From positions 186,001 through 250,000 of the forward strand of contig NZ_JACESE010000005.1 in the NCBI RefSeq assembly GCF_013911965.1: a stretch of DNA of 64,000 nt. The letters are read 5' to 3'. The notes under the pieces are model-generated. The model was given only the letters and a program-made list of their open reading frames with translations, was not told where the DNA came from and made no database searches. The translations under genes and the position numbers were made by a program. Of this stretch, positions 1 through 64,000 are shown piece after piece. Within the stretch, counting starts at the first letter, position 1. Every line of letters begins with the position of its first letter. The DNA comes from Phenylobacterium sp. (lineage in GTDB: Bacteria > Pseudomonadota > Alphaproteobacteria > Caulobacterales > Caulobacteraceae).

Positions 1-1781
1 TGCCAAGCGAGGAAGGCGACTTTCGACGGCCGCAGGCCGTAGCGGGTAATGTAGTAGAGGTTGAAGTCCTGCAGCTCGTAGGGCCCGACCTTGGCCTGGG
101 TGCTCTGGATCGCCCCCGAGGCGTCGGCCGGCACCAACTCCGGCGAGATCTCCGTGCTCAGCACCGAAAGCAGCGTCTGGGAGGCGTCGGCGTCGAACTG
201 GCCTGTGGTCGCGACCCAGCGGATCAGGTGCTGGATCAGCGTCTTCGCCACCGAGCCATTGACGTTGTAGTGGCTCATCTGGTCACCCACGCCGTAGGTG
301 CACCAGCCGAGCGCCAGCTCCGACAGGTCGCCCGTCCCGAGCACGAAGCCGCCGCGCTGGTTGGCGAGCCGGAACAGGTAATCCGTCCGCAGCCCAGCCT
401 GAACGTTTTCAAAGGTCACGTCGTACACCGGTTCACCCACGGCGAAGGGGTGACCGAGGTCGGTGAGAAGCTGGCGTGCGGCCGGCTTGATGTCGATCTC
501 TTCCCCGGTGACGCCGAGCGCCCGCATCAGTCGCCAAGCGTTCGACTTCGTGCCCTCGCTGGTTGCGAAGCCCGGCATGGTGAAGCCGAGGATGTCCGAG
601 CGGGGCTTGCCGAGCGCGTCGAAGGCCTTGGCCGCGACAATGAGAGCGTGGGTGGAGTCCAGGCCGCCGGACACGCCGACCACAATGTGCCTGGACTTGG
701 TGGCGTCGAGGCGTTTGGCGAGTCCCTGGACCTGGATGTTGAAGGCCTCGTAGCAATCCTTGTCGAGGCGCGCGAGGTCGTCCGGTACAAACGGGAACCG
801 GTCAATCGCGCGTAGCAGACCGACGTCCTGGAAACTAGGCTTGTGGTGGAATTCCACCCGGCGGAAGCAGGTCTCAGGACGCCCTGACGCCACGGCGGCG
901 TTGTTGAAGGTAGGTGTGCGCATGCGCTCAAGGCGCAGGCGTTCCACGTCGACGTCGGCCACGGCCATCTGCGCCTTGGCGGGGAAGCGATCCGTCTGGG
1001 CGAGCAGCACGCCAAGCTCGTGGATGGTCGCCTGACCGTCCCAGGCGAGGTCCGTTGTGCTCTCGCCCGGTCCGGCCGCCGAATAGAGATAGGCCGCCTG
1101 GCAGCGCAGCGACTGGGACGCACAAAGCAATGCTCGGTCGTCGGCTTTGCCGACCACGATGTTGGAGGCGGACAGATTGCAGAGGATCAGCGCGCCCGCG
1201 AGCGCGGCCTGGGTGGACGGCGGCGTCGCGGCCCAGAAGTCCTCACACATCTCCATGTGGAAGACGAAGTCCGGCAGATCGGCCGCCGTGAAGAGAAGGT
1301 CCGTCCCGAATGGAACGGATTGGCCGGCGATCTGCGTGTGCAGCCCGACAACGCCTGCGCCGGGAGCAAACCAACGGTTTTCGTAATACTCCCTATAGTT
1401 CGGCAGGAAGCTCTTCGGCACGACGCCCAAAATCCGCCCGCGAGAAATTGCGATCGCGCAGTTGTAGAGCCGGCCATTGTGGGCGACGGGGGCGCCGACG
1501 ATCAGCACCGGGGACAGCGCGGTGCTCGCCTCGACCAAACGTGCGAGCTCGAGCTCCACGCGGCGCACCAGGGTGTCCTGCAGCAACAGATCGTCGATGG
1601 CGTAGGCCGACAGTCCCAGCTCCGGGAAGAGCATGAGGTCGACGGCGCGGGCATGGCCATCTTTCGCAAGGGCTAAGGTTTCGTCGGCGTTGAAGCCGGG
1701 GTCGCCGACCGCTACGCGCGGCGTGCAGACGGCCACACGCACCAAGCCTTGCGTGTGAATGGCATAGAAGTTCGAGGTCAC
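1..1781 (-). CDS. nadE: Glutamine-dependent NAD+ synthetase (C-terminus beyond window edge)
   Basis: This enzyme makes NAD+ from deamido-NAD+ and ATP with glutamine as nitrogen donor. About 593 residues are visible; the family with an N-terminal glutaminase is about 680 aa, so the C-terminus lies left of base 1. The N-terminal nitrilase-like domain shows the Glu-Lys-Cys elements in [26 protein letters not shown] and MCEDFW. The C-terminal ATP-pyrophosphatase domain has the P-loop [10 protein letters not shown] near residue 370, and [16 protein letters not shown] and [14 protein letters not shown] are typical of NadE. The start is GTG at 1781, chosen because GGAGGTGA lies a few bases upstream and the nitrilase domain begins directly after it. 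The next gene diverges across a 198-bp spacer in which nothing else is seen. Whether it belongs to the island is unclear. Confidence 0.93.
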
Positions 1782-1979
1782 GGGTGCTCACCTCCGCTGT
1801 CACCCGGAGCAAAGCCGCGAGGGGCGGGAGCGGTTGCGGCGTGGGCTGCCCAGAGGGACGTCGCCTCAGATCCTTGGCTTGAACGGAGCGGCTGTTGGGA
1901 GGCCGGCTGGCGCAGCCGCCACGTTCAAGCCCGGGCTTGCAAGGTCGCCTAGCTTTCGCCCGCAAGCGAGGGAGCTTTC

Positions 1980-2825
1980 ATGCTTTGGGTTTTGAGGGTG
2001 GCCTATGCCCCGGGGTTCATGTTCGGGTTCATCGGCGCGGGGCTGGGGCTCGTCGCGAGCGGTCGGTCCTTGGCCTGGCTTGCTCCGCTGCTCGGCGCCG
2101 CTATCGCGGTTTCGTTCCTCGTGGAGCGGGTCATTCCCTACGAACCGATCTGGAACAGACCGCGCGGGGATAGCCGCCGCGATGTCCTGCACGCGCTGGT
2201 CAACGAAGCCAGCGTCTACGCCGGCGCAGCGCTGATCCCTGTGCTGACCCTGCTGTCGCCGGCCGCGGGCCTCTGGCCGGCCGCCTGGCCGATCTGGGCT
2301 CAGCTGGTGCTTGCGATCCTCGTGGCGGACCTCGGGATCACCCTTTGCCATTACTTCAGCCACAAGTTCCAATGGCTCTGGCGCTTCCACGCCGTCCATC
2401 ACTCAGTGAAGCGGATGTACGGCTTCAACGGCCTCATGAAGCATCCTGTGCACCAAGCCGTGGAGACGCTCGCCGGGACTGCGCCCCTGATCCTGATGGG
2501 CATGGCGCTCCAGATCGGCGTCCTTCTCGGTTTCGCGGTCGCGATCCAGCTCCTGCTGCAGCATGCCAATGTCGACATGCGGCTCGGACCGCTGCGCTAC
2601 GTGATGGCCTGGGCGCCCGTGCATCGCTTCCATCACCAGAAGTGGCCCGGCGTCGGCGACGTGAACTTTGGACTGTTCACCTGTCTCTGGGATTATCTTT
2701 TGCGCACGGCGTACTACGATCGCAGCAAGCGCCTCAGCTCCGACGACATCGGCATCGGCGATCAGCCGAACTATCCGACGGACTATGTCGCCCAGCTGGC
2801 GGCCCCGTTTCGGAAAATCAGCTGA
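1980..2825 (+). CDS. Fatty acid hydroxylase / sterol desaturase superfamily membrane protein
   Basis: An integral membrane di-iron oxygenase of the sterol desaturase/fatty acid hydroxylase superfamily, 281 aa. The three histidine clusters that bind the di-iron centre are visible: HYFSH near residue 124, HAVHH near 137 and HRFHH near 215. Several hydrophobic segments precede and separate them. The ATG is preceded by GAGGGAG at suitable spacing. The gene converges on an AraC regulator gene and lies close to a fatty-acid peroxygenase P450, so a role in hydroxylating a membrane lipid or carotenoid is plausible. The substrate cannot be read from the sequence; bacterial relatives act on fatty acids, sterol-like molecules and carotenoids. 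Confidence 0.85.
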   Translation: MLWVLRVAYAPGFMFGFIGAGLGLVASGRSLAWLAPLLGAAIAVSFLVERVIPYEPIWNRPRGDSRRDVLHALVNEASVYAGAALIPVLTLLSPAAGLWPAAWPIWAQLVLAILVADLGITLCHYFSHKFQWLWRFHAVHHSVKRMYGFNGLMKHPVHQAVETLAGTAPLILMGMALQIGVLLGFAVAIQLLLQHANVDMRLGPLRYVMAWAPVHRFHHQKWPGVGDVNFGLFTCLWDYLLRTAYYDRSKRLSSDDIGIGDQPNYPTDYVAQLAAPFRKIS

Positions 2826-2843
2826 GACCAGGCGCTCGCCGGC

Positions 2844-3596
2844 CTAGGCGCTGGGCGTCGCGAGGTGGAGTTGGCTGGCGGTCACCCCGAACGTGGCCTT
2901 GAGGGTGCGGGCGAGGTGCGCGGCGTCGGCGAAACCCGCAGCATGCGCGGCGACCGTGGCGTCACGGCCAGCCAGGAGATGCTCGGCGGCCAGGCGAAGC
3001 CGCCGCCAGAGCAGGAAGCGCCGATAGGGCAAACCGACCTCCTCTGCGAAGAGGTGGCGGAAGCGCTCAGGAGACAAGCCCGCGACGGCGGCCGCCCGCT
3101 TGAGGGGCGTAGGCCCCTCCGATAGATCCTCCTCGAGCACAAGCATCGCCGCCTGGAGGCGCGGATCCAGGGGCCGGGGCGCAGGCGTGGGCGACGACAG
3201 CCACCTCGCCCAAAACTCTTCCCCCGGCGCGCCCCTCAACACGGCAAGAGACCGCGTTTGCCGGATTTGCCGCAGCTTGGCTTCCAGCTCCGCCGCCGCG
3301 TAGCGCGAGGGCTCCAGGAAGATGAGCTCGGCCGAAGGCGACGCCACGAGGCGATGGGGCGCCAAGGGATCGATCAGGACGCAGTCAGCGGAGACGCTGC
3401 GTCCCTCGGCATCGTGGACCGTGAGCGGCTCGCCGCTCAGGACGGCCTGTGCGGCGAAATGACGGTGGGCGGCGGCGTCGCCCACCGCGCCGCGCCAGAC
3501 TGCCCATGTCGCCCCCAGCTCCAGTGCACCGGCCCAGCCCGGCTTATCCTTGCCCCCGGCAGGCCGACTCATAAGCGATTCCACAGTCCGATCCAT
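2844..3596 (-). CDS. AraC family transcriptional regulator
   Basis: A 250-aa regulator. The C-terminal 100 residues form the double helix-turn-helix DNA-binding domain of the AraC family, including SPERFRHLFAEEVGLPYRRF, FLLWRRLRLAAEHL and AGFADAAHLARTLKATFG. The N-terminal part is a divergent cupin-like sensing domain without recognisable ligand residues. It lies 28 bp downstream of the P450 gene on the same strand and could be read from the lspA-P450 promoter. No good ribosome binding site precedes ATG 3596; an internal ATG at 3572 (MSRPAGG) has a weak GGA upstream and is an alternative start. Its target is unknown; the P450 and the convergent hydroxylase gene are the obvious candidates. Confidence 0.85.
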   Translation of the reverse strand: MDRTVESLMSRPAGGKDKPGWAGALELGATWAVWRGAVGDAAAHRHFAAQAVLSGEPLTVHDAEGRSVSADCVLIDPLAPHRLVASPSAELIFLEPSRYAAAELEAKLRQIRQTRSLAVLRGAPGEEFWARWLSSPTPAPRPLDPRLQAAMLVLEEDLSEGPTPLKRAAAVAGLSPERFRHLFAEEVGLPYRRFLLWRRLRLAAEHLLAGRDATVAAHAAGFADAAHLARTLKATFGVTASQLHLATPSA

Positions 3597-3624
3597 GGAG
3601 CGGTCAGAGCGCCGTCGGGCGCCA

Positions 3625-4869
3625 TCAGTTCAGGCCAACGCCGCGCATGATGAAACGGCTGCGCGGCAAGGCCGGCAATCGCCCGAAGTCGAGCCCGAGG
3701 TCCTGCTGGGGGACCTCGTAGCGAATCCTTCGGGTCAGCACCTCGAAGGCGCGCTCCATGATCTCAACTACGATCCACTCGCCCGGGCAGCGGTGGCCGG
3801 CCAGATGGTCACCGCCTCCCTGCGGCACGAAATCGAACGGACCGGGCGGATGGGCGGCGAACCGTCCGGGTCGAAAGGCGTCCGGATCGGCCCAGGCGGA
3901 CGGATCGTGGTTGGTGCCGTACAGGTCCAGGATCACCTGCCGGTCCGCCGGGAAGCTGAGGCCGCGCCAGGTGAAGGGCTGCCGCACGCGCGCGATGAGC
4001 GACGGGAAGAACGGGTAGAAGCGGCGCACCTCCTGGATGAAGGCGTTGCGTTGCACCGGTCCCTCACGCGCTACCTGCGCCGCTTCCGGATGGGTGTGCA
4101 GGGCGTGGGCGAGCAAGACCACGTAGACAGCGGTCGCGACGGTGGGACGCAGCACGTTGGCGAGCTCGACGGCGGCGATGTTCGCCGCGAGCAGCTCGCC
4201 GTTGAGCTCCCGCGCATGCGCGATCCGGAAGGCGGCGGTGTCCTCATCCGGCGTCTGCCCGCCGTCCCGGATCGCCTCGACGACCCGCGAGAGCCAATGA
4301 TCGACCTTGCGGCGCGCGTAGCGGGACCAGAGGTGTCGAGGGCCGCGCGCGCCGGCCGCATCGAACAGGGCTCGGAGTTCTCGCGCGCGGCCCTGGACCT
4401 CGGCCGCTTCGATCGGCACGCCTGCCCACGCGCACACCGCACGCGTGAGCATCGGATGCAGTTCATCGTAGAAGGTGATCTCGCGGCCGTCCGAGGCCCA
4501 GCCCGCCGCGGCGCGCATTAGTTCGGCTTCGAAAAGCTCTCCAAGCACCCTGATGCGCTCAGGCGCCATCAGGTCCATGAACAGCTGCTTGCGGCGGCGA
4601 TGTGCGTCACCGTCGAGCCCCTGAACGCCCCCATCGCCGAGCAGGGTCTTGCGGATTGGCGAGGGCATGGCGCCTTCTCGCTTGAACCGGTCCACGTCGT
4701 AGAAGAGTGCCGCGGCTTCCGGTCCTTTCAGGCAGATCGTGTCCTTGAAGAGGACATGCGTTTCGAAGCCGTCTGCGCCGATCCGATCGCACTGTTTGGA
4801 GATGAAGCGATAGGGGTCAGTCACTAGGGCTAGAGTGGCGTCATGCGGCGGCTGGTGGCGGGCGGTCAT
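3625..4869 (-). CDS. CYP152-family cytochrome P450 (fatty acid peroxygenase)
   Basis: A 414-aa P450 of the CYP152 group, which uses hydrogen peroxide to hydroxylate fatty acids at the alpha or beta carbon, or in OleT decarboxylates them. The heme loop contains GGGDHLAGHRCPGEW with the axial cysteine at about residue 361. The usual acid-alcohol pair of the I helix is replaced by Arg241-Pro242 in NVLRPTVA, the family hallmark: the arginine binds the substrate carboxylate, which itself serves as the general acid. Length and residue spacing match Bacillus P450-BSbeta. The start is ATG 4869, which overlaps the lspA stop as ATGA, so the two genes are translationally coupled. Upstream in-frame codons are only an antisense-frame read of lspA. 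Alpha- versus beta-hydroxylation cannot be decided here. Confidence 0.93.
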   Translation of the reverse strand: MTARHQPPHDATLALVTDPYRFISKQCDRIGADGFETHVLFKDTICLKGPEAAALFYDVDRFKREGAMPSPIRKTLLGDGGVQGLDGDAHRRRKQLFMDLMAPERIRVLGELFEAELMRAAAGWASDGREITFYDELHPMLTRAVCAWAGVPIEAAEVQGRARELRALFDAAGARGPRHLWSRYARRKVDHWLSRVVEAIRDGGQTPDEDTAAFRIAHARELNGELLAANIAAVELANVLRPTVATAVYVVLLAHALHTHPEAAQVAREGPVQRNAFIQEVRRFYPFFPSLIARVRQPFTWRGLSFPADRQVILDLYGTNHDPSAWADPDAFRPGRFAAHPPGPFDFVPQGGGDHLAGHRCPGEWIVVEIMERAFEVLTRRIRYEVPQQDLGLDFGRLPALPRSRFIMRGVGLN

Positions 4870-5360
4870 GAATGCCCTTTCGCTGGCGGACTGGATGGGG
4901 CGGTGGCGGAGGCCTGCCGGCCAAGCGAGGTGAGCAGCAGCCATGCGACACCGACGGTGATCGCGGTGTCTGCGAGATTGAAGGTCGGCCAATGGAAATC
5001 GCCGATGTGGGCGTCGATGAAGTCGGTCACTGCGCCGAGGCGGACCCGGTCGACGATGTTCCCTAGGGCGCCACCGACAATCAGCGCGAGCGGCGCCGCC
5101 ACGGCGAGACGGCGCTCGCGCCACATCCATGCCATGAGCCACAGCGCGACTGCCGCCGTGCCGGCGACCAGCAGCCAGCGCCCAAGTTCGCCTGAGCCGG
5201 CGAAGAGTCCGAACGTGACGCCGGTATTGGACCCGAGCTGCAGGTTCAGAGACGGCCCCAGGGTCGCGGGCTCCGTGAGGTGGGCGCGCGCTATGAGCTT
5301 GGTGGCCTGATCGGCCGCGAGCACGCCGAGGCTAAGGGTGAGTCCAAGCGTCCTGTGCAT
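4866..5360 (-). CDS. lspA: Signal peptidase II (metal-island copy)
   Basis: Lipoprotein signal peptidase, an inner-membrane aspartic protease that cleaves diacylated prolipoproteins before the lipobox cysteine. It is 164 aa, the usual length, with four hydrophobic segments. The catalytic aspartates are visible as Asp104 in NIVDR and Asp131 in FNLAD, and the conserved NTGVTFGLF loop is present. Core copies usually sit by ileS; this one sits behind a MerR-type operator next to a czc operon. This resembles lspA genes in cadmium/lead resistance loci such as pbrBC, so it is probably an accessory, metal-induced copy. AAAAGGAG precedes the ATG. It shares an ATGA overlap with the following P450 gene. 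Confidence 0.95.
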   Translation of the reverse strand: MHRTLGLTLSLGVLAADQATKLIARAHLTEPATLGPSLNLQLGSNTGVTFGLFAGSGELGRWLLVAGTAAVALWLMAWMWRERRLAVAAPLALIVGGALGNIVDRVRLGAVTDFIDAHIGDFHWPTFNLADTAITVGVAWLLLTSLGRQASATAPSSPPAKGHS

Positions 5361-5380
5361 CGAGGCTCCTTTTGCTGCTC

Positions 5381-5411
5381 AGCCTTCCACCTCTAGCTGC
5401 TAGAGGATCAA
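5381..5411 (-). promoter_or_regulatory. MerR/CadR-type promoter-operator of lspA-CYP152
   Basis: A perfect dyad CCTCTAG-CTG-CTAGAGG (5390-5406) sits in a 19-nt spacer between TTGATC (minus strand, 5411-5406) and AAGGCT (5386-5381). An over-long spacer with a central dyad is the signature of MerR-family activated promoters. The arrangement and sequence match the site at 15993-16023. A predicted start near 5374 would give a short leader with AAAAGGAG before lspA. Confidence 0.75.
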
Positions 5412-5597
5412 GCCCGATCTGGCGCCGCTCGAGCGCGCGAGCGGATCGGCCTGCGCCGGCGGCCCGCTGACAGAGCTTCAGGGAAGCGCGCTCGGTCCAG
5501 CGCCGCCGCAAAGGGACTGCGCAGCCCAACGTCGCGACGTGCGAGCCACTGCAATCGCTGGCAGGACTGTAGCAGTGCTTGCTGAAGCACAGCAATT

Positions 5598-8054
5598 TCA
5601 GGGCTTGTCCCGATGGCCCAGCAGGCGCAGGGCGTTGAACACTACGAGGAGCGTCGACCCTTCGTGGAAAACAACGGCGGCGCCGATCTTTAGGCCGAAA
5701 ATGGTGGCCGGGATCAGGAAGGCGACCATCCCAAGGCTCACGAGCAGGTTCTGCTTGATGATGGCGCTGGTCTGACGGCTTAGGCTGACCGCGAAGGGCA
5801 GTCGCCGCAGGTCGTCCGCCATTAGGGCGACGTCTGCGGTCTCGAGCGCCACGTCGGATCCGGCTGCGCCCATCGCGATCCCCACGGTCGCGTTCGCCAT
5901 GGCCGGCGCATCGTTGACGCCGTCCCCGACCATCGCGACGCCGCCTGCTTGCTCGCGAAGGGCCTTGATGAAGGCGACCTTGTCCTCCGGCATCAGTCCG
6001 CCGCGGGCGTCGGTCAGACCGAGCTTGGCGGCGATGGCGTCAGCAACGCCCTGATTGTCGCCCGACAGCATGATCATGCGCTTGACGCCCAGCCGGCGGA
6101 GGGCGGCGATGACCTCTGCGGCGCCCTCGCGCGGCGTGTCCTGTAGGCCGATCACGCCGAGGTAGGTCTCGCCGCTCCGAACTACCATGACGGTCCGCCC
6201 TGAGCTGGAGAGCCGCTCGACTTCACTGCGCACCTGCTCGGGCACGGGCGCCCCCGGAACGGTCTCGAAGAGCTTGAGCTTCCCGATGAAGACGTCTTCA
6301 CCGCCAAAGCGCCCGCGGACACCTTGTCCGGTGATGCTCTCCACCGCTTCGGCGCGTCCGGGCGGGCCAGGCAGCCTTTCAGTGGCCGCCGTGACCACCG
6401 CTGCCGCAAGCGGATGGTCGCTCAGCCCCTCGACCGCCGCCGCCGTCTCAAGGAGCCGCGCTTCGTCGCCCCCCACGGCAGGCACGACGTCGGTGACGCG
6501 GGGGCGTCCCTCCGTCAGGGTGCCGGTCTTGTCGAACGCCAGAGCCTGCAGCCTCCCAAGGTTCTCCAGCGGCCCGCCCCCCTTCACGAGGACGCCGCCG
6601 CGTCCTGCGCGAGCCACGCCGCTGAGGACGGCGCTCGGGACGGAGATCGCCAAGGCACAGGGGCTGGCGGCGACCAGGACCGCCATCGCCCGGTAGAAGC
6701 TCACGCTGAACGGCTCATCGACCACGACCCAGGCGAACATCAGGGCGAAGACACCCAGGAGGACGGCCGGGACAAAGATCCGTTCGAACTTGTCGGTGAA
6801 GCGCTGCGTGGGCGAGCGCTGCGCCTCGGCCTCGGCGACCATGGTGACCACGCGAGCTAGGGTCGACTCACCGGAGAGGCGCGCCACGCGCACCTCCAGG
6901 GCTCCAGCCCCATTGATGGTGCCCGCGAACACCTTTTGCGCGGCATCGGCCGTTTCGAATGCGATGTCGTGGCCCGCCGCGCGCTTGTCGACCGGCATGC
7001 TCTCGCCGGTGACGGGGGCCTGATTGACCGAACTCTCGCCTACGACGACGACCCCGTCGGCCGGCAGCCGTTCGTTGGGCCGAACCATGACGATGTCGCC
7101 GATCTCAAGCGCCTCGACGGGGACATCTTCGAAGGTGTCGCCACGCTTGCGGCTTGCGCGCTCCGGCGCCAGTTCGGCCAGCGCCTCGATGGCCCTGCGA
7201 GCCCGCCCCATCGCGTAGTGTTCCAGTGCATGGCCTAGGCTGAAGAGCACGAGCAGCAGGGCGCCTTCGGCCCACTCGCCCAACGCCGCCGCACCCGCCG
7301 CGGCGACCAGCATCAGCGTGTCGATCTCGAAGCGGCGCTTACGGAGATTTTCGAGCGCTTCGCGCAGCGTGAAGTAGCCGCCGAACCCGTACGCCAGGAG
7401 ATAGAAGGCCAGCGGGATGGCGCCCTCAAGGCGGAAGGACGCAAGCCAGCCGATCAGCAACACCACGGCGGACAGCCCGGCGAAGACCAGTTCCGTCCGC
7501 TCGCCGAACGGGCCACCGTGCTTGTGCTCGTGTCCCTCTCCCGGCTTGTGCTCGTGGCCCCCGTGCTCGCCCTCCTTCGCGGAGGACTTGCGTCGTGCGG
7601 CTTCCGCGTTTGACTGCCCAAGGGCGGCCGCGCGCTCCAGCAGGTAGGCCTCCAGGGCGACGGGCTCGACCTTCGCGGGGTCGAACTCGACCAGGACCGC
7701 GCCGGTCACGCCCACATCGGCGTGGAGCACCCCCGGACGGCCTCGGAGGTCGTCCGCCAGGGTCCGGGCGGCGCGGGCATGCAGCGGCTGGCTCAGGCGA
7801 AAGTTGGCGTGGCCGGAGGCGCTTGCGAGGCGGGCGCCCTGCTGCACGGCCAGGGCGCGAACCTGGGACGCAGAGATTCGGGCTGGATCGAAGTGCACGC
7901 AGAGCACCGCGTCCTCGCGGCCCTGCACATGCGCTTCGGCGACCCCGGGCCGTGAGGCAAGGACCTCCGCGAGTTGCTGCACACAGCGCTCGCAAGCCTC
8001 CGCGGCGGCCGGCAGCAGGACCGGGATCTCGAGACGAAGCTTGTCTTCAGCCAC
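5598..8054 (-). CDS. P1B-4-type heavy metal translocating ATPase (CzcP/CoaT-like)
   Basis: An 818-aa inner-membrane P-type ATPase exporting divalent metal ions. Visible elements are an N-terminal ferredoxin-like metal-binding domain with EACERC, a second degenerate copy, a His-rich linker with several HEH/GGH repeats, TGES in the actuator loop, the phosphorylated Asp508 in DKTGTLTEG, and GDGVNDAPA. The transmembrane metal motif is SPC (Cys466), not CPC, and the last helix has HEGST (His797). Both mark subgroup P1B-4 (Co/Zn/Cd/Fe, for example CzcP) rather than ZntA. The start is GTG 8054 with AAAGGA upstream, 11 bp after the CDF gene; a longer frame to 8192 overlaps that gene. It is the last gene of the czc operon. 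Confidence 0.92.
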   Translation of the reverse strand: MAEDKLRLEIPVLLPAAAEACERCVQQLAEVLASRPGVAEAHVQGREDAVLCVHFDPARISASQVRALAVQQGARLASASGHANFRLSQPLHARAARTLADDLRGRPGVLHADVGVTGAVLVEFDPAKVEPVALEAYLLERAAALGQSNAEAARRKSSAKEGEHGGHEHKPGEGHEHKHGGPFGERTELVFAGLSAVVLLIGWLASFRLEGAIPLAFYLLAYGFGGYFTLREALENLRKRRFEIDTLMLVAAAGAAALGEWAEGALLLVLFSLGHALEHYAMGRARRAIEALAELAPERASRKRGDTFEDVPVEALEIGDIVMVRPNERLPADGVVVVGESSVNQAPVTGESMPVDKRAAGHDIAFETADAAQKVFAGTINGAGALEVRVARLSGESTLARVVTMVAEAEAQRSPTQRFTDKFERIFVPAVLLGVFALMFAWVVVDEPFSVSFYRAMAVLVAASPCALAISVPSAVLSGVARAGRGGVLVKGGGPLENLGRLQALAFDKTGTLTEGRPRVTDVVPAVGGDEARLLETAAAVEGLSDHPLAAAVVTAATERLPGPPGRAEAVESITGQGVRGRFGGEDVFIGKLKLFETVPGAPVPEQVRSEVERLSSSGRTVMVVRSGETYLGVIGLQDTPREGAAEVIAALRRLGVKRMIMLSGDNQGVADAIAAKLGLTDARGGLMPEDKVAFIKALREQAGGVAMVGDGVNDAPAMANATVGIAMGAAGSDVALETADVALMADDLRRLPFAVSLSRQTSAIIKQNLLVSLGMVAFLIPATIFGLKIGAAVVFHEGSTLLVVFNALRLLGHRDKP

Positions 8055-8065
8055 AGCGCGTCCTT

Positions 8066-8704
8066 TCAACTTTCCGTCGCGGGCTCTGCGCGGCTCTCGG
8101 CCGCGTCCCGTAGAATTTCCAGCCCGCCCTTCGCCGCGATCAGGGCCACCAGCACGCCCACGACCAAGTCCGGCCAGGCCTGGTTCAGCCACATGATCAA
8201 GGCCCCGGCGACGAGGATGCCGCCGTTGGACGCGAAGTCATTGAGGCTGAAGGTCTCTGCCGCGCGCATGTTCACGTCGTCGCTTTGCGCACGGCGCAGG
8301 AGGAATAAGCAAACGAGGTTCACGCCCGCAGCGACGAGCGCCAGGGCCATCATGGTCCAACCGACGGGCTCGGTTCCGAGCCACCAGCGGCGGATCACGT
8401 CCAGAAGCACGCCGCCCGCGAAGATCAGCAGCATGATACCGGAGACCCCCGCCGCTCGGCGTTTCCAGACGGCGGCGCGGCCGACGGCCAAGAAGCTGAT
8501 CGCGTAGACGGCGGCGTCTGATGCGTTGTCAACGGCGTTGGCGATCAGCGCGCTCGAGTCGGCGAGCAGACCGGCTAGGCCAAGGCTGACGAACAGCGCT
8601 GCGTTGAGCACGAACACCCAAAGCAAGGTCCGCCGTTGCGCACGGTCGACGTCGCTCAATGCGGCCATGTCTCCTTGGCAGTTGACTTCGGAGACCTCCC
8701 TCAT
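8066..8704 (-). CDS. Cation diffusion facilitator family transporter (first copy)
   Basis: A 212-aa membrane protein with six hydrophobic segments and no C-terminal cytoplasmic domain, a short CDF (cation efflux) form. The metal-site region of helix 2 reads ADSSALIANAVDNASDA and helix 5 reads FSLNDFASNGG, which fit the Asp/Asn/His positions of the family. It would export Zn2+, Cd2+ or Co2+ from cytoplasm to periplasm by proton exchange. ATG 8704 forms an ATGA overlap with the preceding gene, which favours this start over an internal ATG at 8668 whose AGGAG is too close. It is a distant paralogue of the CDF gene at the promoter end of the same operon. Confidence 0.85.
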   Translation of the reverse strand: MREVSEVNCQGDMAALSDVDRAQRRTLLWVFVLNAALFVSLGLAGLLADSSALIANAVDNASDAAVYAISFLAVGRAAVWKRRAAGVSGIMLLIFAGGVLLDVIRRWWLGTEPVGWTMMALALVAAGVNLVCLFLLRRAQSDDVNMRAAETFSLNDFASNGGILVAGALIMWLNQAWPDLVVGVLVALIAAKGGLEILRDAAESRAEPATES

Positions 8705-9186
8705 TGCTCGGGGCCGATGGGGTGCGCGCCCGCGGGTGCGTAGTTGACCCGGATGCGACCGATGAGGTCCGCGGGCACTCCGAGGCGAGCGGTATAGGCC
8801 GCTGCTGCCGGATGCCGGCCCACGAGGGAGCCGCGCCATCGGACGTGCTTCAACGCCAGCAGGCCGCCCTGCCGGTCGAAGGCGGCGACATCCAGGTGGC
8901 CCCCAGTGGGGAGCCTGGACGTTGGGCGGCGGCGCACCAAGCCGCGGACCACGGCCGGATGTTCGCCGACCCGCAGATAGCCGGTGAGGATCTTTAGCGG
9001 GCCTCCTTCGACGAGCTCGACGGCTGGGGTCGGCTCGGCCAAGGCCGCGCCGGACGCCGCAGCGATCAAGCCCGTGGCGAGAGTCGCTACACGGCAGAAC
9101 CGCTGGGCAGCCCGGGGGCCCGGCCGTGGCGCGCCTCGCACCCGGCCGCTCCGGACCTTCAACGGGCCTCGTTCCATTCCGCTCAT
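8701..9186 (-). CDS. Unrecognised exported protein in czc operon
   Basis: A 161-aa protein that I do not recognise. After a basic N-terminus it has a hydrophobic stretch (VATLATGLIAAASGAALAEP) with a likely signal peptidase I site AxA, so it is probably periplasmic. The mature part has no Cys or His cluster but contains KILTGYLRVGEHPAVVRGLV and an Arg-rich middle. It begins 4 nt after the czcA stop and overlaps the next CDF gene by ATGA, so it is co-translated with the efflux system. A periplasmic accessory or metal-sensing role is possible but nothing in the sequence proves it. An upstream in-frame start at 9240 would overlap czcA and is less likely. Confidence 0.6.
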   Translation of the reverse strand: MSGMERGPLKVRSGRVRGAPRPGPRAAQRFCRVATLATGLIAAASGAALAEPTPAVELVEGGPLKILTGYLRVGEHPAVVRGLVRRRPTSRLPTGGHLDVAAFDRQGGLLALKHVRWRGSLVGRHPAAAAYTARLGVPADLIGRIRVNYAPAGAHPIGPEQ

Positions 9187-9190
9187 GGTG

Positions 9191-12100
9191 TCAGTCCTCA
9201 ATCCCTTCGGCGCTCCGATGTCGGACCGCCTGGGCGGCAAACGTCGGCAACACCAACAGGGTCAGAGCGGTTGCTGTGAGCAGACCTCCGATGACGACTG
9301 TGGCGAGAGGCTTTTGCACCTCAGCGCCTGCGCCGTGTGCGATGGCCATGGGGATGAAGCCGACAATGGCGACAAGAGCGGTCGTCAGGACAGCGCGTAG
9401 CCGGCTAGACGCACCTTCGATGGCTGCATCCTTCGGGAGCAGCCCTGCTGTCAGGCGCTCGCGGATCGCCTGCATCAGGACGAGCCCGTTCAGTGTCGCC
9501 ACGCCCGACACCGCGATGAACCCCACAGCCGCGGAGACGGAGAAGGGCATGCCCCGCAGGAGCAAGGCGACGGCGCCGCCGACGAGGGCGAGGGGAACGC
9601 AGGCGAAGACGAGGGCCGCCTCCGCAAACGAGCCAAGCGCCATGAAGAGCAGAATGCCGATGAGCACGAAGACCACCGGGATCACCAGTCCTAGCCGTTG
9701 TTCGGCACGCTGCAGGTTCTCGAACTGACCGCCCCAGTCGAGGTAGACCCCGGTGGGCAGGGCGACTTTCGCGACGCGCTGCTGGGCGTCGCTCACAAAT
9801 CCGCCGAGGTCGCGGCCTCGAACGTTGGCCTGCACCACCATCCGCCGGCTCCCGTTCTGCCGGCTGATCTGGTTGGGGCCTTCTGCTGTGTCGATGCGAG
9901 CCACGGACGCCAGAGGCACCACGGCGCCGGAGGTCGACACGACTGGCAGAGCTGCAAGGGCGGCGGGATCGTTGCGCGCCGCTTCCGGCAAGCGCACGAC
10001 GACATCGAAACGGCGGTCGCCCTCGAAGATCTGACCCGCCTCAGCGCCCCCAATGCCCGCCGAGACGGCCTCACTCACGTCCGCCGCCGAAAGGCCGTAA
10101 CTGGCCGCAGCGAACCGATCGACTTTGATGGTCAGGGTGGGCAGGCCGGAGGCCTGCTCGACCCGCACGTCCGCCGCGCCGGGGGTCTGCCGCAGGGCGG
10201 CGGCGACCTGATCGGCTGTTCGCTGCAACGTTCCGAAGTCGTCCCCATAGACCATCACAGCCAGGTCCGTGCGGACACCCGAGATCAATTCGTTGAAGCG
10301 AAGTTCGATCGGCTGGCTGAACTCGAAATTATTGCCGATCTGTTGGCCCGCCGCCTTCTCGATTCGTTCGATCAGTTCCTCTTTCTGAAGTCTCGGGTCC
10401 GGCCAGGCCTTGCGATCCTTCAGTACGATGACGCTGTCGGAGATGTTGGGCGGCATGGGATCCACCGCCGCTTCTGCGGTGCCTGTGCGGGAGAACATGG
10501 TCTCCACTTCCGGCTGAGCCTTGATGGCGCGCTCAAGCGCCATCTGCATGGCGATGGATTGCTCCAGAGAGGCCGACGGCACACGCAGGGCCTGCATCGC
10601 GATATCGCCTTCGTCCAGGGTCGGGATGAATTCGCGGCCGAGTGTGAAGAACGAGATCACGCCAACGAGCAGCGCCATGCCCGCCGCCATGAGCACCATC
10701 CTTGGTCGCGACACCGCCGCTCCGATCGCCGGCTGGATGCGCTGGCGCGCCCAGCGAAGGATGCGAGTCTCGTGCTCCTCCACCCTTCCGTCTGGGCCCG
10801 AGTGCACCGACTTAGGATCCCGCACGAGCAAGGCGGCCATGGCAGGCACGAAGGTGAAGGACAGGATGAACGCGCCGACCAGGGCAAGCATGACCGTCGC
10901 GCCCATGGGCTGGAAGGTCTTGCCTTCGACGCCTTCGAGGGTGAGCAACGGGGCGAACACGAGCAGGATGATGAGCTGACCAAAGGCGGCGGGCTTGACC
11001 ATCTGCCGGGCGGCCTCAACCGCCGCGCCGAGACGTTCGTGTCGGGTCAGCACCCGACCCAACGCGGCACGGCGCTGGCTGAGCAGTAGCAGCGTATTCT
11101 CGATCACGACGACGCCGCCATCGACCATCAATCCGAAGTCGAGGGCACCGAGGCTCATCAGGTTTCCGCTGATCCCGAACCGGTTCATCCCGATCACCGC
11201 GAACAGGAAGGAGAGCGGGATCATCAGCGCCGTGATTGTCGCCGCGCGAATGTTGCCGAGCAGCAGGAAGAGGATGACGATGACGAGAAGCGCGCCTTCG
11301 GTCAGGTTGCGCGCAACGGTCTTGATGGTCGAGTTGACCAGCTCGCTTCGGTTGAGCACCGGAATCGCGACCACGTCGGGCGGAAGTGAATCATCCACTT
11401 CTGCCAGCCGTTCCGCCGCGGCTTGAGCGACGGTGCGACTGTTGCCCCCGGCGATCATCAGCGCGGTGCCGAGAACGGCCTCGTGGCCGTCGCGACTGGC
11501 GGCGCCGAGCCGCAGGCCCTGTCCGATCTCCACGGTCGCGACGTCTGCGACCCTCACGACCAGACCATCCCGGTTCACCACCGGAGCCTGCGCCAGGTCC
11601 TGAATGGACCCGGCGAGGGCGTCGCTTCGCACGACCAGGGCCTCGCCCGCCCGCTGAACGAAGCCTGCGCCAGCCTGGGTGTTTGCGCGCTCGAGCGCCT
11701 GCACAAGATCGCCCAGACTGAGCTTGTAAGCTGACAATCGGGCGGGGTCCGGGCGGACTGCGTACTCCTTCACATAACCCCCGACGGTATCCACGCCTGC
11801 CAGCCCCCGGGTGGAGCGCATCTGCGGCGCGATGATCCAGTCCTGCACCGTGCGCAGGTAGGTCGCCCTCTGCTGCGGAGTCGCCAGCCGCTCTCCCTCG
11901 GGCGTGAGGTAGACGCCATCCGGCTGCCAACCCGGCCGCCCAGCCCGCGCCTTCGCCTGGTCGAAGGCCGCGTAGTCGACAGTCCACATCAGGACTTCGC
12001 CGAGCCCGGTGGTCACGGGGGACAGCGCCGGCTCGACACCCTCGGGCAGGTTCTCCTGTGCTTCTCTCATCCGCTCGGCGACCTGCTGGCGAGCGAAATA

Positions 12101-12409
12101 GATATCAGTCTGGTCGGTGAAGACGGCTGTGATCTGGCTGAAGCCGTTGCGCGAGAGTGAGCGGGTACTCGTCAACCCAGGGATCCCCGCGAGGGCGGTC
12201 TCCAGCGGATAGGTGACCTGCCGTTCGATCTGCTCGGGGGCGAGCGAAGGCGCGACGGTCGTGATCTGGACCTGACGGTTGGTGATGTCCGGGACTGCAT
12301 CGATCGGCAGCCGGGTGAGTTCGAAGAGCCCGAGGGCAGCCACAGCGGCGACAGCAAGGATCACGAACCAGCGGAAGCGTACGGACGCTTCGATCAAGGC
12401 TTTGAACAT
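9191..12409 (-). CDS. czcA: Heavy-metal RND efflux pump, inner membrane subunit CzcA
   Basis: A 1072-aa proton-driven RND pump of the heavy-metal efflux group, which moves Co2+/Zn2+/Cd2+ from the periplasm or inner membrane to the outer membrane channel. Two RND halves are visible: an N-terminal helix (FRWFVILAVAAVAALGLFEL), the first large periplasmic domain, then the proton-relay helix 4 with ALDFGLMVDGGVVVIEN, and a repeat of the pattern in the C-terminal half. VPDITNRQVQITT and GFSQITAVF are typical of CzcA/CusA proteins. It follows czcB by 8 bp in the same operon. Zn/Co/Cd rather than Cu/Ag fits the CadR-like regulator and CDF neighbours, but the metal is inferred. Confidence 0.95.
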   Translation of the reverse strand: MFKALIEASVRFRWFVILAVAAVAALGLFELTRLPIDAVPDITNRQVQITTVAPSLAPEQIERQVTYPLETALAGIPGLTSTRSLSRNGFSQITAVFTDQTDIYFARQQVAERMREAQENLPEGVEPALSPVTTGLGEVLMWTVDYAAFDQAKARAGRPGWQPDGVYLTPEGERLATPQQRATYLRTVQDWIIAPQMRSTRGLAGVDTVGGYVKEYAVRPDPARLSAYKLSLGDLVQALERANTQAGAGFVQRAGEALVVRSDALAGSIQDLAQAPVVNRDGLVVRVADVATVEIGQGLRLGAASRDGHEAVLGTALMIAGGNSRTVAQAAAERLAEVDDSLPPDVVAIPVLNRSELVNSTIKTVARNLTEGALLVIVILFLLLGNIRAATITALMIPLSFLFAVIGMNRFGISGNLMSLGALDFGLMVDGGVVVIENTLLLLSQRRAALGRVLTRHERLGAAVEAARQMVKPAAFGQLIILLVFAPLLTLEGVEGKTFQPMGATVMLALVGAFILSFTFVPAMAALLVRDPKSVHSGPDGRVEEHETRILRWARQRIQPAIGAAVSRPRMVLMAAGMALLVGVISFFTLGREFIPTLDEGDIAMQALRVPSASLEQSIAMQMALERAIKAQPEVETMFSRTGTAEAAVDPMPPNISDSVIVLKDRKAWPDPRLQKEELIERIEKAAGQQIGNNFEFSQPIELRFNELISGVRTDLAVMVYGDDFGTLQRTADQVAAALRQTPGAADVRVEQASGLPTLTIKVDRFAAASYGLSAADVSEAVSAGIGGAEAGQIFEGDRRFDVVVRLPEAARNDPAALAALPVVSTSGAVVPLASVARIDTAEGPNQISRQNGSRRMVVQANVRGRDLGGFVSDAQQRVAKVALPTGVYLDWGGQFENLQRAEQRLGLVIPVVFVLIGILLFMALGSFAEAALVFACVPLALVGGAVALLLRGMPFSVSAAVGFIAVSGVATLNGLVLMQAIRERLTAGLLPKDAAIEGASSRLRAVLTTALVAIVGFIPMAIAHGAGAEVQKPLATVVIGGLLTATALTLLVLPTFAAQAVRHRSAEGIED

Positions 12410-12417
12410 GGGATGTC

Positions 12418-13614
12418 CTAGTGTCCGTGCTCGGCTTCGCCCTTGGCGAGTTCGGCTTTCAGGAGGAAGGCGTTGGCCGCGGCGACCCGCTCCTCGCCGC
12501 CCAGCCCGCGGAGGATCTCGGTGCGGCCGCCGGCTTGGCGCCCAACCAGCACCGGTGTGGCACGGAAGCCGCCGTTCACCGCCACGAACACGACGCTCGA
12601 GCCCTCGATGCTCTGAACGGCATCGCTTGGCACTGTCAGCCCGCCTGCCTCAGCGCCGGTGATGACCGCGCCCGTCACCGCCGAGCCTGCCGGGGGGAGC
12701 ACGCCTCCAGCCGCGCGTGCGCGGATGACCGTCGCACCCGTCTGCTCGCCGGCAGCCGTCGCAACTCCGACGATCACGGCGTCAAATTCGCCCGTGGGCC
12801 CTTGGACCCGAATCCGGGATCCTGCGCGAACGCCGGTGGCGACACTCGGCGGTGCATTGAAGACCAGTTCGACCCGGTCGGGGTCGATCACGTCGGCGAC
12901 GACGCCGCCCTGCGTGACGAAGCCGCCAGGCCCGATCGCGACAGAGGTGACGACGCCGGAAATCGGGCTGATGACGGTCAACCGGCCCGCAGCGTTGGGC
13001 CTACCCGACGCCGAGGCCCGCGCCCGGGCCGCGCGCGCCGCCGCTTCGGCGCTGAGCGCTTGAGCTCGCGACGTCTCGACCTCTTGCCGCGCAACGATCC
13101 CCTGGGAGCCAAGGCTCTGGTCACGCTGATAGGCGCGTCGCGCGGCGTCGGCCGCTGCGGCTGCAGCGTCGGCGTCGGCTCGGAAGGTTGCGGCTTCGCC
13201 GCTCACCAAGACCGCAAGGCCTTGGCCGGCGCGGACCGATTGCCCGGCGGCTACGAGAACCCGTTCCACGCGGCCGGCCACAGCCGCTCCAACGCTGGCC
13301 CGGGCATCAATCATCGGCTCGACACGCCCGGAAAGCCGGACTTCGCCGCCGCCGCCACGCGTGACCGCGACCAGCTGAATTCCGGAAGCGCGGATCTGCG
13401 TCGGCGTGAGCGCAACGACTCCTTCGGGCGCTGCGGCGCCCTCTTCGCTGTGGCCTTCTTCCTCCGCGCCTTCTTCCGCGTGCTCCTCGCCAGCGGCGGG
13501 AGCCGCGGGCTTGCTCATCATGTTCGACAGGACGAACCCGCCCCCGCCGGCCAGCATCACTGCGGCCGCGACCGCGCCATATAGGCGCGCATTGTCCCTC
13601 TTCATTGTCATCAT
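12418..13614 (-). CDS. czcB: RND efflux periplasmic adaptor CzcB
   Basis: A 398-aa membrane fusion (HlyD/MFP) protein linking CzcA to CzcC. It has a single N-terminal transmembrane anchor (LYGAVAAAVMLAGGGGFVLS), then an acidic, His-containing low-complexity stretch (EEHAEEGAEEEGHSEEG) likely to bind metal, an alanine-rich coiled-coil hairpin, and beta-barrel domains with VISPISGVVTSVAIGPGGFV. The C-terminus ends in a short EHGH tail, also possibly metal-binding. ATG 13614 overlaps the czcC stop by ATGA; two further ATG codons follow within the first four codons. Confidence 0.93.
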   Translation of the reverse strand: MMTMKRDNARLYGAVAAAVMLAGGGGFVLSNMMSKPAAPAAGEEHAEEGAEEEGHSEEGAAAPEGVVALTPTQIRASGIQLVAVTRGGGGEVRLSGRVEPMIDARASVGAAVAGRVERVLVAAGQSVRAGQGLAVLVSGEAATFRADADAAAAAADAARRAYQRDQSLGSQGIVARQEVETSRAQALSAEAAARAARARASASGRPNAAGRLTVISPISGVVTSVAIGPGGFVTQGGVVADVIDPDRVELVFNAPPSVATGVRAGSRIRVQGPTGEFDAVIVGVATAAGEQTGATVIRARAAGGVLPPAGSAVTGAVITGAEAGGLTVPSDAVQSIEGSSVVFVAVNGGFRATPVLVGRQAGGRTEILRGLGGEERVAAANAFLLKAELAKGEAEHGH

Positions 13615-14864
13615 TGTACTCCGGGGGTGGCGTCGCCGCTGAGCCGAGCTTGCGCGGCCTGGGCGCTGATCCGCTCGACGGCGGCTGCAATGGTTTGGGC
13701 GCGCGCTTCAGTCAGGGCGCGGCGGGCGGCGACCAGTTCGGCGAGCGGGAGTTTGCCGGCCTCGTACCCGATGCGGGCGAGACGATAGGCTTCTTCGGCG
13801 GTGCTCTCGCCCTCGCGGGCTGCCGCGAGCCGGGTTTCGGCCGCTGAGATGCGCGCCGTGCTGGTGCGGACGGCGGCTTCGGCGTCGAGCCTGGCCGCGT
13901 TCAGCCGGGCCTCGGCGGCTGTCTGTTCAGCCCGAGCGGCGGCGATATTGCCGCGGTTCTGATCGAACAGCGGCAGGGGCACAGAGACGCCCGCGACGAG
14001 CGCGGTGGCGTCGTCCTCTTGGAAACGGCGCAGGCCGACGGAGAGGGTCACATCCGGAATGGCTCGACGTCGTTCAACGCTAAGGCGTCGCGCCGCCGCT
14101 TCTCGCTCAGCCTGTGCAGCGAGGAAGGCCGTCGTCGCGTTCGCTGCGGGATTGGCTCCGGAGAAGAGTGGAGCTTTCGCCTCGAGTAGGCTGACCGGGA
14201 TCGAGGTGATTGGCGCCGACGCCCCGGCGAGGGCTGTCAGATTGCCGAAGGCAGTCGCACGCGCAGCCTGGGCTTCGTCCACCGCCGCACGGGCGGCTTG
14301 CACCGCCGCCTGAGCCTGGAGACGCCGCAGGTCGGCCTCCCGTCCCGCCGCGACCAGGGCTGTGGCGATGCGCGCATCCTCTTCCGCGAGGCTTCGCGAG
14401 TCATGGGCGAGTTTCAGTCTCCGTTCGGCCGCCTCGGCATCAGCATAGGCGGCCGCCAAATCGAAGGCGTATTCCGCTTCGATCCGGCGGGCCTGGGCGC
14501 GAGCCGCCTCGACTTCCGCACGCCCAGCCGCGACCCGCGCCGAGCGCTTGCCGCCAAGCTCGACAGTCTGACCGATCGTCGCGGTGGTCTCCGACAGGCT
14601 CGTCCCGCGGAAGGGACCGGAACCGGAGAAGTTTTCGATCTCGAGTCCCACGCTCGGGTTGGGGATCGCGCCTGCCTGCCTTGCGAGCCCTTCGGCCCGA
14701 GCGATGTTGGCGCGCGCCTCGGCGAGACGGGGGGCGGTGGCCTGCGCCTGGGCCAGCAGTGCGGCGAAGGGCGGCGCAGGTTCGGCCATAGCGGCGCCGG
14801 CTGCGCCGAGGCTGACCAGCAAGAGCAGTCCCGCCAAAGGCGAGCTGCGGAAGTCGGGTTTCAT
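13611..14864 (-). CDS. czcC: Outer membrane efflux channel CzcC (TolC family)
   Basis: A 417-aa outer membrane factor. A cleavable signal peptide (LAGLLLLVSLGAAGAAMAEP) is followed by two Ala/Glu/Arg-rich long-helix repeats typical of TolC-like channels, with SVGLEIENFSG in the first and LSVGLRRFQEDD in the second half marking the two beta-hairpin regions. It delivers metal ions exported by CzcAB to the outside. It begins 48 bp after the CzcI-like gene and ends in an ATGA overlap with czcB, in the standard czcCBA order. Confidence 0.92.
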   Translation of the reverse strand: MKPDFRSSPLAGLLLLVSLGAAGAAMAEPAPPFAALLAQAQATAPRLAEARANIARAEGLARQAGAIPNPSVGLEIENFSGSGPFRGTSLSETTATIGQTVELGGKRSARVAAGRAEVEAARAQARRIEAEYAFDLAAAYADAEAAERRLKLAHDSRSLAEEDARIATALVAAGREADLRRLQAQAAVQAARAAVDEAQAARATAFGNLTALAGASAPITSIPVSLLEAKAPLFSGANPAANATTAFLAAQAEREAAARRLSVERRRAIPDVTLSVGLRRFQEDDATALVAGVSVPLPLFDQNRGNIAAARAEQTAAEARLNAARLDAEAAVRTSTARISAAETRLAAAREGESTAEEAYRLARIGYEAGKLPLAELVAARRALTEARAQTIAAAVERISAQAAQARLSGDATPGVQ

Positions 14865-14912
14865 GGTGTCCCTCTTGAACGTGACGGAATGAGCGCGTCA
14901 GCGCGCGAGCCG

Positions 14913-15278
14913 TCAGGCTCTGGGAGGTCGGATCAGCCCGAACTTGGGATCGGAGATCGGCACCCGGTTGCGCACGAACGGGTGGGCAACCGCCAGCAGC
15001 GGAGCGGACAGCTCGCCGGCGGCTAGCGTGGCCGGTACGTAGGGCGCGCTGTGATGGCAATGTCCGTGGATGCAGATGCCGCGTCCCTCGTCGAGAGGCG
15101 GTGGACCAGCATCGTCGGCGGGGGCGGCGGCGACAGGCAGTTCAGCCGCAACGGCGCTCAGGCTGCCTTCGTCGCGGCAGATGAGGCCGTCGAGACCCGG
15201 CCCGAGCGTGAGCACGGTCAGCACGAGCGCAGCGAGCACCATGCCGACCTTCCGCCACCAGGGTGAGGTCCATTCCAT
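14913..15278 (-). CDS. CzcI-like exported protein with Cys/His motif
   Basis: A 121-aa protein with an N-terminal hydrophobic segment (VGMVLAALVLTVLTLGPGLD) that acts as signal or anchor, and a periplasmic part containing CIHGHCHH. Small exported proteins with such clusters (CzcI and relatives) often precede czcCBA and are thought to sense or buffer periplasmic metal. It starts 9 bp after the CDF gene with AGGGA upstream and lies directly before czcC. The assignment rests on position and the motif, not on clear sequence identity, so no symbol is given. Confidence 0.65.
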   Translation of the reverse strand: MEWTSPWWRKVGMVLAALVLTVLTLGPGLDGLICRDEGSLSAVAAELPVAAAPADDAGPPPLDEGRGICIHGHCHHSAPYVPATLAAGELSAPLLAVAHPFVRNRVPISDPKFGLIRPPRA

Positions 15279-15287
15279 CGCCCGTCC

Positions 15288-15986
15288 CTATATCGAGGCT
15301 GACGAGCGCTGGGAATGCGTTACAAAATCACGTTCGGCTTTCGCCGCGCGACGCTCTTCACGGGCCTGAGCGGTGATCTGCCAAGCGGAGCGGAAAAAGA
15401 CCGCTGCCAGCAGCACGCCCACGATCACGTCCGGCCAGCGCGACCCTGCCACAGTGACAGCCACGCCGGTGGCTGCCACGGCAAGGCATTGGATGAGGTC
15501 ATTGCGCGTGCAGAGCCAGACGGACCGGACGTTGGCGTCGCCCTCGCGGAAGCGCACCAGTAACAGGGCCGCCAGGAGGTTGGCGGCTGCGCCGAACAGG
15601 CCCAGGCCGGAGATGGCGCCGCCTTCCGGCGAGGCCCCGGTGAGCGCGCGCCAGATGGCCAGGCAGAGAATGCCGGTCGCCATGATCGCCAGACTCGCAC
15701 TCTTGATGAAAGCAGCGCCGGAGCGGACCTGGACGCTCTTGCCAATCACCCACAGGCTCAAGGCGTAGGTGGCCGCATCGGCTGCGAAGTCGAGCGTGTT
15801 GGCCGCCAGCGCAGCCGAGTCGGCGAGCCAGCTGCCGATGGCTACGACGACAAAGCCTACGACATTGATGGCGATCACGGCGGTGAGGGCCCGCTTGTAG
15901 GCCGGAGACGCGCCATCGAACGCAACAGCGGTTCCGCAACCACAGCTCGCGGCAGTCGGCTCTTCGGAGGTCGAACAACTGGACAT
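15288..15986 (-). CDS. Cation transporter, CDF family (second copy), Cys-rich N-terminus
   Basis: A 232-aa inner-membrane cation efflux protein, the first gene of the czc operon. It has six hydrophobic segments; helix 2 shows ADSAALAANTLDFAADAATY and helix 5 TRNDLIQCLAV, both CDF-like, and there is no long C-terminal domain. The N-terminus carries Cys residues (SSCSTSEEP, ASCGCG) suitable for metal capture before the first helix. An in-frame ATG at 16001 would lie inside the MerR operator, so ATG 15986 is preferred. The predicted transcription start lies at or within a few bases of this ATG, so the mRNA may be leaderless. Confidence 0.85.
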   Translation of the reverse strand: MSSCSTSEEPTAASCGCGTAVAFDGASPAYKRALTAVIAINVVGFVVVAIGSWLADSAALAANTLDFAADAATYALSLWVIGKSVQVRSGAAFIKSASLAIMATGILCLAIWRALTGASPEGGAISGLGLFGAAANLLAALLLVRFREGDANVRSVWLCTRNDLIQCLAVAATGVAVTVAGSRWPDVIVGVLLAAVFFRSAWQITAQAREERRAAKAERDFVTHSQRSSASI

Positions 15987-15992
15987 GCCGCC

Positions 15993-16023
15993 ACCCTGCA
16001 TCCTCTAGTGGCTGGAGGATCAA
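15993..16023 (-). promoter_or_regulatory. MerR/CadR-type promoter-operator of the czc operon
   Basis: The dyad CCTCTAG-TGG-CTGGAGG (16002-16018, one mismatch) lies in a 19-nt spacer between TTGATC (16023-16018, minus strand) and CAGGGT (15998-15993). It sits between the divergent efflux operon and merR, the usual place for a CadR/PbrR/ZntR operator. It shares TTGATC, the dyad arms and the spacing with the lspA site at 5381-5411. Confidence 0.8.
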
Positions 16024-16055
16024 GCACCTATTTTCACGACACGACAGGAGGCCGC

Positions 16056-16499
16056 ATGCCAGCGCTCACAATCGGCAAACTCGCCAAGGCGACGGACGTG
16101 AAGGTCCCGACGATCCGCTTCTATGAGCAGATCGGGCTTCTGCCCGAACCCGACCGCACGGACAGCGATCGCCGCATCTACGATGATAGAGCCGTGCGCC
16201 GGTTGGCGTTCATCAAACACGCGCGCCAGCTTGGCTTCTCCGTCCAGGCCATCCGCACCTTGCTCGACCTAGCCGATCATCCGGATCACGCCTGTGACGA
16301 CGCAAACGACCTCGCAGCAGAACAGCTGACCTCAATCGAGACGAAGATCGCCCAGTTGCAGGCGTTGCGCTCCGAGTTGAAGCGCATGGTCGATGCCGGC
16401 TGTCGTGGCGTGGCCGGCGAATGTCGCGTCATCGAGACCTTGGCTGATCACAGCCTCTGCGCTCACCACCACGGCGCAGCGGATCGCATGGCCGTCTGA
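16056..16499 (+). CDS. MerR family heavy-metal regulator, CadR/PbrR-like
   Basis: A 147-aa MerR-family activator. The winged helix-turn-helix covers residues 1-70 (TIGKLAKATDVKVPTIRFYE, then RIYDDRAVRRLAFIKHARQLGFS), followed by the dimerisation helix. Metal-binding cysteines stand at 80, 116 and 123, close to the Cys77/112/119 pattern of CadR, and a C-terminal CAHHH (Cys135, His137-139) may form a second site. This pattern points to Cd2+/Pb2+/Zn2+ sensing; copper CueR proteins lack Cys80. ATG 16056 is preceded by AGGAGG at proper spacing. It is divergent from the efflux operon and followed after 1 bp by a Fur-family gene. It probably binds both MerR-type operators in this window. Confidence 0.92.
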   Translation: MPALTIGKLAKATDVKVPTIRFYEQIGLLPEPDRTDSDRRIYDDRAVRRLAFIKHARQLGFSVQAIRTLLDLADHPDHACDDANDLAAEQLTSIETKIAQLQALRSELKRMVDAGCRGVAGECRVIETLADHSLCAHHHGAADRMAV

Positions 16500-16500
16500 G

Positions 16501-16974
16501 ATGCTTGGCTGCTCACATTTTCATGGAACCAGATCTACGCTGAAGGCTGTCGCCGCGGCTCTCGCGGAGGCAGAACAAGTTTGCCTGGCCGCGGGCGATC
16601 GATGGACCGCGTCCCGCCGCAGGACATATGAGTTGCTCGTCCAGGCCGGCGGGCCGGTGAAGGCGTACGATCTGATTTCCGCCTACGCGACTGAGGGAGA
16701 GCCGGTAGCAAAGCCGCCGACCGTCTACAGGGCACTGGAATTCCTCACCGGCAAGGGTCTCGTTCATCGCATCGAGAGCCTGAACGCCTTCCTTGCCTGT
16801 GACGCTCAGCACGATGGCGCAGCAGCCGAGTTCCTGATCTGCGACTGCTGTGGCCGGGTAGAAGAGCTTGATGTCGGAATGCAGGACTTGGCAGCTGCAG
16901 CGGTCAACGCAAGGGGATTCAGGCCAACGCGGATTGTGCTGGAAGTGCACGGAACCTGCGCCGGCTGCGTCTGA
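16501..16974 (+). CDS. Fur family regulator, Zur-like
   Basis: A 157-aa Fur-superfamily repressor. The winged helix contains KAYDLISAYATEG, PTVYRALEFLTGKGLVHRIE and LNAFLACDAQHDG; the C-terminal dimerisation domain has ICDCCGRVEELDV and a final GTCAGC, giving two CxxC pairs for the structural zinc site. This layout resembles Zur (zinc uptake regulator) more than Fur. The start is one base after the merR stop, so the two are co-transcribed. A Zur copy on a metal-efflux element would tie zinc uptake repression to the resistance system, but it may also simply be cargo. The N-terminus MLGCSHFHG adds possible extra metal ligands. Confidence 0.85.
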   Translation: MLGCSHFHGTRSTLKAVAAALAEAEQVCLAAGDRWTASRRRTYELLVQAGGPVKAYDLISAYATEGEPVAKPPTVYRALEFLTGKGLVHRIESLNAFLACDAQHDGAAAEFLICDCCGRVEELDVGMQDLAAAAVNARGFRPTRIVLEVHGTCAGCV

Positions 16975-16990
16975 CGCGCTGCTAGTCAGG

Positions 16991-17074
16991 TGGTGCGGGC
17001 GGTCGGACTCGAACCGACACGTCTCTCGACTGCGGATTTTGAATCCGCCGCGTCTACCATTTCGCCACGCCCGC
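16991..17074 (-). tRNA. tRNA-Leu (anticodon CAA)
   Basis: A full tRNA-Leu can be folded: acceptor GCGGGCG pairs with CGCCCGC, D-arm GTGGCGAAATGGTAGACGC, anticodon arm GCGGATTCAAAATCCGC with CAA, a long class II variable arm, T-arm GTCGGTTCGAGTCCGAC, and an encoded CCA end. It lies 9 bp downstream of the integrase gene on the same strand. Its acceptor stem differs from the truncated tRNA-Leu at 18500-18537, so the two come from different genes. Confidence 0.93.
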
Positions 17075-17083
17075 GGCGGTGAT

Positions 17084-18403
17084 CTATCTATCTTCCAAGC
17101 TGGCGTTCGCCAAGTCGTCGCTGGGGCGTTCGCCCGCGACGTGAGACCGGGAAGGTTGCTTCCGGACGCTGGTCTTGGTCACATTTATAGCTGCCGTGTC
17201 GAGGCGGGTCTTGATGTGAGAGGCATAGAACTTCTCGATCATGTCGACGCTCGTCCGACAGTTCTTCGCTACCTGATAGATGTCGGCCCCCTCCATGAGC
17301 CGCAGGCAGATGTAGGTATGGCGCAGGCTATACGCGGTCCGCAGGTTGCCTTCCCGATCGTGCTTGAGCCCGAGCTCGTCGAGAACTCTGTTCAGCAGTT
17401 GCCGCTGCACCTTGCCGAAGATTGGGCTGACTGGTTCCGGAGTGTTGCGCTCTGAAAGCCTCTCGAACGCCGGCACCGCCTCCGGCAGGCTCTTGCAGTA
17501 GCCGGTGCCGCGCTTTCCCCTGACTTTGATCTCGAGAATGCGCTGCCCTGTCGCCTCGTCATTGATGATGCCGACGTCCCGGTACTGAAGCCGCGAAGCT
17601 TCGTCGGGCCGGAGGCCGGTACTGGCCATGAACACCACGTAGTCGTGGAACTGCTCGCATTCAGCTCGCCAACGCTGCTTGAGCGGCCGGCGAGCACGCT
17701 CCAGCGTCGCATCGTGCAGAAGCTTGTACTCTTCGGGTGAAAACCAAGCGCGATGCGCGATCTTCCCCGACGATTTGTACGGGGCGCTCATATCCGGAAG
17801 GGCGGCAATCCAGCCCTTCCGGTTTGCAGCCTTCAACACCTGCCGTAGTGTCACGATCTCCTTGTGCAAGGTCGAACGCGAAGGTGGCTTCTCGATCCGG
17901 CGTCTCCGGCCACCGACCTTGCTCTCTTGGGGCGCCATCGGGTTAAGTCGGTGGAGCCGGTAATCCTGGATCATGCCAGCGCTCACGTCGGACACGGGAG
18001 TGTCTCCGAAGAACGGGATCAACCGAAGACGCAGGTGGGCGGATTTTTGACTGACGTAGTCAGGGTTCCGCTCGCCCTGGGTGAGCACCTGGTACTCAGC
18101 AACGAATGCTTCTGCGGCTTCGCGGAAAGTCTTGCCTTTCGGCAAGCGGGTAGCCGCAGTCGCGATCGATTCCATCGCCAGTGACCTATTTAGCCGCAAG
18201 CTGCGGGCACCCAGACGGTCCTCAGCAATACGGTCAAACGCCCATTCCCGAGCGACGGTCATCGCCGTGTCGAGGCGGTCCTGGTGGGTGGATGCTCGGT
18301 AGTTCCGGCCGCTGAGATAGATGGCGCATTGCCAGAAGCGGCTGTTCTCGCGCCTGTAAACGTGAAGTCGGCCGTCGAGAAGGGTATGGCGTTCGGCGGA
18401 CAT
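17084..18403 (-). CDS. Tyrosine site-specific recombinase (phage-type integrase)
   Basis: A 439-aa tyrosine recombinase. An N-terminal SAM-like core-binding region is followed by a catalytic domain with the first Arg in ASTGLRPDEASRLQ, the His-x-x-Arg type box in TAYSLRHTYICLRLMEG, and the Tyr nucleophile in MIEKFYASH. It would catalyse integration and excision of the island at a tRNA-Leu gene. ATG 18403 is preceded by CAGGAG; an in-frame start at 18433 is less well placed. It lies between a complete tRNA-Leu and a tRNA-Leu fragment. It appears intact. Confidence 0.93.
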   Translation of the reverse strand: MSAERHTLLDGRLHVYRRENSRFWQCAIYLSGRNYRASTHQDRLDTAMTVAREWAFDRIAEDRLGARSLRLNRSLAMESIATAATRLPKGKTFREAAEAFVAEYQVLTQGERNPDYVSQKSAHLRLRLIPFFGDTPVSDVSAGMIQDYRLHRLNPMAPQESKVGGRRRRIEKPPSRSTLHKEIVTLRQVLKAANRKGWIAALPDMSAPYKSSGKIAHRAWFSPEEYKLLHDATLERARRPLKQRWRAECEQFHDYVVFMASTGLRPDEASRLQYRDVGIINDEATGQRILEIKVRGKRGTGYCKSLPEAVPAFERLSERNTPEPVSPIFGKVQRQLLNRVLDELGLKHDREGNLRTAYSLRHTYICLRLMEGADIYQVAKNCRTSVDMIEKFYASHIKTRLDTAAINVTKTSVRKQPSRSHVAGERPSDDLANASLEDR

Positions 18404-18499
18404 GTCTTTGGCTCCTGCTGAGCAGGTGTGCAAGACATGTGAAAGTCTGAAGGCCTTCTAAGTCGCTGATTCTGCAGCGAAAGATAGACGCCCCTGGCT

Positions 18500-18537
18500 T
18501 TTGAGTCTGCCGCGTCTACCATTTCGCCACTGGGGCC
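18500..18537 (-). pseudogene. Truncated tRNA-Leu 5' half (probable attachment junction)
   Basis: The minus strand reads GCCCCAGTGGCGAAATGG and continues through the D-arm and 5' anticodon stem of a tRNA-Leu to CTCAAAA, then leaves the tRNA sequence (GCCAGGGGC). The 22 bases GTGGCGAAATGG to GACGCGGC are identical to the complete tRNA-Leu at 16991-17074. The break falls in the anticodon loop, a common crossover site of tRNA-targeting integrases. It marks the likely border between island (left) and core chromosome (right). Confidence 0.75.
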
Positions 18538-18651
18538 AGCGGGGCGCGCAATCTAGCGGCCCGGGCCTGGGCGTCAACGGACGGCTCGGCGATCACGATT
18601 GCACTGGCGCGGCGCCGCAGGGGCTTGCATCGCAACCCCCTGGCCCGTAAC

Positions 18652-18666
18652 TGATAATCGTTCGCA
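18652..18666 (+). promoter_or_regulatory. Possible Fur box upstream of feoAB
   Basis: TGATAATCGTTCGCA resembles the 7-1-7 Fur consensus TGATAATNATTATCA in its left half (7/7) but only 4/7 on the right. It lies about 50 bp before feoA in the only spacer able to hold the feoAB promoter. TTGCAT at 18625-18630 could be the -35 element. Weak by itself. Confidence 0.4.
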
Positions 18667-18716
18667 GCGCGTCCAGGGGCGGCGCCTGCGCCCTTACGCC
18701 TGGGACCCGTTTCTTG

Positions 18717-19046
18717 ATGAACGACCAATCGCCGGTGATGACCAACGGCGCCGCGCCCGGCACGGGCGGGCGCGAGATTCCGCTGAGCCAGGCGCGCCTT
18801 GGCCAACGCGGGGTCATCGCGCGCGTCCACGCCCGTCCGGACGTGACCCACCACGGCCTCGCCGCCGACGAGCTGGAGCGCCGCCTTCTGGAGCTCGGCT
18901 TCGTCGAGGGGGCCGCCGTCGAAGTGATCCATGAGGGCCTGATCGGCGGCGATCCGATGGCGGTTCGCCTGGATGACATGCGCGTGGCCCTGCGCCGCCG
19001 CGATGCGGCCGAGGTGACCATCAGGCTCGACGAGGCGGCCCGATGA
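18717..19046 (+). CDS. feoA: Ferrous iron transport protein A
   Basis: A 109-aa FeoA, a small cytosolic SH3-like protein that assists FeoB. The domain covers the C-terminal 80 residues: PLSQARLGQRGVIARV, ELERRLLELGFVEGAAVEVI and GDPMAVRLDDMRVALRRRDA. The N-terminal 25 residues are a non-conserved tail. The start ATG 18717 is one codon after an in-frame TTG, and either could be used. Its stop overlaps the feoB start as ATGA. First gene of core chromosome after the tRNA-Leu fragment. Confidence 0.92.
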   Translation: MNDQSPVMTNGAAPGTGGREIPLSQARLGQRGVIARVHARPDVTHHGLAADELERRLLELGFVEGAAVEVIHEGLIGGDPMAVRLDDMRVALRRRDAAEVTIRLDEAAR

Positions 19047-20920
19047 CCGCCCAGAGCGCGCGCATCGCGCTGATCGGCAATCCCAACTCCGGCAAGACCG
19101 CCCTGTTCAACGCCCTGACCGGCAGCCGCCAGAAGGTGGCCAACTATGCCGGCGTGACGGTGGAGAAGAAGGAAGGGCTCGTCACCACAGCCAGCGGCCG
19201 CACGCTTTCGGTGCTGGACCTGCCCGGCACCTATTCCCTGCGCGCCCGCAGCCCCGACGAGGCCGTGACCCGGGACGCCGTGCTCGGCCGGCTGGCCGGC
19301 GAGGCGACGCCCGACGTCCTCGTCTGTGTGGCCGACGCCACCAACCTTCGCCTCGTCCTGCGCCTGATCCTGGAGCTGCGCCAGGTCGGCCGGCCGATGG
19401 TCCTGGCCCTCAACATGTACGACATCGCCCAGCGGCAGGGCCTGCGGATCGACATCGAAGGGCTCTCGCGGGAGATCGGCGCGCCGATCGTGACCACCGT
19501 GGCCACCCGCAAGCGCGGGATCGACGAGCTGGTCGCCCAGCTGGAGGTCAAGGTGGCGGCCATGGACGCCGCGGGCGAGCTGACGGGCCAGAACGAATGG
19601 CGCGAACCTACCGCCGCCGAGATCCGCGAGGCGCACGCCAAGGCGCAGCGGATCATGAAGACCTATGTGCGCCCGCCGGAACATCCCGACACCATGACCG
19701 GCAAGGTGGACGCGGTCCTGCTCCACCCGCTGGCGGGCCTGGCCATCCTCTTCGCCCTGCTGTTCGTGATGTTCCAGGCGGTATTCGCCTGGGCGGGGCC
19801 GCTGATGGACGGGACGGAGGCCGGCATCGCCTGGCTCGGCGGCGCAGCCGCCACGGTCATTCCCGACGGCCTGGTCCAGAGCCTGATCGTCGACGGTCTC
19901 ATCGCCGGCGTGGGCAGCGTGCTCGTCTTCCTGCCCCAGATCCTGATCCTCTTCCTGTTCATCATCCTCCTGGAAGACTTCGGCTACATGGCCCGGGCCG
20001 CCTTCCTGATGGACAAGATCATGGGCGGCGCCGGCCTGCATGGCCGCGCCTTCATTCCGCTCCTCTCCTCCTTCGCCTGCGCCATTCCCGGCGTGATGGC
20101 GACGCGGGTGATCGATTCGAAGCGCGACCGCCTGACCACCATCATGGTCGCCCCGCTGATGACCTGCTCGGCGCGGATCCCGGTCTACACCCTGATCATC
20201 GCCGCCTTCATTCCGGAACGGACGGTGTGGGGCTTCGCCAATCTGCAGGGGCTGGTGATGTTCGGCCTCTATGCGACGGGCATCCTGAGCGCGCTGGCGG
20301 TCTCCTTCGTCGCGCGGCGGCTCTTCTGGCGCGGCCAGGTCGAGCCGTTCCTGATGGAGCTGCCGACCTACAAGACCCCCGATCCGATGAACGTGCTGCG
20401 GAACCTCTGGCTGCGGGCGGAGATCTTCATCAACCGGGCCGGCCGGATCATCCTGCCGCTCAACATCCTGATCTGGGTGCTCGCCACCTTCCCCGCGCCG
20501 CCGGAGGGCGCCGAGGGTCCGGCCATCGACTACAGCTTCGCCGGCCAGCTCGGCCACATGGTCCAGCCTCTGCTGGCGCCGATCGGCTTCAACTGGCAGA
20601 TGAGCGTGGCCCTGATCCCCGGCATGGCCGCGCGCGAGGTCGCCGTCGGCGCCCTGGGCACGGTCTATGCGGTGGCCGATGCGGAGGAGCATGTCGGCAC
20701 CCTGGCCGGCGCGCTCAGCGTCGACTGGACGCTGGCCATGGGGCTGTCCTTCCTGGCCTGGTACGTCTTCGCTCCGCAGTGCGCGGCCACCCTGGCCGTG
20801 GTGAAGCGGGAGACCAACAGCTGGCTGTGGCCGAGCGTGATGTTCGTCTACCTGGTGGCCCTGGCCTATCTCGCGGCCTTCGGCGTCTACAACGCCGCCG
20901 TGGCCCTGGGCTGGGGCTGA
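19043..20920 (+). CDS. feoB: Ferrous iron transporter B
   Basis: A 625-aa inner-membrane GTP-dependent Fe2+ importer. The N-terminal G domain has GNPNSGKTALFNALTG (G1), DLPGTYSLR (G3) and ALNMYD (G4-like) followed by a guanine dissociation inhibitor region. Two Gate motifs are visible in the membrane part (FIPLLSSFACAIPGVMATR and the later MSVALIPGMAAREVAVGALG). It ends without a long FeoC-like tail. It is coupled to feoA by ATGA overlap. It gives the cell Fe(II) uptake under low oxygen or acid conditions and is probably Fur-repressed. Confidence 0.96.
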   Translation: MTAQSARIALIGNPNSGKTALFNALTGSRQKVANYAGVTVEKKEGLVTTASGRTLSVLDLPGTYSLRARSPDEAVTRDAVLGRLAGEATPDVLVCVADATNLRLVLRLILELRQVGRPMVLALNMYDIAQRQGLRIDIEGLSREIGAPIVTTVATRKRGIDELVAQLEVKVAAMDAAGELTGQNEWREPTAAEIREAHAKAQRIMKTYVRPPEHPDTMTGKVDAVLLHPLAGLAILFALLFVMFQAVFAWAGPLMDGTEAGIAWLGGAAATVIPDGLVQSLIVDGLIAGVGSVLVFLPQILILFLFIILLEDFGYMARAAFLMDKIMGGAGLHGRAFIPLLSSFACAIPGVMATRVIDSKRDRLTTIMVAPLMTCSARIPVYTLIIAAFIPERTVWGFANLQGLVMFGLYATGILSALAVSFVARRLFWRGQVEPFLMELPTYKTPDPMNVLRNLWLRAEIFINRAGRIILPLNILIWVLATFPAPPEGAEGPAIDYSFAGQLGHMVQPLLAPIGFNWQMSVALIPGMAAREVAVGALGTVYAVADAEEHVGTLAGALSVDWTLAMGLSFLAWYVFAPQCAATLAVVKRETNSWLWPSVMFVYLVALAYLAAFGVYNAAVALGWG

Positions 20921-20926
20921 CCCCCT

Positions 20927-21427
20927 CTAGCGCAGTCCGCCGCCACCCTCGCCGGCCAGAACGCCGGCCGCCCCCTGCAGCCGCAGCAGCAGCCGCTTGA
21001 GCAGGGCGACCTCCTGCGGGGCGAGACCCGAGATCAGGGCGGCTTCGTAGGCGAGCGCCAGAGGGGCGATCTCGCCGTGCAGCCGGCGGCCCTCGGCGCT
21101 CAGGGCGACGACGTGGGAGCGGCCGTCGCGGTCGTTCTCCGAACGCTCCACCAGCCGGCGCTTGGCCAGGCCCTGGGCCGCGCGGCTCACGGTCACCTTG
21201 TCCATGCCGGTGCGGCCCACGATGGCGCTCTGATTCATCGCCCCGTCCTCGGCCAGCACGCAGATCAGGCGCCACTGGGGGACCGTCAGGCCGAAGCGGT
21301 CCTCATAGGCTCGGGCGATCAGTCGGCTGACGGCGTTGGAGGCGACCGACAGGCGGTAGGGAAGATAGTCGTCGAGCTTGAGCCCGGCGCCGCCGTCGAC
21401 GGGCTCCGGAACGGGCCGAGCGGTCAT
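20927..21427 (-). CDS. MarR family transcriptional regulator
   Basis: A 166-aa winged-helix regulator. The DNA-binding domain includes RFGLTVPQWRLICVLAEDG, MNQSAIVGRTGMDKVTVSRAAQGLAKRRLVE and the wing SENDRDGRSHVVALSAEG. ATG 21427 is chosen because GAGGAGG precedes it at suitable distance; the open frame runs further upstream but the added sequence is compositionally unlike protein. It converges on feoB with a 6-bp gap and has a 226-bp spacer behind it in which no gene is seen. Target and ligand are unknown. Confidence 0.88.
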   Translation of the reverse strand: MTARPVPEPVDGGAGLKLDDYLPYRLSVASNAVSRLIARAYEDRFGLTVPQWRLICVLAEDGAMNQSAIVGRTGMDKVTVSRAAQGLAKRRLVERSENDRDGRSHVVALSAEGRRLHGEIAPLALAYEAALISGLAPQEVALLKRLLLRLQGAAGVLAGEGGGGLR

Positions 21428-21653
21428 GCGGGCGGGCCTCCTCACCAATGGGGTCATCCTATCGAGTGGGCGGCCGGAAGGCCTCTCACAAGAGGCGGCG
21501 CGGCCGCGGTCGCCGGGCGATCCTGCGGCGCCCTGCCGGCGGCCTGCCCGTGGCGGCGCCGGCGCGGCCTGCCTCCGCTGCGGGCAGTCGGGCGGAGAAC
21601 ACGTCTCCCGGTTGGATTTCCCTGGGCCGCGCCGGCGCAGATTCGGCGGCCGC

Positions 21654-21881
21654 CTAGCTGGCGCCCTTGGCCAGGCGGGCGACCAGCCGCACGCCGGACT
21701 CGAAGGCGCGCGGCTCATAGACGTGGATTTCGACCCGGATGTCGCCGCCCGCTTCCGTCTCCCACATGTAGTTGCGCTCGAAGCACACGGCGCGGCCCAT
21801 GGGACTGAAGCCCTCGAAGGTGTCGCCCCAGGGGGTGCATGGGGCGAGCGCGTGCCAGCCGAGATCGCAGGCCTGGGCCAT
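21654..21881 (-). CDS. Small conserved-looking hypothetical protein
   Basis: A 75-aa cytosolic protein, unrecognised, rich in aromatic residues (CTPWGDTFEGFSPMGRAVCFER, then NYMWETEAGGDIRVEIHVYE). It follows the isoaspartyl peptidase gene closely on the same strand. The ATG at 21881 has its GAGGAG directly adjacent, with no spacing. The frame stays open upstream through a helical, acidic segment (ITDPVKQADLEAAAHEE) to an ATC codon at 21932 that has GGGAGG six bases before it. The real protein may be 92 aa from a non-standard ATC start. No metal, nucleotide or membrane motif seen. Confidence 0.6.
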   Translation of the reverse strand: MAQACDLGWHALAPCTPWGDTFEGFSPMGRAVCFERNYMWETEAGGDIRVEIHVYEPRAFESGVRLVARLAKGAS

Positions 21882-21943
21882 CTCCTCGTGCGCGGCGGCT
21901 TCCAGGTCGGCCTGTTTGACGGGATCGGTGATCTTGGGCCTCC

Positions 21944-22981
21944 CTACGGCTCTTCCTTGTAGATGCCCACGACCAGCGGCTCGCCCTCGGCCATCCGCGC
22001 CCGGTACATGCCCGAGGTGTTGTAGCTCCAGGCCATCTGGCCGTCGGGCGCCACGGCGATCACGCCGCCGTCCCCGCCCAGGGCCGTCAGCTTCTTCTGG
22101 ATCACCTCGTCGGCGGCGGCCTGCAGGCTCATTCCCTTCAGCTCGACGAGGGCGCAGATGTCCCGCGCCACGGTGAGACGGATGAAGTACTCGCCGGTTC
22201 CCGTGGCCGAGACGGCGCAGGAGGCGTCGGAGGCGTAGGTTCCCGCCCCGATGATCGGGCTGTCGCCCACCCGGCCCCAGCGCTTTCCCGTCGTGCCGCC
22301 GGTGGAGGTGCCGGCTGCCACATGGCCGGCCCGGTCGAGGGCGACGACGCCCACGGTTCCGTACTTGCCTTCGTCGTGGGCCAGCGCCGCGGCCTCGTCC
22401 GGCTTCGTCGCGCCCTGCGGCTTGGGCGGCACCGGCAGGCCGTGCTCGGCCAGGAACTTCTCGAGCGAGCGCCAGCGCCGCTCGGTGTAGAAATAGCCCG
22501 GCTCCACCTGCTCCAGGCCCTGTTCGCGGGAGAAGGTGTCGGCGCCCTCGCCCATCAGCATGACGTGCGGCGAGGCCGTCATCACCTGGCGGGCCAGCGA
22601 GATGGGATGGCGGGTACGGGTCACGCCCGCCACGGCGCCGGCCGAGAGCGTCGCCCCGTCCATAATCGAGGCGTCCAGTTCGTTGCGGCCTTCAGCGGTG
22701 AAGACGGCGCCGCGCCCCGAATTGAACAGCGGATCGTCCTCCAGCAGGTGGATGGCGGCCTCGATGGCGTCGAGGGCCGAGCCGCCGTCGGCCAGCACCT
22801 CGGCCCCGGCCCGCGTCACGCGCTCCATCGCCGCGCGGTAGGCGGCCTCCTGTTCGGCGCTCAGGTCGGCGCGCTCGATCACGCCGGCCCCGCCATGAAC
22901 CACGATCGCCCACTTCGGCGCCGCCATCGCATTCCCCGTCATCACCATGGTCGCCAGCAGGGCCAGGCCGAACATCCGCAT
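21944..22981 (-). CDS. iaaA: Isoaspartyl peptidase / L-asparaginase (Ntn hydrolase), exported
   Basis: A 345-aa N-terminal-nucleophile hydrolase of the plant-type asparaginase family, which removes beta-aspartyl residues from peptides and hydrolyses asparagine. A signal peptide (MFGLALLATMVMTGNAMAAP) suggests periplasmic location. The autoproteolysis site and nucleophile is Thr209 in GKYGTVGVVALD, after a variable linker; VVHGGAGV, LFNSGRGAVF, ELDASIMDG and the substrate-binding GGTTGKRWGRVGDSPIIGAGTYA are conserved. The precursor would mature into alpha (about 190 aa) and beta (about 135 aa) chains. Confidence 0.92.
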   Translation of the reverse strand: MRMFGLALLATMVMTGNAMAAPKWAIVVHGGAGVIERADLSAEQEAAYRAAMERVTRAGAEVLADGGSALDAIEAAIHLLEDDPLFNSGRGAVFTAEGRNELDASIMDGATLSAGAVAGVTRTRHPISLARQVMTASPHVMLMGEGADTFSREQGLEQVEPGYFYTERRWRSLEKFLAEHGLPVPPKPQGATKPDEAAALAHDEGKYGTVGVVALDRAGHVAAGTSTGGTTGKRWGRVGDSPIIGAGTYASDASCAVSATGTGEYFIRLTVARDICALVELKGMSLQAAADEVIQKKLTALGGDGGVIAVAPDGQMAWSYNTSGMYRARMAEGEPLVVGIYKEEP

Positions 22982-23148
22982 GAAGCTTGCTCCTTCCGCA
23001 CGCCGGCCACCCTGCGCGGCATCTGGGCGCCCCGTCTAGCACATGGGCGGCCGTCATCCAGTCGGCGCGGCCGCCGGCCGCTTGGGGCGAGACAAGGCCG
23101 ACCTGGCCTGATAGCTAGGGCCAAGGCTGCTCCTCCCTCAGGAAACCG

Positions 23149-23727
23149 ATGCTTCGCAAGACCTATGACTGGGCCATGCGCATGGCCGGCTCGCGCCACG
23201 CGCCCGCGGGCCTCGTCGCCGTCTCCTTCGCGGAGAGCTCCTTCTTCCCCGTCCCGCCGGACGTGATGCTGGCGCCCATGGTGCTGGCCCGGCCGGATCG
23301 CGCCTACTTCTACGCCTTCCTCTGCACCCTGGCCTCGGTCGCCGGCGGCGTGCTCGGCTACGCGATCGGCTTCTACATGGAGCCGCTCGGCCGCTGGCTG
23401 CTCGCCCTGATGGGCCACGGCGAAGGCCAGGAGGCGTTCGAAGCCTGGTACGCCCAGTGGGGCCTCTGGGTGATCCTGATCAAGGGTCTGACCCCCATCC
23501 CCTACAAGCTGGTGACCATCGCCTCGGGCCTGGCGCAGTTCTCGCTCTTCACCTTCATCTGGGCCTCGGTGGTCACCCGCGGGGCGCGCTTCTTCCTTAC
23601 CGCGGCCCTGCTCAAGCACTTCGGCCCGGCCATGCGCGCCGAGATCGAGCGACGGCTCCTGCTCTACACGACCATCGGCGTGATCCTGCTGGTCGGGGCG
23701 ATCGTCCTGGTCAAGGTCGTGCTCTGA
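23149..23727 (+). CDS. YqaA/DedA-like (VTT domain) membrane protein
   Basis: A 192-aa inner-membrane protein of the SNARE-associated/VTT (DedA, YqaA) group. FAESSFFPVPPDVMLAPMVL near the start is the re-entrant ExxxPxPxE-like segment, GGVLGYAIGFYMEPLGRWLL follows, and GLTPIPYKLVTIASGLAQFS holds the second conserved loop. Relatives act as lipid scramblases or flippases, for example for undecaprenyl phosphate or phosphatidylethanolamine; the function of this one is not shown. Stands alone, divergent from the isoaspartyl peptidase gene and 43 bp before dsbB. Confidence 0.85.
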   Translation: MLRKTYDWAMRMAGSRHAPAGLVAVSFAESSFFPVPPDVMLAPMVLARPDRAYFYAFLCTLASVAGGVLGYAIGFYMEPLGRWLLALMGHGEGQEAFEAWYAQWGLWVILIKGLTPIPYKLVTIASGLAQFSLFTFIWASVVTRGARFFLTAALLKHFGPAMRAEIERRLLLYTTIGVILLVGAIVLVKVVL

Positions 23728-23770
23728 GCGGAGTGGCGCAGCCGGCGAATTTCGAGTTCAATCGGCGCAA

Positions 23771-24286
23771 ATGATCCCTGGCCTCCGCCCCCTACTCGAC
23801 CGCTGGCGCCTGAGCGCGCTCGCCGCCTCGGCCGGCATGCTGGCCATCGCCCACGCCTTCGAGACCTTCGGCGGCCTGGCGCCCTGCGCGCTGTGCCTGC
23901 GCCAGCGCGAGGTCTACTGGGTCGCCATCGCCGTGGCGCTCGCCGGCATGATCCTGACCCGCCTGCGCGGCGGCGAGCGGTACAAGGCCCTGTTCAACCT
24001 GGTTCTCGGCCTCATCTTCGTCGTCGGGGCGGGCGTGGCCGCCTATCACGCCGGCGCGGAGTGGAAGTGGTGGCCCGGCCCCACCGCCTGCGCCTCGACG
24101 GGCGGAACCGTCGGCCTCGATGCGCTTTCGGCCCTGGCCCAGGGCGCGCAGGTCAAGCCGCCGGCCTGCGACGAGGCGCCCTGGGTCTTCGCCGGCCTGT
24201 CCATGGCCGGCTGGAACGTCCTGATCTCCCTGGGCCTCGCCGCCCTCAGCGTGACGGCCGCCCTGCACGAAAGAGGCAAGCGATGA
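23771..24286 (+). CDS. dsbB: Disulfide bond formation protein B
   Basis: A 171-aa four-helix inner-membrane protein that reoxidises DsbA and passes electrons to quinone. The first periplasmic Cys pair is PCALCLRQR near residue 38-41, with the conserved Arg next to it; the second loop has cysteines in PTACAST and PPACDEAPW, the exchange pair. The length fits the family. It overlaps the following coq7 by ATGA, so quinone synthesis and a quinone-dependent oxidase are co-translated. Confidence 0.92.
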   Translation: MIPGLRPLLDRWRLSALAASAGMLAIAHAFETFGGLAPCALCLRQREVYWVAIAVALAGMILTRLRGGERYKALFNLVLGLIFVVGAGVAAYHAGAEWKWWPGPTACASTGGTVGLDALSALAQGAQVKPPACDEAPWVFAGLSMAGWNVLISLGLAALSVTAALHERGKR

Positions 24287-24843
24287 GCAAGCCGATCCCC
24301 CCGCGCCCCGGCGCTTCCGCCGTCCGCGCCCGGTTGGCCGAGATCCTGCGCGTCGACCACGCCGGCGAACTGGGGGCCGTCCACATCTATCAGGGCCAGC
24401 GCGCCGTGCTCGGCGCGGCCAAGGGGCGCGAACGCATCGCCGCCCAACTGGAAGAGATGGAAGGCCATGAGGCCGTCCATCTGGCGCGGTTCGACGCGCT
24501 CCTGAACGAACGGAAGGTCCGCCCGACCCTGATGACCCCCGTCTGGCGCGTGGCCGGCTTCGCCCTGGGCGCGGGGACCGCCCTGATGGGGGAGAAGGCC
24601 GCCCACGCCTGCACCGAGGCGGTCGAGAGCGTGATCGAGCAGCACTATGCCGGCCAGATCGCCGAGCTCTCGGAACAGGAGCCGGAACTCGCCGCCCAGC
24701 TGTCGCAGTTCCGGGACGAGGAGCTGGCCCACCGCGACCTGGCGGTGGAAGAGGGCGCGCATCAGGCGCCGGGCTATGCCGCCCTGTCGGCGGTGATCCG
24801 CGCCGGCTGCCGCGCGGCGATCAAGCTGAGCGAAAAGGTCTGA
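24283..24843 (+). CDS. coq7: Demethoxyubiquinone hydroxylase
   Basis: A 186-aa di-iron hydroxylase of the COQ7/UbiF-replacing family, which adds the last ring hydroxyl in ubiquinone synthesis. The ferritin-like fold shows two EExxH-type ligand sets: DHAGELGAVHIYQGQ and MEGHEAVHLARF in the first half, and EAVESVIEQHYAGQ and FRDEELAHRDLA in the second. The start ATG 24283 overlaps the dsbB stop. Use of Coq7 in place of UbiF is typical of alphaproteobacteria. Confidence 0.95.
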   Translation: MSKPIPPRPGASAVRARLAEILRVDHAGELGAVHIYQGQRAVLGAAKGRERIAAQLEEMEGHEAVHLARFDALLNERKVRPTLMTPVWRVAGFALGAGTALMGEKAAHACTEAVESVIEQHYAGQIAELSEQEPELAAQLSQFRDEELAHRDLAVEEGAHQAPGYAALSAVIRAGCRAAIKLSEKV

Positions 24844-24879
24844 CGGCCTCCGTCTGAGGACGGCGCCGACTTCCCGGCA

Positions 24880-24908
24880 TTGACCCTCTCTCCCTCAGGG
24901 TCCAGATT
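24880..24908 (+). promoter_or_regulatory. Promoter with internal dyad before the MFS gene
   Basis: TTGACC (24880-24885) and CAGATT (24903-24908) are 17 nt apart. Within the spacer GACCCT and AGGGTC (24882-24887 and 24897-24902) form a 6-bp inverted repeat, a possible repressor site. It lies 67 bp before the transporter start. Confidence 0.4.
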
Positions 24909-24974
24909 TCGAACGGACCGGGACCAGGGGGACGTCATGGCGGGATCGCAGGACCAGGCGGCGGAGCCGCGCGC

Positions 24975-26153
24975 GTGAACCTCCGCGTCTATGTGCTGGC
25001 CTTGTCCACCTTCGCCTTCGGATCGGGGGCGCTGATCTTCGCCGGTCTTCTGGAGCCCATGGCCGCCGACCTGGGCGTTTCCGTCGGGGCGGTCGGCCAG
25101 CTTCAGACCACCTACGTTCTGACCTCCGCCCTGGCGGGACCGCCTCTGGCCTTCCTCGCCGGACGCTTCGAACGTCGCGGCCTGCTTCTGACGGCGCTGG
25201 CCGTGGCCGTGATCCTGAACCTGGCCTGCTACCTCACCGCCTCCTTCCCGGCTCTCCTCGTCCTGCGCGCCGTCCTGGGGGCCACGGCCGCGCTCGCCGG
25301 GCCCGCCGCGTCGGCGGCGGCCAGCGCGCTCGTGCCGATGGAGCGTCGCGGATCGGCGCTGGCCGTCGTCACCGGCGGCATGACGGTCGCCTTCCTGATG
25401 GGCATCCCTCTGGGCAGCGTGGTCGGCTCGGCCTTCGGATGGCGGACGGCCTTCCTGCTCTCGGCGGCTCTGGCGGCCTTCGCCTTCGTCGCCATCCTCG
25501 CCTACCTGCCGAAGGTCCGGCCGCCGGGCCCGCAGGCGGGCGAAGGCTTGCGCGCCGGGCTGGTCCTGCCGCTCTTCGCCTCCACCTTCCTGGCCTTCGG
25601 GGCCGACATGACCATCACCACCTACATCGCGCCGATCCTGCGCCTGCAGGCCGGCGTGACCGGCGCCGGCGTGGCGGCCTTCCAGATGCTGGTGGGGGTG
25701 GGCAGCTTCCTGGGCCTGACGCTCGGCGGACGCGCCGCCGACCGCCAGGCCGGCGGCCTCAGCGTCACCCTCGCCTTCGCAGGACTGGCCGTGGGCGCAG
25801 GCCTGCACGGCCTGGAGCTCTCCGGCGGCGCGCCCGAGGGCCTGCCCACCTACCTGGTGGTGGGCCTGACGGTCCTGATCGGTTCGACCTCGCTCTTCTC
25901 GGTCATGCCGGTGATCCAGTCGCGCCTGATCCAGCGTGCGCCGGCCGCCGCGCCCCTGGCGCTCGCCTTCAACGGCTCGTCGGCCGCCCTGGGCCAGGCC
26001 TTCGGCGGCGCGCTCGGCGGCCTGCTGATCACCCAGGCCGGCGCGCCTTCGGTGACCTTCGCCTCGGCCGTCATCGCCGTGTCCGCCGCGGGTTTCTGGT
26101 GGCTCACCAACGGCCGCGCGCAGCCTTCGCCAGCCAAACTCGCCGCATCGTGA
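24975..26153 (+). CDS. Major facilitator superfamily transporter
   Basis: A 392-aa inner-membrane transporter with about 12 hydrophobic segments. The conserved MFS loop 2-3 motif is represented by GPPLAFLAGRFERRGLLLT, and its counterpart in the second half by GGRAADRQAG. Motif C-like Gly/Pro patterns (VTGGMTVAFLMGIPLGSVVG) suggest a drug/proton antiporter of the AraJ/YdhP type. It begins with GTG 24975. The substrate is unknown. A promoter with an internal dyad upstream suggests inducible expression, but no regulator gene lies beside it. Confidence 0.88.
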   Translation: MNLRVYVLALSTFAFGSGALIFAGLLEPMAADLGVSVGAVGQLQTTYVLTSALAGPPLAFLAGRFERRGLLLTALAVAVILNLACYLTASFPALLVLRAVLGATAALAGPAASAAASALVPMERRGSALAVVTGGMTVAFLMGIPLGSVVGSAFGWRTAFLLSAALAAFAFVAILAYLPKVRPPGPQAGEGLRAGLVLPLFASTFLAFGADMTITTYIAPILRLQAGVTGAGVAAFQMLVGVGSFLGLTLGGRAADRQAGGLSVTLAFAGLAVGAGLHGLELSGGAPEGLPTYLVVGLTVLIGSTSLFSVMPVIQSRLIQRAPAAAPLALAFNGSSAALGQAFGGALGGLLITQAGAPSVTFASAVIAVSAAGFWWLTNGRAQPSPAKLAAS

Positions 26154-26217
26154 GCGGCGGACGTGCAGCTCTCGCCCCACAGGCGAGGCTCGGTGCGACC
26201 CAAATAGGACTCACATA

Positions 26218-26242
26218 GAACTCCCGCCATTCTTGGGAGTTC
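26218..26242 (+). promoter_or_regulatory. Inverted repeat sequestering the response regulator RBS
   Basis: GAACTCCC (26218-26225) and GGGAGTTC (26235-26242) are perfect 8-bp arms with a 9-nt loop, 7 bp before the ATG of the receiver-domain gene. The right arm contains the probable ribosome binding site GGGAG, so a hairpin in the mRNA would hide it. Confidence 0.55.
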
Positions 26243-26249
26243 GAATATC

Positions 26250-26645
26250 ATGAGTCATCGACCGGTTATTCTGTTGGTCGACGACGACGTCACATTGTTA
26301 CAGGCGATTGCGCAAATACTGGGCGCTGAGAGCTTTGAGGTTGTTTTGGCGGATCAGCCAAATCTGGCCACGCAATTCCTCAATAATTTGAACGTCGACC
26401 TCGCCATTGTGGATATCTTCATGCCCGAACGCGACGGCGTCGAACTCATCCGCGACATCAAGGCGCGCCGGCCGGACCTGCCCATCATCGCCATGTCCGG
26501 CGGCTGGCGCAGCATCAATCCCGACACGGTCCTGGAAATGGCCCGCGCCCTCGGCGCCGAGGCTGGCCTCATCAAGCCGTTCGACCGCGCCGCCCTGCTG
26601 GCGACGGTGCATAAGGCGCTTCGCGACCGAACCCCATCTGGTTGA
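26250..26645 (+). CDS. Single-domain response regulator (CheY-like receiver)
   Basis: A 131-aa receiver domain with no output domain. The acidic pocket is DDD at residues 11-13, the phospho-acceptor is Asp55 in AIVDIFMPERDG, the switch Ser is in AMSGGW, and the invariant Lys is in LIKPFD. Such stand-alone proteins act in phosphorelays, chemotaxis or by protein contact. No kinase gene lies nearby. The upstream region and first 50 codons are clearly more AT-rich than the neighbouring genes. A hairpin covers its ribosome binding site. Confidence 0.92.
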   Translation: MSHRPVILLVDDDVTLLQAIAQILGAESFEVVLADQPNLATQFLNNLNVDLAIVDIFMPERDGVELIRDIKARRPDLPIIAMSGGWRSINPDTVLEMARALGAEAGLIKPFDRAALLATVHKALRDRTPSG

Positions 26646-26688
26646 GGAGCGGCGCGGCGACCGCAGGGCTCGCCGCGCCGCAGCCAAC

Positions 26689-27087
26689 CTATCGAGGCGC
26701 CGAACCCGTCGCCTGCATCGCCGCGCCGATGCGGGCCCGCAGTTCGGCGTCCTGCTGCGCCGCCTCTGCAATCTGGTTATATTCCTGCGGCGTGATGCCC
26801 GCTTCGGTGACGGCCTGCCCCATCTCGTTGGCGGCTTGCTGTTGCACCTGTTGACGCTCCTGCTCGCCCGAGGCGGACTGGAGCTTGCCGGCGTACTTCT
26901 TGTTCAGCTCGCCGACGGCGTTCATGGCCACCGCGAAGCTCTGCACCTGATCATCGCTGAAGGACGAGGCGCCAGGCGCCGACCTCTGAGGCTGGGGGGC
27001 CTGGGACGGTGCGGCCGTCTGGGCGAGGGCAGGCGCCGCGAGGCCGATCGCGAGGGCGCTGGCGAGTGCGATCGAGGGCATACGCAT
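26689..27087 (-). CDS. DUF4168 domain exported protein
   Basis: A 132-aa secreted protein. A signal peptide (MPSIALASALAIGLAAPALA-Q) precedes a Gln/Ala/Ser-rich linker and a helical domain with SFSDDQVQSFAVAMNAVGEL, QQAANEMGQAVTEAGITPQEYNQIAEAAQQDAELRARI, the pattern of DUF4168. The function of this family is unknown; members are periplasmic and common in alphaproteobacteria and cyanobacteria. It has its own upstream spacer with a promoter-like region and an inverted repeat (27132-27152). Confidence 0.82.
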   Translation of the reverse strand: MRMPSIALASALAIGLAAPALAQTAAPSQAPQPQRSAPGASSFSDDQVQSFAVAMNAVGELNKKYAGKLQSASGEQERQQVQQQAANEMGQAVTEAGITPQEYNQIAEAAQQDAELRARIGAAMQATGSAPR

Positions 27088-27131
27088 GGCGGATTCCTTC
27101 TTCCGTTGGGTCTGGCCCGACGGTCGCCGGG

Positions 27132-27152
27132 CTATTTCAGCCTACGAAATAG
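27132..27152. repeat. Inverted repeat upstream of the DUF4168 gene
   Basis: CTATTTC-AGCCTAC-GAAATAG is a perfect 7-bp dyad with a 7-nt centre. On the minus strand it overlaps a possible promoter for the DUF4168 gene (TTGATG then TAGGCT). It is AT-rich relative to its surroundings, as expected of an operator. Confidence 0.45.
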
Positions 27153-27248
27153 TTTGTCCACATCAAGGCCCACGAGAAGGCCGAAATCCCTTTCGGACCT
27201 GGCTTCCTCGACCTCGAACTCCTTCACACCACTATCGAAAAATGAGGC

Positions 27249-27809
27249 CTAAGCCTCCAGCTCGATGTCCCAGTAGAGGTAGTCGAGCCAGCTTTCGTGG
27301 AGGTAGTTGGGCGGGAAGCGGCGGCCGCGTTCCTGCAGCTCGAAGGCCTGCGGCCGGCGCGGCGCCATCAGCGGCCGGATGCCGGCCTCCTGCGGCGTGC
27401 GCCCGCCCTTGGCGAGATTGCAGCGGGCGCAGGCGGTGACGATGTTCTCCCAGCTCGTACGCCCGCCCCGCGACCTCGGCACCACGTGGTCGAAGGTCAG
27501 TTCCTCGGTGGAGCGGCAGTACTGGCAGGTGAAGCCGTCGCGCAGGAAGAGGTTGAACCGGGTGAAGGCGGGCGGCCGGTCCTGCGCCACATAGTTCTTG
27601 AGCGAGACGACGCTCGGCAGGCGCATGGAGAAGGAGGGGGAGCGGATCTCGTGGTCGTAGGTGGAGACCACGTCCACGCGGTCGAGGAAGACCGCCTTGA
27701 TCACCTCCTGCCACGGCCACAGCGACAGGGGATAGTAGCTGAGCGGCCTGAAATCCGCGTTCAGCACGAGGGCCGGCCATCCCGATGGCGGATGCTGGAT
27801 CACCTGCAT
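27249..27809 (-). CDS. HNH endonuclease family protein
   Basis: A 186-aa protein with a central zinc-binding HNH nuclease domain. The CxxC pairs are FTCQYCRSTEELTFDHVVPRS and TACARCNLAKGGRTP; LTFDHVVPRSRGGRTSWENI holds the catalytic His and Asn. The N-terminal part (LVLNADFRPLSYYPLSLWPW) is a conserved extension found in a widespread core family of stand-alone HNH proteins in alphaproteobacteria, whose cellular role is not established. No methyltransferase or toxin gene lies beside it, so it is not evidently a restriction or homing enzyme. Confidence 0.9.
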   Translation of the reverse strand: MQVIQHPPSGWPALVLNADFRPLSYYPLSLWPWQEVIKAVFLDRVDVVSTYDHEIRSPSFSMRLPSVVSLKNYVAQDRPPAFTRFNLFLRDGFTCQYCRSTEELTFDHVVPRSRGGRTSWENIVTACARCNLAKGGRTPQEAGIRPLMAPRRPQAFELQERGRRFPPNYLHESWLDYLYWDIELEA

Positions 27810-27982
27810 CGCCGGGACTCCGGACGGGGCGGAGAGGCTCCGCCGATCGGGTAAGCACAGAGACTGAAGACGAAACTCCCCTATCTCGTGTGGGCGTCGG
27901 GCTTGGACCCCCGACAGGCCAGATCATAGGCGCGATTCTGTGACGGCTCCATTGCGTCCGCTCAGCCGCCTCTTCGGCCAAA

Positions 27983-28010
27983 CAAAAAGGGGGCTCCGGC
28001 GGGAGCCCCC
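27983..28010 (-). terminator. Rho-independent terminator
   Basis: On the minus strand GGGGGCTCCCGCCGGAGCCCCC folds into a GC-rich stem, followed by TTTTTGTTT. It lies 28 bp after the stop codon of the 37-aa membrane protein gene. Confidence 0.85.
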
Positions 28011-28038
28011 TCTGCGCGACTGGAGAGTGTCGCAGGCG

Positions 28039-28152
28039 TTACGCAAAGGCGCTCAGAAGCGCGCCGACCATGACCAGGCTCGCCACGACGAACAGGGCGG
28101 GAGTCAGGCGGTCGAAAACACGTTCGGCGGCCGAGATGGAAGCGAGAGACAT
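28039..28152 (-). CDS. 37-aa single-pass membrane protein, possibly TetR-controlled
   Basis: A 37-residue protein, unrecognised. After a short soluble N-terminus (MSLASISAAERVFDRLTP) it has one transmembrane segment (ALFVVASLVMVGALLSAFA) running to the C-terminus. Support: AAAGGTG at suitable spacing before the ATG, a promoter with TTGACG and TATCTT 16 bp apart (28241-28214), and a strong terminator 28 bp after the stop. It forms a complete monocistronic unit. It is divergent from a tetR gene, and twin palindromic sites overlap its -35 region, so TetR repression is likely. Confidence 0.75.
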   Translation of the reverse strand: MSLASISAAERVFDRLTPALFVVASLVMVGALLSAFA

Positions 28153-28213
28153 GACACACACCTTTCAGTTTGAACCCCGGGGGAGCGGGGACGTTTCTCA
28201 TTTGAACGATGCT

Positions 28214-28241
28214 AAGATAGCGCACATCTGAACGTCGTCAA
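28214..28241 (-). promoter_or_regulatory. Promoter of the 37-aa membrane protein gene
   Basis: Minus-strand TTGACG (28241-28236) and TATCTT (28219-28214) with a 16-nt spacer. The -35 box falls within the first of two TetR-type sites. Confidence 0.6.
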
Positions 28242-28266
28242 GATGCATCTTTACGCCGATCAGATG
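28225..28266. promoter_or_regulatory. Two abutting 21-bp palindromic operators (TetR-type)
   Basis: Sites 28225-28245 and 28246-28266 both read CATCT-N11-AGATG and are identical at 15 of 21 positions. Their junction forms the 12-bp palindrome AAGATGCATCTT, and the full 42 bp is symmetric in its arms. They lie 20 bp before the tetR start and overlap the promoter of the divergent small gene, the classic place for an autoregulating TetR repressor. Confidence 0.7.
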
Positions 28267-28286
28267 CAGTTTTAGACTGGGTCGCG

Positions 28287-28916
28287 ATGAGAGAATCTGC
28301 AGCCGCCGAAACGCGCCCCTATCACCATGGGGACCTGCGCCGCGCCCTGGTCGAGGCCGCCTGCCGGCTGCTGGAGACCGAGGGGCCGGGCGCCCTGTCG
28401 CTGCGCGCCGTGGCGCGGGAGGCCGGGGTGAGCCCGGCGGCCCCCTATCACCACTTCAAGGACAAGAGCGAACTGCTCGACGCGGTCGCCCACGAGGGGT
28501 GGGAAAAGCTCGACGCGGCCTTCGAGGCCGTGCGCAGGAGCGGGATAGCGCCTGGCCACCTCGTGCGGGAGCTGGGCGTGGCCTATGTCTGTTTCGCCCG
28601 CGAACATCCGGCGCTCTACCGGGTGATGTACGACTGCTCGCGCGACAAGGCCGACATGCCGGCCCACGTGCACGAGAACGAGGAAAGCGCCTATCGGCGG
28701 GTGAAGGAGACCCTGATCTCCGCCGGCGCCGATCCGGCCGACGAGGTCGGCCTGGAACTGGCCACCATCGCCTGCTGGTGCGCCGGTCACGGCCTGGCCG
28801 AGATGGCGAGCTTCAAGCAGTTCGAGCCCCTGAAGGAAGCGCTGGGCGGGGAAGAGGCCTTCCTGCGCGGCGTGCTCGAACATCTGGGGGTGTTCGCCCG
28901 CGGGCTGCAGCGCTAG
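28287..28916 (+). CDS. TetR family transcriptional regulator
   Basis: A 209-aa TetR-family repressor. The N-terminal helix-turn-helix covers about residues 12-60 (YHHGDLRRALVEAACRLL, LSLRAVAREAGVSPAAPYHH, FKDKSELLDAVAHEGW). The C-terminal ligand domain contains REHPALYRVMYDCSRDKADM and CWCAGHGLAEMASF and resembles the WHG/TetR_C_25-type subgroup; its ligand is unknown. It is divergent from a 37-aa membrane protein gene, with twin operators between them. gluQRS follows 10 bp downstream. Confidence 0.92.
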   Translation: MRESAAAETRPYHHGDLRRALVEAACRLLETEGPGALSLRAVAREAGVSPAAPYHHFKDKSELLDAVAHEGWEKLDAAFEAVRRSGIAPGHLVRELGVAYVCFAREHPALYRVMYDCSRDKADMPAHVHENEESAYRRVKETLISAGADPADEVGLELATIACWCAGHGLAEMASFKQFEPLKEALGGEEAFLRGVLEHLGVFARGLQR

Positions 28917-28926
28917 ATCCCAGGGG

Positions 28927-29778
28927 GTGAGCGCCCCCTTCGTCACCCGCTTCGCCCCCTCGCCCACGGGCTATCTGCACCGGGGGCATGCGTTTTCGGC
29001 CCTGACCGCATTCGAGGCCGCAAGGGCGGCGGGCGGGACCTTCCTGCTGCGCATTGAGGACATCGACGCCACGCGCGTGCGGCCGGCGTTCGAGGCGGCG
29101 ATCTTCGAGGACCTGGCCTGGCTCGGCCTGTCCTGGCCCACCCCGGTCCGCCGCCAGTCGGAGCACATGGCCGACTACGAGGCGGCGCTGGAACAGCTGC
29201 GCGCGAGGGGCCTCGTCTACCGTTGCTTCCGGACCCGCAGGGAGATCGCCCAGGCCATGGCCAGCGCCCCGCACGGCGCGATGGAGCAGTTCCGCGGCGC
29301 GCCCCTCCCCCCCGAGGAGGAGGCCGAGCGGCTGGATCGCGGCGAGCCCTTCGCCTGGCGCCTGTCGCTGGCGGCGGCCGAGGCGCGGCTGGGCGGCTTC
29401 GATCGACTGAGCTTCGTGGAGGAAGGCCGGGGACCGTCGGGCGAGCACGGAAGCATCGCCGCACGGCCGGAGCTCGGCGGCGACGTCGTCCTGGCGCGAA
29501 AGGATGTGGGCGTGGCCTATCACCTGGCCGTGGTCGTCGACGACGCCCTGCAGGGCGTCACCCACGTGATCCGCGGCCAGGACCTGTTCGAGGCCACCCA
29601 TGTGCAGCGTCTGCTTCAGGCGCTGCTCGATCTGCCGACGCCGGTCTATCGGCACCATCGGCTGCTGGTGGGGCCGGACGGGAAGCGCTACGCCAAGCGC
29701 GACCGGGCCGAGACCTTGCGGGCCCTGCGGGAGGCCGGCGTCACCCCCGCCGAGCTGAGAGCGGAGATGGGACTTTGA
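28927..29778 (+). CDS. gluQ: Glutamyl-Q tRNA(Asp) synthetase
   Basis: A 283-aa truncated GluRS paralogue that attaches glutamate to queuosine 34 of tRNA(Asp). The class I signature is FAPSPTGYLHRGHA (HIGH-like), the KMSKS-like element is KRYAKRD, and there is no anticodon-binding domain. FLLRIEDIDATRVRPAFE and QDLFEATHVQRLLQALL are conserved. The Cys cluster that binds zinc in some homologues is reduced here to VYRCFRTRREI. The start is GTG 28927. It overlaps the next transporter gene as TTGA. Confidence 0.92.
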   Translation: MSAPFVTRFAPSPTGYLHRGHAFSALTAFEAARAAGGTFLLRIEDIDATRVRPAFEAAIFEDLAWLGLSWPTPVRRQSEHMADYEAALEQLRARGLVYRCFRTRREIAQAMASAPHGAMEQFRGAPLPPEEEAERLDRGEPFAWRLSLAAAEARLGGFDRLSFVEEGRGPSGEHGSIAARPELGGDVVLARKDVGVAYHLAVVVDDALQGVTHVIRGQDLFEATHVQRLLQALLDLPTPVYRHHRLLVGPDGKRYAKRDRAETLRALREAGVTPAELRAEMGL

Positions 29779-30701
29779 GCGACACGCCCGCGCCGGCGCC
29801 GGCCGAGACGTCGACGGACGGACGCGCCCTGGCGGTCCTGGTGTTCGGCGCGGCCGTGATCGGCCTCGTCCCCATACTGGTGCGCCTGTCCGACACCGGC
29901 TCGGCCGCCGCCGGCTTCTGGCGGCTGACCTTCGCCCTGCCCCTGCTAGCCCTGATGGCGCGGCGAAGCGGTGCGAAGCTCAGCCCCGGACCTTCCCGGC
30001 TGGCGGTGGCGGCGGGCGTCATGTTCGCGCTGGATCTCGGCTTCTGGCACTACGGCATCGCCATGACCTCGGTGGCCAACGCCACCGTGCTGACCAATCT
30101 GACGCCGGTGGTGGTCACCGCCTTCGCCTGGATCTTCCTGCGCCAGACGCCGCGGCGCCTGTTCGTGGCCGCGGTCGCCCTGGCGATGGCCGGCGCCTTC
30201 ACCATGGCCGCGGCCAAGGGCGGCGCGCCGGGCCCGAACCCGACGCTCGGCAACGCCTCGGCGGCGCTGACGGCCCTCTGGTACGCCTTCTACTTCCTGG
30301 CCGTCAGCGCGGCCCGGAAGACGGAGGCGGCCAGCCGCATCATGTTCTGGTCGAGCCTGACCGGAGCGCCCCTGCTGCTGATCGCCGCCAAGCTGCTGGG
30401 CGAGACGGTCATCCCGGGGAGCCTCGGCGGCTGGGCGGCCTGCGCGGGCCTGGGCGTGCTGCACGTCGCCGGCCAAGGCGCCATCGCCTGGGCGCTGGGC
30501 CGCCTGCCGCCGGCCACGGCCTCCGTCGTGGTGCTGATCCAGCCCGTGGTCGCCGCCATCGCCGGCTGGCTCCTGTTCGCCGAGGCGCTGGGCCCCCTGC
30601 AGGCTGCGGGCGGCGTCGTGACCCTGGCCGGGGTGGCGCTCGCCCAGTGGAGCGCGCGGCCGCCCCGCGCGCCGGCCGCGAACGCGCCGAAGCCCGCCTA
30701 G
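29775..30701 (+). CDS. EamA/DMT family transporter
   Basis: A 308-aa inner-membrane protein with ten hydrophobic segments in two EamA repeats, the drug/metabolite exporter superfamily. The first repeat shows SAAAGFWRLTFALPLLALMA and the second PPATASVVVLIQPVVAAIAGW, LLFAEALGPLQAAGGVVTLAG. The start is the TTG at 29775, whose TTGA overlaps the gluQ stop; this is preferred because the sequence before it reads as gluQ in another frame. The substrate is unknown. It converges on selO with a 4-bp overlap. Confidence 0.85.
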   Translation: MSDTPAPAPAETSTDGRALAVLVFGAAVIGLVPILVRLSDTGSAAAGFWRLTFALPLLALMARRSGAKLSPGPSRLAVAAGVMFALDLGFWHYGIAMTSVANATVLTNLTPVVVTAFAWIFLRQTPRRLFVAAVALAMAGAFTMAAAKGGAPGPNPTLGNASAALTALWYAFYFLAVSAARKTEAASRIMFWSSLTGAPLLLIAAKLLGETVIPGSLGGWAACAGLGVLHVAGQGAIAWALGRLPPATASVVVLIQPVVAAIAGWLLFAEALGPLQAAGGVVTLAGVALAQWSARPPRAPAANAPKPA

Positions 30702-32116
30702 TCCGACAGCCCGTAGGCCTGACGCGCCTGCTCGATGGCCGCCAGCTTGGCTTCGAACGGGCCCCACCGGTCGTCGAGATCGATGCTGGCCCAGATCATC
30801 TCGTTCTCCTGGTGGATCAGCTCCTGCGGCTCGGGCGCCTGGAAGTAGGGGTCCGCCAGCGCCTCGGGCCGCGCCGGCGCGTAGGCCTTCAGCGTCTGAC
30901 GGAAGGCGGCGAAGCCTTCGCCTGCATAGAGGTCGCCCCGCACGCCCGCCAGGGCGCGTCCTTCGTCGCCGCCGAACCAGTCGAAGAAGAAGGGCTCCCA
31001 GCGCAGGCGTTCGCCCCCGGCGGCCAGCGCCTGGAAGGCGGCCTGGGCGAGTTCGGCGTCGGCGTCGGCGCCGCGGCTTTCGACACCCAGGCGCCGCCGG
31101 ATGGCCCGCGCCAGTTCCTGCCGGTAGGCCGGGGCGAAGAGGTTCAGGGCGGCGACCAGGCTCTCCTCCTCGCCCACCAGGCTCAGGCAGCCGCCCAGCT
31201 GGCGCAGGTTCCAGAAGACGGCCTCGGCCTGGCGTCCGAAGCTGTAGAGCCCCGACTGGTCGAAGTAGGCGGCGACGAAGTTCGGGTCGTTGTGCGGGAG
31301 GAAGCGGTAGGGACCGTAGTCGAAGCTCTCGCCGGTGATGTTCATATTGTCGGTGTTGAGCACGCCGTGGACGAAGCCGGCCGCCATCCAGGCCGCCGTC
31401 AGCCGCGCCATACGCCCCGTGACCGCCTCCAGCAGGGCGGCGGGCCGGTCCTTCGCGCCGTCGAGTTCGGGATAGTAGAGGGCGATGACGTGGTCGATCA
31501 GGGCCTCGATCCGGTCGGGCCGCTCCTCGAAGGCATGCCGCTGGAAGGTCCCGAAGCGGACGTGGCTGTGCGACAGGCGCACCAGCACCGAAGACCGTGT
31601 CGGACTGGGTTCGTCGCCCCGCTCCAGCGCCTCGCCCGTCTCGATCAGCGAAAAGGAGCGCGAGGTCGGCACGCCCAGCGCCTCGAGCATGGCGGTGGCC
31701 AGCACTTCCCGGACGCCGCCCTTGAGCGTCAGCCGTCCGTCGCCGAAGCGGGAATAGGGCGTCTGGCCCGAACCCTTGGTCCCGAGGTCGAGCAGGCGGC
31801 CGGTCCCCTTCTCGCGCAGCTGGGCGAAGAGAAAGCCGCGGCCGTCGCCGATGTCGGGGTTGTAGGTGCGGAACTGGTGGCCGTGATAGCGCATCGCCCG
31901 AGGCTGGCCGAAATTGTCCGGCAGGGGCTGGAAGCGGCCGAAGTGGGCGATCCATTCCTCGTCGCTCAGCCCATCCAGGCCGACCGTGGCCGCGGCGCGG
32001 TCGTTGCGGTGGCGGAGCAGGGTCTGGGGAAAGTCGGCCGGCTTCACCGGATCGGAGAAGGCCTCGCCCAGGGCGTCGAACTGCGGGTCGGGGCGATAGT
32101 CGTCGCTGATCGGCAT
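30698..32116 (-). CDS. selO: Protein adenylyltransferase SelO (YdiU family)
   Basis: A 472-aa pseudokinase that transfers AMP to Ser/Thr/Tyr of target proteins, protecting against oxidative stress. Conserved stretches are YHGHQFRTYNPDIGDGRGFL, LDLGTKGSGQTPYSR, GGVREVLATAMLEALGVPT, VRLSHSHVRFGTFQ and GFVHGVLNTDNMNITGESFD, the last containing the ion-binding Asn/Asp. Bacterial homologues often end with a CxxC-like pair; none is seen here. ATG 32116 is preceded by GGAGGG; an upstream TTG at 32137 would overlap bioD and is less likely. It follows bioD by 17 bp on the same strand. Confidence 0.93.
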   Translation of the reverse strand: MPISDDYRPDPQFDALGEAFSDPVKPADFPQTLLRHRNDRAAATVGLDGLSDEEWIAHFGRFQPLPDNFGQPRAMRYHGHQFRTYNPDIGDGRGFLFAQLREKGTGRLLDLGTKGSGQTPYSRFGDGRLTLKGGVREVLATAMLEALGVPTSRSFSLIETGEALERGDEPSPTRSSVLVRLSHSHVRFGTFQRHAFEERPDRIEALIDHVIALYYPELDGAKDRPAALLEAVTGRMARLTAAWMAAGFVHGVLNTDNMNITGESFDYGPYRFLPHNDPNFVAAYFDQSGLYSFGRQAEAVFWNLRQLGGCLSLVGEEESLVAALNLFAPAYRQELARAIRRRLGVESRGADADAELAQAAFQALAAGGERLRWEPFFFDWFGGDEGRALAGVRGDLYAGEGFAAFRQTLKAYAPARPEALADPYFQAPEPQELIHQENEMIWASIDLDDRWGPFEAKLAAIEQARQAYGLSD

Positions 32117-32133
32117 GGTCGCCCTCCGGCGGG

Positions 32134-32793
32134 TCAAAGGAGATCGGCGGCCCAGGCCTGCGCATTCCGCGCCGCGCCGACCACCGGCGTTCCCGAAGAG
32201 AAGCGCCGCAGGTCGGCCAGAGTTTCGGCGAAATCCGGCGCGGAGGGATCGGCGTCCTGGCTGACGACCAGGGCTTCGACGGCCAGTCCGCGGGCGCGGA
32301 CCACCTGCAGCGCCGTGAGATTGTGGCTCATCGATCCCAGATAGGAGCCGCCGACCAGCAGGACCGGCAGGCCGAGCGCCGCCATGAGGTCGAGGTTGAG
32401 CCCGTCCTCGGCCAGCGGCGACATGACCCCGCCGGCGCCCTCCACCAGCATCAGGTCGGCCTGAGCGCGCGCCAGGGCCTGCCGGCAGAGGTCGGCGAGC
32501 GTCCCGAGCCGCAGATCCGCGCCCTCGCGCCTTGCGGCCATGGGGGGCGAGAGGGGCGCCGCGAAACGCAGGGGCGAGACGCCTTGCAGCGTCTCGTCAG
32601 TCAGCGGCTGGCCCATGGCCGCCAGCAGCCGGCCAGGATCGCTGTCGACCCAGTCGGCCGCGTCGACGCCGCTGACCACCGGCTTGAAGGCCGCAACGCG
32701 CAGGCCCCGCGTGCGTGCGGCCGTCAGGAGGACGCAGCCGACATAGGTCTTGCCGACGTCCGTATGGGCGCCGGCGACGAAGAGGGCGCGCAT
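32134..32793 (-). CDS. bioD: Dethiobiotin synthetase
   Basis: A 219-aa ATP-dependent carboxylase that closes the ureido ring of dethiobiotin from 7,8-diaminopelargonate and CO2. The P-loop is AGAHTDVGKTYVG at the N-terminus; FKPVVSG and VEGAGGVMSPLAEDGLNLDL are the conserved substrate and Mg2+ sites. It starts within the bioF stop codon (TGATG), so the two are translationally coupled. Part of the bioF-bioD-selO unit. Confidence 0.95.
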   Translation of the reverse strand: MRALFVAGAHTDVGKTYVGCVLLTAARTRGLRVAAFKPVVSGVDAADWVDSDPGRLLAAMGQPLTDETLQGVSPLRFAAPLSPPMAARREGADLRLGTLADLCRQALARAQADLMLVEGAGGVMSPLAEDGLNLDLMAALGLPVLLVGGSYLGSMSHNLTALQVVRARGLAVEALVVSQDADPSAPDFAETLADLRRFSSGTPVVGAARNAQAWAADLL

Positions 32794-33962
32794 CAGGCGG
32801 TCTCCAACAGTGAGCCGACCGCGCGGGCCAGCCGGTCGATCTCGGCGTCGGGGTGGCCTGCGGTGAAGGCGAGCCTCAGGCGGGCCGTCCCGGCCGGGAC
32901 CGTCGGCGGACGGATGGCGACGGCCAGGAAGCCCTGGTCCTCCAGGGCCTGCATGGCGCGCAGCGTCCGGTCGGCCTCGCCCAGCAGGATCGGCACGATG
33001 GGGCTCTGCGCCTCCGGCAGGCCGAGGGCGCGGGTGAAGCGGCGCGCCTTGGCCAGCGGCGCGGCGGTGAGGGCCGCGTCGGCGCGGACGATGTCCAGCG
33101 CCGCCAGGGCGGCCGCGGCGCTCGCCGGGGGCAGGCCCGTCGAATAGACGAAGGTCCGGGCCCGGGTGCGCAGCAGGTCGATGACCGGGGCGCTCGCACA
33201 GACATAGGCGCCGTAGCCCCCCAGCGCCTTGGACAGCGTCCCCATGGCGAGGTCGACCTTGGCGTCCGGAAAGAGGGCGGCGGTCCCCCGCCCCTGCCCC
33301 ACCACGCCCAGGCCGTGGGCGTCGTCGACCAGCAGCCAGGCGTCGTGGGCGCGGGCCAGGTCGCTGATCGCATCCAGCGGCGCCACGTCGCCGTCCATGG
33401 AGAAGACCCCGTCGGTGGCGATCAGCACGTGACGCGCCGAGCCCCGCGCCTCCGCCAGCCGCGCGGCGAGATCGGCCACGTCGTTGTGCGCGAACCGCAC
33501 GATCCGCGCGCCGGAGAGCTGGGCGCCCGCCCAGATGCAGGCATGGGCCAGTTCGTCGACGAGGACCACGTCGGTCGCGCCGACGACGGTCGGGATGATC
33601 CCGGCGTTGGCCAGATAACCGGAACCGAAGACGCAGGCGGCCTCCGCGCCCTTGAACGCCGCCAGGGCCGCCTCGAGCTGCGACAGCAGGGGATGATCGC
33701 CGGTCACCAGGCGCGAGGCGCCCGCGCCGGCCCCGAAGCTGCGCGCCGCTTCGGCCGCCGCGGCCGTGACCTGCGGATGGTGCGACAGGTTCAGGTAGTC
33801 GTTGCAGGAAAAGGAGAGCAGCCGCCGGCCGGCGCGCTCGACCCAGATCCCGTCCAGCCGTCGCGTCGGCTCGAGCCTGCGCCGCAGGTGGGCGGCGTCC
33901 AGTTCGGCGAGCTTGGCGGCGGCGAAGGCGGAGAGGCTGTCGGTCACGGCCGCGGTATGCAC
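32793..33962 (-). CDS. bioF: 8-amino-7-oxononanoate synthase
   Basis: A 389-aa PLP enzyme of the alpha-oxoamine synthase family that condenses pimeloyl thioester with L-alanine. The PLP lysine is in GTLSKALGGYGA; SFSCNDYLNLSHHP, GAGASRLVTGDHPLL, FGSGYLANAGII and LLVDDAHGLGVVG are conserved. ATG 33962 gives the longest form; a GTG five codons later is an alternative, and neither has a clear ribosome binding site. It is divergent from bioA with a 47-bp spacer. Confidence 0.95.
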   Translation of the reverse strand: MHTAAVTDSLSAFAAAKLAELDAAHLRRRLEPTRRLDGIWVERAGRRLLSFSCNDYLNLSHHPQVTAAAAEAARSFGAGAGASRLVTGDHPLLSQLEAALAAFKGAEAACVFGSGYLANAGIIPTVVGATDVVLVDELAHACIWAGAQLSGARIVRFAHNDVADLAARLAEARGSARHVLIATDGVFSMDGDVAPLDAISDLARAHDAWLLVDDAHGLGVVGQGRGTAALFPDAKVDLAMGTLSKALGGYGAYVCASAPVIDLLRTRARTFVYSTGLPPASAAAALAALDIVRADAALTAAPLAKARRFTRALGLPEAQSPIVPILLGEADRTLRAMQALEDQGFLAVAIRPPTVPAGTARLRLAFTAGHPDAEIDRLARAVGSLLETA

Positions 33963-33977
33963 GAGGCCAGGGCCGCG

Positions 33978-34008
33978 TTAAAGCCGCCTTCCGGCGAAGG
34001 AGGCTTAA
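33978..34008 (+). promoter_or_regulatory. Hairpin over the bioA ribosome binding site, in the bioF/bioA spacer
   Basis: TTAAAGCCGCCTTC and GAAGGAGGCTTAA form an inverted repeat around a CGGC loop with one mismatch and one bulged A. The right arm contains the bioA Shine-Dalgarno GAAGGAGG, one base before the ATG region. It fills most of the only spacer between the divergent biotin genes, so it could be an operator or an mRNA hairpin. Confidence 0.55.
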
Positions 34009-34009
34009 G

Positions 34010-35266
34010 ATGAGCGACTGGTTCGACCAGGGCGCGCCGCACGTCTGGCGGCCCTATTGCCAGATGAAGACCGCGCCGGCGCCGCTGCGGGTGGCCCGCA
34101 CAAGCGGCGCCCGCATCGTCCTGGAGGACGGCCGCGAGCTGGTGGACGGCATCGCCAGCTGGTGGACCGCCTGCCACGGCTACAATCACCCCCACATCGC
34201 CCAGGCGATCACCGACCAGCTCGCCAGGGCGCCGCACGTCATGTTCGGCGGTCTGGCGCACGAGCCGGCCTACCGGCTGGCGGCGCGGCTGTCGGCCCTG
34301 CTGCCCGGCGACCTCGACCACGCCTTCTTCGCCGAGAGCGGCTCGGTCTCGGTGGAGATCGCCATGAAGATGGCGATCCAGTTCCACATCAATGAGGGCC
34401 GGAGCGGCCGCTCGAAGTTCGTCAGCTTCCTCGGCGGCTATCATGGCGACACGCTCGCCACGATGACCATCTGCGATCCGGAGGAGGGCATGCACAGCCT
34501 CTTCTCCGGCGTCATGCCGGCCCAGCACGTGGTCCCCCTGCCCCGCGACGCCGCCAGCGAGGCGGCGCTCGACGCTCTGCTGGCGGAGAAGGGGCAGGAG
34601 ATCGCCGCCCTCATCGTCGAACCGCGCATCCAGGGCGCCGGCGGCATGCTGGTGCATGACGACGCGGTGCTGCGCACCCTGCGCCGGCTGGCCGACAGGC
34701 ACGGCGTCCTGCTGATCTTCGACGAGATCTTCACCGGCTTCGGCCGCACCGGCGACCTCTTCGTCTGCGAAGGCGCAGGCGTGATCCCCGACATCGTCAC
34801 CCTCTCCAAGGCCCTGACCGGCGGAACACTGCCCCTGTCGGCGGCGGTCGCCCGTCGCCGCGTGTTCGACGCCTTCTGGTCGGACGATCCGTCGGCGGCC
34901 CTGATGCACGGTCCGACCTACATGGCCAATCCGCTCGCCTGTGCGGCGGCCAACGCATCGCTCGACCTCTTCGAGACCGGCGCCTGGAAGGCCGACGTCG
35001 CCCGGATCAACGCCGGCCTGGCCGAGGGCCTCGAGCCCTGCCGCCAGGCCGCCGGCGTGGTCGACGTCCGCACGCTCGGGGCCATCGGCGTGGTGGAGTT
35101 CGAGACCGCCGTCGACGCCGGCGCCCTGTCTCGACGCTTCGCCGAGCTGGGCTGCTGGATCCGTCCCATGGGCAAGGTGGTCTATCTGACGCCGCCCTTC
35201 GTCATCTCCGAGGCGGAGCTCGCGCGCTTGACGGGTGTCATTCGCCAGGTCCTGGGCGTGGGATAG
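34010..35266 (+). CDS. bioA: Adenosylmethionine-8-amino-7-oxononanoate aminotransferase
   Basis: A 418-aa class III PLP aminotransferase that converts 8-amino-7-oxononanoate to 7,8-diaminopelargonate with S-adenosylmethionine as amino donor. The N-terminus HVWRPYCQMK, ASWWTACHGYNHPHI, the PLP contact region FAESGSVSVEIAMKMA and FLGGYHGDT, IFDEIFTGFGRTG, and the Schiff-base lysine in TLSKALTGGTLPL fit BioA rather than other class III enzymes. With bioD and bioF it covers three of the late biotin steps; bioB is not in the window. Confidence 0.95.
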   Translation: MSDWFDQGAPHVWRPYCQMKTAPAPLRVARTSGARIVLEDGRELVDGIASWWTACHGYNHPHIAQAITDQLARAPHVMFGGLAHEPAYRLAARLSALLPGDLDHAFFAESGSVSVEIAMKMAIQFHINEGRSGRSKFVSFLGGYHGDTLATMTICDPEEGMHSLFSGVMPAQHVVPLPRDAASEAALDALLAEKGQEIAALIVEPRIQGAGGMLVHDDAVLRTLRRLADRHGVLLIFDEIFTGFGRTGDLFVCEGAGVIPDIVTLSKALTGGTLPLSAAVARRRVFDAFWSDDPSAALMHGPTYMANPLACAAANASLDLFETGAWKADVARINAGLAEGLEPCRQAAGVVDVRTLGAIGVVEFETAVDAGALSRRFAELGCWIRPMGKVVYLTPPFVISEAELARLTGVIRQVLGVG

Positions 35267-35275
35267 GCAGGCGGC

Positions 35276-35683
35276 ATGGACAAGCAGGCCATCCTCGACA
35301 GCCTCGACCTGGTGGCGGAACGCAGCCCCGACCCGGCGCCCCAGGTCTATGCCCGACTGTTCGCCCGCCATCCGGAGATGGAGGCCCTGTTCGTCCGCGA
35401 CGTCACCGGCGACGTCCGCGGCCAGATGCTGGCCCAGGCGGTCGAGGTGCTGCTGGACTATCTCGGCCCCCGCGCCTTTGCGGTGAACCTGCTGCGCACC
35501 GAGGTCCACAACCACGACAATATGGGCGTGCCGGGCGAGACCTTTCCGGCCTTCTACCGCGCCATGGCCGAGGCCTTCGAGGCGATCGGCGGGCGCGACT
35601 GGACGCCCGCCATGACCGCGGCATGGCAAGAGGTCGCGGAGGCCTTCGGCGAGATCATCGCCGCCGAGGCCCGCACCGTCTGA
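35276..35683 (+). CDS. Single-domain globin
   Basis: A 135-aa globin-fold heme protein. The proximal ligand is likely His80 in VHNHDNMGVPGETF, matching the His-x3-Gly-Val pattern of bacterial haemoglobins; FVRDVTGDVRGQML and FYRAMAEAFEAIGGRDWTPAMTAAWQEV fit helices of the fold. It lacks a reductase domain. It lies 9 bp after bioA and may be co-transcribed. Roles in oxygen or NO handling are typical of the family; none is proved here. Confidence 0.85.
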   Translation: MDKQAILDSLDLVAERSPDPAPQVYARLFARHPEMEALFVRDVTGDVRGQMLAQAVEVLLDYLGPRAFAVNLLRTEVHNHDNMGVPGETFPAFYRAMAEAFEAIGGRDWTPAMTAAWQEVAEAFGEIIAAEARTV

Positions 35684-35687
35684 CGCC

Positions 35688-36626
35688 TCAGGCGAGCGCC
35701 GCCTTCAGCTTCTGCGCCGTCTCCTTCACCGCCTCGCCGATGGCCGGGGAGATGTCGGGCATGATGAAGAAGTCGTGGACCAGGGCGCCGTATTCCACGT
35801 GCTCGGCCTGCACGCCGGCGCGACGCAGAAGCTCGGCATAGTCGCGTCCCTCGTCCTTCAGCGGATCGAACCCGGCGGTGACGACGAGCGCCGGCGGCGT
35901 GCGGGCGCAGTCGGCGGCGCCGAGGAAGGCGCGATGGGCCTGGGCGTGGCCCTTGGCCGCCAGGCACTTGTCGAACCAGGCGATGGCCGCCTTGGTCAGG
36001 ATGGGTCCGTCGAGCGCCTGACGCGAGGCGGTGTCCTGCTCGGGCCAGATGCCCGGATAAAGCAGAAGCTGGAAGGCGAGCTTGCGCTCGGGATCGTCGC
36101 GCAGGTCGATGGCCACCGAGGCGGCCAGATTGCCGCCCGCCGAGTCGCCGCCGACGGCGATCCTGGCCTTGTCGAAGCCCAGTTCGTCGGCATGGTCGAA
36201 GGCCCACCTGGTGGCCGCCAGGGCGTCGTCGTGGCCGGCCGGGAAGGGGTTTTCCGGGGCCAGGCGATAGTCGACCGCCAGGACGCGGATCCCCGCCAGG
36301 GCCGCCAGACGCCGGCAATGGCCGTCATGGCTTTCCAGGTCGCCGATCACGAAGCCGCCGCCATGGAAATAGACGAGGCCCGGCGTCTTCGGCGGCGCGC
36401 CGGCCGGGGTGTAGAGCCGCGCCGGGATGTCGCCCTCGCCGCCCTTCACCCACAGGTCCATGGCGGTGACGTCCTGAGGGGACTTCTGGTCGGCGGCCTT
36501 GCGCTGCATGCGGTAGCCGACCCGGACCATGTCCGGCGGCAGGGCGTCCAGCGGCGGGGCGGCGGGCTGGCCCTCGGCGGCCTTGGCCTGGGCGTCCAGC
36601 ATCGCCTTGATCTGGGGGTCCATCAT
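35688..36626 (-). CDS. Alpha/beta hydrolase, hormone-sensitive-lipase (GDSAG) family esterase
   Basis: A 312-aa cytosolic esterase. The oxyanion-hole motif is YFHGGGFVIGDLESHD, the nucleophile Ser is in GGDSAGGNLA, the acid Asp is in FDPLKDEGRDY and the His in LVHDFFIM. The N-terminal cap helices begin MMDPQIKAMLDAQAKAA. ATG 36626 follows GAGGA; the next codon is also ATG. Substrates are likely short-chain acyl esters. It converges on the globin gene and follows the aldehyde dehydrogenase gene behind a terminator. Confidence 0.9.
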   Translation of the reverse strand: MMDPQIKAMLDAQAKAAEGQPAAPPLDALPPDMVRVGYRMQRKAADQKSPQDVTAMDLWVKGGEGDIPARLYTPAGAPPKTPGLVYFHGGGFVIGDLESHDGHCRRLAALAGIRVLAVDYRLAPENPFPAGHDDALAATRWAFDHADELGFDKARIAVGGDSAGGNLAASVAIDLRDDPERKLAFQLLLYPGIWPEQDTASRQALDGPILTKAAIAWFDKCLAAKGHAQAHRAFLGAADCARTPPALVVTAGFDPLKDEGRDYAELLRRAGVQAEHVEYGALVHDFFIMPDISPAIGEAVKETAQKLKAALA

Positions 36627-36686
36627 GGGCGTCGTCCTCGAAGAATGAAGTCCTGCGCCGGCCTCTCGCGCGGGCCGGTCGCGAAA

Positions 36687-36713
36687 GCGGCCCCCGGAGC
36701 TTCCGGGGGCCGC
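36687..36713 (-). terminator. GC-rich hairpin, probable terminator
   Basis: GCGGCCCCC-GGAGCTTCC-GGGGGCCGC is a perfect 9-bp stem, 23 bp after the aldehyde dehydrogenase stop. The T-rich tail is weak (CTTTCG), so termination may be partial. Confidence 0.5.
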
Positions 36714-36735
36714 GAAGGTTTCGGAGCGGTCTGAC

Positions 36736-38169
36736 CTATTCGGCGGCCTTGGGCGCCCAGCCCATGATCGCCTTGACCTCCAGGAATTCGTGGAAGGCGA
36801 AGTCGCCCCACTCACGCCCGTTGCCGCTCATCTTGTAGCCGCCGAAGGGGGCGGTCATGTCCGAGGCGCCGTTGATCGACACCTGGCCGGCGCGCAGGCG
36901 CGTGGCGATCTCGCGGGCCTTGGCGAGGTCGGCGCCGTTCACATAGGCCGCCAGGCCGTACTCGGTGTCGTTGCCGATGCGCACGGCGTCGTCGACGCTC
37001 TCATAACCCATGATCGACAGCACCGGGCCGAAGATCTCTTCCTGGGCGATGGTCATGTCCGGCTTCACATTGGCGAAGACGGTCGGCTTGACGAAATAGC
37101 CCTTGTCCAGGCCCTCGGGGCGGCCGGGGCCGCCGGCGACCAGGGTCGCGCCCTCGTCGATTCCCTTCTGGATCAGGCCCTGGATCTTTTCGAACTGGGT
37201 CTGGGAGACCACCGGGCCCAGCATGGCGTTGCCGGTGGGGTCGCCGACCGTGATCTGCTCGGCCGTCTCCTTGGCCACGGCGATCGCCTCGTCCATCCGC
37301 TTGGAGGGGACGAGCATGCGGGTCGGCGCGTTGCAGGACTGGCCGGAGTTGTTCATCACATGGCGGACGCCGGCGGCGACGCTCTTCGTGAAGACGTCGT
37401 CGTCCAGGACGATGTTCGGGCTCTTGCCGCCCAGCTCCTGGTGGACGCGCTTGACCGTCGGGGCGGCGTTCTTGGCCACTTCGATGCCGGCGCGGGTCGA
37501 GCCGGTGAAGGACACCATGTCCACGTCCGGATGGCTGGAGAGCGGCACGCCCACGCCTAGGCCGTCGCCGTGGACCATGTTGAACACGCCCGCCGGCACG
37601 CCGGCCTCATGCATGATCTCGGCGAAGATCTGGCCGCTGAAGGGGGCCACTTCGGAAGGCTTCAGCACCATGGTGCAGCCGGTGGCCAGCGCCGGGGCGA
37701 CCTTGCACATGATCTGGTTGAGCGGCCAGTTCCAGGGCGTGATGAAGCTGCACACCCCGATCGGCTCCTTGCGGATCATGGTGGCGCCGCGGTCTTCCTC
37801 GAACTTGAAGTCCTTGAGGATGTTGATGGCCGTGGCCAGGTGACCCATGCCGGCCGGGACCTGGGCGCGCTGGGCCAGGCTGGCGGGGGCGCCCATCTCC
37901 TCGGTGACGGCGGTGGCCAGGTCGCCGAAGCGCTTCTGGTACTCGGCCAGCACGCGCTGCATGACGTCCAGCCGCTCCTCGCGGCTCGTCTGGGACCAGG
38001 TCTCGAAGGCCTTCCGCGCGGCCTTCACCGCCTTGTCCACGTCGGCCGCGCCGCCGAGCGCGATCTTGCCGGCCACGCCTTCGGTGGCGGGGTTGATGAC
38101 GTCCAGGGTCTTCAGCTCGACGGGCTCGACCCATTGGCCGTCGATGTAGAACTTCAGGTACTCGCGCAT
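36736..38169 (-). CDS. NAD(P)+-dependent aldehyde dehydrogenase
   Basis: A 477-aa member of the aldehyde dehydrogenase superfamily. TPWNWPLNQIMCKVAPALA and VLKPSEVAP belong to the cofactor domain, FTGSTRAG is the Rossmann turn, the catalytic Glu is in HQELGGKSPNIV and the nucleophile Cys in NNSGQSCNAPTRM. C-terminal EEIFGPVLSIMGY and PFGGYKMSGNGREWG are conserved. It oxidises an aldehyde to its carboxylic acid; the substrate is not evident. It stands alone, with a dyad and possible -10 box upstream. Confidence 0.92.
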   Translation of the reverse strand: MREYLKFYIDGQWVEPVELKTLDVINPATEGVAGKIALGGAADVDKAVKAARKAFETWSQTSREERLDVMQRVLAEYQKRFGDLATAVTEEMGAPASLAQRAQVPAGMGHLATAINILKDFKFEEDRGATMIRKEPIGVCSFITPWNWPLNQIMCKVAPALATGCTMVLKPSEVAPFSGQIFAEIMHEAGVPAGVFNMVHGDGLGVGVPLSSHPDVDMVSFTGSTRAGIEVAKNAAPTVKRVHQELGGKSPNIVLDDDVFTKSVAAGVRHVMNNSGQSCNAPTRMLVPSKRMDEAIAVAKETAEQITVGDPTGNAMLGPVVSQTQFEKIQGLIQKGIDEGATLVAGGPGRPEGLDKGYFVKPTVFANVKPDMTIAQEEIFGPVLSIMGYESVDDAVRIGNDTEYGLAAYVNGADLAKAREIATRLRAGQVSINGASDMTAPFGGYKMSGNGREWGDFAFHEFLEVKAIMGWAPKAAE

Positions 38170-38236
38170 GCCGTCCTCCTGGACCCTAACGTTTCTTGGC
38201 GCCGGGCCCGACCGGCCCGCACGGTTTCAAACAGGC

Positions 38237-38257
38237 ATTTTAGTGATCGGCGTTCAC
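38237..38257 (-). promoter_or_regulatory. Possible -10 box and adjoining dyad upstream of the aldehyde dehydrogenase gene
   Basis: The minus strand has TAAAAT (38242-38237) directly next to GTGAACGCCGATCAC (38257-38243), an imperfect 6-bp dyad (5 of 6 pairs). It sits 68 bp before the start codon in the 277-bp spacer; nothing else is seen there apart from GC-rich sequence. Confidence 0.35.
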
Positions 38258-38446
38258 CTTGGAAGCGTCAATCCGGCGGGAACATCGATCCGGCGGCGGC
38301 GCCTGGCGCCGGCCCCACGGGCGTCAAGTTGAGGCGCCGCAGGATTTGCTGCAACCGCCCTTGCGCGCTTTCTGGCCTCCCTTGCGCCTTGCCCGCAGCC
38401 CCGTGCGCCGGTAAAGCCCGTGACAGTTCCTTTGCGGGAGAGACCC

Positions 38447-38527
38447 ATGGTCGCCATTCTCACCATCCTGGCCTTCCTCGTCGTGATCGGCGCGCTGAAC
38501 GCCTACGAGTTCGGCCGGATCGACTGA
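38447..38527 (+). CDS. 26-aa single-pass membrane protein
   Basis: A tiny open frame of 26 codons. The protein is nearly all one membrane helix (MVAILTILAFLVVIGALNA) followed by YEFGRID, with an acidic/basic end on one side. GGGAGAG lies a few bases before the ATG. It sits alone in front of the SDR-folB genes, 30 bp before the SDR start. Hydrophobicity, ribosome binding site and position support it as real; its function is unknown. Confidence 0.6.
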   Translation: MVAILTILAFLVVIGALNAYEFGRID

Positions 38528-38557
38528 TCGGCATGAGCCGCTCCGGAGACGCGGGCC

Positions 38558-39292
38558 TTGGCTGAGCCCGAACGGGGCGCGGCCCTGGTGACCGGGGCGA
38601 GCCGGCGGATCGGCCGGGTGCTGGCGCTGACCTGCGCCGACGCCGGCTACGACGTCGCCATCCACTGCCGGACCATCGACGACGACGCGGAATCCGCCGC
38701 TGCGGAGATTCGCGCCCGCGGGCGGAAGGCCGCCCTGTTCACCGCCGATCTGCGCAAGGAGGCCGAGACGGCCCCTCTGGTCGGCAGCGTCGAGGGCGAG
38801 CTCGGTCCGGTGAGCCTGCTGGTCAATTCCGCCTCGGTGTTCGAGGAAGACGCCTTCGCCTCGATGAACCGTCATTCCTGGGACCTGCACATGGAGACCA
38901 ATCTCCGCGGGCCCCTGGTCCTGGCCCAGGCCTTCGCCCGCCGGGTCACGGCCGAACGTCGCGGCCTGATCGTCAACATCCTGGACCAGAGGGTCTGGCG
39001 CACGCGCCCGGACTTCTTCTCCTATTCGCTCTCCAAGGCCGCGCTGTGGGAAGCCACGAAGATGATGGCCCAGGCGCTGGCCCCCCGCATCCGGGTCAAC
39101 GGCGTCGGCCCCGGGCCGGTCCTGCCGTCGATCCATCAGCAGGGGAACGATTTCGAGGACGAGGCCGCTTCCACCCTGCTTCGCCAGGCGGTCGATCCCG
39201 CCGAGATCGGCCAGGCCCTGCGCTATCTGATTGACGCTCCGTCAGTGACCGGCCAGATGATCGCCGTCGATTCCGGCCAGCACCTGACCTGA
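38558..39292 (+). CDS. SDR family oxidoreductase, FolM/pteridine reductase-like
   Basis: A 244-aa short-chain dehydrogenase. The cofactor loop is TGASRRIGRVLA; the Arg-Arg favours NADPH and matches pteridine reductases. NSASVFEED replaces the usual NNAG, and the catalytic Tyr and Lys are in YSLSKAALW. GVGPGPVLPS and SVTGQMIAVDSGQHL are typical of SDR C-termini. Its partner folB lies 19 bp downstream, so reduction of dihydromonapterin or dihydrofolate is a reasonable guess. The start is TTG 38558. Confidence 0.85.
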   Translation: MAEPERGAALVTGASRRIGRVLALTCADAGYDVAIHCRTIDDDAESAAAEIRARGRKAALFTADLRKEAETAPLVGSVEGELGPVSLLVNSASVFEEDAFASMNRHSWDLHMETNLRGPLVLAQAFARRVTAERRGLIVNILDQRVWRTRPDFFSYSLSKAALWEATKMMAQALAPRIRVNGVGPGPVLPSIHQQGNDFEDEAASTLLRQAVDPAEIGQALRYLIDAPSVTGQMIAVDSGQHLT

Positions 39293-39311
39293 CCGCCCCT
39301 GGAGGCCGCCC

Positions 39312-39722
39312 TTGGCCCTGTCGCCCGTCACCGAATCCGACCTGCCGCCCCAGACCCTCGGCGCGCGCGTGGTGGCCACCAAGGTCTTCGTCACGGGCCT
39401 GAAGGTGGACGCCCATATCGGCGTCTACGCCCATGAGCGCGGCCGCACCCAGCCCCTGGTCATCGACGTGGAGCTGGACGCCGCCACCGCCGGCGCCGAG
39501 CACCTGTCCGACACGGTGAATTACGAGCTGGTGGCCGAGGCCGCCCGCCAGCTCGCCGGCGCGGGCCATATCGGCCTGGTCGAAACCTTCGCCGAACGGC
39601 TGGCCCTGGCCTGCCTGGAAGATCCCAAGGTCAGCCGCGCCCGCGTGCGGGTCGACAAGCCCCAGGCGCTCGCCCCCCACGCCGAGAGCGCCGGGGTGGA
39701 GATCGTCCTCGTCAGGGCCTGA
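39312..39722 (+). CDS. folB: Dihydroneopterin aldolase
   Basis: A 136-aa enzyme of folate synthesis that splits 7,8-dihydroneopterin into 6-hydroxymethyl-dihydropterin and glycolaldehyde. VDAHIGVYAHERGRTQPLVIDVEL, DTVNYELVAEAARQL, the Glu of LVETFAERLA and the Lys of VRVDKPQAL are the conserved parts. An N-terminal extension of about 20 residues precedes the fold. TTG 39312 follows GGAGG at proper spacing. Between the SDR gene and a small membrane protein gene in one operon. Confidence 0.93.
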   Translation: MALSPVTESDLPPQTLGARVVATKVFVTGLKVDAHIGVYAHERGRTQPLVIDVELDAATAGAEHLSDTVNYELVAEAARQLAGAGHIGLVETFAERLALACLEDPKVSRARVRVDKPQALAPHAESAGVEIVLVRA

Positions 39723-39726
39723 GCCG

Positions 39727-40221
39727 ATGCGCGTCGTCCACCGGGCGCGGATCTCGCCGCTGCTGCCGGAGACGCAGTGGACGCTGGAGGGCGAGAATCT
39801 GGTCGAACGGCGCGGCGGCCGGGAGCGTCGCTTCCAGATGTCGCGGCTGCGGCGGATGAGCATCGCCGAGGGCCTCGCCCGGCTGGACTTCCCCCGCGCG
39901 CGCCTGCGAATCCCGGCGCGCAGCTTCGCCTCCGGCGTGACCATCGAGGATCACGGCGCGAGCTTCCGCGCCCTGACGGAGGCCCTGGCCGCCGAGGCCG
40001 CCGCCCGCGCGCCGAGCGTGCGCCTGGGCCCGTCCCAGCCGTCGGGCGCCGAGCTGGTCGTCTGGACGATCGGGCTCTTCGGCCTGGGCGCGCTGGCCAT
40101 GCTCGCCTGGAGCCTGCTGGCCGGCGCCTGGGCGCTCGGCCTGGCCCTGGCCGCCCGGCTCGCCTTCGTGGCCATATTGGCGCTCGCCGTCCTGCCCTGG
40201 CTGGCCCGCCGAGGCGAATAA
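39727..40221 (+). CDS. Hypothetical protein with C-terminal membrane segments
   Basis: A 164-aa protein, unrecognised. The N-terminal 105 residues are soluble and Arg-rich (TQWTLEGENLVERRGGRERR, MSRLRRMSIAEGLARLDFPR); the C-terminus has two adjacent hydrophobic segments (ELVVWTIGLFGLGALAMLAW, GLALAARLAFVAILALAVLPW) and ends in a short basic tail. It begins 4 bp after folB, so it is probably in the same operon. The N-terminal part reads like a small beta-strand domain on the cytosolic side. No function can be assigned. Confidence 0.7.
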   Translation: MRVVHRARISPLLPETQWTLEGENLVERRGGRERRFQMSRLRRMSIAEGLARLDFPRARLRIPARSFASGVTIEDHGASFRALTEALAAEAAARAPSVRLGPSQPSGAELVVWTIGLFGLGALAMLAWSLLAGAWALGLALAARLAFVAILALAVLPWLARRGE

Positions 40222-40292
40222 CGCCGAATTAAGGTGGCGCCGAGGCCGCGGCGCCCCAACATCCCGGTCAGGGATTTCAAGGAGCCCATCAC

Positions 40293-40691
40293 ATGAGCGA
40301 CGTTTCGACCCCGACCGCGACCTCCGAGGACCGCACCCTGCCGGCGGTCGTGTACGGCCTTTACCTGCTGGGCCTCGCCAACGGCCTGACCATCCTGATC
40401 GGCCTGGTGCTGTCCTATGCCAGCCGCGGATCGGCCGGGCCGGTGATGGCCACGCACCACACCTTCCTGATCCGCACCTTCTGGCTGTCCATCGGCTGGT
40501 TCATCATCGGCGGCCTGCTGCTGCTGTTCGGCATCCCGCTGTCCCTGGTGCTGGTCGGCATCCCCGCCGTCCTGCTGGGCGTCTTCATCATGGGGGCGGT
40601 CGGCATCTGGTTCGTGATCCGCTGTGTGATGGGCGTCATCTACCTGGCCCGGGGCGAGCCCTATCCGCGGCCCTACAACTGGCTGATTTAG
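40293..40691 (+). CDS. DUF4870-family membrane protein
   Basis: A 132-aa inner-membrane protein with three to four hydrophobic segments (VVYGLYLLGLANGLTILIGLVLSY region, HHTFLIRTFWLSIGWFIIGG, GVFIMGAVGIWFVIRCVMG) and the closing RGEPYPRPYNWLI, which fits DUF4870/YccF-like small membrane proteins. The N-terminal 16 residues are polar. GGAG lies before the ATG at 40293. The function is unknown. Confidence 0.8.
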   Translation: MSDVSTPTATSEDRTLPAVVYGLYLLGLANGLTILIGLVLSYASRGSAGPVMATHHTFLIRTFWLSIGWFIIGGLLLLFGIPLSLVLVGIPAVLLGVFIMGAVGIWFVIRCVMGVIYLARGEPYPRPYNWLI

Positions 40692-40814
40692 GGGCGCCGG
40701 CGCCCAGGTCGGCGGCGCCCGCGCCGCCGACCTTCCCCCCGGGGTTGCACGGGCTTCTAGGCGCACCGCCCGCCCTTAAGCTTGGCCGTGACTGCGAACG
40801 GTCGGGGGGATCGC

Positions 40815-41954
40815 ATGCTGAGCCGGGTGATGGGACTTCTGCTGGGCCTGGCGCTGGGCGGCGCCGCCTACGCCGTCCTAAATCCCGGCGGGCTGGAGGG
40901 GCGGATCCCCCCGATCGGTCTGGGCGCCTTCGAGAGCGTCCGGCTGGGCGTCGGCCTGGCCGCGGGCCTGCTGGGCGCGGCGGTGGCCATCGCCGCCTTC
41001 GCCGGACCGACCGGGCGCCGGCGCCGCCGGGACGACGACCGGCCGCCCCTGGCGGGTTTCCAGCTGGACGCGCCGGCCGAGGAGCCGCAGGCCGCGGCCG
41101 AGCCGCCGGAGGAGCCCGGGCGCTCCGAACACCTTGCCCTTGAGGCGAGCGACCCGTTTCCGGTCGAGGCGGCGGCGCCCGAACCGGAGCCGGAGCCCTT
41201 TCCGATGACCGCGGAGACCGAGCCCCGGGCCTTCGAGGCGGCGCCCGAGGCCGATGCGGAGGCGCCCTGCGAGCCCGCTCCGGCGCCGCAGATCGTCCCG
41301 CCCGCGCCGCTTGCGGCCGTCGCCGCCGCCGCGCCGGAGTCCCCGCCTCCAGAGGCCGCGCCTGCGCCCGTCGCCGATCCCGAGACCTTCAGCTTCGACG
41401 CCGCCCGCGACGCCCTGCGCTCGGCCGCCCGCGCCGAGGCCTGGTCCGAGGCCGCCGACGCCCTGCGTCTGGTCCGCAGGCTCGCCGTCGATGAGCGCCA
41501 GCACATGCTGGCGGCCCAGGACGCCGGCGACTTCGCCCGCGCGCAGGGCCTGACCGACGACGCTGTCGAGGCCTATGACGAGGCGCTCGCCTATGCGCGC
41601 ATGGCCGGATCGCCCGGCGAACTGGCCGACGCCCTGATCAATGTCGGGGACATGGCCTATGACGAACAGCGCCTGGACTACGCCGTCGCCAATTACGAAG
41701 AGGCGGTCGGCTTGCGCCGGCGGATCGCGCAGGACACGCCCTCGCCTGACGCCCGCCGCAGCCTTTCCATCGCCCTCGAGCGGCTGGCCGACGCCCGCGA
41801 GGATCGCGGCCACAGGATGCGGGCGCTCGACCTCTACCGCGAGAGCGAGGCGGTCACGGCCGAGCTGGCCCAGGCGGACGCCGCCCGCTTCGGCGCCGAC
41901 CTCGCCGCCACCCGCAAGCGCCTCGAGGAACTGGAGGCGCGCGTCCTGGCCTGA
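40815..41954 (+). CDS. TPR-repeat protein with membrane anchor and Pro/Ala/Glu-rich linker
   Basis: A 379-aa protein. Two N-terminal hydrophobic segments (VMGLLLGLALGGAAYAVL and VRLGVGLAAGLLGAAVAIAAF) anchor it; residues about 70-190 form an acidic, proline- and alanine-rich linker (EPEPEPFP-type runs); the last 190 residues are helical with two to three TPR-like units (GLTDDAVEAYDEALAYARMAG, ADALINVGDMAYDEQRLDYA, RALDLYRESEAVTAELAQ). ATG 40815 follows GGGGGGATC; the upstream TTG at 40782 is less likely. A scaffold or assembly role fits the layout but is unproved. Confidence 0.75.
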   Translation: MLSRVMGLLLGLALGGAAYAVLNPGGLEGRIPPIGLGAFESVRLGVGLAAGLLGAAVAIAAFAGPTGRRRRRDDDRPPLAGFQLDAPAEEPQAAAEPPEEPGRSEHLALEASDPFPVEAAAPEPEPEPFPMTAETEPRAFEAAPEADAEAPCEPAPAPQIVPPAPLAAVAAAAPESPPPEAAPAPVADPETFSFDAARDALRSAARAEAWSEAADALRLVRRLAVDERQHMLAAQDAGDFARAQGLTDDAVEAYDEALAYARMAGSPGELADALINVGDMAYDEQRLDYAVANYEEAVGLRRRIAQDTPSPDARRSLSIALERLADAREDRGHRMRALDLYRESEAVTAELAQADAARFGADLAATRKRLEELEARVLA

Positions 41955-41963
41955 CGCCGCCCA

Positions 41964-42000
41964 GAAAAAACGCCTCCCCCGCGCGAGCGAGAGAGGCGTT
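41964..42000 (-). terminator. Bidirectional rho-independent terminator
   Basis: AACGCCTC and GAGGCGTT pair around a C/G-rich loop. On the minus strand the stem is followed by TTTTTTCTG, a good terminator for ilvE; on the plus strand it lies 10 bp after the TPR gene stop and may work in both directions. Confidence 0.8.
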
Positions 42001-42023
42001 CAGGATCGAAGGTTCGATGCGGG

Positions 42024-42911
42024 TCAGGCCGGCTGCAGCTGCCGGCGGACCATCTTGGCGTAGTCGTCCATCAGGCTGAGCGAGATGTTGCCCGGCTTGA
42101 AGCTGTACTCGCCGATCTGGGAGACCGGCGTCACCTCGGCGGCCGTGCCGACCACGAAGCATTCGGTGAAGCCCGCCAGCTCCTCGGGCTTGATGTGGCG
42201 CTCGACCACCTCGAAGCCCTTGGACCGGGCCAGTTCGATCACCGACTGGCGCGTGATCCCGTTCAGGAAGCAGTCCGGCGTCGGCGTGTGCAGCACGCCG
42301 TCCTTCACGAAGAAGACGTTCGACCCCGTGCTTTCGGCCACATAGCCGCGGTAGTCGAGCATCATGGCGTCGGTGAAACCGTCCTTCTCCGCGGCGTGCT
42401 TGGAGATGGTGCAGATCATGTAGAGGCCGGTGGCCTTGGCGTGGACCGGCTCGGTCTCCGGCGAGGGCCGCTTGTATTTGGCCCAGCACATACGGATGCC
42501 CTTGGCCTTCTCTTCCGGCGAGAAGTAGCTGGGCCACTCCCACACGGCGATGGCCACGTGGATCTTGGTCTGCTGCGCGGACACGCCGATCATTTCCGAT
42601 CCGCGCCAGGCGATCGGGCGGATGTAGGCGTCGGTGAGGCCGTTCTTGGCGCAGGTTTCGATGCAGGCCTTGTCGATCTCGGCGACCGTGAAGGGGATCT
42701 CGAAATCGAGGATCTCGGCCGACTTGAACAGGCGCTCGGTGTGCTCGGTCAGCTTGTAGATCTCGCCGCCGTACATGCGCTCGCCTTCGAACACGGCCGA
42801 TGCGTAGTGCAGGCCGTGCGTCAGTACGTGCACCTTCGCCTCGCGCCAGGGCACGAACTGGCCGTCCAGCCAGATCCAACCGTCGCGATCGTCGAAGGGA
42901 ACGAGAGACAT
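42024..42911 (-). CDS. ilvE: Branched-chain amino acid aminotransferase
   Basis: A 295-aa fold-type IV PLP enzyme catalysing the last step of Leu, Ile and Val synthesis. WIWLDGQFVPWREAKVHVLTHGLHYASAVFEG is the N-terminal signature region, GGEIYKLTEHTERLF follows, the PLP lysine is in AKATGLYMICTISK, and AMMLDYRGYVAESTGSNVFFV is the class IV signature. ATG 42911 is preceded by AAAGGAGG; an in-frame codon at 42932 is less likely. It is divergent from the two-component system genes. Confidence 0.95.
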   Translation of the reverse strand: MSLVPFDDRDGWIWLDGQFVPWREAKVHVLTHGLHYASAVFEGERMYGGEIYKLTEHTERLFKSAEILDFEIPFTVAEIDKACIETCAKNGLTDAYIRPIAWRGSEMIGVSAQQTKIHVAIAVWEWPSYFSPEEKAKGIRMCWAKYKRPSPETEPVHAKATGLYMICTISKHAAEKDGFTDAMMLDYRGYVAESTGSNVFFVKDGVLHTPTPDCFLNGITRQSVIELARSKGFEVVERHIKPEELAGFTECFVVGTAAEVTPVSQIGEYSFKPGNISLSLMDDYAKMVRRQLQPA

Positions 42912-43054
42912 AGGCTTTGCGCCTCCTTTCAATGCGCTTCCCTTACAGCGCCGCCCGCGCGCCGCGTCAAACGGAAAGGGGCGTGCGCGGACGTGGCGAA
43001 GGCGGCGCGGCCGTCCTATTCTCCAGCCCCGACAGCAGGAGAGTCCGCCCCCGC

Positions 43055-43765
43055 ATGAGCCTCGCCGAAGCCCCGAGCGCCGCTTCCCGGCACCTGCTGG
43101 TCGTCGACGACGACGACCGGATCCGCGAACTCCTCAAGGCCTATCTCAGCCGCGAAGGCTTCCGCGTCACCGTCGCCCCCGGCGGCGAGGCCGCGCGCAA
43201 GCTGCTCGAGGGCTTCGACTTCGACCTGGCCGTCTTCGACGTGATGATGCCGGGCGAGGACGGCGTCTCCCTGACCCGGTGGCTGCGCGGACGGAGCGGG
43301 GCGGCGGGACGCACGCCGGTGCTGATGCTGACGGCCCGCGGCGAGCCTGAGGACCGGATCGCCGGCCTCCAGGTCGGGGCCGACGACTATCTCGGTAAGC
43401 CGTTCGAGCCGCAGGAGCTGCTGCTGCGCATCGAGGCCATCCTGCGCCGGACGGCCGAACGCAGCCCGGCCGCCGCCCAGCTGGCCCTGGGCGACTGCAC
43501 CTTCGATCCCGCCCGGGGGGAGCTGTTCCGCGACGGCGTCGCCGTCCGCCTGACCGAGGGCGAAAGCGCCCTGCTGAAGCGGCTGGCGCGCAACCCGCAC
43601 GAGCCGGTCGACCGGATGGAGCTGGCCCATGAGACGGTCGATCCGTCCGGCCGCGCCGTCGACGTCCAGGTCACCCGCCTGCGACGCAAGATCGAAGCCG
43701 ACCCGAAGACGCCGCGTTATCTGCAGACGGTGCGCGGGGTCGGCTACATGCTGGCGCCGGACTGA
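43055..43765 (+). CDS. OmpR-family response regulator
   Basis: A 236-aa two-component regulator. The receiver has VVDDDDRIREL, phospho-acceptor Asp62 in AVFDVMMPGEDG, MLTARG and the Lys of YLGKPFEP; the C-terminal winged helix ends with VTRLRRKIEADPKTPRYL and VRGVGYML, typical of the OmpR subfamily. ATG 43055 is chosen because the receiver fold begins just after it; the frame is open to 42917. Its stop overlaps the kinase start as TGATG. In alphaproteobacteria this pair is the OmpR/EnvZ (FeuPQ, PetR-like) type; the stimulus is not known. Confidence 0.93.
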   Translation: MSLAEAPSAASRHLLVVDDDDRIRELLKAYLSREGFRVTVAPGGEAARKLLEGFDFDLAVFDVMMPGEDGVSLTRWLRGRSGAAGRTPVLMLTARGEPEDRIAGLQVGADDYLGKPFEPQELLLRIEAILRRTAERSPAAAQLALGDCTFDPARGELFRDGVAVRLTEGESALLKRLARNPHEPVDRMELAHETVDPSGRAVDVQVTRLRRKIEADPKTPRYLQTVRGVGYMLAPD

Positions 43766-45111
43766 TGCGCCTGCGCCTGCCGCCGCGCTATCTGGGGCGC
43801 CTGATCAAGCGGAGGCTTCCGACCAGCCTCTTCGGCCGCTCGCTGCTGATCATCGTCCTGCCGGTGGCGCTGATGCAGATCGCCGTCACCTGGATCTTCT
43901 TCGACGCCCACTGGAACACGGTGACCAGCCGCCTGTCCGACGGCCTGGCCGGCGAGGTGGCCTGGGCGGTGGAGAGCTACCAGGACGACAAGAGTCCGGA
44001 GGCTTTCGCCAAGCTGGCCGACCGCGCCGAGGAGTCGCTCAGCCTCTCCATCGCTCTCCAGCAGGGCCGCGACCTGCCGGAGACCCGCCGCTACGCCTTC
44101 TTCGCGCCAGTGGACTACGCCCTGAAGCGGGCGCTGTCGGAGCGGCTGGACGCCCCCTTCTGGTTCGACGCCACCCGCTACCCGGCCTATGTGGACATCC
44201 GCGTGCAGGTGGACGAAGGCGTGCTGCGCATCCTGGCGCCGCGGGACCGGGCCATCGCCACACAGGGCCACATCTTCATCCTCTGGATGACGGTGGCGAC
44301 CCTGCTGCTGACGGCTGTGGCCATCCTCTTCATCCGCAACCAGACCCGGGCCATCGAGCGGCTGGCGACCGCCGCCGACGCTTTCGGCCGCGGCGTGGAC
44401 GACCAGGGGTTCAAGCCGCACGGCGCGCGCGAGGTGCGGCAGGCGGCCCACGCCTTCCTGGCCATGAAGAGCCGCATCCAGCGCCATATCGAGCAGAGGA
44501 CCGCCCTGCTGGCCTCGGTCAGCCATGACCTGCGCACGCCTCTGACCCGGCTGAAGCTCGAGCTGGCGCTCGCCCCGCCCTCGTCCCGGACCGAGGAGAT
44601 GAAGCGCGACCTCTCCGAGATGGAGCACATGATCGACGAGTACCTCGCCTTCGCCCGCGGCGAGGGCGGCGAGGCCGTCGAGACCACCCGCCTGCTGCCC
44701 CTGCTGCAGGAGGTGGCCGAGGGCGCGGTGCGCGCCGGCGCCCAGGTCCGCGTCGAGGCGCCGGAGACCCTGGCCGTCGACGTCCGCCCCAATGCGCTCA
44801 AGCGCGCCGTCTCCAACCTGGTGATGAACGCCGCCGTCCATGGCGAGACGGTGGAGCTGTCCGCTCGGATCCTGCCCTCGGGCGGGGTCGAGATCGCCGT
44901 CGACGACGACGGGCCGGGCATTCCGGCGGCCCAGTACGAGGAGGCGTTCAAGGCCTTCAACCGCCTGGACGAGGCGCGCAACCAGAACACCAAGGGCGTG
45001 GGCCTGGGCCTGGCCATCGCCCGCGACGTGGCCCGCGGCCACGGCGGCGAGGTGCTGCTCGACCGTTCGCCCTTGGGCGGCCTGCGGGCGGTGATCCGCC
45101 TGCCGCGCTAG
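43765..45111 (+). CDS. EnvZ-like sensor histidine kinase
   Basis: A 448-aa sensor kinase. Two transmembrane segments (SLLIIVLPVALMQIAVTWIF and IFILWMTVATLLLTAVAIL) enclose a periplasmic domain of about 140 residues; a HAMP domain follows, then the H-box SVSHDLRTPLTRLKLEL with His254, N-box NLVMNAAVHG, and G boxes VDDDGPGIP and GVGLGLAIA. The opening SLFGRSLLIIVLP is a hallmark of alphaproteobacterial EnvZ. It is coupled to the regulator gene and overlaps the convergent proC stop by 4 bp. Confidence 0.94.
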   Translation: MRLRLPPRYLGRLIKRRLPTSLFGRSLLIIVLPVALMQIAVTWIFFDAHWNTVTSRLSDGLAGEVAWAVESYQDDKSPEAFAKLADRAEESLSLSIALQQGRDLPETRRYAFFAPVDYALKRALSERLDAPFWFDATRYPAYVDIRVQVDEGVLRILAPRDRAIATQGHIFILWMTVATLLLTAVAILFIRNQTRAIERLATAADAFGRGVDDQGFKPHGAREVRQAAHAFLAMKSRIQRHIEQRTALLASVSHDLRTPLTRLKLELALAPPSSRTEEMKRDLSEMEHMIDEYLAFARGEGGEAVETTRLLPLLQEVAEGAVRAGAQVRVEAPETLAVDVRPNALKRAVSNLVMNAAVHGETVELSARILPSGGVEIAVDDDGPGIPAAQYEEAFKAFNRLDEARNQNTKGVGLGLAIARDVARGHGGEVLLDRSPLGGLRAVIRLPR

Positions 45112-45902
45112 GCCCCGAGCTCGCGCGACCGGCGGGCGGCCGCAGCCACCGCATCCTTGAGCAGGGGTCCGAGGCCGGCCTCGCCCATCAGCACGTCGAG
45201 CGCGGCCTGGGTGGTGCCGCCGGGCGAAGTCACCTGCCGGCGCAGCTCGGACGGCTCCTCGCCGCTCTGGGCGAGCAGGGCCGCGGCGCCGGAAATGGTG
45301 GCGCGGGCGAGCGTCCGGGCGGACTCGGCGGGGAGGCCGGCGGCTTCGCCCGCGGCCTCCAGGGCTTCGACAAAGGCGTAGAGATAGGCCGGCGCCGAGC
45401 CGGACACGGCGGTGGCCGCGTGCATCAGCTCCTCGTCCTCAAGTTCGACCACGGCGCCGACGGCTTCAAACAGGGGCCGCGCAATGTCGCGGGCCGCGGC
45501 GTCGGTGGCGTAGAGGCTCGCCGTGCCCTGGCCGATGGCTGCGGCCGTGGTGGGCATGATGCGCGCGACGGGACGGCCGCCGAAGGCCTGGGAGATCTGG
45601 GCGGCCGCCACGCCGGCGGCCACGGAGACGATCACGGCGTCGGAGGAGAGGCTGCCCCCAACCTCGACGGCGGCGTCACGCCAGAGCTGCGGCTTGACGG
45701 CCAGGAGCACGACCTTGGCCCGGCCCATGGCCTCGGCGTCGGGATCAAGCGACGCGCCTGCCGCGACGGCGGCCTTGGCCTCGTCGCCGGCCTGCGGGTC
45801 GCGGATCATGAGGTCGCTGAGGGGAAAGGCGCCGGCCTTGCGCCAGCCGGCGATCAGCGCGCCGCCCATGCGGCCGGCGCCCAGCATCAGAATCGGCCCC
45901 AT
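45108..45902 (-). CDS. proC: Pyrroline-5-carboxylate reductase
   Basis: A 264-aa NAD(P)H enzyme for the last step of proline synthesis. The Rossmann loop is LMLGAGRMGGALIAGW; VLLAVKPQ, ARIMPTTAAAIGQGTASLY, the catalytic helix AVSGSAPAYLYAFVEALE and TSPGGTTQAALDVL are all conserved ProC elements. It may be co-transcribed with the YbjN gene 88 bp upstream on the same strand, but the spacer is long enough for its own promoter. Confidence 0.95.
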   Translation of the reverse strand: MGPILMLGAGRMGGALIAGWRKAGAFPLSDLMIRDPQAGDEAKAAVAAGASLDPDAEAMGRAKVVLLAVKPQLWRDAAVEVGGSLSSDAVIVSVAAGVAAAQISQAFGGRPVARIMPTTAAAIGQGTASLYATDAAARDIARPLFEAVGAVVELEDEELMHAATAVSGSAPAYLYAFVEALEAAGEAAGLPAESARTLARATISGAAALLAQSGEEPSELRRQVTSPGGTTQAALDVLMGEAGLGPLLKDAVAAAARRSRELGA

Positions 45903-45990
45903 CGGATCCTCCCTGGCTTGGTGGCGAAGGGCGGACCCTAGCGAGGCGAGGGCTGAATCGCGAGGCCGAAGACCCGCGCGTCCGGGCCGA

Positions 45991-46494
45991 TCAGGCCTCG
46001 CCGACGGTCTCGAACATGCAGGCGGCCATGGCTTCGGCCGGGTTCTTCGCGCCGCGCACCAGGAAGTCGAACGCCGGATAGAAGCGGTCGGCCGCCTCCA
46101 CCGCGATGTCGATCATGGCCGCGGCCTGAGCCAGGCTCGGACGCTCGCCGCTGGTCAGGGCCATGCTGTGGCGGAAGACGATCTCGCCGTCGTCCCAGAG
46201 CTCGAAGTGACCGAGCCAGAGGCGCTGATTGACCAGACCGATCATCTCGTGGGCCGGAGGACGCTGGTCCTGGGCCACGTTGTGGCTGAGCGCCAGGCAG
46301 AGCTGCAGGCAGTCGGCCTCCGGCCGCCAGGCGAACCAGAGCTCGTACTCCTTCCACTCGCCGGTCAGGCTGAAGGCGAGGTCGCCGTCCTCGGTGCGGT
46401 CGAATTCGAGATTCTCGGCGGTGAGCACGTGCTCGACCACATCCAACGGGTCCAGGCCGAGGACCACGTCCTCGTCGGGCTGGGGCATATCCAT
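45991..46494 (-). CDS. YbjN domain-containing protein
   Basis: A 167-aa cytosolic protein of the YbjN family (bacterial sensory transduction regulator, type III secretion chaperone-like fold). VVEHVLTAENLEFDRTEDGD, YELWFAWRPEADCLQLCLAL, MIGLVNQRLWLGHFELWDDG and IVFRHSM are the family features. The start is ambiguous: ATG 46494, an ATG two codons later, or GTG 46503 which lies only 3 bases after AAAGGA. Its function in alphaproteobacteria is unknown. Confidence 0.85.
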   Translation of the reverse strand: MDMPQPDEDVVLGLDPLDVVEHVLTAENLEFDRTEDGDLAFSLTGEWKEYELWFAWRPEADCLQLCLALSHNVAQDQRPPAHEMIGLVNQRLWLGHFELWDDGEIVFRHSMALTSGERPSLAQAAAMIDIAVEAADRFYPAFDFLVRGAKNPAEAMAACMFETVGEA

Positions 46495-46647
46495 GGAACC
46501 CACGGTCCTTTCGCTGCGGCCGTGCCGGGCGCGATAGCCCGAACGAATCGACCGGCAGTCATGAAACTAATCTGCTTCGCGCGCCCGCTGTCACCGGCTT
46601 CTTCCGGCGAGCGAGGCACTTTCGCGTGTAGGCGACGGGCCGCGCCT

Positions 46648-46878
46648 TTAGGCGCCTTCGCCCTTGCCGCGCAGCGCGTCGACCTCGGCCCGCAGGGCGG
46701 CCACCTCGGCTTTCAGCGCTTCGAACTCCTCGCGACGGATCAGGTCGAGTTCGGCCGCCACGCGGTCGGCCTGCGCCCGGAAGGCCGTACGGGCCTCCTC
46801 GCCGGCGGTCTGGGCCATGCCCATGGCCGCTGTGGTCAGCTTGGCGATCTCGTCGAGGAAGGGATTTTGGGTCTGCAT
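46648..46878 (-). CDS. ubiK: Ubiquinone biosynthesis accessory factor UbiK (BMFP family)
   Basis: A 76-aa protein with a short N-terminal amphipathic part (MQTQNPFLDEIAKLTTAAMG) and a C-terminal coiled coil (REEFEALKAEVAALRAEVDALRG) typical of the BMFP/YqiC family. In proteobacteria it helps the Ubi complex during aerobic ubiquinone synthesis. ATG 46878 is the natural start for the family; the frame open to 46920 is less likely. Divergent from lgt. Confidence 0.88.
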   Translation of the reverse strand: MQTQNPFLDEIAKLTTAAMGMAQTAGEEARTAFRAQADRVAAELDLIRREEFEALKAEVAALRAEVDALRGKGEGA

Positions 46879-46994
46879 ATCGGGCTCTGACGCGCGGGAA
46901 GGTCCGCCGCGCGTCTCCAATATGGGGCGCCGGGGGATGAATGCGAAGGCCTTCTGGGCTACACAGGCGCCGAATTGGCTGGAGACCTGCGCCG

Positions 46995-47918
46995 GTGCCC
47001 TTCCCTGAATTCGATCCCGTCCTGATCCAGCTCGGCCCCTTCGCCATCCGCTGGTACGCCCTGGCCTACGTGGCCGGCATCATCCTGGGCTGGCGCTACG
47101 TCGTCGGGCTGGTGAAGAACGAGCGCCTGTGGGCGCTGCGCGGCCAGCCGGCCACCGTGCCGCAGATCGACGACCTGATCCTGTGGGTGACCATCGGCAT
47201 CATCGCCGGCGGGCGGCTGGGCTATGTCCTCTTCTACCAGCCGGCCATCCTGTGGACGAACCCGGTCGAGGTGCTGCAGGTCTGGCACGGGGGGATGAGC
47301 TTCCACGGCGGAGCGATCGGCGTGGCCATCGCCGTGACCGTCTTCGCCCGCGCCAACGGCATCGACCTCTTCCGGCTGGCCGACCTGGTGGCCGCCTGCG
47401 TGCCCATCGGTCTCTTCTTCGGCCGCATCGCCAACTTCATCAACGGCGAGCTGTGGGGCCGGCCCACCGACGCGCCCTGGGGGGTCGTCTTCCCGGGCGC
47501 CGGACCCTATCCGCGCCACCCCAGCCAGCTCTACGAGGCGGCGCTGGAGGGGATCGTCCTCTTCGTCATCCTGCGCATCGCCACCCACCGGGCGCTCTGG
47601 CTGAACCGCCGCGGGGCGGTGGCGGGCCTCTTCCTGGTCGGCTACGCCTGTTTCCGCACCCTGGTGGAACAGGTGCGCGAGCCCGACGCCTTCCTGCCCA
47701 GTTTCCCCGCCGGACTGACCATGGGCATGATGCTCAGCCTGCCCATGCTGCTCGGCGGCGCCTTCCTGGTCTGGCGCGCCCTGCGCGAACCCCTGCCCGC
47801 CCTTCCGGCCGCAGAGGCGCCGGCGCCGCAGACCCTGCCCGAGGCGCAGGCGGCCGCCGACGGCGAGGACGATCCCTTCCGCATCCGGCCGCGCCCGGAC
47901 GCCGATGAGCCTGCGTGA
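46995..47918 (+). CDS. lgt: Prolipoprotein diacylglyceryl transferase
   Basis: A 307-aa inner-membrane enzyme with seven hydrophobic segments that transfers diacylglycerol from phosphatidylglycerol to the lipobox cysteine. The signature GLFFGRIANFINGELWGRPT, GGMSFHGGAIG and RHPSQLYEA hold catalytic residues (Arg, His, Asn). The C-terminus has an extra Pro/Ala-rich tail. The start GTG 46995 follows GGAGA; an earlier in-frame codon at 46941 adds basic sequence atypical of Lgt. It overlaps the next gene by 14 bp. Confidence 0.95.
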   Translation: MPFPEFDPVLIQLGPFAIRWYALAYVAGIILGWRYVVGLVKNERLWALRGQPATVPQIDDLILWVTIGIIAGGRLGYVLFYQPAILWTNPVEVLQVWHGGMSFHGGAIGVAIAVTVFARANGIDLFRLADLVAACVPIGLFFGRIANFINGELWGRPTDAPWGVVFPGAGPYPRHPSQLYEAALEGIVLFVILRIATHRALWLNRRGAVAGLFLVGYACFRTLVEQVREPDAFLPSFPAGLTMGMMLSLPMLLGGAFLVWRALREPLPALPAAEAPAPQTLPEAQAAADGEDDPFRIRPRPDADEPA

Positions 47919-48969
47919 GCGGCTGGCGGCCCAGATCGCCGCCGGCGGGCCGCTGACCCTCGCCCAATACATGACCGCCTGCCTGCACGACCCGCAGGAC
48001 GGCTACTACGCCACGCGCCCGGCCATCGGCGGGACGGGCGACTTCATCACCGCTCCGGCCGTCAGCCAGATGTTCGGGGAGCTGATCGGCCTCTGGGCGG
48101 CTCAGACCTGGCGGGCCATGGGCGAGCCCGCCGCCTTCCGCCTGGTCGAGGCGGGTCCCGGAGACGGGACGCTGATGGAGGACCTGCTGCGCGCCGCCGG
48201 GGCCGCGCCCGGGTTCCGCGAGGCGGCCGACCTCTGGCTCATCGAGGCCTCGCCGCCGCTGCGCGCGCGCCAGGCCGAGCGTCTCGCCCACGCCGCGCCG
48301 CAGTGGGCCGGCCGACTGGACGACGTTCCTGGCGGAGGTCCGCTGATCCTGGTCGCCAACGAATTCCTCGACTGCCTGCCCGCCCGCCAGTTCGTGCGCA
48401 CGGAGCGGGGCTGGCGTGAGAAGATGGTCGGCCTGGATGAGGAAGGCCGGCTCGCCTTCGGCCTCTCCGCCCCCCTGCCTCCGCCCTTCGCCGAGGCGGA
48501 CCTGCCGGTCGGGTCCATCCGCGAGGTCTCGGCCGCCCAGGAGGCCTTCGGCCTGACGCTCGGCGCGCGTCTGGCCGCCGAGGGCGGGGCGGCCCTGCTG
48601 ATCGACTACGGCTCGGCCCGTCCGGGCGGGGACACCTTTCAGGCCCTCAAGCGCCACGAAAAGGTCGATCCCCTCGCCTTCCCTGGCGAGGCGGACCTCA
48701 CCGTGCACGCCGACTTCGCCGCCGTGGCCGCCGCCGCCGTCGCGGAAGGCGCGGCGGCGGCGGCCCTGCTGACCCAGGCGCAGTTCCTCGGGCGGATGGG
48801 GATCGAGGCCCGCGCCCAGGCCCTGGCCGCCCGCCGGCCGGACCGTGTCGAGACCCTGGGCCGCCAGTTCGACCGACTGACCGCCCAGAACGAGATGGGC
48901 GAACTCTTCAAGGTCCTCTGCCTTCATGCGAAGGACCTGTCGCCGCCAGCCTTCGAGGAAGCCCGATGA
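47905..48969 (+). CDS. SAM-dependent methyltransferase, NDUFAF7/MidA family
   Basis: A 354-aa class I methyltransferase of the DUF185/NDUFAF7 family. GYYATRPAIGGTGDFITAP is the family signature; the SAM loop is LVEAGPGDGTLMEDLL, and NEFLDCLPARQFV and LLIDYG complete the Rossmann core. The mitochondrial homologue methylates an Arg of a complex I subunit (NDUFS2), so a role in respiratory complex I assembly is likely. It overlaps lgt upstream and pgeF downstream (ATGA). Confidence 0.9.
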   Translation: MSLRERLAAQIAAGGPLTLAQYMTACLHDPQDGYYATRPAIGGTGDFITAPAVSQMFGELIGLWAAQTWRAMGEPAAFRLVEAGPGDGTLMEDLLRAAGAAPGFREAADLWLIEASPPLRARQAERLAHAAPQWAGRLDDVPGGGPLILVANEFLDCLPARQFVRTERGWREKMVGLDEEGRLAFGLSAPLPPPFAEADLPVGSIREVSAAQEAFGLTLGARLAAEGGAALLIDYGSARPGGDTFQALKRHEKVDPLAFPGEADLTVHADFAAVAAAAVAEGAAAAALLTQAQFLGRMGIEARAQALAARRPDRVETLGRQFDRLTAQNEMGELFKVLCLHAKDLSPPAFEEAR

Positions 48970-49745
48970 CCGAACCCGCCCCGCTTCCCGTGATCACCTC
49001 GCCTCTGCTCGAGGCCGCGGGCGTGCGCCACGCCTTCTTCACGCGCCAGGGCGGGGTTTCGGCCGGGCTCTACGGGTCGCTCAACGTCGGGCCCGGCTCG
49101 GAGGATTCGCCCGAGGACGTGGCCGAGAACCGCCGCCGCACGGCCGCCCATTTCGGACTGCCGCCGGAGGCTCTGAACACCTGCCATCAGGTCCACTCGG
49201 CCGAGGCTCGGATCGCCGAGCGGCCCTGGGGCGCGGCCCGGCCGGAGGCCGATGCGGTGGTCACCCGCACCCCCGGCCTCATCTGCGGCGCCCTGGCCGC
49301 CGATTGCGCGCCGGTGCTTCTGGCCGACCCGGACGCGGGCGTGGTGGGCGCAGCCCATGCCGGCTGGAAGGGCGCGCTCGGCGGCGTCGTGGCCGACGCG
49401 GTGGCCAAGATGACCGAGCTCGGCGCCCGGCCGGGACGCATCGTCGCAGCCGTGGGCCCCTGCATCGCCCAGGCCTCCTACGAGGTGGGCGCGGAGTTCC
49501 TCGACCGCTTCGCCGCCGCCGACGCGGGCCACGAGCGTTTCTTCCGCTCCGGGGAATCGGCGGGCAAGCACATGTTCGACCTTCCCGGCTTCGTGCTTTC
49601 GCGCCTGGCCGCCGCCGGCGTCGCGAACGCCGAGTGGGTGGGGCGCGACACCTGCGCCGAAGCCGACCTCTTCTTCTCCAACCGCCGGGCCTTCAAGCGC
49701 GGCGAGGCCGACTACGGCCGGCTGCTGTCGGCCATCGTTCTCTAG
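48966..49745 (+). CDS. pgeF: Peptidoglycan editing factor PgeF (laccase domain)
   Basis: A 259-aa multicopper-oxidase-like protein (formerly DUF152/YfiH). HAFFTRQGGVSAGLYGSLNV is the N-terminal signature; zinc/copper ligands stand in TCHQVHSAEA, AADCAPVLLADP and AAHAGWKGALGGV; and GPCIAQASYEVG and DTCAEADLFFSNRR are conserved. Homologues hydrolyse mis-amidated UDP-MurNAc-dipeptides to keep peptidoglycan composition correct. It is translationally coupled to the methyltransferase gene by ATGA. Confidence 0.93.
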   Translation: MTEPAPLPVITSPLLEAAGVRHAFFTRQGGVSAGLYGSLNVGPGSEDSPEDVAENRRRTAAHFGLPPEALNTCHQVHSAEARIAERPWGAARPEADAVVTRTPGLICGALAADCAPVLLADPDAGVVGAAHAGWKGALGGVVADAVAKMTELGARPGRIVAAVGPCIAQASYEVGAEFLDRFAAADAGHERFFRSGESAGKHMFDLPGFVLSRLAAAGVANAEWVGRDTCAEADLFFSNRRAFKRGEADYGRLLSAIVL

Positions 49746-49847
49746 ACCTGCGTCTGGCGGGATCAGATCGCCGGTCCGTCCTGTCCGTTCGTCCGCGTTT
49801 CGTCCGGCGAGAGGCCGCCACTTGCGCGCAACGCGCGCCCGCGAGGG

Positions 49848-49876
49848 TTGCCCGTGGGGCGCCCGGCGGATAAAGC
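49848..49876 (+). promoter_or_regulatory. Predicted promoter of prs
   Basis: TTGCCC (49848-49853) and TAAAGC (49871-49876) with a 17-nt spacer, 36 bp before the prs start, which has AGGAGA upstream. Confidence 0.5.
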
Positions 49877-49912
49877 CCCGCTCAGCGGCGCGGACCAATC
49901 TCAGGAGACACC

Positions 49913-50848
49913 ATGAAGCTGATGGCGGGCAACTCGAACCAGGCTCTCGCCCAGGCCGTCTCCGACCACCTCGACATCCCGCTTACGCGGGCCCAGGTGA
50001 AACGCTTCGCCGACAACGAGGTCTGGGTGACCATCGACGAGAACGTCCGCGGCGAGGACGTCTTCGTCATCCAGTCGACCAGCTACCCGGCCAACGACAA
50101 CCTGATGGAGCTCCTGATCTGCATCGATGCGCTCAAGCGCGCCTCGGCCCGGCGGATCACGGCGGTGATGCCCTATTTCGGCTATGCGCGTCAGGACCGG
50201 AAGACCGGCGGCCGCACGCCCATCTCGGCCAAGCTGGTGTCGAACCTGATCACCCGCGCCGGCGCCGACCGGGTGCTGACGATGGATCTGCACTCGGGCC
50301 AGATCCAGGGCTTCTTCGACATCCCGACCGACAACCTGCTGTCGGCGCCGCTGCTCGCCAACGACATCAAGGCCAATTACGAGAAGCCGGACGAGCTGAT
50401 GATCGTCTCCCCCGACGTGGGCGGCGTGGTCCGGGCCCTGGCCGTGGCCAGCCGGCTGAACGCCGAACTGGCCATCGTCGACAAGCGCCGCTCCGGCCCC
50501 GGCAAGAGCGAGGTGGCCAACATCATCGGTGACGTGGAAGGCCGCCGCTGCGTGCTCTTCGACGACATCATCGACGGCGGCGGCACCCTCTGCAACGCCG
50601 CCCAGGCCCTGGTGGACGGCGGCGCCTCGGAGGTCTCGGCCTATGTGACGCACGGCGTGCTCTCGGGCGCGGCGGTGGAGCGGGTCGGCGCCTCGGTGCT
50701 GAAGGAGCTGGTCATGACCGACTCTATCGCCGCCCCCGATCGCGCCGCCTCGGCCGACAAGATCCGCTATGTCAGCTGCGCCGGCCTGATCGGCGAAGCC
50801 GTGCGCCGGATCGCCAACGAGGAATCGGTCTCCAAGCTCTTCGACTGA
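49913..50848 (+). CDS. prs: Ribose-phosphate pyrophosphokinase
   Basis: A 311-aa class I PRPP synthase, which makes phosphoribosyl pyrophosphate from ribose 5-phosphate and [36 protein letters not shown] (flexible loop), [19 protein letters not shown] and the PRPP loop [15 protein letters not shown] are the conserved elements. A predicted promoter lies 36 bp upstream. It converges on the phospholipase D gene. Its product feeds purine salvage by Apt (58253) and histidine/nucleotide synthesis. Confidence 0.96.
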
Positions 50849-50852
50849 GGCC

Positions 50853-52331
50853 TCACGCGCCCCTCAGGCGGTCGCCCACCAGGCGCCGCCACCCGCCCGC
50901 CGTCATCGCCTCGGCGTCGGCCAGCGGCCCTTCGGGGTCGAGCGGCTCGGCCACGGCGGCCAACCGATCGAGCGCGCCGAGTTCCTCCGGCTCATAGAGC
51001 CTCAAGCTGCGGCCCGGGCTGCGCAGGCTCTCGATCGCGCCGATGAGCGAACCGCACCGCGTCTCGGCGCGCCGCACCTCGTCCGGCGTCACGCCCAGAT
51101 GCTCGGCCAGCAGGCCAAGCCGGATGTCTTCGATCACCCCGCGCCGCTCCGCCTCGGCCGGACGTGCGCCGCGGGCGTCGATGACCACGTCGCACTCGCT
51201 GTCGAGACCGAGCGAGCGGTTGTTCATATTGGCCGAGCCGACCCGCAGCATCGCATCGTCGACGACGGCGATCTTGGCGTGGACATAGATTTCCGCACCG
51301 CCCTCGGTGCAGGGACAATAGAGCCTCAGCCGCTCGCCGCCGGGCCCCTTCTGCAGGTGGTCGAGCAGCCGGGCGCGGGCCGAATCCATCGCCTCGCTCT
51401 GCAACCAGCCCTCGGCCGAGCGCGGATGGACGACGACGAACTCCGGCCCGTCCGGCTCGGCCAGCCGCTCGGCCATGGCCTGGGCGATGGCGGGCGAGGC
51501 GAAGTACTGGCTTTCGAAATAGCCGAACCGGCGCGCGGCGCCGATCATCTCCAGATGCAGGGCCTCCACCTCGCGCACCTCGGAGCGGACCTCGCAGGCG
51601 CCGCGCGTGCGGGCGATGGCCACCTCCACATCGTCGAAGTCGGCCGACAGGCCCCGGGGCCAGAGGTCGCGGCGGCCCGGGGCGGGCGGCGGCAGGTCCT
51701 CGCCGGTGGCCAGCCGCCAGCGTTCGCGCGCCAGATCGCCCAGGGCCGCGGCGGCCTCGCCTTCCAGCGCCATGGTGGCGTCGTGCCAGGGCTTCAGCGG
51801 CTCGCCGCCGCCCGGCGGGCGCCGGCCGGGCGCGCCGTCGGCATGGTCGCGGGTGTCCCAGCGCCCGATGGTCATGTCGATGCCGCCGCAGAAGGCGAGC
51901 TGATCGTCGATCACCAGGATCTTCTCGTGATGGCTGCCGGTCGGCGGATGGGCGCCGTCCAGGCGGAAGCGCACGCGCCCCGAACCCATCCAGCGCAGCA
52001 GGCGGAAGATGGTGGTCCCGCGCACGAGGGCCTTCAGCGCCCCCACGTCCCAACGCAGGATGCGGATCTTCAGGTCGGGGCGGTTCTGCGCCAGCCAGGA
52101 GATGAAGGGCCCAAGATCGGTGGGGGCGTCGCCGTCCTTCGGCGTCACCTGCCGGTCGAGGCGGACGCGGGTGTCGAAATCCCAGCCCAGCATGAAGATG
52201 TCGGAGCGCGCCGCCATCATGGCCCGCCGGGCGGCGGCGAAATAGGTTTCGGCGTCGACGATGAGCCGCGCGCGGGACGCACGGGCGCGGCGCCACGCGC
52301 TCAGCGGCGAAGAGGTTTCATCAGGCCCCAT
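50853..52331 (-). CDS. Phospholipase D / cardiolipin synthase-like protein
   Basis: A 492-aa protein of the PLD superfamily with two HKD motifs: SHHEKILVIDDQLAFCGGID in the N-terminal half and YVHAKIAVVDDAMLRVGSANMNNRSLG in the C-terminal half. There is no transmembrane segment, unlike classical cardiolipin synthases; SDIFMLGWDFDTRVRL and RRFGYFESQYFASPAIAQAM are typical of eukaryote-like soluble PLDs found in alphaproteobacteria. ATG 52331 starts the recognisable domain; the frame continues upstream, but that part is an unrelated antisense read of the next genes. Likely acts on phosphodiester bonds of phospholipids. Confidence 0.9.
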   Translation of the reverse strand: MGPDETSSPLSAWRRARASRARLIVDAETYFAAARRAMMAARSDIFMLGWDFDTRVRLDRQVTPKDGDAPTDLGPFISWLAQNRPDLKIRILRWDVGALKALVRGTTIFRLLRWMGSGRVRFRLDGAHPPTGSHHEKILVIDDQLAFCGGIDMTIGRWDTRDHADGAPGRRPPGGGEPLKPWHDATMALEGEAAAALGDLARERWRLATGEDLPPPAPGRRDLWPRGLSADFDDVEVAIARTRGACEVRSEVREVEALHLEMIGAARRFGYFESQYFASPAIAQAMAERLAEPDGPEFVVVHPRSAEGWLQSEAMDSARARLLDHLQKGPGGERLRLYCPCTEGGAEIYVHAKIAVVDDAMLRVGSANMNNRSLGLDSECDVVIDARGARPAEAERRGVIEDIRLGLLAEHLGVTPDEVRRAETRCGSLIGAIESLRSPGRSLRLYEPEELGALDRLAAVAEPLDPEGPLADAEAMTAGGWRRLVGDRLRGA

Positions 52332-52505
52332 GCCCGGCTGTAATGTCCTCGCACGGCGAGGGTTGCACCGCCTGCGCCGCGGGCTCGCTCCCCGCGCGAG
52401 GCCCGTGGTAAAGCTTGGTGAACAATAGTTTACGATCTTGGGGCCATGATATCGCCTGATCGGACATGCTATGTTCCAGGCGTACGTGAAGGGGAACAGT
52501 CGCCC

Positions 52506-53522
52506 ATGAGGCCGGCCATTCGTATTCGTGGCGCGCTGACCGCGCTCTCGCTCGCCAGCGTCGCCGTGCTCGCGGCTTGCTCCGAGCCGGCGCCCCCGCC
52601 GCCGCCGCCGCCGCCGCCGCCCGTGGCGCTGGCGCCCTCCCTGATCGAGCAGGCCAGCGCCTATCGCTACTATATGGAGCGCTCGGCGGCGATTACGCCC
52701 GACTTCGAGGACGGCGCCGACATCGCCGAGTCGCTCAAGACCGGCGTCGCCTACGAGCCCGAGCAGTTCCTGCGCGGCGCGGTGGCCTATGGCGCGGTGG
52801 CCGCGCTGCAGGATCCGGAATTCGTCGGCGCGATCCGGAAGTACGCCGTCGACCCGACGACCCGCGCCCAGATGATGAACGACATCGTCGCCGACCCCGG
52901 CTACGCCGCCACGCTTCCGGGCGCCCGCAGCGCCGCCGGCCTGGTGGTCGCCGCCTACGGCGCCGAGGGCAAGCGCCTGTTCGAGGTGGGCTCGGCGGTC
53001 AAGCAGGCCGCCTACGACATCCAGCACTCCAAGTGGTCGAAGAGCGACGTGGAGAACCGCGCCCTGCGTCTCTCCCAGGCCAAGGCGCTGTCGGCCACGC
53101 CCATCGTCGGCGAGGTCGAGGAAACCGCGCGCCTGCAGCAGGCCGCCGTCGGCGCCGCGCCCATGGGCCTGAACGGTCAGCCGGCCGAGCCGCCGTACAG
53201 CCGCATGGTCGGCCGCAGCCTGGCGGTCGCCGCCCTGGCGGTGCTGGGCGAGGCCGGCGAGAATCGCGCCGACCTGATCAAGGCGGTCATGGCCGAGCCG
53301 ACCTCGGCCTCGTGTCTGAACATGTCCAAGCTCAACCTCTACCAGTGCCTGGCCGTGTCCAAGCCGCACTATGAGGACGTCTTCTGCCTGGGCCAGCACG
53401 CCCTGATGGACACCGGCCAGTGCCTGATGAAGGGTGCGGGCCTGTCGGACACGCCCGTCCAGGTGGCTGAGACGGCCGCCCTGGCCGAGGCCGGCGCGGG
53501 CGGCGCGGCGAAATCGCGCTGA
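52506..53522 (+). CDS. Putative lipoprotein with poly-proline tract
   Basis: A 338-aa exported protein, unrecognised. A signal peptide ends in the lipobox LAAC (SLASVAVLAACSEP), so it should be lipid-anchored. Right after the cysteine comes a run of eleven prolines, then a mostly helical domain (YRYYMERSAAITPDFEDGAD, AAYDIQHSKWSKSDVENRAL) and a Cys-containing C-terminus (SASCLNMSKLNLYQCL, DVFCLGQHALMDTGQCLMKG) that may form disulfides. ATG 52506 is preferred over 52446 because the signal peptide follows it directly. Upstream sequence is noticeably AT-richer. Confidence 0.75.
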   Translation: MRPAIRIRGALTALSLASVAVLAACSEPAPPPPPPPPPPVALAPSLIEQASAYRYYMERSAAITPDFEDGADIAESLKTGVAYEPEQFLRGAVAYGAVAALQDPEFVGAIRKYAVDPTTRAQMMNDIVADPGYAATLPGARSAAGLVVAAYGAEGKRLFEVGSAVKQAAYDIQHSKWSKSDVENRALRLSQAKALSATPIVGEVEETARLQQAAVGAAPMGLNGQPAEPPYSRMVGRSLAVAALAVLGEAGENRADLIKAVMAEPTSASCLNMSKLNLYQCLAVSKPHYEDVFCLGQHALMDTGQCLMKGAGLSDTPVQVAETAALAEAGAGGAAKSR

Positions 53523-53537
53523 TCTTCGCCGCCGCCG

Positions 53538-53566
53538 TTGCATGGCGGCCCAGTTGTGTGTATCTA
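53538..53566 (+). promoter_or_regulatory. Predicted promoter of rplY
   Basis: TTGCAT (53538-53543) and TATCTA (53561-53566) lie 17 nt apart, a near-consensus sigma-70-type promoter, 83 bp before the rplY ATG. Confidence 0.65.
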
Positions 53567-53605
53567 CGCGCACCCTTTTCCGGTCCCTGACGGGATCGCG
53601 ACCCT

Positions 53606-53634
53606 CGCCGCGCGGGTTCGCGCGGCGGTTTCGT
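53606..53634 (+). promoter_or_regulatory. Leader hairpin with T-rich tail before rplY
   Basis: CGCCGCGCG and CGCGCGGCG form a perfect 9-bp stem with a GGTT loop (53606-53627), followed by GTTTCGTTTT. It lies between the predicted rplY promoter and the start codon, so it may be an attenuator or leader structure; it could also end transcripts of the lipoprotein gene upstream. Confidence 0.55.
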
Positions 53635-53648
53635 TTTGAGGCAAGGCT

Positions 53649-54284
53649 ATGGCCGATATCGTTTTGAACGTCGAAGTGCGTGAACAGACCGGGACGGGCG
53701 CGGCGCGCGCTGTCCGCCGCGAAGGCAAGGTGCCGGGCGTGCTCTATGGCGGCGACAAGGATCCCGTGGCCATTTCCGTGGCCGCCAACGAGTTCCGCAA
53801 GGCGCTCTATACGGGCAAGCTGCTGGGCCACCTCGTGACCCTGAAGTACGGTCAGGAGACCCAGCCGGTCATCGCCAAGGCGATCGACATGCATCCGGTC
53901 ACCGACGAGCCGTGGCATTTCGACCTGTACCGCGTCGACGAGCACCAGCAGATCAAGATCTCGGTGCCCGTGCACTTCACCAACCACGACGCCTCGCCGG
54001 GCCTGAAGCGCGGCGGCACGCTGAACGTCGTGCGCCACGAGGTCGAGCTGTCCTGCCCGGCCGACGCCATTCCCGAAGAGCTGGTCCACGACCTGAGCGG
54101 CCTGGAGATCGGCGACACCATCCGCATCTCCAGCATCAAGCTGCCCAAGGGCGTCTCGCCGACCGTCGACCGCGACTTCGTGATCGCGACCGTCGCCGGC
54201 ACCTCGGCTCAGGCCGCCCAGGACGCGGCCGCCGACGCCGACGCCGCCTCGGCCGCCTCCGCGGCGTCCGAGACCGAGGGCTAA
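53649..54284 (+). CDS. rplY: 50S ribosomal protein L25/general stress protein Ctc
   Basis: A 211-aa L25 of the long (CTC/TL5) form, which binds 5S rRNA. The N-terminal L25 domain has REQTGTGAARAVRREGKVPGVLYG and LYRVDEHQQIKISVPVHFTN; the C-terminal TL5 domain has LNVVRHEVELSCPADAIPEELVHDLSGLEIGD and an Ala/Asp/Ser-rich tail. GAGG precedes the ATG. It is followed by pth, a common pairing (rplY-pth-ychF). Confidence 0.95.
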   Translation: MADIVLNVEVREQTGTGAARAVRREGKVPGVLYGGDKDPVAISVAANEFRKALYTGKLLGHLVTLKYGQETQPVIAKAIDMHPVTDEPWHFDLYRVDEHQQIKISVPVHFTNHDASPGLKRGGTLNVVRHEVELSCPADAIPEELVHDLSGLEIGDTIRISSIKLPKGVSPTVDRDFVIATVAGTSAQAAQDAAADADAASAASAASETEG

Positions 54285-54327
54285 GGCCCTCGCCCGCGCC
54301 GGCTAGCCGTCCGCAGCGGAGGGTCGC

Positions 54328-54954
54328 ATGCTGATCCTCGCCGGCCTCGGCAATCCCGGCGCGCGCTATGCGGGCAACCGCCACAATATCGGCTTCATGG
54401 CCGTCGACGAGATCGCGCGCCGCTGGAACTTCGGTCCCGAGCGGTCGCGATTTCAGGCCCTGACCCGCGAAGGCGCGATCGAGACCCCGGACGGTCCGGT
54501 CAAGGCCCTGATCCTCAAGCCGCAGACCTACTACAACGACAGCGGCAATGCGGTCGGCGCGGCGCTGAAGTTCTTCAAGCTCAAGCCCTCGGACCTGGTC
54601 GTCTTCTACGACGAGATCGACCTGGCGCCCGGCCGTTTCCGGATGAAGACCGGCGGCGGCGCCGCCGGCAACAACGGCGTCCGGTCCATCACCGGCCAGA
54701 TAGGTCCCGACTTCCGCCGCGCCCGCCTGGGCACCGGCCATCCGGGCCACAAGGACCTCGTCCAGGGCCACGTCCTGTCGGACTTCCACAAGGTCGAGCA
54801 GGGCTGGGTGTCCGATCTGCTGCGCGCCTGCGCCGACGCCGCCCCCCTGCTGGCCGCGGGCGAGGACGAGAAGTACCAGGCCGAGGTCATGCGCCTGGCC
54901 CCCGCCGACAAGGCCGACACCCGCCAGGCCCGTCAGGGCCGCGCCACCCCTTAA
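54328..54954 (+). CDS. pth: Peptidyl-tRNA hydrolase
   Basis: A 208-aa enzyme that releases tRNA from peptidyl-tRNA that has dropped off the ribosome. GLGNPGARYAGNRHNIGFMAVDE carries the catalytic His, LKPQTYYNDSGNAV, YDEIDLAPGRFRMKTGGG and AGNNGVRSI carry the tRNA-contacting Asn and Asp residues. A short charged C-terminal tail is added. Middle gene of the rplY-pth-ychF series. Confidence 0.96.
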   Translation: MLILAGLGNPGARYAGNRHNIGFMAVDEIARRWNFGPERSRFQALTREGAIETPDGPVKALILKPQTYYNDSGNAVGAALKFFKLKPSDLVVFYDEIDLAPGRFRMKTGGGAAGNNGVRSITGQIGPDFRRARLGTGHPGHKDLVQGHVLSDFHKVEQGWVSDLLRACADAAPLLAAGEDEKYQAEVMRLAPADKADTRQARQGRATP

Positions 54955-55014
54955 GGACAATCCCGCGCCGCTCGGCTAAGAGGGCGCGGCTCCACCTGTG
55001 TTTCCGAGGACCCC

Positions 55015-56112
55015 ATGGCCCTGAAAGTCGCCATCGTCGGCCTGCCGAACGTCGGCAAGTCCACCCTGTTCAACGCGCTCACCCAGACGGCGGCGGCCCA
55101 GGCGGCCAACTATCCCTTCTGCACCATCGAGCCGAACGTGGGCGACGTGGCCGTGCCCGAGCCGCGGCTGGAGGCCCTGGCGAAGATCGCCGGCTCGAAG
55201 GAGATCATCCCCTCGCGCATGAACTTCGTGGACGTGGCCGGCCTGGTGCGCGGCGCCTCCAAGGGCGAAGGCCTGGGCAACCAGTTCCTGGCCAACATCC
55301 GCGACTGCGACGCCGTGGCCTTCGTCGCCCGCTGCTTCGAGAACGACGACATCACCCACGTGGAGGGGCGGATCGATCCCCTGTCCGATCTCGACATCAT
55401 CGAGACCGAGCTGATGCTCGCCGACCTGGAGAGCCTGGAAAAGCGGGTCGTCAATCTCGAGAAGCGCGCCAAGGTCGGCGACAAGGAAAGCGCGGCCACC
55501 CTGCGCCTCGTCAAGCTCGCCCTCGACCAGCTGAACGAAGGCCGCCCGGCCCGCGCCGCCAAGATCGACGCCGAGGACGAGAAGGGCTGGCGCATGCTCC
55601 AGCTGCTGACCTCCAAGCCCGCCCTCTATGTCTGCAACGTCGACGAGGCCTCCGCCGCCACCGGCAACGAGCTGTCGGAAAAGGTCGCGCAGAAGGCCCG
55701 TCAGGACGGCGCCGAGACGGTGGTCATCTCCGCCCAGATCGAAGCCGAGATCGCCCTGCTGGACGCCGAGGAGCGCACCGAGTTCCTGGAGACCCTGGGC
55801 CTGGAGGAGCCGGGCCTCAACCGTCTGATCCGCGAGGCCTACAAGCTGCTCGGCCTGCAGAGCTACTTCACGGCCGGCCCGAAGGAGGCGCGGGCCTGGA
55901 CCATCCCCGTGGGCGCCACGGCGCCGCAGGCCGCGGGCGTGATCCACACCGACTTCGAGAAGGGCTTCATCCGGGCCGAGACCATCGCCTTCGAGGACTA
56001 TGTGAAGTTCAACGGCGAGGCGGGCGCGCGCGAGGCCGGCAAGCTGCGCCAGGAAGGCAAGGAGTACGTCGTCCACGACGGCGACGTGATGAACTTCCGC
56101 TTCAACGTCTAG
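55015..56112 (+). CDS. ychF: Redox-regulated ATPase YchF (Obg family)
   Basis: A 365-aa P-loop NTPase that prefers ATP and binds ribosomes. The G1 motif is VGLPNVGKSTLFNALT, the G2/G3 region FVDVAGLVRGASKGEGLGNQFL, a helical domain follows, and the C-terminal TGS-like domain contains GATAPQAAGVIHTDFEKGFIRAE and YVVHDGDVMNFRFNV. Its usual partner pth lies directly upstream. ATG 55015 fits the family start. Confidence 0.96.
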   Translation: MALKVAIVGLPNVGKSTLFNALTQTAAAQAANYPFCTIEPNVGDVAVPEPRLEALAKIAGSKEIIPSRMNFVDVAGLVRGASKGEGLGNQFLANIRDCDAVAFVARCFENDDITHVEGRIDPLSDLDIIETELMLADLESLEKRVVNLEKRAKVGDKESAATLRLVKLALDQLNEGRPARAAKIDAEDEKGWRMLQLLTSKPALYVCNVDEASAATGNELSEKVAQKARQDGAETVVISAQIEAEIALLDAEERTEFLETLGLEEPGLNRLIREAYKLLGLQSYFTAGPKEARAWTIPVGATAPQAAGVIHTDFEKGFIRAETIAFEDYVKFNGEAGAREAGKLRQEGKEYVVHDGDVMNFRFNV

Positions 56113-56334
56113 GTCGGGTTTCAGACCCCTCTGCGCGTCGCCCACGGGCTCGTCCCGAGGATCCCTGACTGCGGTCGGCGCGGGCGGAGGCCGGAACCTG
56201 GACGCCACGCCCAGGGTGACGAAGATCCGGGCTGGAGAGCCCCGTTCGCATCTGAAGGGTCGCGGCCCGATCGGCTCAAGCCCCTAGCCGGCGCCGCGCC
56301 CGGCGCCCTAGGCTGCAGGCCAAGGGAGACGACC

Positions 56335-57006
56335 ATGGGCGACACCATCACGCTGACCAGCGGCCACGACGGCTTTGCGCTGTCGGCCTATCACGAGGCG
56401 CCGTTCACTCCGCGCAAGGGCGGGGTGATCGTGCTGCAGGAGATCTTCGGCATCGACAAGTATGTCCGCGCCGATGTCGAGCGATGGGCCAAGGCCGGCT
56501 ACGAAGCCGTCGCCCCGGCCATGTTCGACCGCCGCCAGCGCGGCTTCTCCGTCGCCCACGACCAGGAGGGCATCGCCGCGGGCGTCGCCCATGCACGCGC
56601 CACGCCGCTGGAGCAGGCCATGGCCGACATCGCCGCGGCCCGCGACTTCCTGACGCCCCGGGGCAAGGTCTGCGTCGTCGGCTACTGTTACGGCGGGTCG
56701 CTGGCCTGGCTGGCCGCCTCCAAGGTCGAGGGCCTTGCCGCGGCGTCGAGCTATTACGGCAGCATGGTGCAGGCCAACGCCCACATCCCCCTGCGCTGCC
56801 CGACCATCGTCCATCTCGGACACACCGACCCCGGCATCCCGGCCGACGAGGTGGAGAAGGCGGTGAAGGCGCATCACCCGGAGGTTCCGGTCTACATCTA
56901 CGAAGGCGCCGGCCACGGCTTCAACAACGAGAGCCCGGAGCGCTACCACGAGGAGGCCGCCGACCTCGCCCGCGCGCGCACCCGCGAACTGTTCGAGTCC
57001 GCATGA
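56335..57006 (+). CDS. Dienelactone hydrolase family protein (first of tandem pair)
   Basis: A 223-aa alpha/beta hydrolase of the dienelactone hydrolase family. The nucleophile Cys is in VVGYCYGGSLAWL, the Asp in LGHTDPGIP and the His in GAGHGFNNE; IVLQEIFGIDKYVRAD-type sequence contains the conserved Glu. The usual substrates are dienelactones in aromatic breakdown, but most core members have unknown activity. GGGAG precedes the ATG. It overlaps the next, paralogous gene by ATGA. Confidence 0.92.
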   Translation: MGDTITLTSGHDGFALSAYHEAPFTPRKGGVIVLQEIFGIDKYVRADVERWAKAGYEAVAPAMFDRRQRGFSVAHDQEGIAAGVAHARATPLEQAMADIAAARDFLTPRGKVCVVGYCYGGSLAWLAASKVEGLAAASSYYGSMVQANAHIPLRCPTIVHLGHTDPGIPADEVEKAVKAHHPEVPVYIYEGAGHGFNNESPERYHEEAADLARARTRELFESA

Positions 57007-57692
57007 GGGCCGGAGAGACGATCCGCCTGACGAGCCGCGCCGACGGCTTCGTTTTCGAGGCCTACCACGTGCGCCCGACCGACGCGCGGCGCGGCGGGCT
57101 CGTCCTGATCCAGGAGATCTTCGGGGTCACCGACCATATCCGCGAGCTGGCCGACGGCTTCGCCGAGGACGGCTATGAAGTGATCGCCCCCTCCTTCTAC
57201 GACCGCCAGCAGCCGGGCTTCCAGGCGAGTTACGAGGCCGCCGACATGCAGGCCGCCGTCGCCCTCTCCCAGGCCGCGCCGTGGGACCTGGTGGCCAGCG
57301 ACGCCCAGGCGGCCATCGACGCCCTGGAAGGCCCCGTCTTCGTCGCCGGCTACTGCTGGGGCGGGGCGGCCGCCTGGCTGGTCGCCTGCCGCTGCGACGG
57401 CGTGGCGGCGGCCTCCTGCTTCTACGGCCGCAGGATCAGCGAGCTGGTGGAAGAGACGCCCCGCTGCCCGACCATCCTGCACTTCGGCAAGACCGACGCC
57501 TCGATCCCGATGGAGCGGATCGACGAGATCCGCGAGCGGCATCCGGACCTTCCCATCTATCTCTATGACGCCGGCCACGGCTTCTTCTCCGACCGGCGCA
57601 AGGACCACCAGCCCGACGCCGCGCGCCTGGCCCGCCTGCGCACCCTGCAGGTCTTCACCCGCAACGGCGGCGGCCGCGGCGAAGGGGCGTGA
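57003..57692 (+). CDS. Dienelactone hydrolase family protein (second of tandem pair)
   Basis: A 229-aa paralogue of the preceding protein. VLIQEIFGVTDHIRELADGF, VAGYCWGGAAAWLV (nucleophile Cys), HFGKTDASIP (Asp) and DAGHGFFSDRRKDH (His) align with the first copy. ATG 57003 overlaps its stop codon, so the pair is co-translated and may form a heterodimer. The frame is open far upstream in another reading of the first gene; that part is not coding. Confidence 0.92.
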   Translation: MRAGETIRLTSRADGFVFEAYHVRPTDARRGGLVLIQEIFGVTDHIRELADGFAEDGYEVIAPSFYDRQQPGFQASYEAADMQAAVALSQAAPWDLVASDAQAAIDALEGPVFVAGYCWGGAAAWLVACRCDGVAAASCFYGRRISELVEETPRCPTILHFGKTDASIPMERIDEIRERHPDLPIYLYDAGHGFFSDRRKDHQPDAARLARLRTLQVFTRNGGGRGEGA

Positions 57693-57782
57693 ACCCGTCG
57701 ACGGGGATGTCGGCGGCATAGGCGCTCGTTCGTCCTTGGTCGAGGCGGCGCGCCGCCGTCGGCAACCGGAAGGGACTCCGCG

Positions 57783-58256
57783 ATGAAGGTCACGCAGCAT
57801 CTTTGGTTCGAGAAGGACATGGCGGCCGCCGTGAGCCTCTACACCTCCCTCATTCCCGGCTCGAAGGTCGTGCGCAGCTCGGCCGTCATGGCCGACAATC
57901 CGTCGGGGCCGGCCGGCAGCGTGAGGATGATGAGCTTCACCCTGGGCGACCAGAACTACATGGCCATCGAGGCGGGGCCGCTCGACCCCTTCAACCACGC
58001 CTTCTCCATCATGGTGGAGTGTGACACCCAGGCCGAGCTCGACCGCCTGTGGGATGCGCTGAAGGCGGGCGGCGCCGTCGAGCAGTGCGGCTGGCTGCGG
58101 GACCGCTGGGGGCTGTCCTGGCAGATCGCGCCGAGGCGCCTGGGCGAACTGATGAGCGACCCCGACCCGCAGGTGGTCCGGCGCGTCACCGAGCAGATGA
58201 TGCGGATGGTCAAGCTGGACATCGCGCCGCTGGAGGCGGCGGCGAAGGGATCCTAG
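57783..58256 (+). CDS. VOC family protein (PhnB/3-demethylubiquinone-type)
   Basis: A 157-aa glyoxalase/bleomycin-resistance-fold protein of the PhnB-like group. [31 protein letters not shown] is the N-terminal half, and [28 protein letters not shown] and [19 protein letters not shown] the second half typical of the group (often labelled 3-demethylubiquinone-9 3-methyltransferase, a misnomer). The C-terminus is a short helix. Substrate unknown. It overlaps the convergent apt by 4 bp. Confidence 0.9.
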
Positions 58257-58780
58257 TCGCCTTCGAAGGCCACCAGGGTCGAGACGGGGACGCCGGCCGC
58301 CCGCAGGCGGCCCGCGCCGCCCAGGTCCGGCAGGTCGATGACGAACGCCGCGGCGAGCACCTCGGCGCCGCCCTGTCGGAGGAGGTTCACAGCGGCCAGA
58401 GCCGTGCCGCCGGTGGCGATCAGATCGTCGACCAGCATCACTCGCTCGCCCTCCACCACCGCATCGAGATGCACCTCGAGCGCGTCGGAGCCGTATTCCA
58501 GGGCGTACTCCACCGACCGCGTCCGGTGGGGCAGCTTGCCCTTCTTGCGCAAAGGGACGAAGCCGGCCGAGAGCTGATGGGCCACGGCGCCGCCGAGAAT
58601 GAAGCCGCGGGCCTCGATGCCGGCCACCTTGTCGATCTTCAGGCCGGCGAAGGGCTGGACGAGCTCGTCCACGGCGCGGCGGAAGGCGCGGGCGTCGGTC
58701 AGCAGGGTGGTGATGTCGCGAAACTGGATCCCCGCCTTGGGGTAGTCTGGAATGGTCCGGATCGCCTTCCGCAGGTCCAT
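58253..58780 (-). CDS. apt: Adenine phosphoribosyltransferase
   Basis: A 175-aa purine salvage enzyme that makes AMP from adenine and PRPP. The PRPP loop is [37 protein letters not shown] and [31 protein letters not shown] are the conserved Apt stretches. ATG 58780 starts the family-typical [16 protein letters not shown]; ten further in-frame codons lie upstream. Divergent from the retropepsin-like gene. Confidence 0.95.
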
Positions 58781-58867
58781 TTTCGCGCCGCTCCGTCTTC
58801 CGATGCCCAACTCCTTATCGCGCAGCGCCGGCGGCCTTGGCTATGGTCGCCGTCCTGAGGGGGCGAC

Positions 58868-59677
58868 ATGGCGCATGGAAGACGGATGAAGACGGTCCTG
58901 CCGGCCACGGTCCTGGCCCTCGCGGCCGGGCCCGCGGCCGCGGCCGAGCTGCGCTGCTGGTACGAGCAGGGCGTGCTGGTGGCGCCGGCCGCCGTCGGCC
59001 CCGTGGCCGGCGACTTCATCATCGACACCGGCGCCGCGCGGACCGAACTGCACGAGACGCGCGCCATGGGCGAGGGCTATTCCGGCGAGGCCGTAACGCT
59101 GGAGGTGCGCGTGGGCGGGATCAGCTTTCCAGAGCGCGAGGTGGCCATCGTCGACCAGGACGCGCGCACCTGGGCCTTTCCGACGCCGATCGCCGGCGTC
59201 ATCGGCGCCGACGTCCTGCGCCATCTGGTGCTCGAGGCGCAGTTCGAACCCTGTCGCTTGCGGGTCGGACCGCCGTCGCGGCCGCCGGCCGGCGCACCGC
59301 CCGCCGCCGTCCTGCCGCTGACCTGGATCGAGGGCCGTCCGACGGTCCGGGCCGCCGTGGCTGACGACCGCAGCGCCTTGGCCGGCCCGATGACCCCTGC
59401 GACGGGGCTGGACGCGGCGGTGCGTCTTTCGCCGTCCGCCGCAGAGGTTTCAGGGGCCGCCGAGCCGGGGAAGCTCGGCCCCTACGGACCGGCGCGGGCG
59501 GAACTGCGCGCCCTCTCCTTCGCCGGCGTGTTGTTCGAGAGGCTTCCGGCCGGCCTGCTGGCCGAGGGGGACGCCGCCCGCCTTGGCGCTGTGGGGCCCG
59601 CGGTCCTGGCCCGCTGGCGGCTGCGCTTCGACTTCCCCGCCGGGCGGCTGGAGCTCTATCCGCCGGACGCCCCATAG
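58868..59677 (+). CDS. Exported retropepsin-like aspartic protease
   Basis: A 269-aa protein with a signal peptide (TVLPATVLALAAGPAAAAE) and a retropepsin/gag-like fold. GDFIIDTGAARTELHET carries the catalytic DTG; AGVIGADVLRHLVLEAQFEP matches the flap and psi-loop elements. A second related half (GPMTPATGLDAAVRLS) lacks DTG, so the active enzyme may be a dimer or single-lobe form. It would act in the periplasm; targets are unknown. Confidence 0.75.
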   Translation: MAHGRRMKTVLPATVLALAAGPAAAAELRCWYEQGVLVAPAAVGPVAGDFIIDTGAARTELHETRAMGEGYSGEAVTLEVRVGGISFPEREVAIVDQDARTWAFPTPIAGVIGADVLRHLVLEAQFEPCRLRVGPPSRPPAGAPPAAVLPLTWIEGRPTVRAAVADDRSALAGPMTPATGLDAAVRLSPSAAEVSGAAEPGKLGPYGPARAELRALSFAGVLFERLPAGLLAEGDAARLGAVGPAVLARWRLRFDFPAGRLELYPPDAP

Positions 59678-59681
59678 CAGA

Positions 59682-59711
59682 AGGGCCCGCCGGATCGCTC
59701 CGGCGGGCCCT
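59682..59711. terminator. Strong hairpin between convergent genes
   Basis: AGGGCCCGCCGG and CCGGCGGGCCCT pair perfectly over 12 bp with a 6-nt loop. It lies between the convergent retropepsin-like and petC genes and may end transcripts from both sides; no strong T-tract follows on either side. Confidence 0.6.
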
Positions 59712-59736
59712 CTGGTTCCGTGGCTGACGCGCCGCC

Positions 59737-60579
59737 CTAGTGGGCGACGTTGCGCCAGATGCGGCGGTAGCTGGCGTAGAGCACGCCGGCGAACAGCACG
59801 AGATAGATCATCGCGCCGAAGCCGAACGCCTTGCGCTCTTCCATCTTGGGCTCCGAGGCCCAGGTCAGGAAGGCGGCCACGTCCTTGGCCTGTTGCTCGA
59901 TGGTGGACGGCGTGCCGTCGTCGAAGGTCACCTTGTCCGGCGCCAGCTGCGGCGGCATGGCGATGAAGCCGCCGGGCGGGACGTGGCCTTCGCCGGTCCA
60001 GTAGGCGGTCAGATCGCCGGCCATATAGGGGTTGTAGTACTGGCCCGGGCTGACCTGCAGGCCGGCCGGCGGGTCCTGGTAGCCCGACAGCAGCGAGTAG
60101 ACGTACTGCGGCCCGTGGTGGCGCGCCTTGGTGATCACCGACAGGTCCGGCGGCAGGGCGCCGCCATTGCCCGCCCGCGCCGCCGCCTCGTTGGGGTACG
60201 GGTTGGGGAAGCGGTCGGCCGAGGTGCCGGGACGCTGGATGACGTCGCCGGTCTCGGAGTCGATGTCGTTGATCTGGTACTCGGCCGCGATGGCCTTCAC
60301 GTACGGGTTGTCGTTCGGGTTCGGATACTCCGGATCATAGAAGGGACCGCCCTTCTGACCGAGGTTCCGGAACGACATCAGGTTCATCGAGTGGCAGGCC
60401 GAGCAGACCTCGCGATAGACCTTGTAGCCGCGCTGCAGCTGGGCCTGGTCGAACTTGCCGAACGGGCCTTCGAAGCTGAACTCGACATGCTTGGGCGCCT
60501 TGGCGCCGCCGGCGGCGAGAGCCGGACCGGCGACGAGGGCGAGGCCGAGGGCGGCCAGGGCGATACCTTTACGCAGCAT
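59737..60579 (-). CDS. petC: Cytochrome c1 of the bc1 complex
   Basis: A 280-aa c-type cytochrome subunit of complex III. A signal peptide (GIALAALGLALVAGPALAAG) is followed by the heme attachment site CSACHS, EYQINDIDSETGD, and a C-terminal transmembrane anchor (GFGAMIYLVLFAGVLYASYR). The Met heme ligand is in GGFIAMPPQL. It accepts electrons from the Rieske protein and passes them to soluble cytochrome c. Last gene of the petABC operon, 7 bp after petB. Confidence 0.96.
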   Translation of the reverse strand: MLRKGIALAALGLALVAGPALAAGGAKAPKHVEFSFEGPFGKFDQAQLQRGYKVYREVCSACHSMNLMSFRNLGQKGGPFYDPEYPNPNDNPYVKAIAAEYQINDIDSETGDVIQRPGTSADRFPNPYPNEAAARAGNGGALPPDLSVITKARHHGPQYVYSLLSGYQDPPAGLQVSPGQYYNPYMAGDLTAYWTGEGHVPPGGFIAMPPQLAPDKVTFDDGTPSTIEQQAKDVAAFLTWASEPKMEERKAFGFGAMIYLVLFAGVLYASYRRIWRNVAH

Positions 60580-60586
60580 CTTGGGC

Positions 60587-61906
60587 TCAACCCTTCATTT
60601 CAGGCGCGGCGGTCGCGCCGGCGGGCGCAGCGCCCGGATGCGACAGGACCGGGGTGGAGATCGATTCCGGCTGGGGCAGCGGCTTCTCGATCAGGCCGAG
60701 GAGCGGCAGCACCACCAGGAAGTAGCCGAAGTAGTAGAGGGTGGCGAAGCGCGACAGCCAGACGAAGCTGTTCAGGTCCGCGTCGATCAGGGTGAAGGTC
60801 GACAGGCCCGGGATCACCGGATCGTCCGGCAGCTTGGCGCCGCAGTAGCCCAGCACCAGGCAGGCCAGCAGGAAGATCAGGAAGTACAGCTTGCCCATCG
60901 GGCGATAGCGCATGGACCGCACCTTGGAGGTGTCGAGCCAGGGCAGGACGAACAGCACCGCGATGGCGCCGAACATCAGGATCACGCCGCCCAGCTTGTC
61001 GGGCACCGCGCGCAGGATCGCGTAGAACGGCAGGAAGTACCATTCGGGCACGATGTGCGCCGGCGTCACCAGCGGGTTGCCGGGGATGTAGTTGTCGGCG
61101 TGGCCCAGCGCGTTCGGATTGTAGAACACGAAGGTCGCGAAGAGGATCAGGAAGACCACGATCGCGAAGCCGTCCTTCACCGTATAGTACGGATGGAAGG
61201 GCACGGTGTCGGCCTTGGACTTCACGTTCACGCCGGTCGGGTTGTTGTTGCCCGGGACGTGCAGGGCCCAGATGTGCAGGCCCACCACGCCGGCGATCAT
61301 GAACGGCAGCAGGAAGTGCAGCGAGAAGAAGCGGTTGAGCGTCGGGTTGTCGACCGCGAAGCCGCCCCACAGCCAGGTGGTGATCGCCTCGCCCACGACC
61401 GGCAGGGCGCCGAACAGGTTGGTGATCACGACCGCGCCATGGAAGCTCATCTGACCCCAGGGCAGGACATAGCCCATGAAGGCCGTCGCCATCATCAGCA
61501 GGTAGATGATGCAGCCCAGGATCCACAGCACTTCGCGGGGCGCCTTGTAGGAGCCGTAGTAGAGGCCGCGGACGATGTGGATGTAGACCGCGATGAAGAA
61601 CATCGAGGCCCCGTTGGCGTGCATGTAGCGCACGAGCCAGCCGTAGTTCACGTCGCGCATGATGCGCTCGACCGAGGCGAAGGCGTGGTCGACGTGAGGC
61701 ACATAGTGCATGGCCAGCACGACGCCGGTCACGATCTGAATGCCCAGGCACACGGCCAGGATGCCGCCGAAGGTCCACCAGTAGTTGAGGTTCTTCGGGG
61801 TCGGGTAGTCGATCATGCTGTCCCAGCCCAAGCGGATCAGGGGCAGGCGCATGTCGAGCCAGCGTTCGAAGCCCGTCTTGGGCTCGTAGGTGGAATGTCC
61901 GCTCAT
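60587..61906 (-). CDS. petB: Cytochrome b of the bc1 complex
   Basis: A 439-aa integral membrane diheme subunit with eight or nine transmembrane segments. Heme-binding His residues appear in [34 protein letters not shown] and [22 protein letters not shown]; the Qo-site motif is [13 protein letters not shown] (PEWY). It holds both quinone sites of complex III. It starts 5 bp after the petA stop. Full-length, so it is the alphaproteobacterial mitochondrial-type cytochrome b. Confidence 0.97.
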
Positions 61907-61911
61907 CGGTG

Positions 61912-62466
61912 TCAGCCCACCTTGACCGTAGTGTCGGAGAGGAACTCGTAGTCCGGCACGACGAGGTTCGTGGGCGCGGGGCCCTTACGAATCCGGCCGG
62001 ACGTGTCGTAGTGCGAGCCGTGGCAGGGGCAGAACCAGCCGCCGAAGTCGCCGCCGCCGAAGGTCGGCACGCAGCCCAGGTGCGTGCAGGTGCCGATGAG
62101 CACCAGCCACTCGGCCTTGCCGGGCTTGTGACGGTCTTCGTCGCGCTGCGGATCGCGCAGGTCGGCGTTGTCGTCGGCGACCGCCTCGGCGATCTCCTTC
62201 TCCGTCCGCTTGCGGATGAAGAGCGGCTTGCCGCGCCACTTGATGGTGACCTGCTGGCCCAGCTCCACCTTGGTGAGGTCGAACTCCACCGAGGCCAGAG
62301 CCAGCGTGTCCGCCGAAGGGTTCATCTGATCGATGAACGGCCAGGCCAGGGCGCCCACGGCGCCGACCGCGGCCGCGCCTGCGGCGATGTGGATGAAGTC
62401 GCGCCGGTTCGGGTCTTCGCCCGCGGCGTGAGGATCGGGATTTTCGCCCACGACGGTGTCAGCCAC
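61912..62466 (-). CDS. petA: Rieske iron-sulfur subunit of the bc1 complex
   Basis: A 184-aa Rieske protein. A twin-arginine signal anchor ([20 protein letters not shown]) is followed by a single transmembrane helix and the [2Fe-2S] domain with CTHLGCVP and CPCHGSHYD, whose Cys and His bind the cluster. The start is GTG 62466, with GAAGGG at about 10 bases, since [24 protein letters not shown] fits homologues; the frame open to 62637 is not coding-like. First gene of petABC. Confidence 0.95.
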
Positions 62467-62630
62467 CTTTAAGCTACCCTTCGGTTGGGGCCGCGACCGC
62501 AAGGACCGCCACCCGTTCGGACGCTCACGGCCAATACCGCGACGCCCCGCCTTCGACCTCGCCAGAAGCTCTGGTAAGGCCTTGTTCGGAACCCATACAG
62601 GGGCAGGAGAATTTTCGCACGCGCAGCCTT

Positions 62631-62643
62631 GCGACACTGTCGC
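62631..62643. promoter_or_regulatory. 13-bp palindrome in the petA/trmL spacer
   Basis: GCGACA-C-TGTCGC is a perfect 6-bp dyad in the 235-bp divergent spacer between petABC and trmL, the only place for the petABC promoter. Nothing else with clear symmetry is seen there apart from a short CAGCCA/TGGCTG repeat near 62672. Confidence 0.35.
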
Positions 62644-62701
62644 GGCCGCAACTTGCGATTCGTCTCACGCCCCAGCCAATCCCGTGGCTGGATCGCTTAG
62701 A

Positions 62702-63172
62702 ATGCGTTTGGCGCTTTTTCAACCGGACATTCCGCAAAACGTGGGCGCGGCTCTTCGTCTCGCCGCCTGCCTCGATGTCGACCTGGAGGTGATCGAACCC
62801 TGCGGCTTCCCGCTAAGCGATAAGGCGGTGCGGCGCGCGGCGCTCGATTATGGCCGTCTGGCGCGGTGGACGCGGCGGGCGAGCTTCGAGGACTTCCTGG
62901 CCGCGCCCGAGCGCGCGGAGGGCCGGCTGATCCTCTTCACGACGCGCGGCGCCGAGCCGCTGCACAGCGTCGCCTTCCAGGCGGGCGACACCCTGATCTT
63001 CGGACGCGAGAGCAGCGGAGCGCCGGAGGAGGTCCACGCCGCCGCCCAGGCGCGGGTCTATATCCCCCTGCATCCGGACGCGCGTTCGCTGAACCTGACC
63101 GTCTCGGCGGCGATCGGCCTTTCGGAAGCGTTGCGCCAGACCGGCGGATTCCCTAAGCCCAGGACGCCATGA
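62702..63172 (+). CDS. trmL: tRNA (cytidine(34)-2'-O)-methyltransferase TrmL
   Basis: A 156-aa SPOUT methyltransferase that methylates the 2'-OH of the wobble base of tRNA-Leu(CAA) and (UAA). [20 protein letters not shown] is the N-terminal signature, [15 protein letters not shown] and [24 protein letters not shown] the knot-forming SAM-binding motifs. ATG 62702 is the family start. It overlaps hemF by ATGA. It is of interest that its substrate tRNA-Leu(CAA) is the tRNA seen at the island border. Confidence 0.95.
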
Positions 63173-64000
63173 CCGACACCGCCGTGCTTGAAGCCTGGAA
63201 CACCCGCGCCCGCGCCTGGTTCGACGACCTGCGCGACCGCATCGTCGCCGAATTCGAGGCTATGGAGCGCGAGGCGCCCGACGACCTCTATCCCGGCGCG
63301 CCCGGGCGTTTCGAACTGACGCCCTGGGACCGCCCGGCCGGCGGCGGCGGCGTCATGGGCTTCATGAAGGGCGGCCGCTTCTTCGAGAAGTGCGGCGTCC
63401 ACATCAGCCTGGTGCACGGCAAGTTCAGCCCGGAAATGGCCGCCACCATGCCCGGCGCCGACAAGGATCCCAGCTTCACGGCCACGGGCATCAGCCTGAT
63501 CGCCCACATGCGCAATCCGCACGTGCCGGCCGTGCACATGAACACCCGCTTCCTCGCCACCAGCCAGAGCTGGTTCGGCGGCGGCGCCGACCTGACCCCC
63601 ACCCAGGACTATCAGCGCAATCAGGAGAATCCGGACGCCGTCGCCTTCCACGCGGCCATGAAGGCCGCCTGCGACGCCCACGATCCGGCCTGGTACGCCC
63701 CCTACAAGGCGCGCTGCGACGAGTACTTCTTCCTGCCCCACCGCAACGAGCCCCGCGGCATCGGCGGGATCTTCTACGACCATCACAATTCCGGCGACTG
63801 GGAGCGCGACTTCGCCTTCACCCAGGACGTCGGGCGCGCCTTCCTGGACGTCTATCCGAGGATCGCCCGCGGCCGCATGGCGACCCCGTGGAGCGAAGCC
63901 GACCGGCAGGAGCAGCTGGTCCGCCGCGGCCGTTATGTCGAGTTCAACCTGCTCTACGACCGCGGCACGATGTTCGGTCTGAAGACGGGCGGCAACATCA
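63169..64000 (+). CDS. hemF: Oxygen-dependent coproporphyrinogen III oxidase (C-terminus beyond window edge)
   Basis: The first 277 residues of aerobic coproporphyrinogen III oxidase, which decarboxylates two propionates in heme synthesis; the family is about 300 aa, so only a short C-terminus is missing. [77 protein letters not shown] and [23 protein letters not shown] are all present. ATG 63169 overlaps the trmL stop. It gives heme for the bc1 complex encoded next door. Confidence 0.97.

Follow-up and report, generated by a model that had tools for sequence, protein, structure and literature searches.

The window, a stretch of 64,000 nucleotides of Phenylobacterium sp. DNA, contains an lspA gene and a CYP152-type P450 gene which form one unit. 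The region at 3.6-16.5 kb, in which this unit lies, is probably a divalent-metal (Zn/Cd/Pb-type) efflux island. Its genes and promoters, with the two genes beyond the P450, are listed in Table 1.

Table 1. Genes and promoters of the lspA-CYP152 unit and the adjoining metal-efflux genes in the window
Feature	Position	Strand	Remarks
FA_hydroxylase (sterol desaturase/OlsE-like) gene	1980-2825	+	convergent; 169 bits against OlsE model, below cut-off of 475
AraC-type regulator	2844-3596	-	28 nt 3' of P450 gene, same strand
CYP152 P450 (fatty-acid peroxygenase)	3625-4869	-	about 60% identity to P450SPalpha (CYP152B1)
lspA	4866-5360	-	TIGR00077 and Pfam Peptidase_A8 matches
MerR-type promoter/operator of lspA-CYP152	5381-5411	-	-35 TTGATC 5411-5406, 19-nt spacer, -10 AAGGCT 5386-5381
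P1B-type metal ATPase	5598-8192	-	TIGR01525 and TIGR01512 above cut-off; His-rich stretch in N-terminal part
CDF-family cation transporter	8066-8839	-	start uncertain
CzcA/CusA-type RND pump	9191-12409	-	
RND periplasmic adaptor, CzcB position	12418-13614	-	TIGR01730 above cut-off; CzcB model TIGR00999 below
Outer membrane efflux protein, CzcC position	13611-14864	-	
CDF-like transporter	15288-15986	-	start 15986 by our reading
Second MerR-type promoter/operator	15993-16023	-	TTGATC-19 nt-CAGGGT, dyad CCTCCAGCCACTAGAGG
MerR-family regulator, CadR/PbrR/ZntR-like	16056-16499	+	Cys 80, 116, 123, 135; divergent from CDF gene

The start of the CDF-like transporter gene is probably as given in Table 1, because the listed start, 16001, falls within the promoter. 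The P1B-type ATPase has an SPC and not a CPC membrane motif, which we take to suggest a P1B-4 or CzcP-like metal range. The AraC-type gene is probably the third gene of the lspA-CYP152 unit, and together with CYP152 and the OlsE-like hydroxylase gene it may form a lipid-hydroxylation module.

The best NCBIfam model for the divergently transcribed regulator was CadR-PbrR (TIGR02047), with 114.8 bits against a cut-off of 151.45. Since the protein reaches the cut-off of none of the NCBIfam models listed for it, its metal is not fixed by these scores, and it is filed here only as a MerR-family, CadR-like regulator. Residues Cys14, Cys79 and Cys134 are essential in PbrR (PMC3431237), whereas the regulator has Asp at position 14 and its cysteines at the four positions given in Table 1. 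A CadR or PbrR label was rejected on account of the missed TIGR02047 cut-off and of this Asp.

LspA and the CYP152 P450

The island LspA reached 92.0 bits with TIGR00077, above the cut-off of 73.95, and is thus classed as signal peptidase II. It could be aligned to the solved structure 9emz through the GNIVDR and FNLAD segments, which presumably make up the catalytic region. Two signal peptidase II matches were found in the genome, the island lspA and one on another contig (C28), 47% identical. The lspA start is preceded by AGGAG, and the lspA stop and the P450 start share the bases ATGA at 4866-4869, a four-base overlap by which the frames are coupled.

When all solved chains were compared with the P450, the nearest were structures of P450SPalpha/CYP152B1 (3awm, E 5e-163, residues 5-412). 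CypC/P450BSbeta (CYP152A1, E 6e-108) and OleT (CYP152L1, E 3e-77) are alike in belonging to the CYP152 family and having its peroxygenase motif, but are farther from the window P450 than SPalpha is. Its kinship to characterised CYP152 enzymes extends over the full length, and in the alignment to SPalpha the Arg-Pro (instead of an acid-alcohol pair), the Gln84 equivalent and the heme Cys were all matched. With the CypC equivalog model NF053744 it scored 493.2 bits, below the curated cut-off of 600. The island P450 is a predicted H2O2-driven fatty-acid hydroxylase of the CYP152 family.

Operators of the island

A perfect 8-1-8 dyad, CCTCTAGCAGCTAGAGG, which reads CCTCTAGC-A-GCTAGAGG, is located before lspA at 5390-5406 on the minus strand. 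The earlier note, made from the letters of this DNA, had described both the ATGA overlap and a perfect dyad before lspA, and both were confirmed. Metal promoters of the MerR family have a strong palindrome inside a spacer of 19-20 nt (PMC1526738, PMC3431237), and the same geometry was found in TTGATC-19-AAGGCT; the -10 hexamer AAGGCT is weak, which counts against this reading. The second operator is in the stretch that separates the MerR and CDF genes; its dyad is of the same type and departs from the pattern by one mismatch.

With at most one mismatch, CTCTAGNNNCTAGAG occurs at two sites in the window (0.03 expected), and the 17-base dyad pattern occurs at two places in the whole 3.86-Mb genome, both in this island; the pattern read backwards, used as control, gave seven matches per strand in the genome. 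Because both genome places of the dyad fall in the island, the lspA-CYP152 unit is very probably a member of the MerR regulon of the island. Its placement in a metal regulon, proposed in the earlier note, is therefore well supported, as judged from an operator common to two promoters of one island and from the recurrence of the lspA-CYP152 neighbourhood described below. The stretch is almost identical in two close Phenylobacterium relatives, and its conservation there is hence little informative.

When 2700-5700 was scanned, neither a sigma-70-like promoter with 16-18 nt spacing (0.1 expected by chance) nor a terminator (1.3 expected by chance) was found. This says little on a separate P450 promoter, because the chance expectation is low and the signals used in a GC-rich host may differ.

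Distribution and phylogeny of CYP152

CYP152 is rare: among 385, 398 and 199 genomes searched from the class, the phylum and the family, it was found at E 1e-60 in 6, 7 and 6, respectively, the window's own genome counted each time. Searching genome contigs for related loci returned only the two close Phenylobacterium relatives, and family searches were therefore used. In total, 72 P450 sequences were collected, from 47 survey places, 8 and 16 further loci and the window. The tree holds 70 of them, as the fragmentary P450s of L104 and L117 were dropped; L166-L170 came later and are not included. It was built by a quick method in which SH-aLRT was the sole measure of support, and long branches occur in three rows.

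Thirty-two rows, among them the window, fall on one branch (SH-aLRT 97), referred to below as the clade. In 21 of these rows lspA is upstream on the same strand, a label used loosely since the lspA end may be up to 1.2 kb upstream with intervening genes; eight have other metal genes within 5 kb and three have neither, so that 29 of 32 have lspA or metal genes. Among the three, L098 is cut off by the end of its contig about 120 bases upstream, L112 has genes for a multicopper oxidase, a 'metal transporter' and MntR that the labelling rule did not count, and in L119 a copper-type gene is located at a distance of about 6 kb.

When only survey rows were considered, which had not been chosen by context, lspA or metal genes were near in 11/12 clade rows versus 4/34 outside (Fisher p 1.1e-6), and lspA was upstream in 10/12 versus 0/34 (p 1.6e-8), p values that overstate independence because the rows are related. 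The idea that CYP152 in general is a metal-island gene was rejected, as neither lspA nor metal genes lie within 5 kb in 30 of the 34 outside survey rows; CYP152 beyond the clade is only weakly linked to metals.

For neighbour counts, 25 of the 32 clade rows were kept and seven near-identical ones dropped. LspA was present within 6 kb at 18/25 clade loci, 3/38 other CYP152 loci and 1/39 random stretches, and CDF at 12/25, 0/38 and 0/39, respectively. CzcA was not enriched (1/25 versus 3/38, and 2/39 at random), which counts against the function proposed below. CcdA was found near 6/25 clade loci. The queries were taken from these very loci, those for LspA, CDF and MerR from the window and the first six regions, so that results for small families (MAPEG, peroxiredoxin, methyltransferase) are suggestive only.

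MerR-type operators were also found at other loci of the clade. In the window's own family, a like operator stands 5' of lspA-MAPEG-MerR-CYP152 in L063, L064 and L066 and 5' of methyltransferase-lspA-CYP152 in L065; P450 identity of these four to the window is 61-66% and LspA identity 55%. In L095, which is from a different family, the like operator stands 5' of the P1B ATPase gene in a row P1B-...-lspA-CYP152. By our reading, the promoters of L063-L066 and L095 have a 19-nt spacer, and the second and sixth bases of their -10 hexamer are A and T. When one mismatch was allowed, TTGATCCTCTAGNNNCTAGAGG was found at 5/25 non-redundant clade loci, 0/38 other CYP152 loci and 0/39 random stretches; allowing up to four mismatches, the counts were 11/25, 1/38 and 2/39, several of the clade matches preceding other metal genes. 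Only eight of the 32 clade rows (window, L002, L003, L063-L066 and L095) have a recognisable MerR-type operator ahead of the CYP152 unit.

Genes 3' of CYP152 were noted at several loci. An AraC-type gene follows 3' of CYP152 also in L002, L003, L098-L100 and L169. The OlsE-like fatty-acid hydroxylase gene comes next after it in the window, L002, L003 and L098-L100, not in L169; it is convergent in the window, L002 and L003, and on the same strand in L098-L100. An NAD(+) synthase gene is no more than about 5 kb from CYP152 in the window (3-1787, minus strand), L002 (13085-15133), L003 and Microvirga L108 (12980-15034). The CYP152 frame changes in L095 (8989-10372), before the heme-Cys segment, and in L003 (9539-11243), where several adjoining genes also change frame, suggesting an assembly error.

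Gene arrangements on plasmids

Twenty-seven of 115 matching plasmid records were inspected, mostly one per genus and chosen non-randomly among the matches listed. In these regions lspA is directly upstream of CYP152 in eight, separated from it by a peroxiredoxin gene in two and elsewhere in the region in three; eight have metal genes without lspA, and six little or no metal context. Plasmid gene tables are incomplete (the P1B ATPase frame of L122 is absent from its table). Ten annotated plasmid loci have a same-strand lspA upstream, and in six of them the gap is 30 nt or less.

Several arrangements were seen. The order ArsR-CDF-lspA-CYP152 was found in Sulfitobacter, NT-25 and Paracoccus; ArsR-CDF-exchanger-CcdA-lspA-CYP152 in Rhizobium Q54, Pelagibacterium and Jiella; and ArsR-CDF-CcdA-lspA-CYP152, with no exchanger, in Ancylobacter, the regulators of NT-25 and Q54 being annotated only as transcriptional regulator. 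Agrobacterium has CYP152-MAPEG-P1B-lspA-CcdA-uppP, and a planctomycete plasmid cadA-trxA-czcD-cypC. ArsR-P1B-lspA-CYP152 of Paenibacillus and CYP152-ArsR-ATPase-lspA-CcdA-cadmium transporter of Arthrobacter FB24 are outside the 32-row clade. In two Erythrobacteraceae plasmids, L118 (5537-8254) and L169 (4528-7242), lspA, peroxiredoxin and CYP152 genes stand in a row, preceded by genes annotated as acetolactate synthase and aldehyde dehydrogenase; in L118 a dyad with 7-base arms precedes the peroxiredoxin gene.

The lspA-CYP152 neighbourhood is thus kept across genera and, in some arrangements, phyla; a survey of this adjacency was what the earlier note had set beforehand as able to overturn its proposal. 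As to MerR operators beside the pair, which the earlier note had proposed to look for, a like operator heads three other lspA...CYP152 arrangements, while ArsR and CDF genes head the unit elsewhere.

The prototype enzyme and the type of reaction

The P450 encoded on the Sphingomonas paucimobilis plasmid NZ_CP065669 (L005, 7986-9233) is identical over 415 residues to PDB 3awm, that is P450SPalpha, and the window P450 is 60% identical to it. Upstream of this gene are copD, a P-type ATPase gene and cueR, and downstream a helix-turn-helix gene and a MerT-family gene; no lspA was found in the 17 kb read of this island. The identity to 3awm and these neighbours place the textbook alpha-hydroxylase in the same clade and in the same kind of island, there among plasmid copper and mercury resistance genes. 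In the available text of PMC5818669, P450SPalpha is treated for its enzymology.

Arg241-Pro242 of SPalpha are named in PMC5818669, where OleT is given a His at the Gln84 position. By loose patterns, Arg-Pro was found in 32/32 clade rows and CxG in 31/32. Gln at the Gln84 position was found in 30/32 by a pattern that failed in the other two, and that failed in 34 of 38 outside rows and so says nothing about those. The clade fits the hydroxylases rather than OleT because of this Gln, and looks alpha-hydroxylase-like rather than decarboxylase-like.

Comparison with known metal resistance systems

The pbr operon of Cupriavidus metallidurans (PbrR, PbrA, PbrB, PbrC) is alike in having a MerR-family regulator, a dyad promoter with 19-nt spacing, a P-type ATPase and, with PbrC, a predicted signal peptidase gene (PMC3431237, PMC1526738). 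It differs in that the lspA unit of the window has its own operator and in the residue corresponding to PbrR Cys14, which is Asp in the window regulator. For PbrB, which we take to be a UppP-type partner of LspA, the window frames gave no match to one UppP query (that of L007, E 1e-5). The term P450 occurs zero times in the main text of PMC1526738 on pbr. The cadR-cadA and czc islands share with the window a divergent MerR gene with a transporter gene and czcCBA, CDF and P1B ATPase genes; the window adds an lspA-CYP152-araC unit under the same operator type. None of the open-literature matches listed, as covered by titles and abstract starts, described CYP152, or a P450 beside lspA, in a metal operon.

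Proposed function and alternative explanations

We consider it fairly probable that lspA-CYP152 is a metal-induced part of a MerR-regulated Zn/Cd/Pb-type island and that the lipid hydroxylation is protective. The MerR-family regulator would control both the promoter of the CDF-czcCBA-CDF-P1B ATPase genes and that of lspA-CYP152(-araC). When Zn/Cd/Pb-like ions are bound by the regulator, the promoter with the 19-nt spacing would be realigned, and lspA and CYP152 would be induced together. Extra LspA would support lipoprotein maturation under metal stress. Thiophilic metals would raise H2O2, which CYP152 would spend on hydroxylation of the fatty-acid alpha-carbon, so that peroxide is consumed and 2-hydroxy-acyl chains are supplied for a less permeable, metal-tolerant envelope. 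The adjoining AraC/OlsE-like hydroxylase pair may point to the same lipid role. Like the earlier note, we infer a remodelling of the envelope in which peroxide raised by metal is met by joint lipoprotein processing and lipid hydroxylation. More speculatively, and rather doubtful to us, the whole clade including P450SPalpha would be dedicated to metal stress and controlled by MerR or ArsR, with LspA as a frequent operon partner, and 2-hydroxy fatty acids would bind or exclude Zn, Cd, Pb or Hg at the membrane through alpha-hydroxy-carboxylate or hydrogen-bonding groups. On that reading the enzyme family would have a natural role, and metal resistance would have a lipid arm.

The main rival explanation is that CYP152 serves stress or lipid functions and is carried along by plasmids and genomic islands in which metal genes happen to be present, with no role in metal tolerance. 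Plasmid carriage does confound part of the CYP152-metal association: 17 of the 32 clade rows came from plasmid records, four of the 12 clade survey rows (L067, L069, L097, L098) are on contigs equal in size to listed plasmids, and the six plasmid regions with little or no metal context agree with such carriage. A same-contig paired control covered 39 of the 47 survey loci, the other eight being on contigs under 58 kb, too short for it. Within 2.5 kb, LspA was found at 8/39 loci versus 0/39 random stretches, and any metal gene or lspA at 10/39 versus 3/39; within 5 kb the figures were 8/39 versus 1/39 and 13/39 versus 4/39, the metal genes in the random stretches being a point for mere carriage. 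Against it stand the tight coupling to lspA (gaps of -8 to 30 nt), the varied arrangements with two kinds of metalloregulator (MerR and ArsR), the operator kept before the unit despite proteins at 55-66% identity, and the restriction of upstream lspA to the clade among survey rows. We regard a role as passenger as unlikely.

A second possibility is that the P450 serves mainly as a sink for H2O2 or lipid damage under metal-caused oxidative stress, the hydroxy fatty acid being incidental. The gene order of the two Erythrobacteraceae plasmids is in keeping with this, as are peroxiredoxin genes within 6 kb of 4/25 clade loci and MAPEG genes at 5/25, versus 0/77 other loci each, counts biased by queries from these loci. 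However, the commonest partner is LspA (18/25), and P450 peroxygenases are slow peroxide sinks compared with catalase and peroxiredoxin; defence against peroxide as the main function seems improbable to us.

A third possibility is that transcription of the unit comes by read-through out of the P1B ATPase gene upstream, so that the unit is co-induced without a promoter of its own even though the dyad is bound. The same strand, the 237-nt gap and the lack of a terminator-like site in 2700-5700 would allow this, but it is very unlikely given the unit's own dyad with MerR-promoter geometry, the AGGAG before lspA and, in L063-L066, a like operator directly before the unit with no P1B ATPase match within 9 kb upstream.

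Accounts of metal resistance deal mostly with sensing, efflux and sequestration. The recurrence of CYP152 in metal islands suggests an unrecognised lipid step in metal resistance. If the metal-induced, protective role favoured here is true, a recurrent, metalloregulated, peroxide-driven lipid hydroxylase would add membrane chemistry to metal resistance, and a group of enzymes much studied as biocatalysts would gain a natural role.
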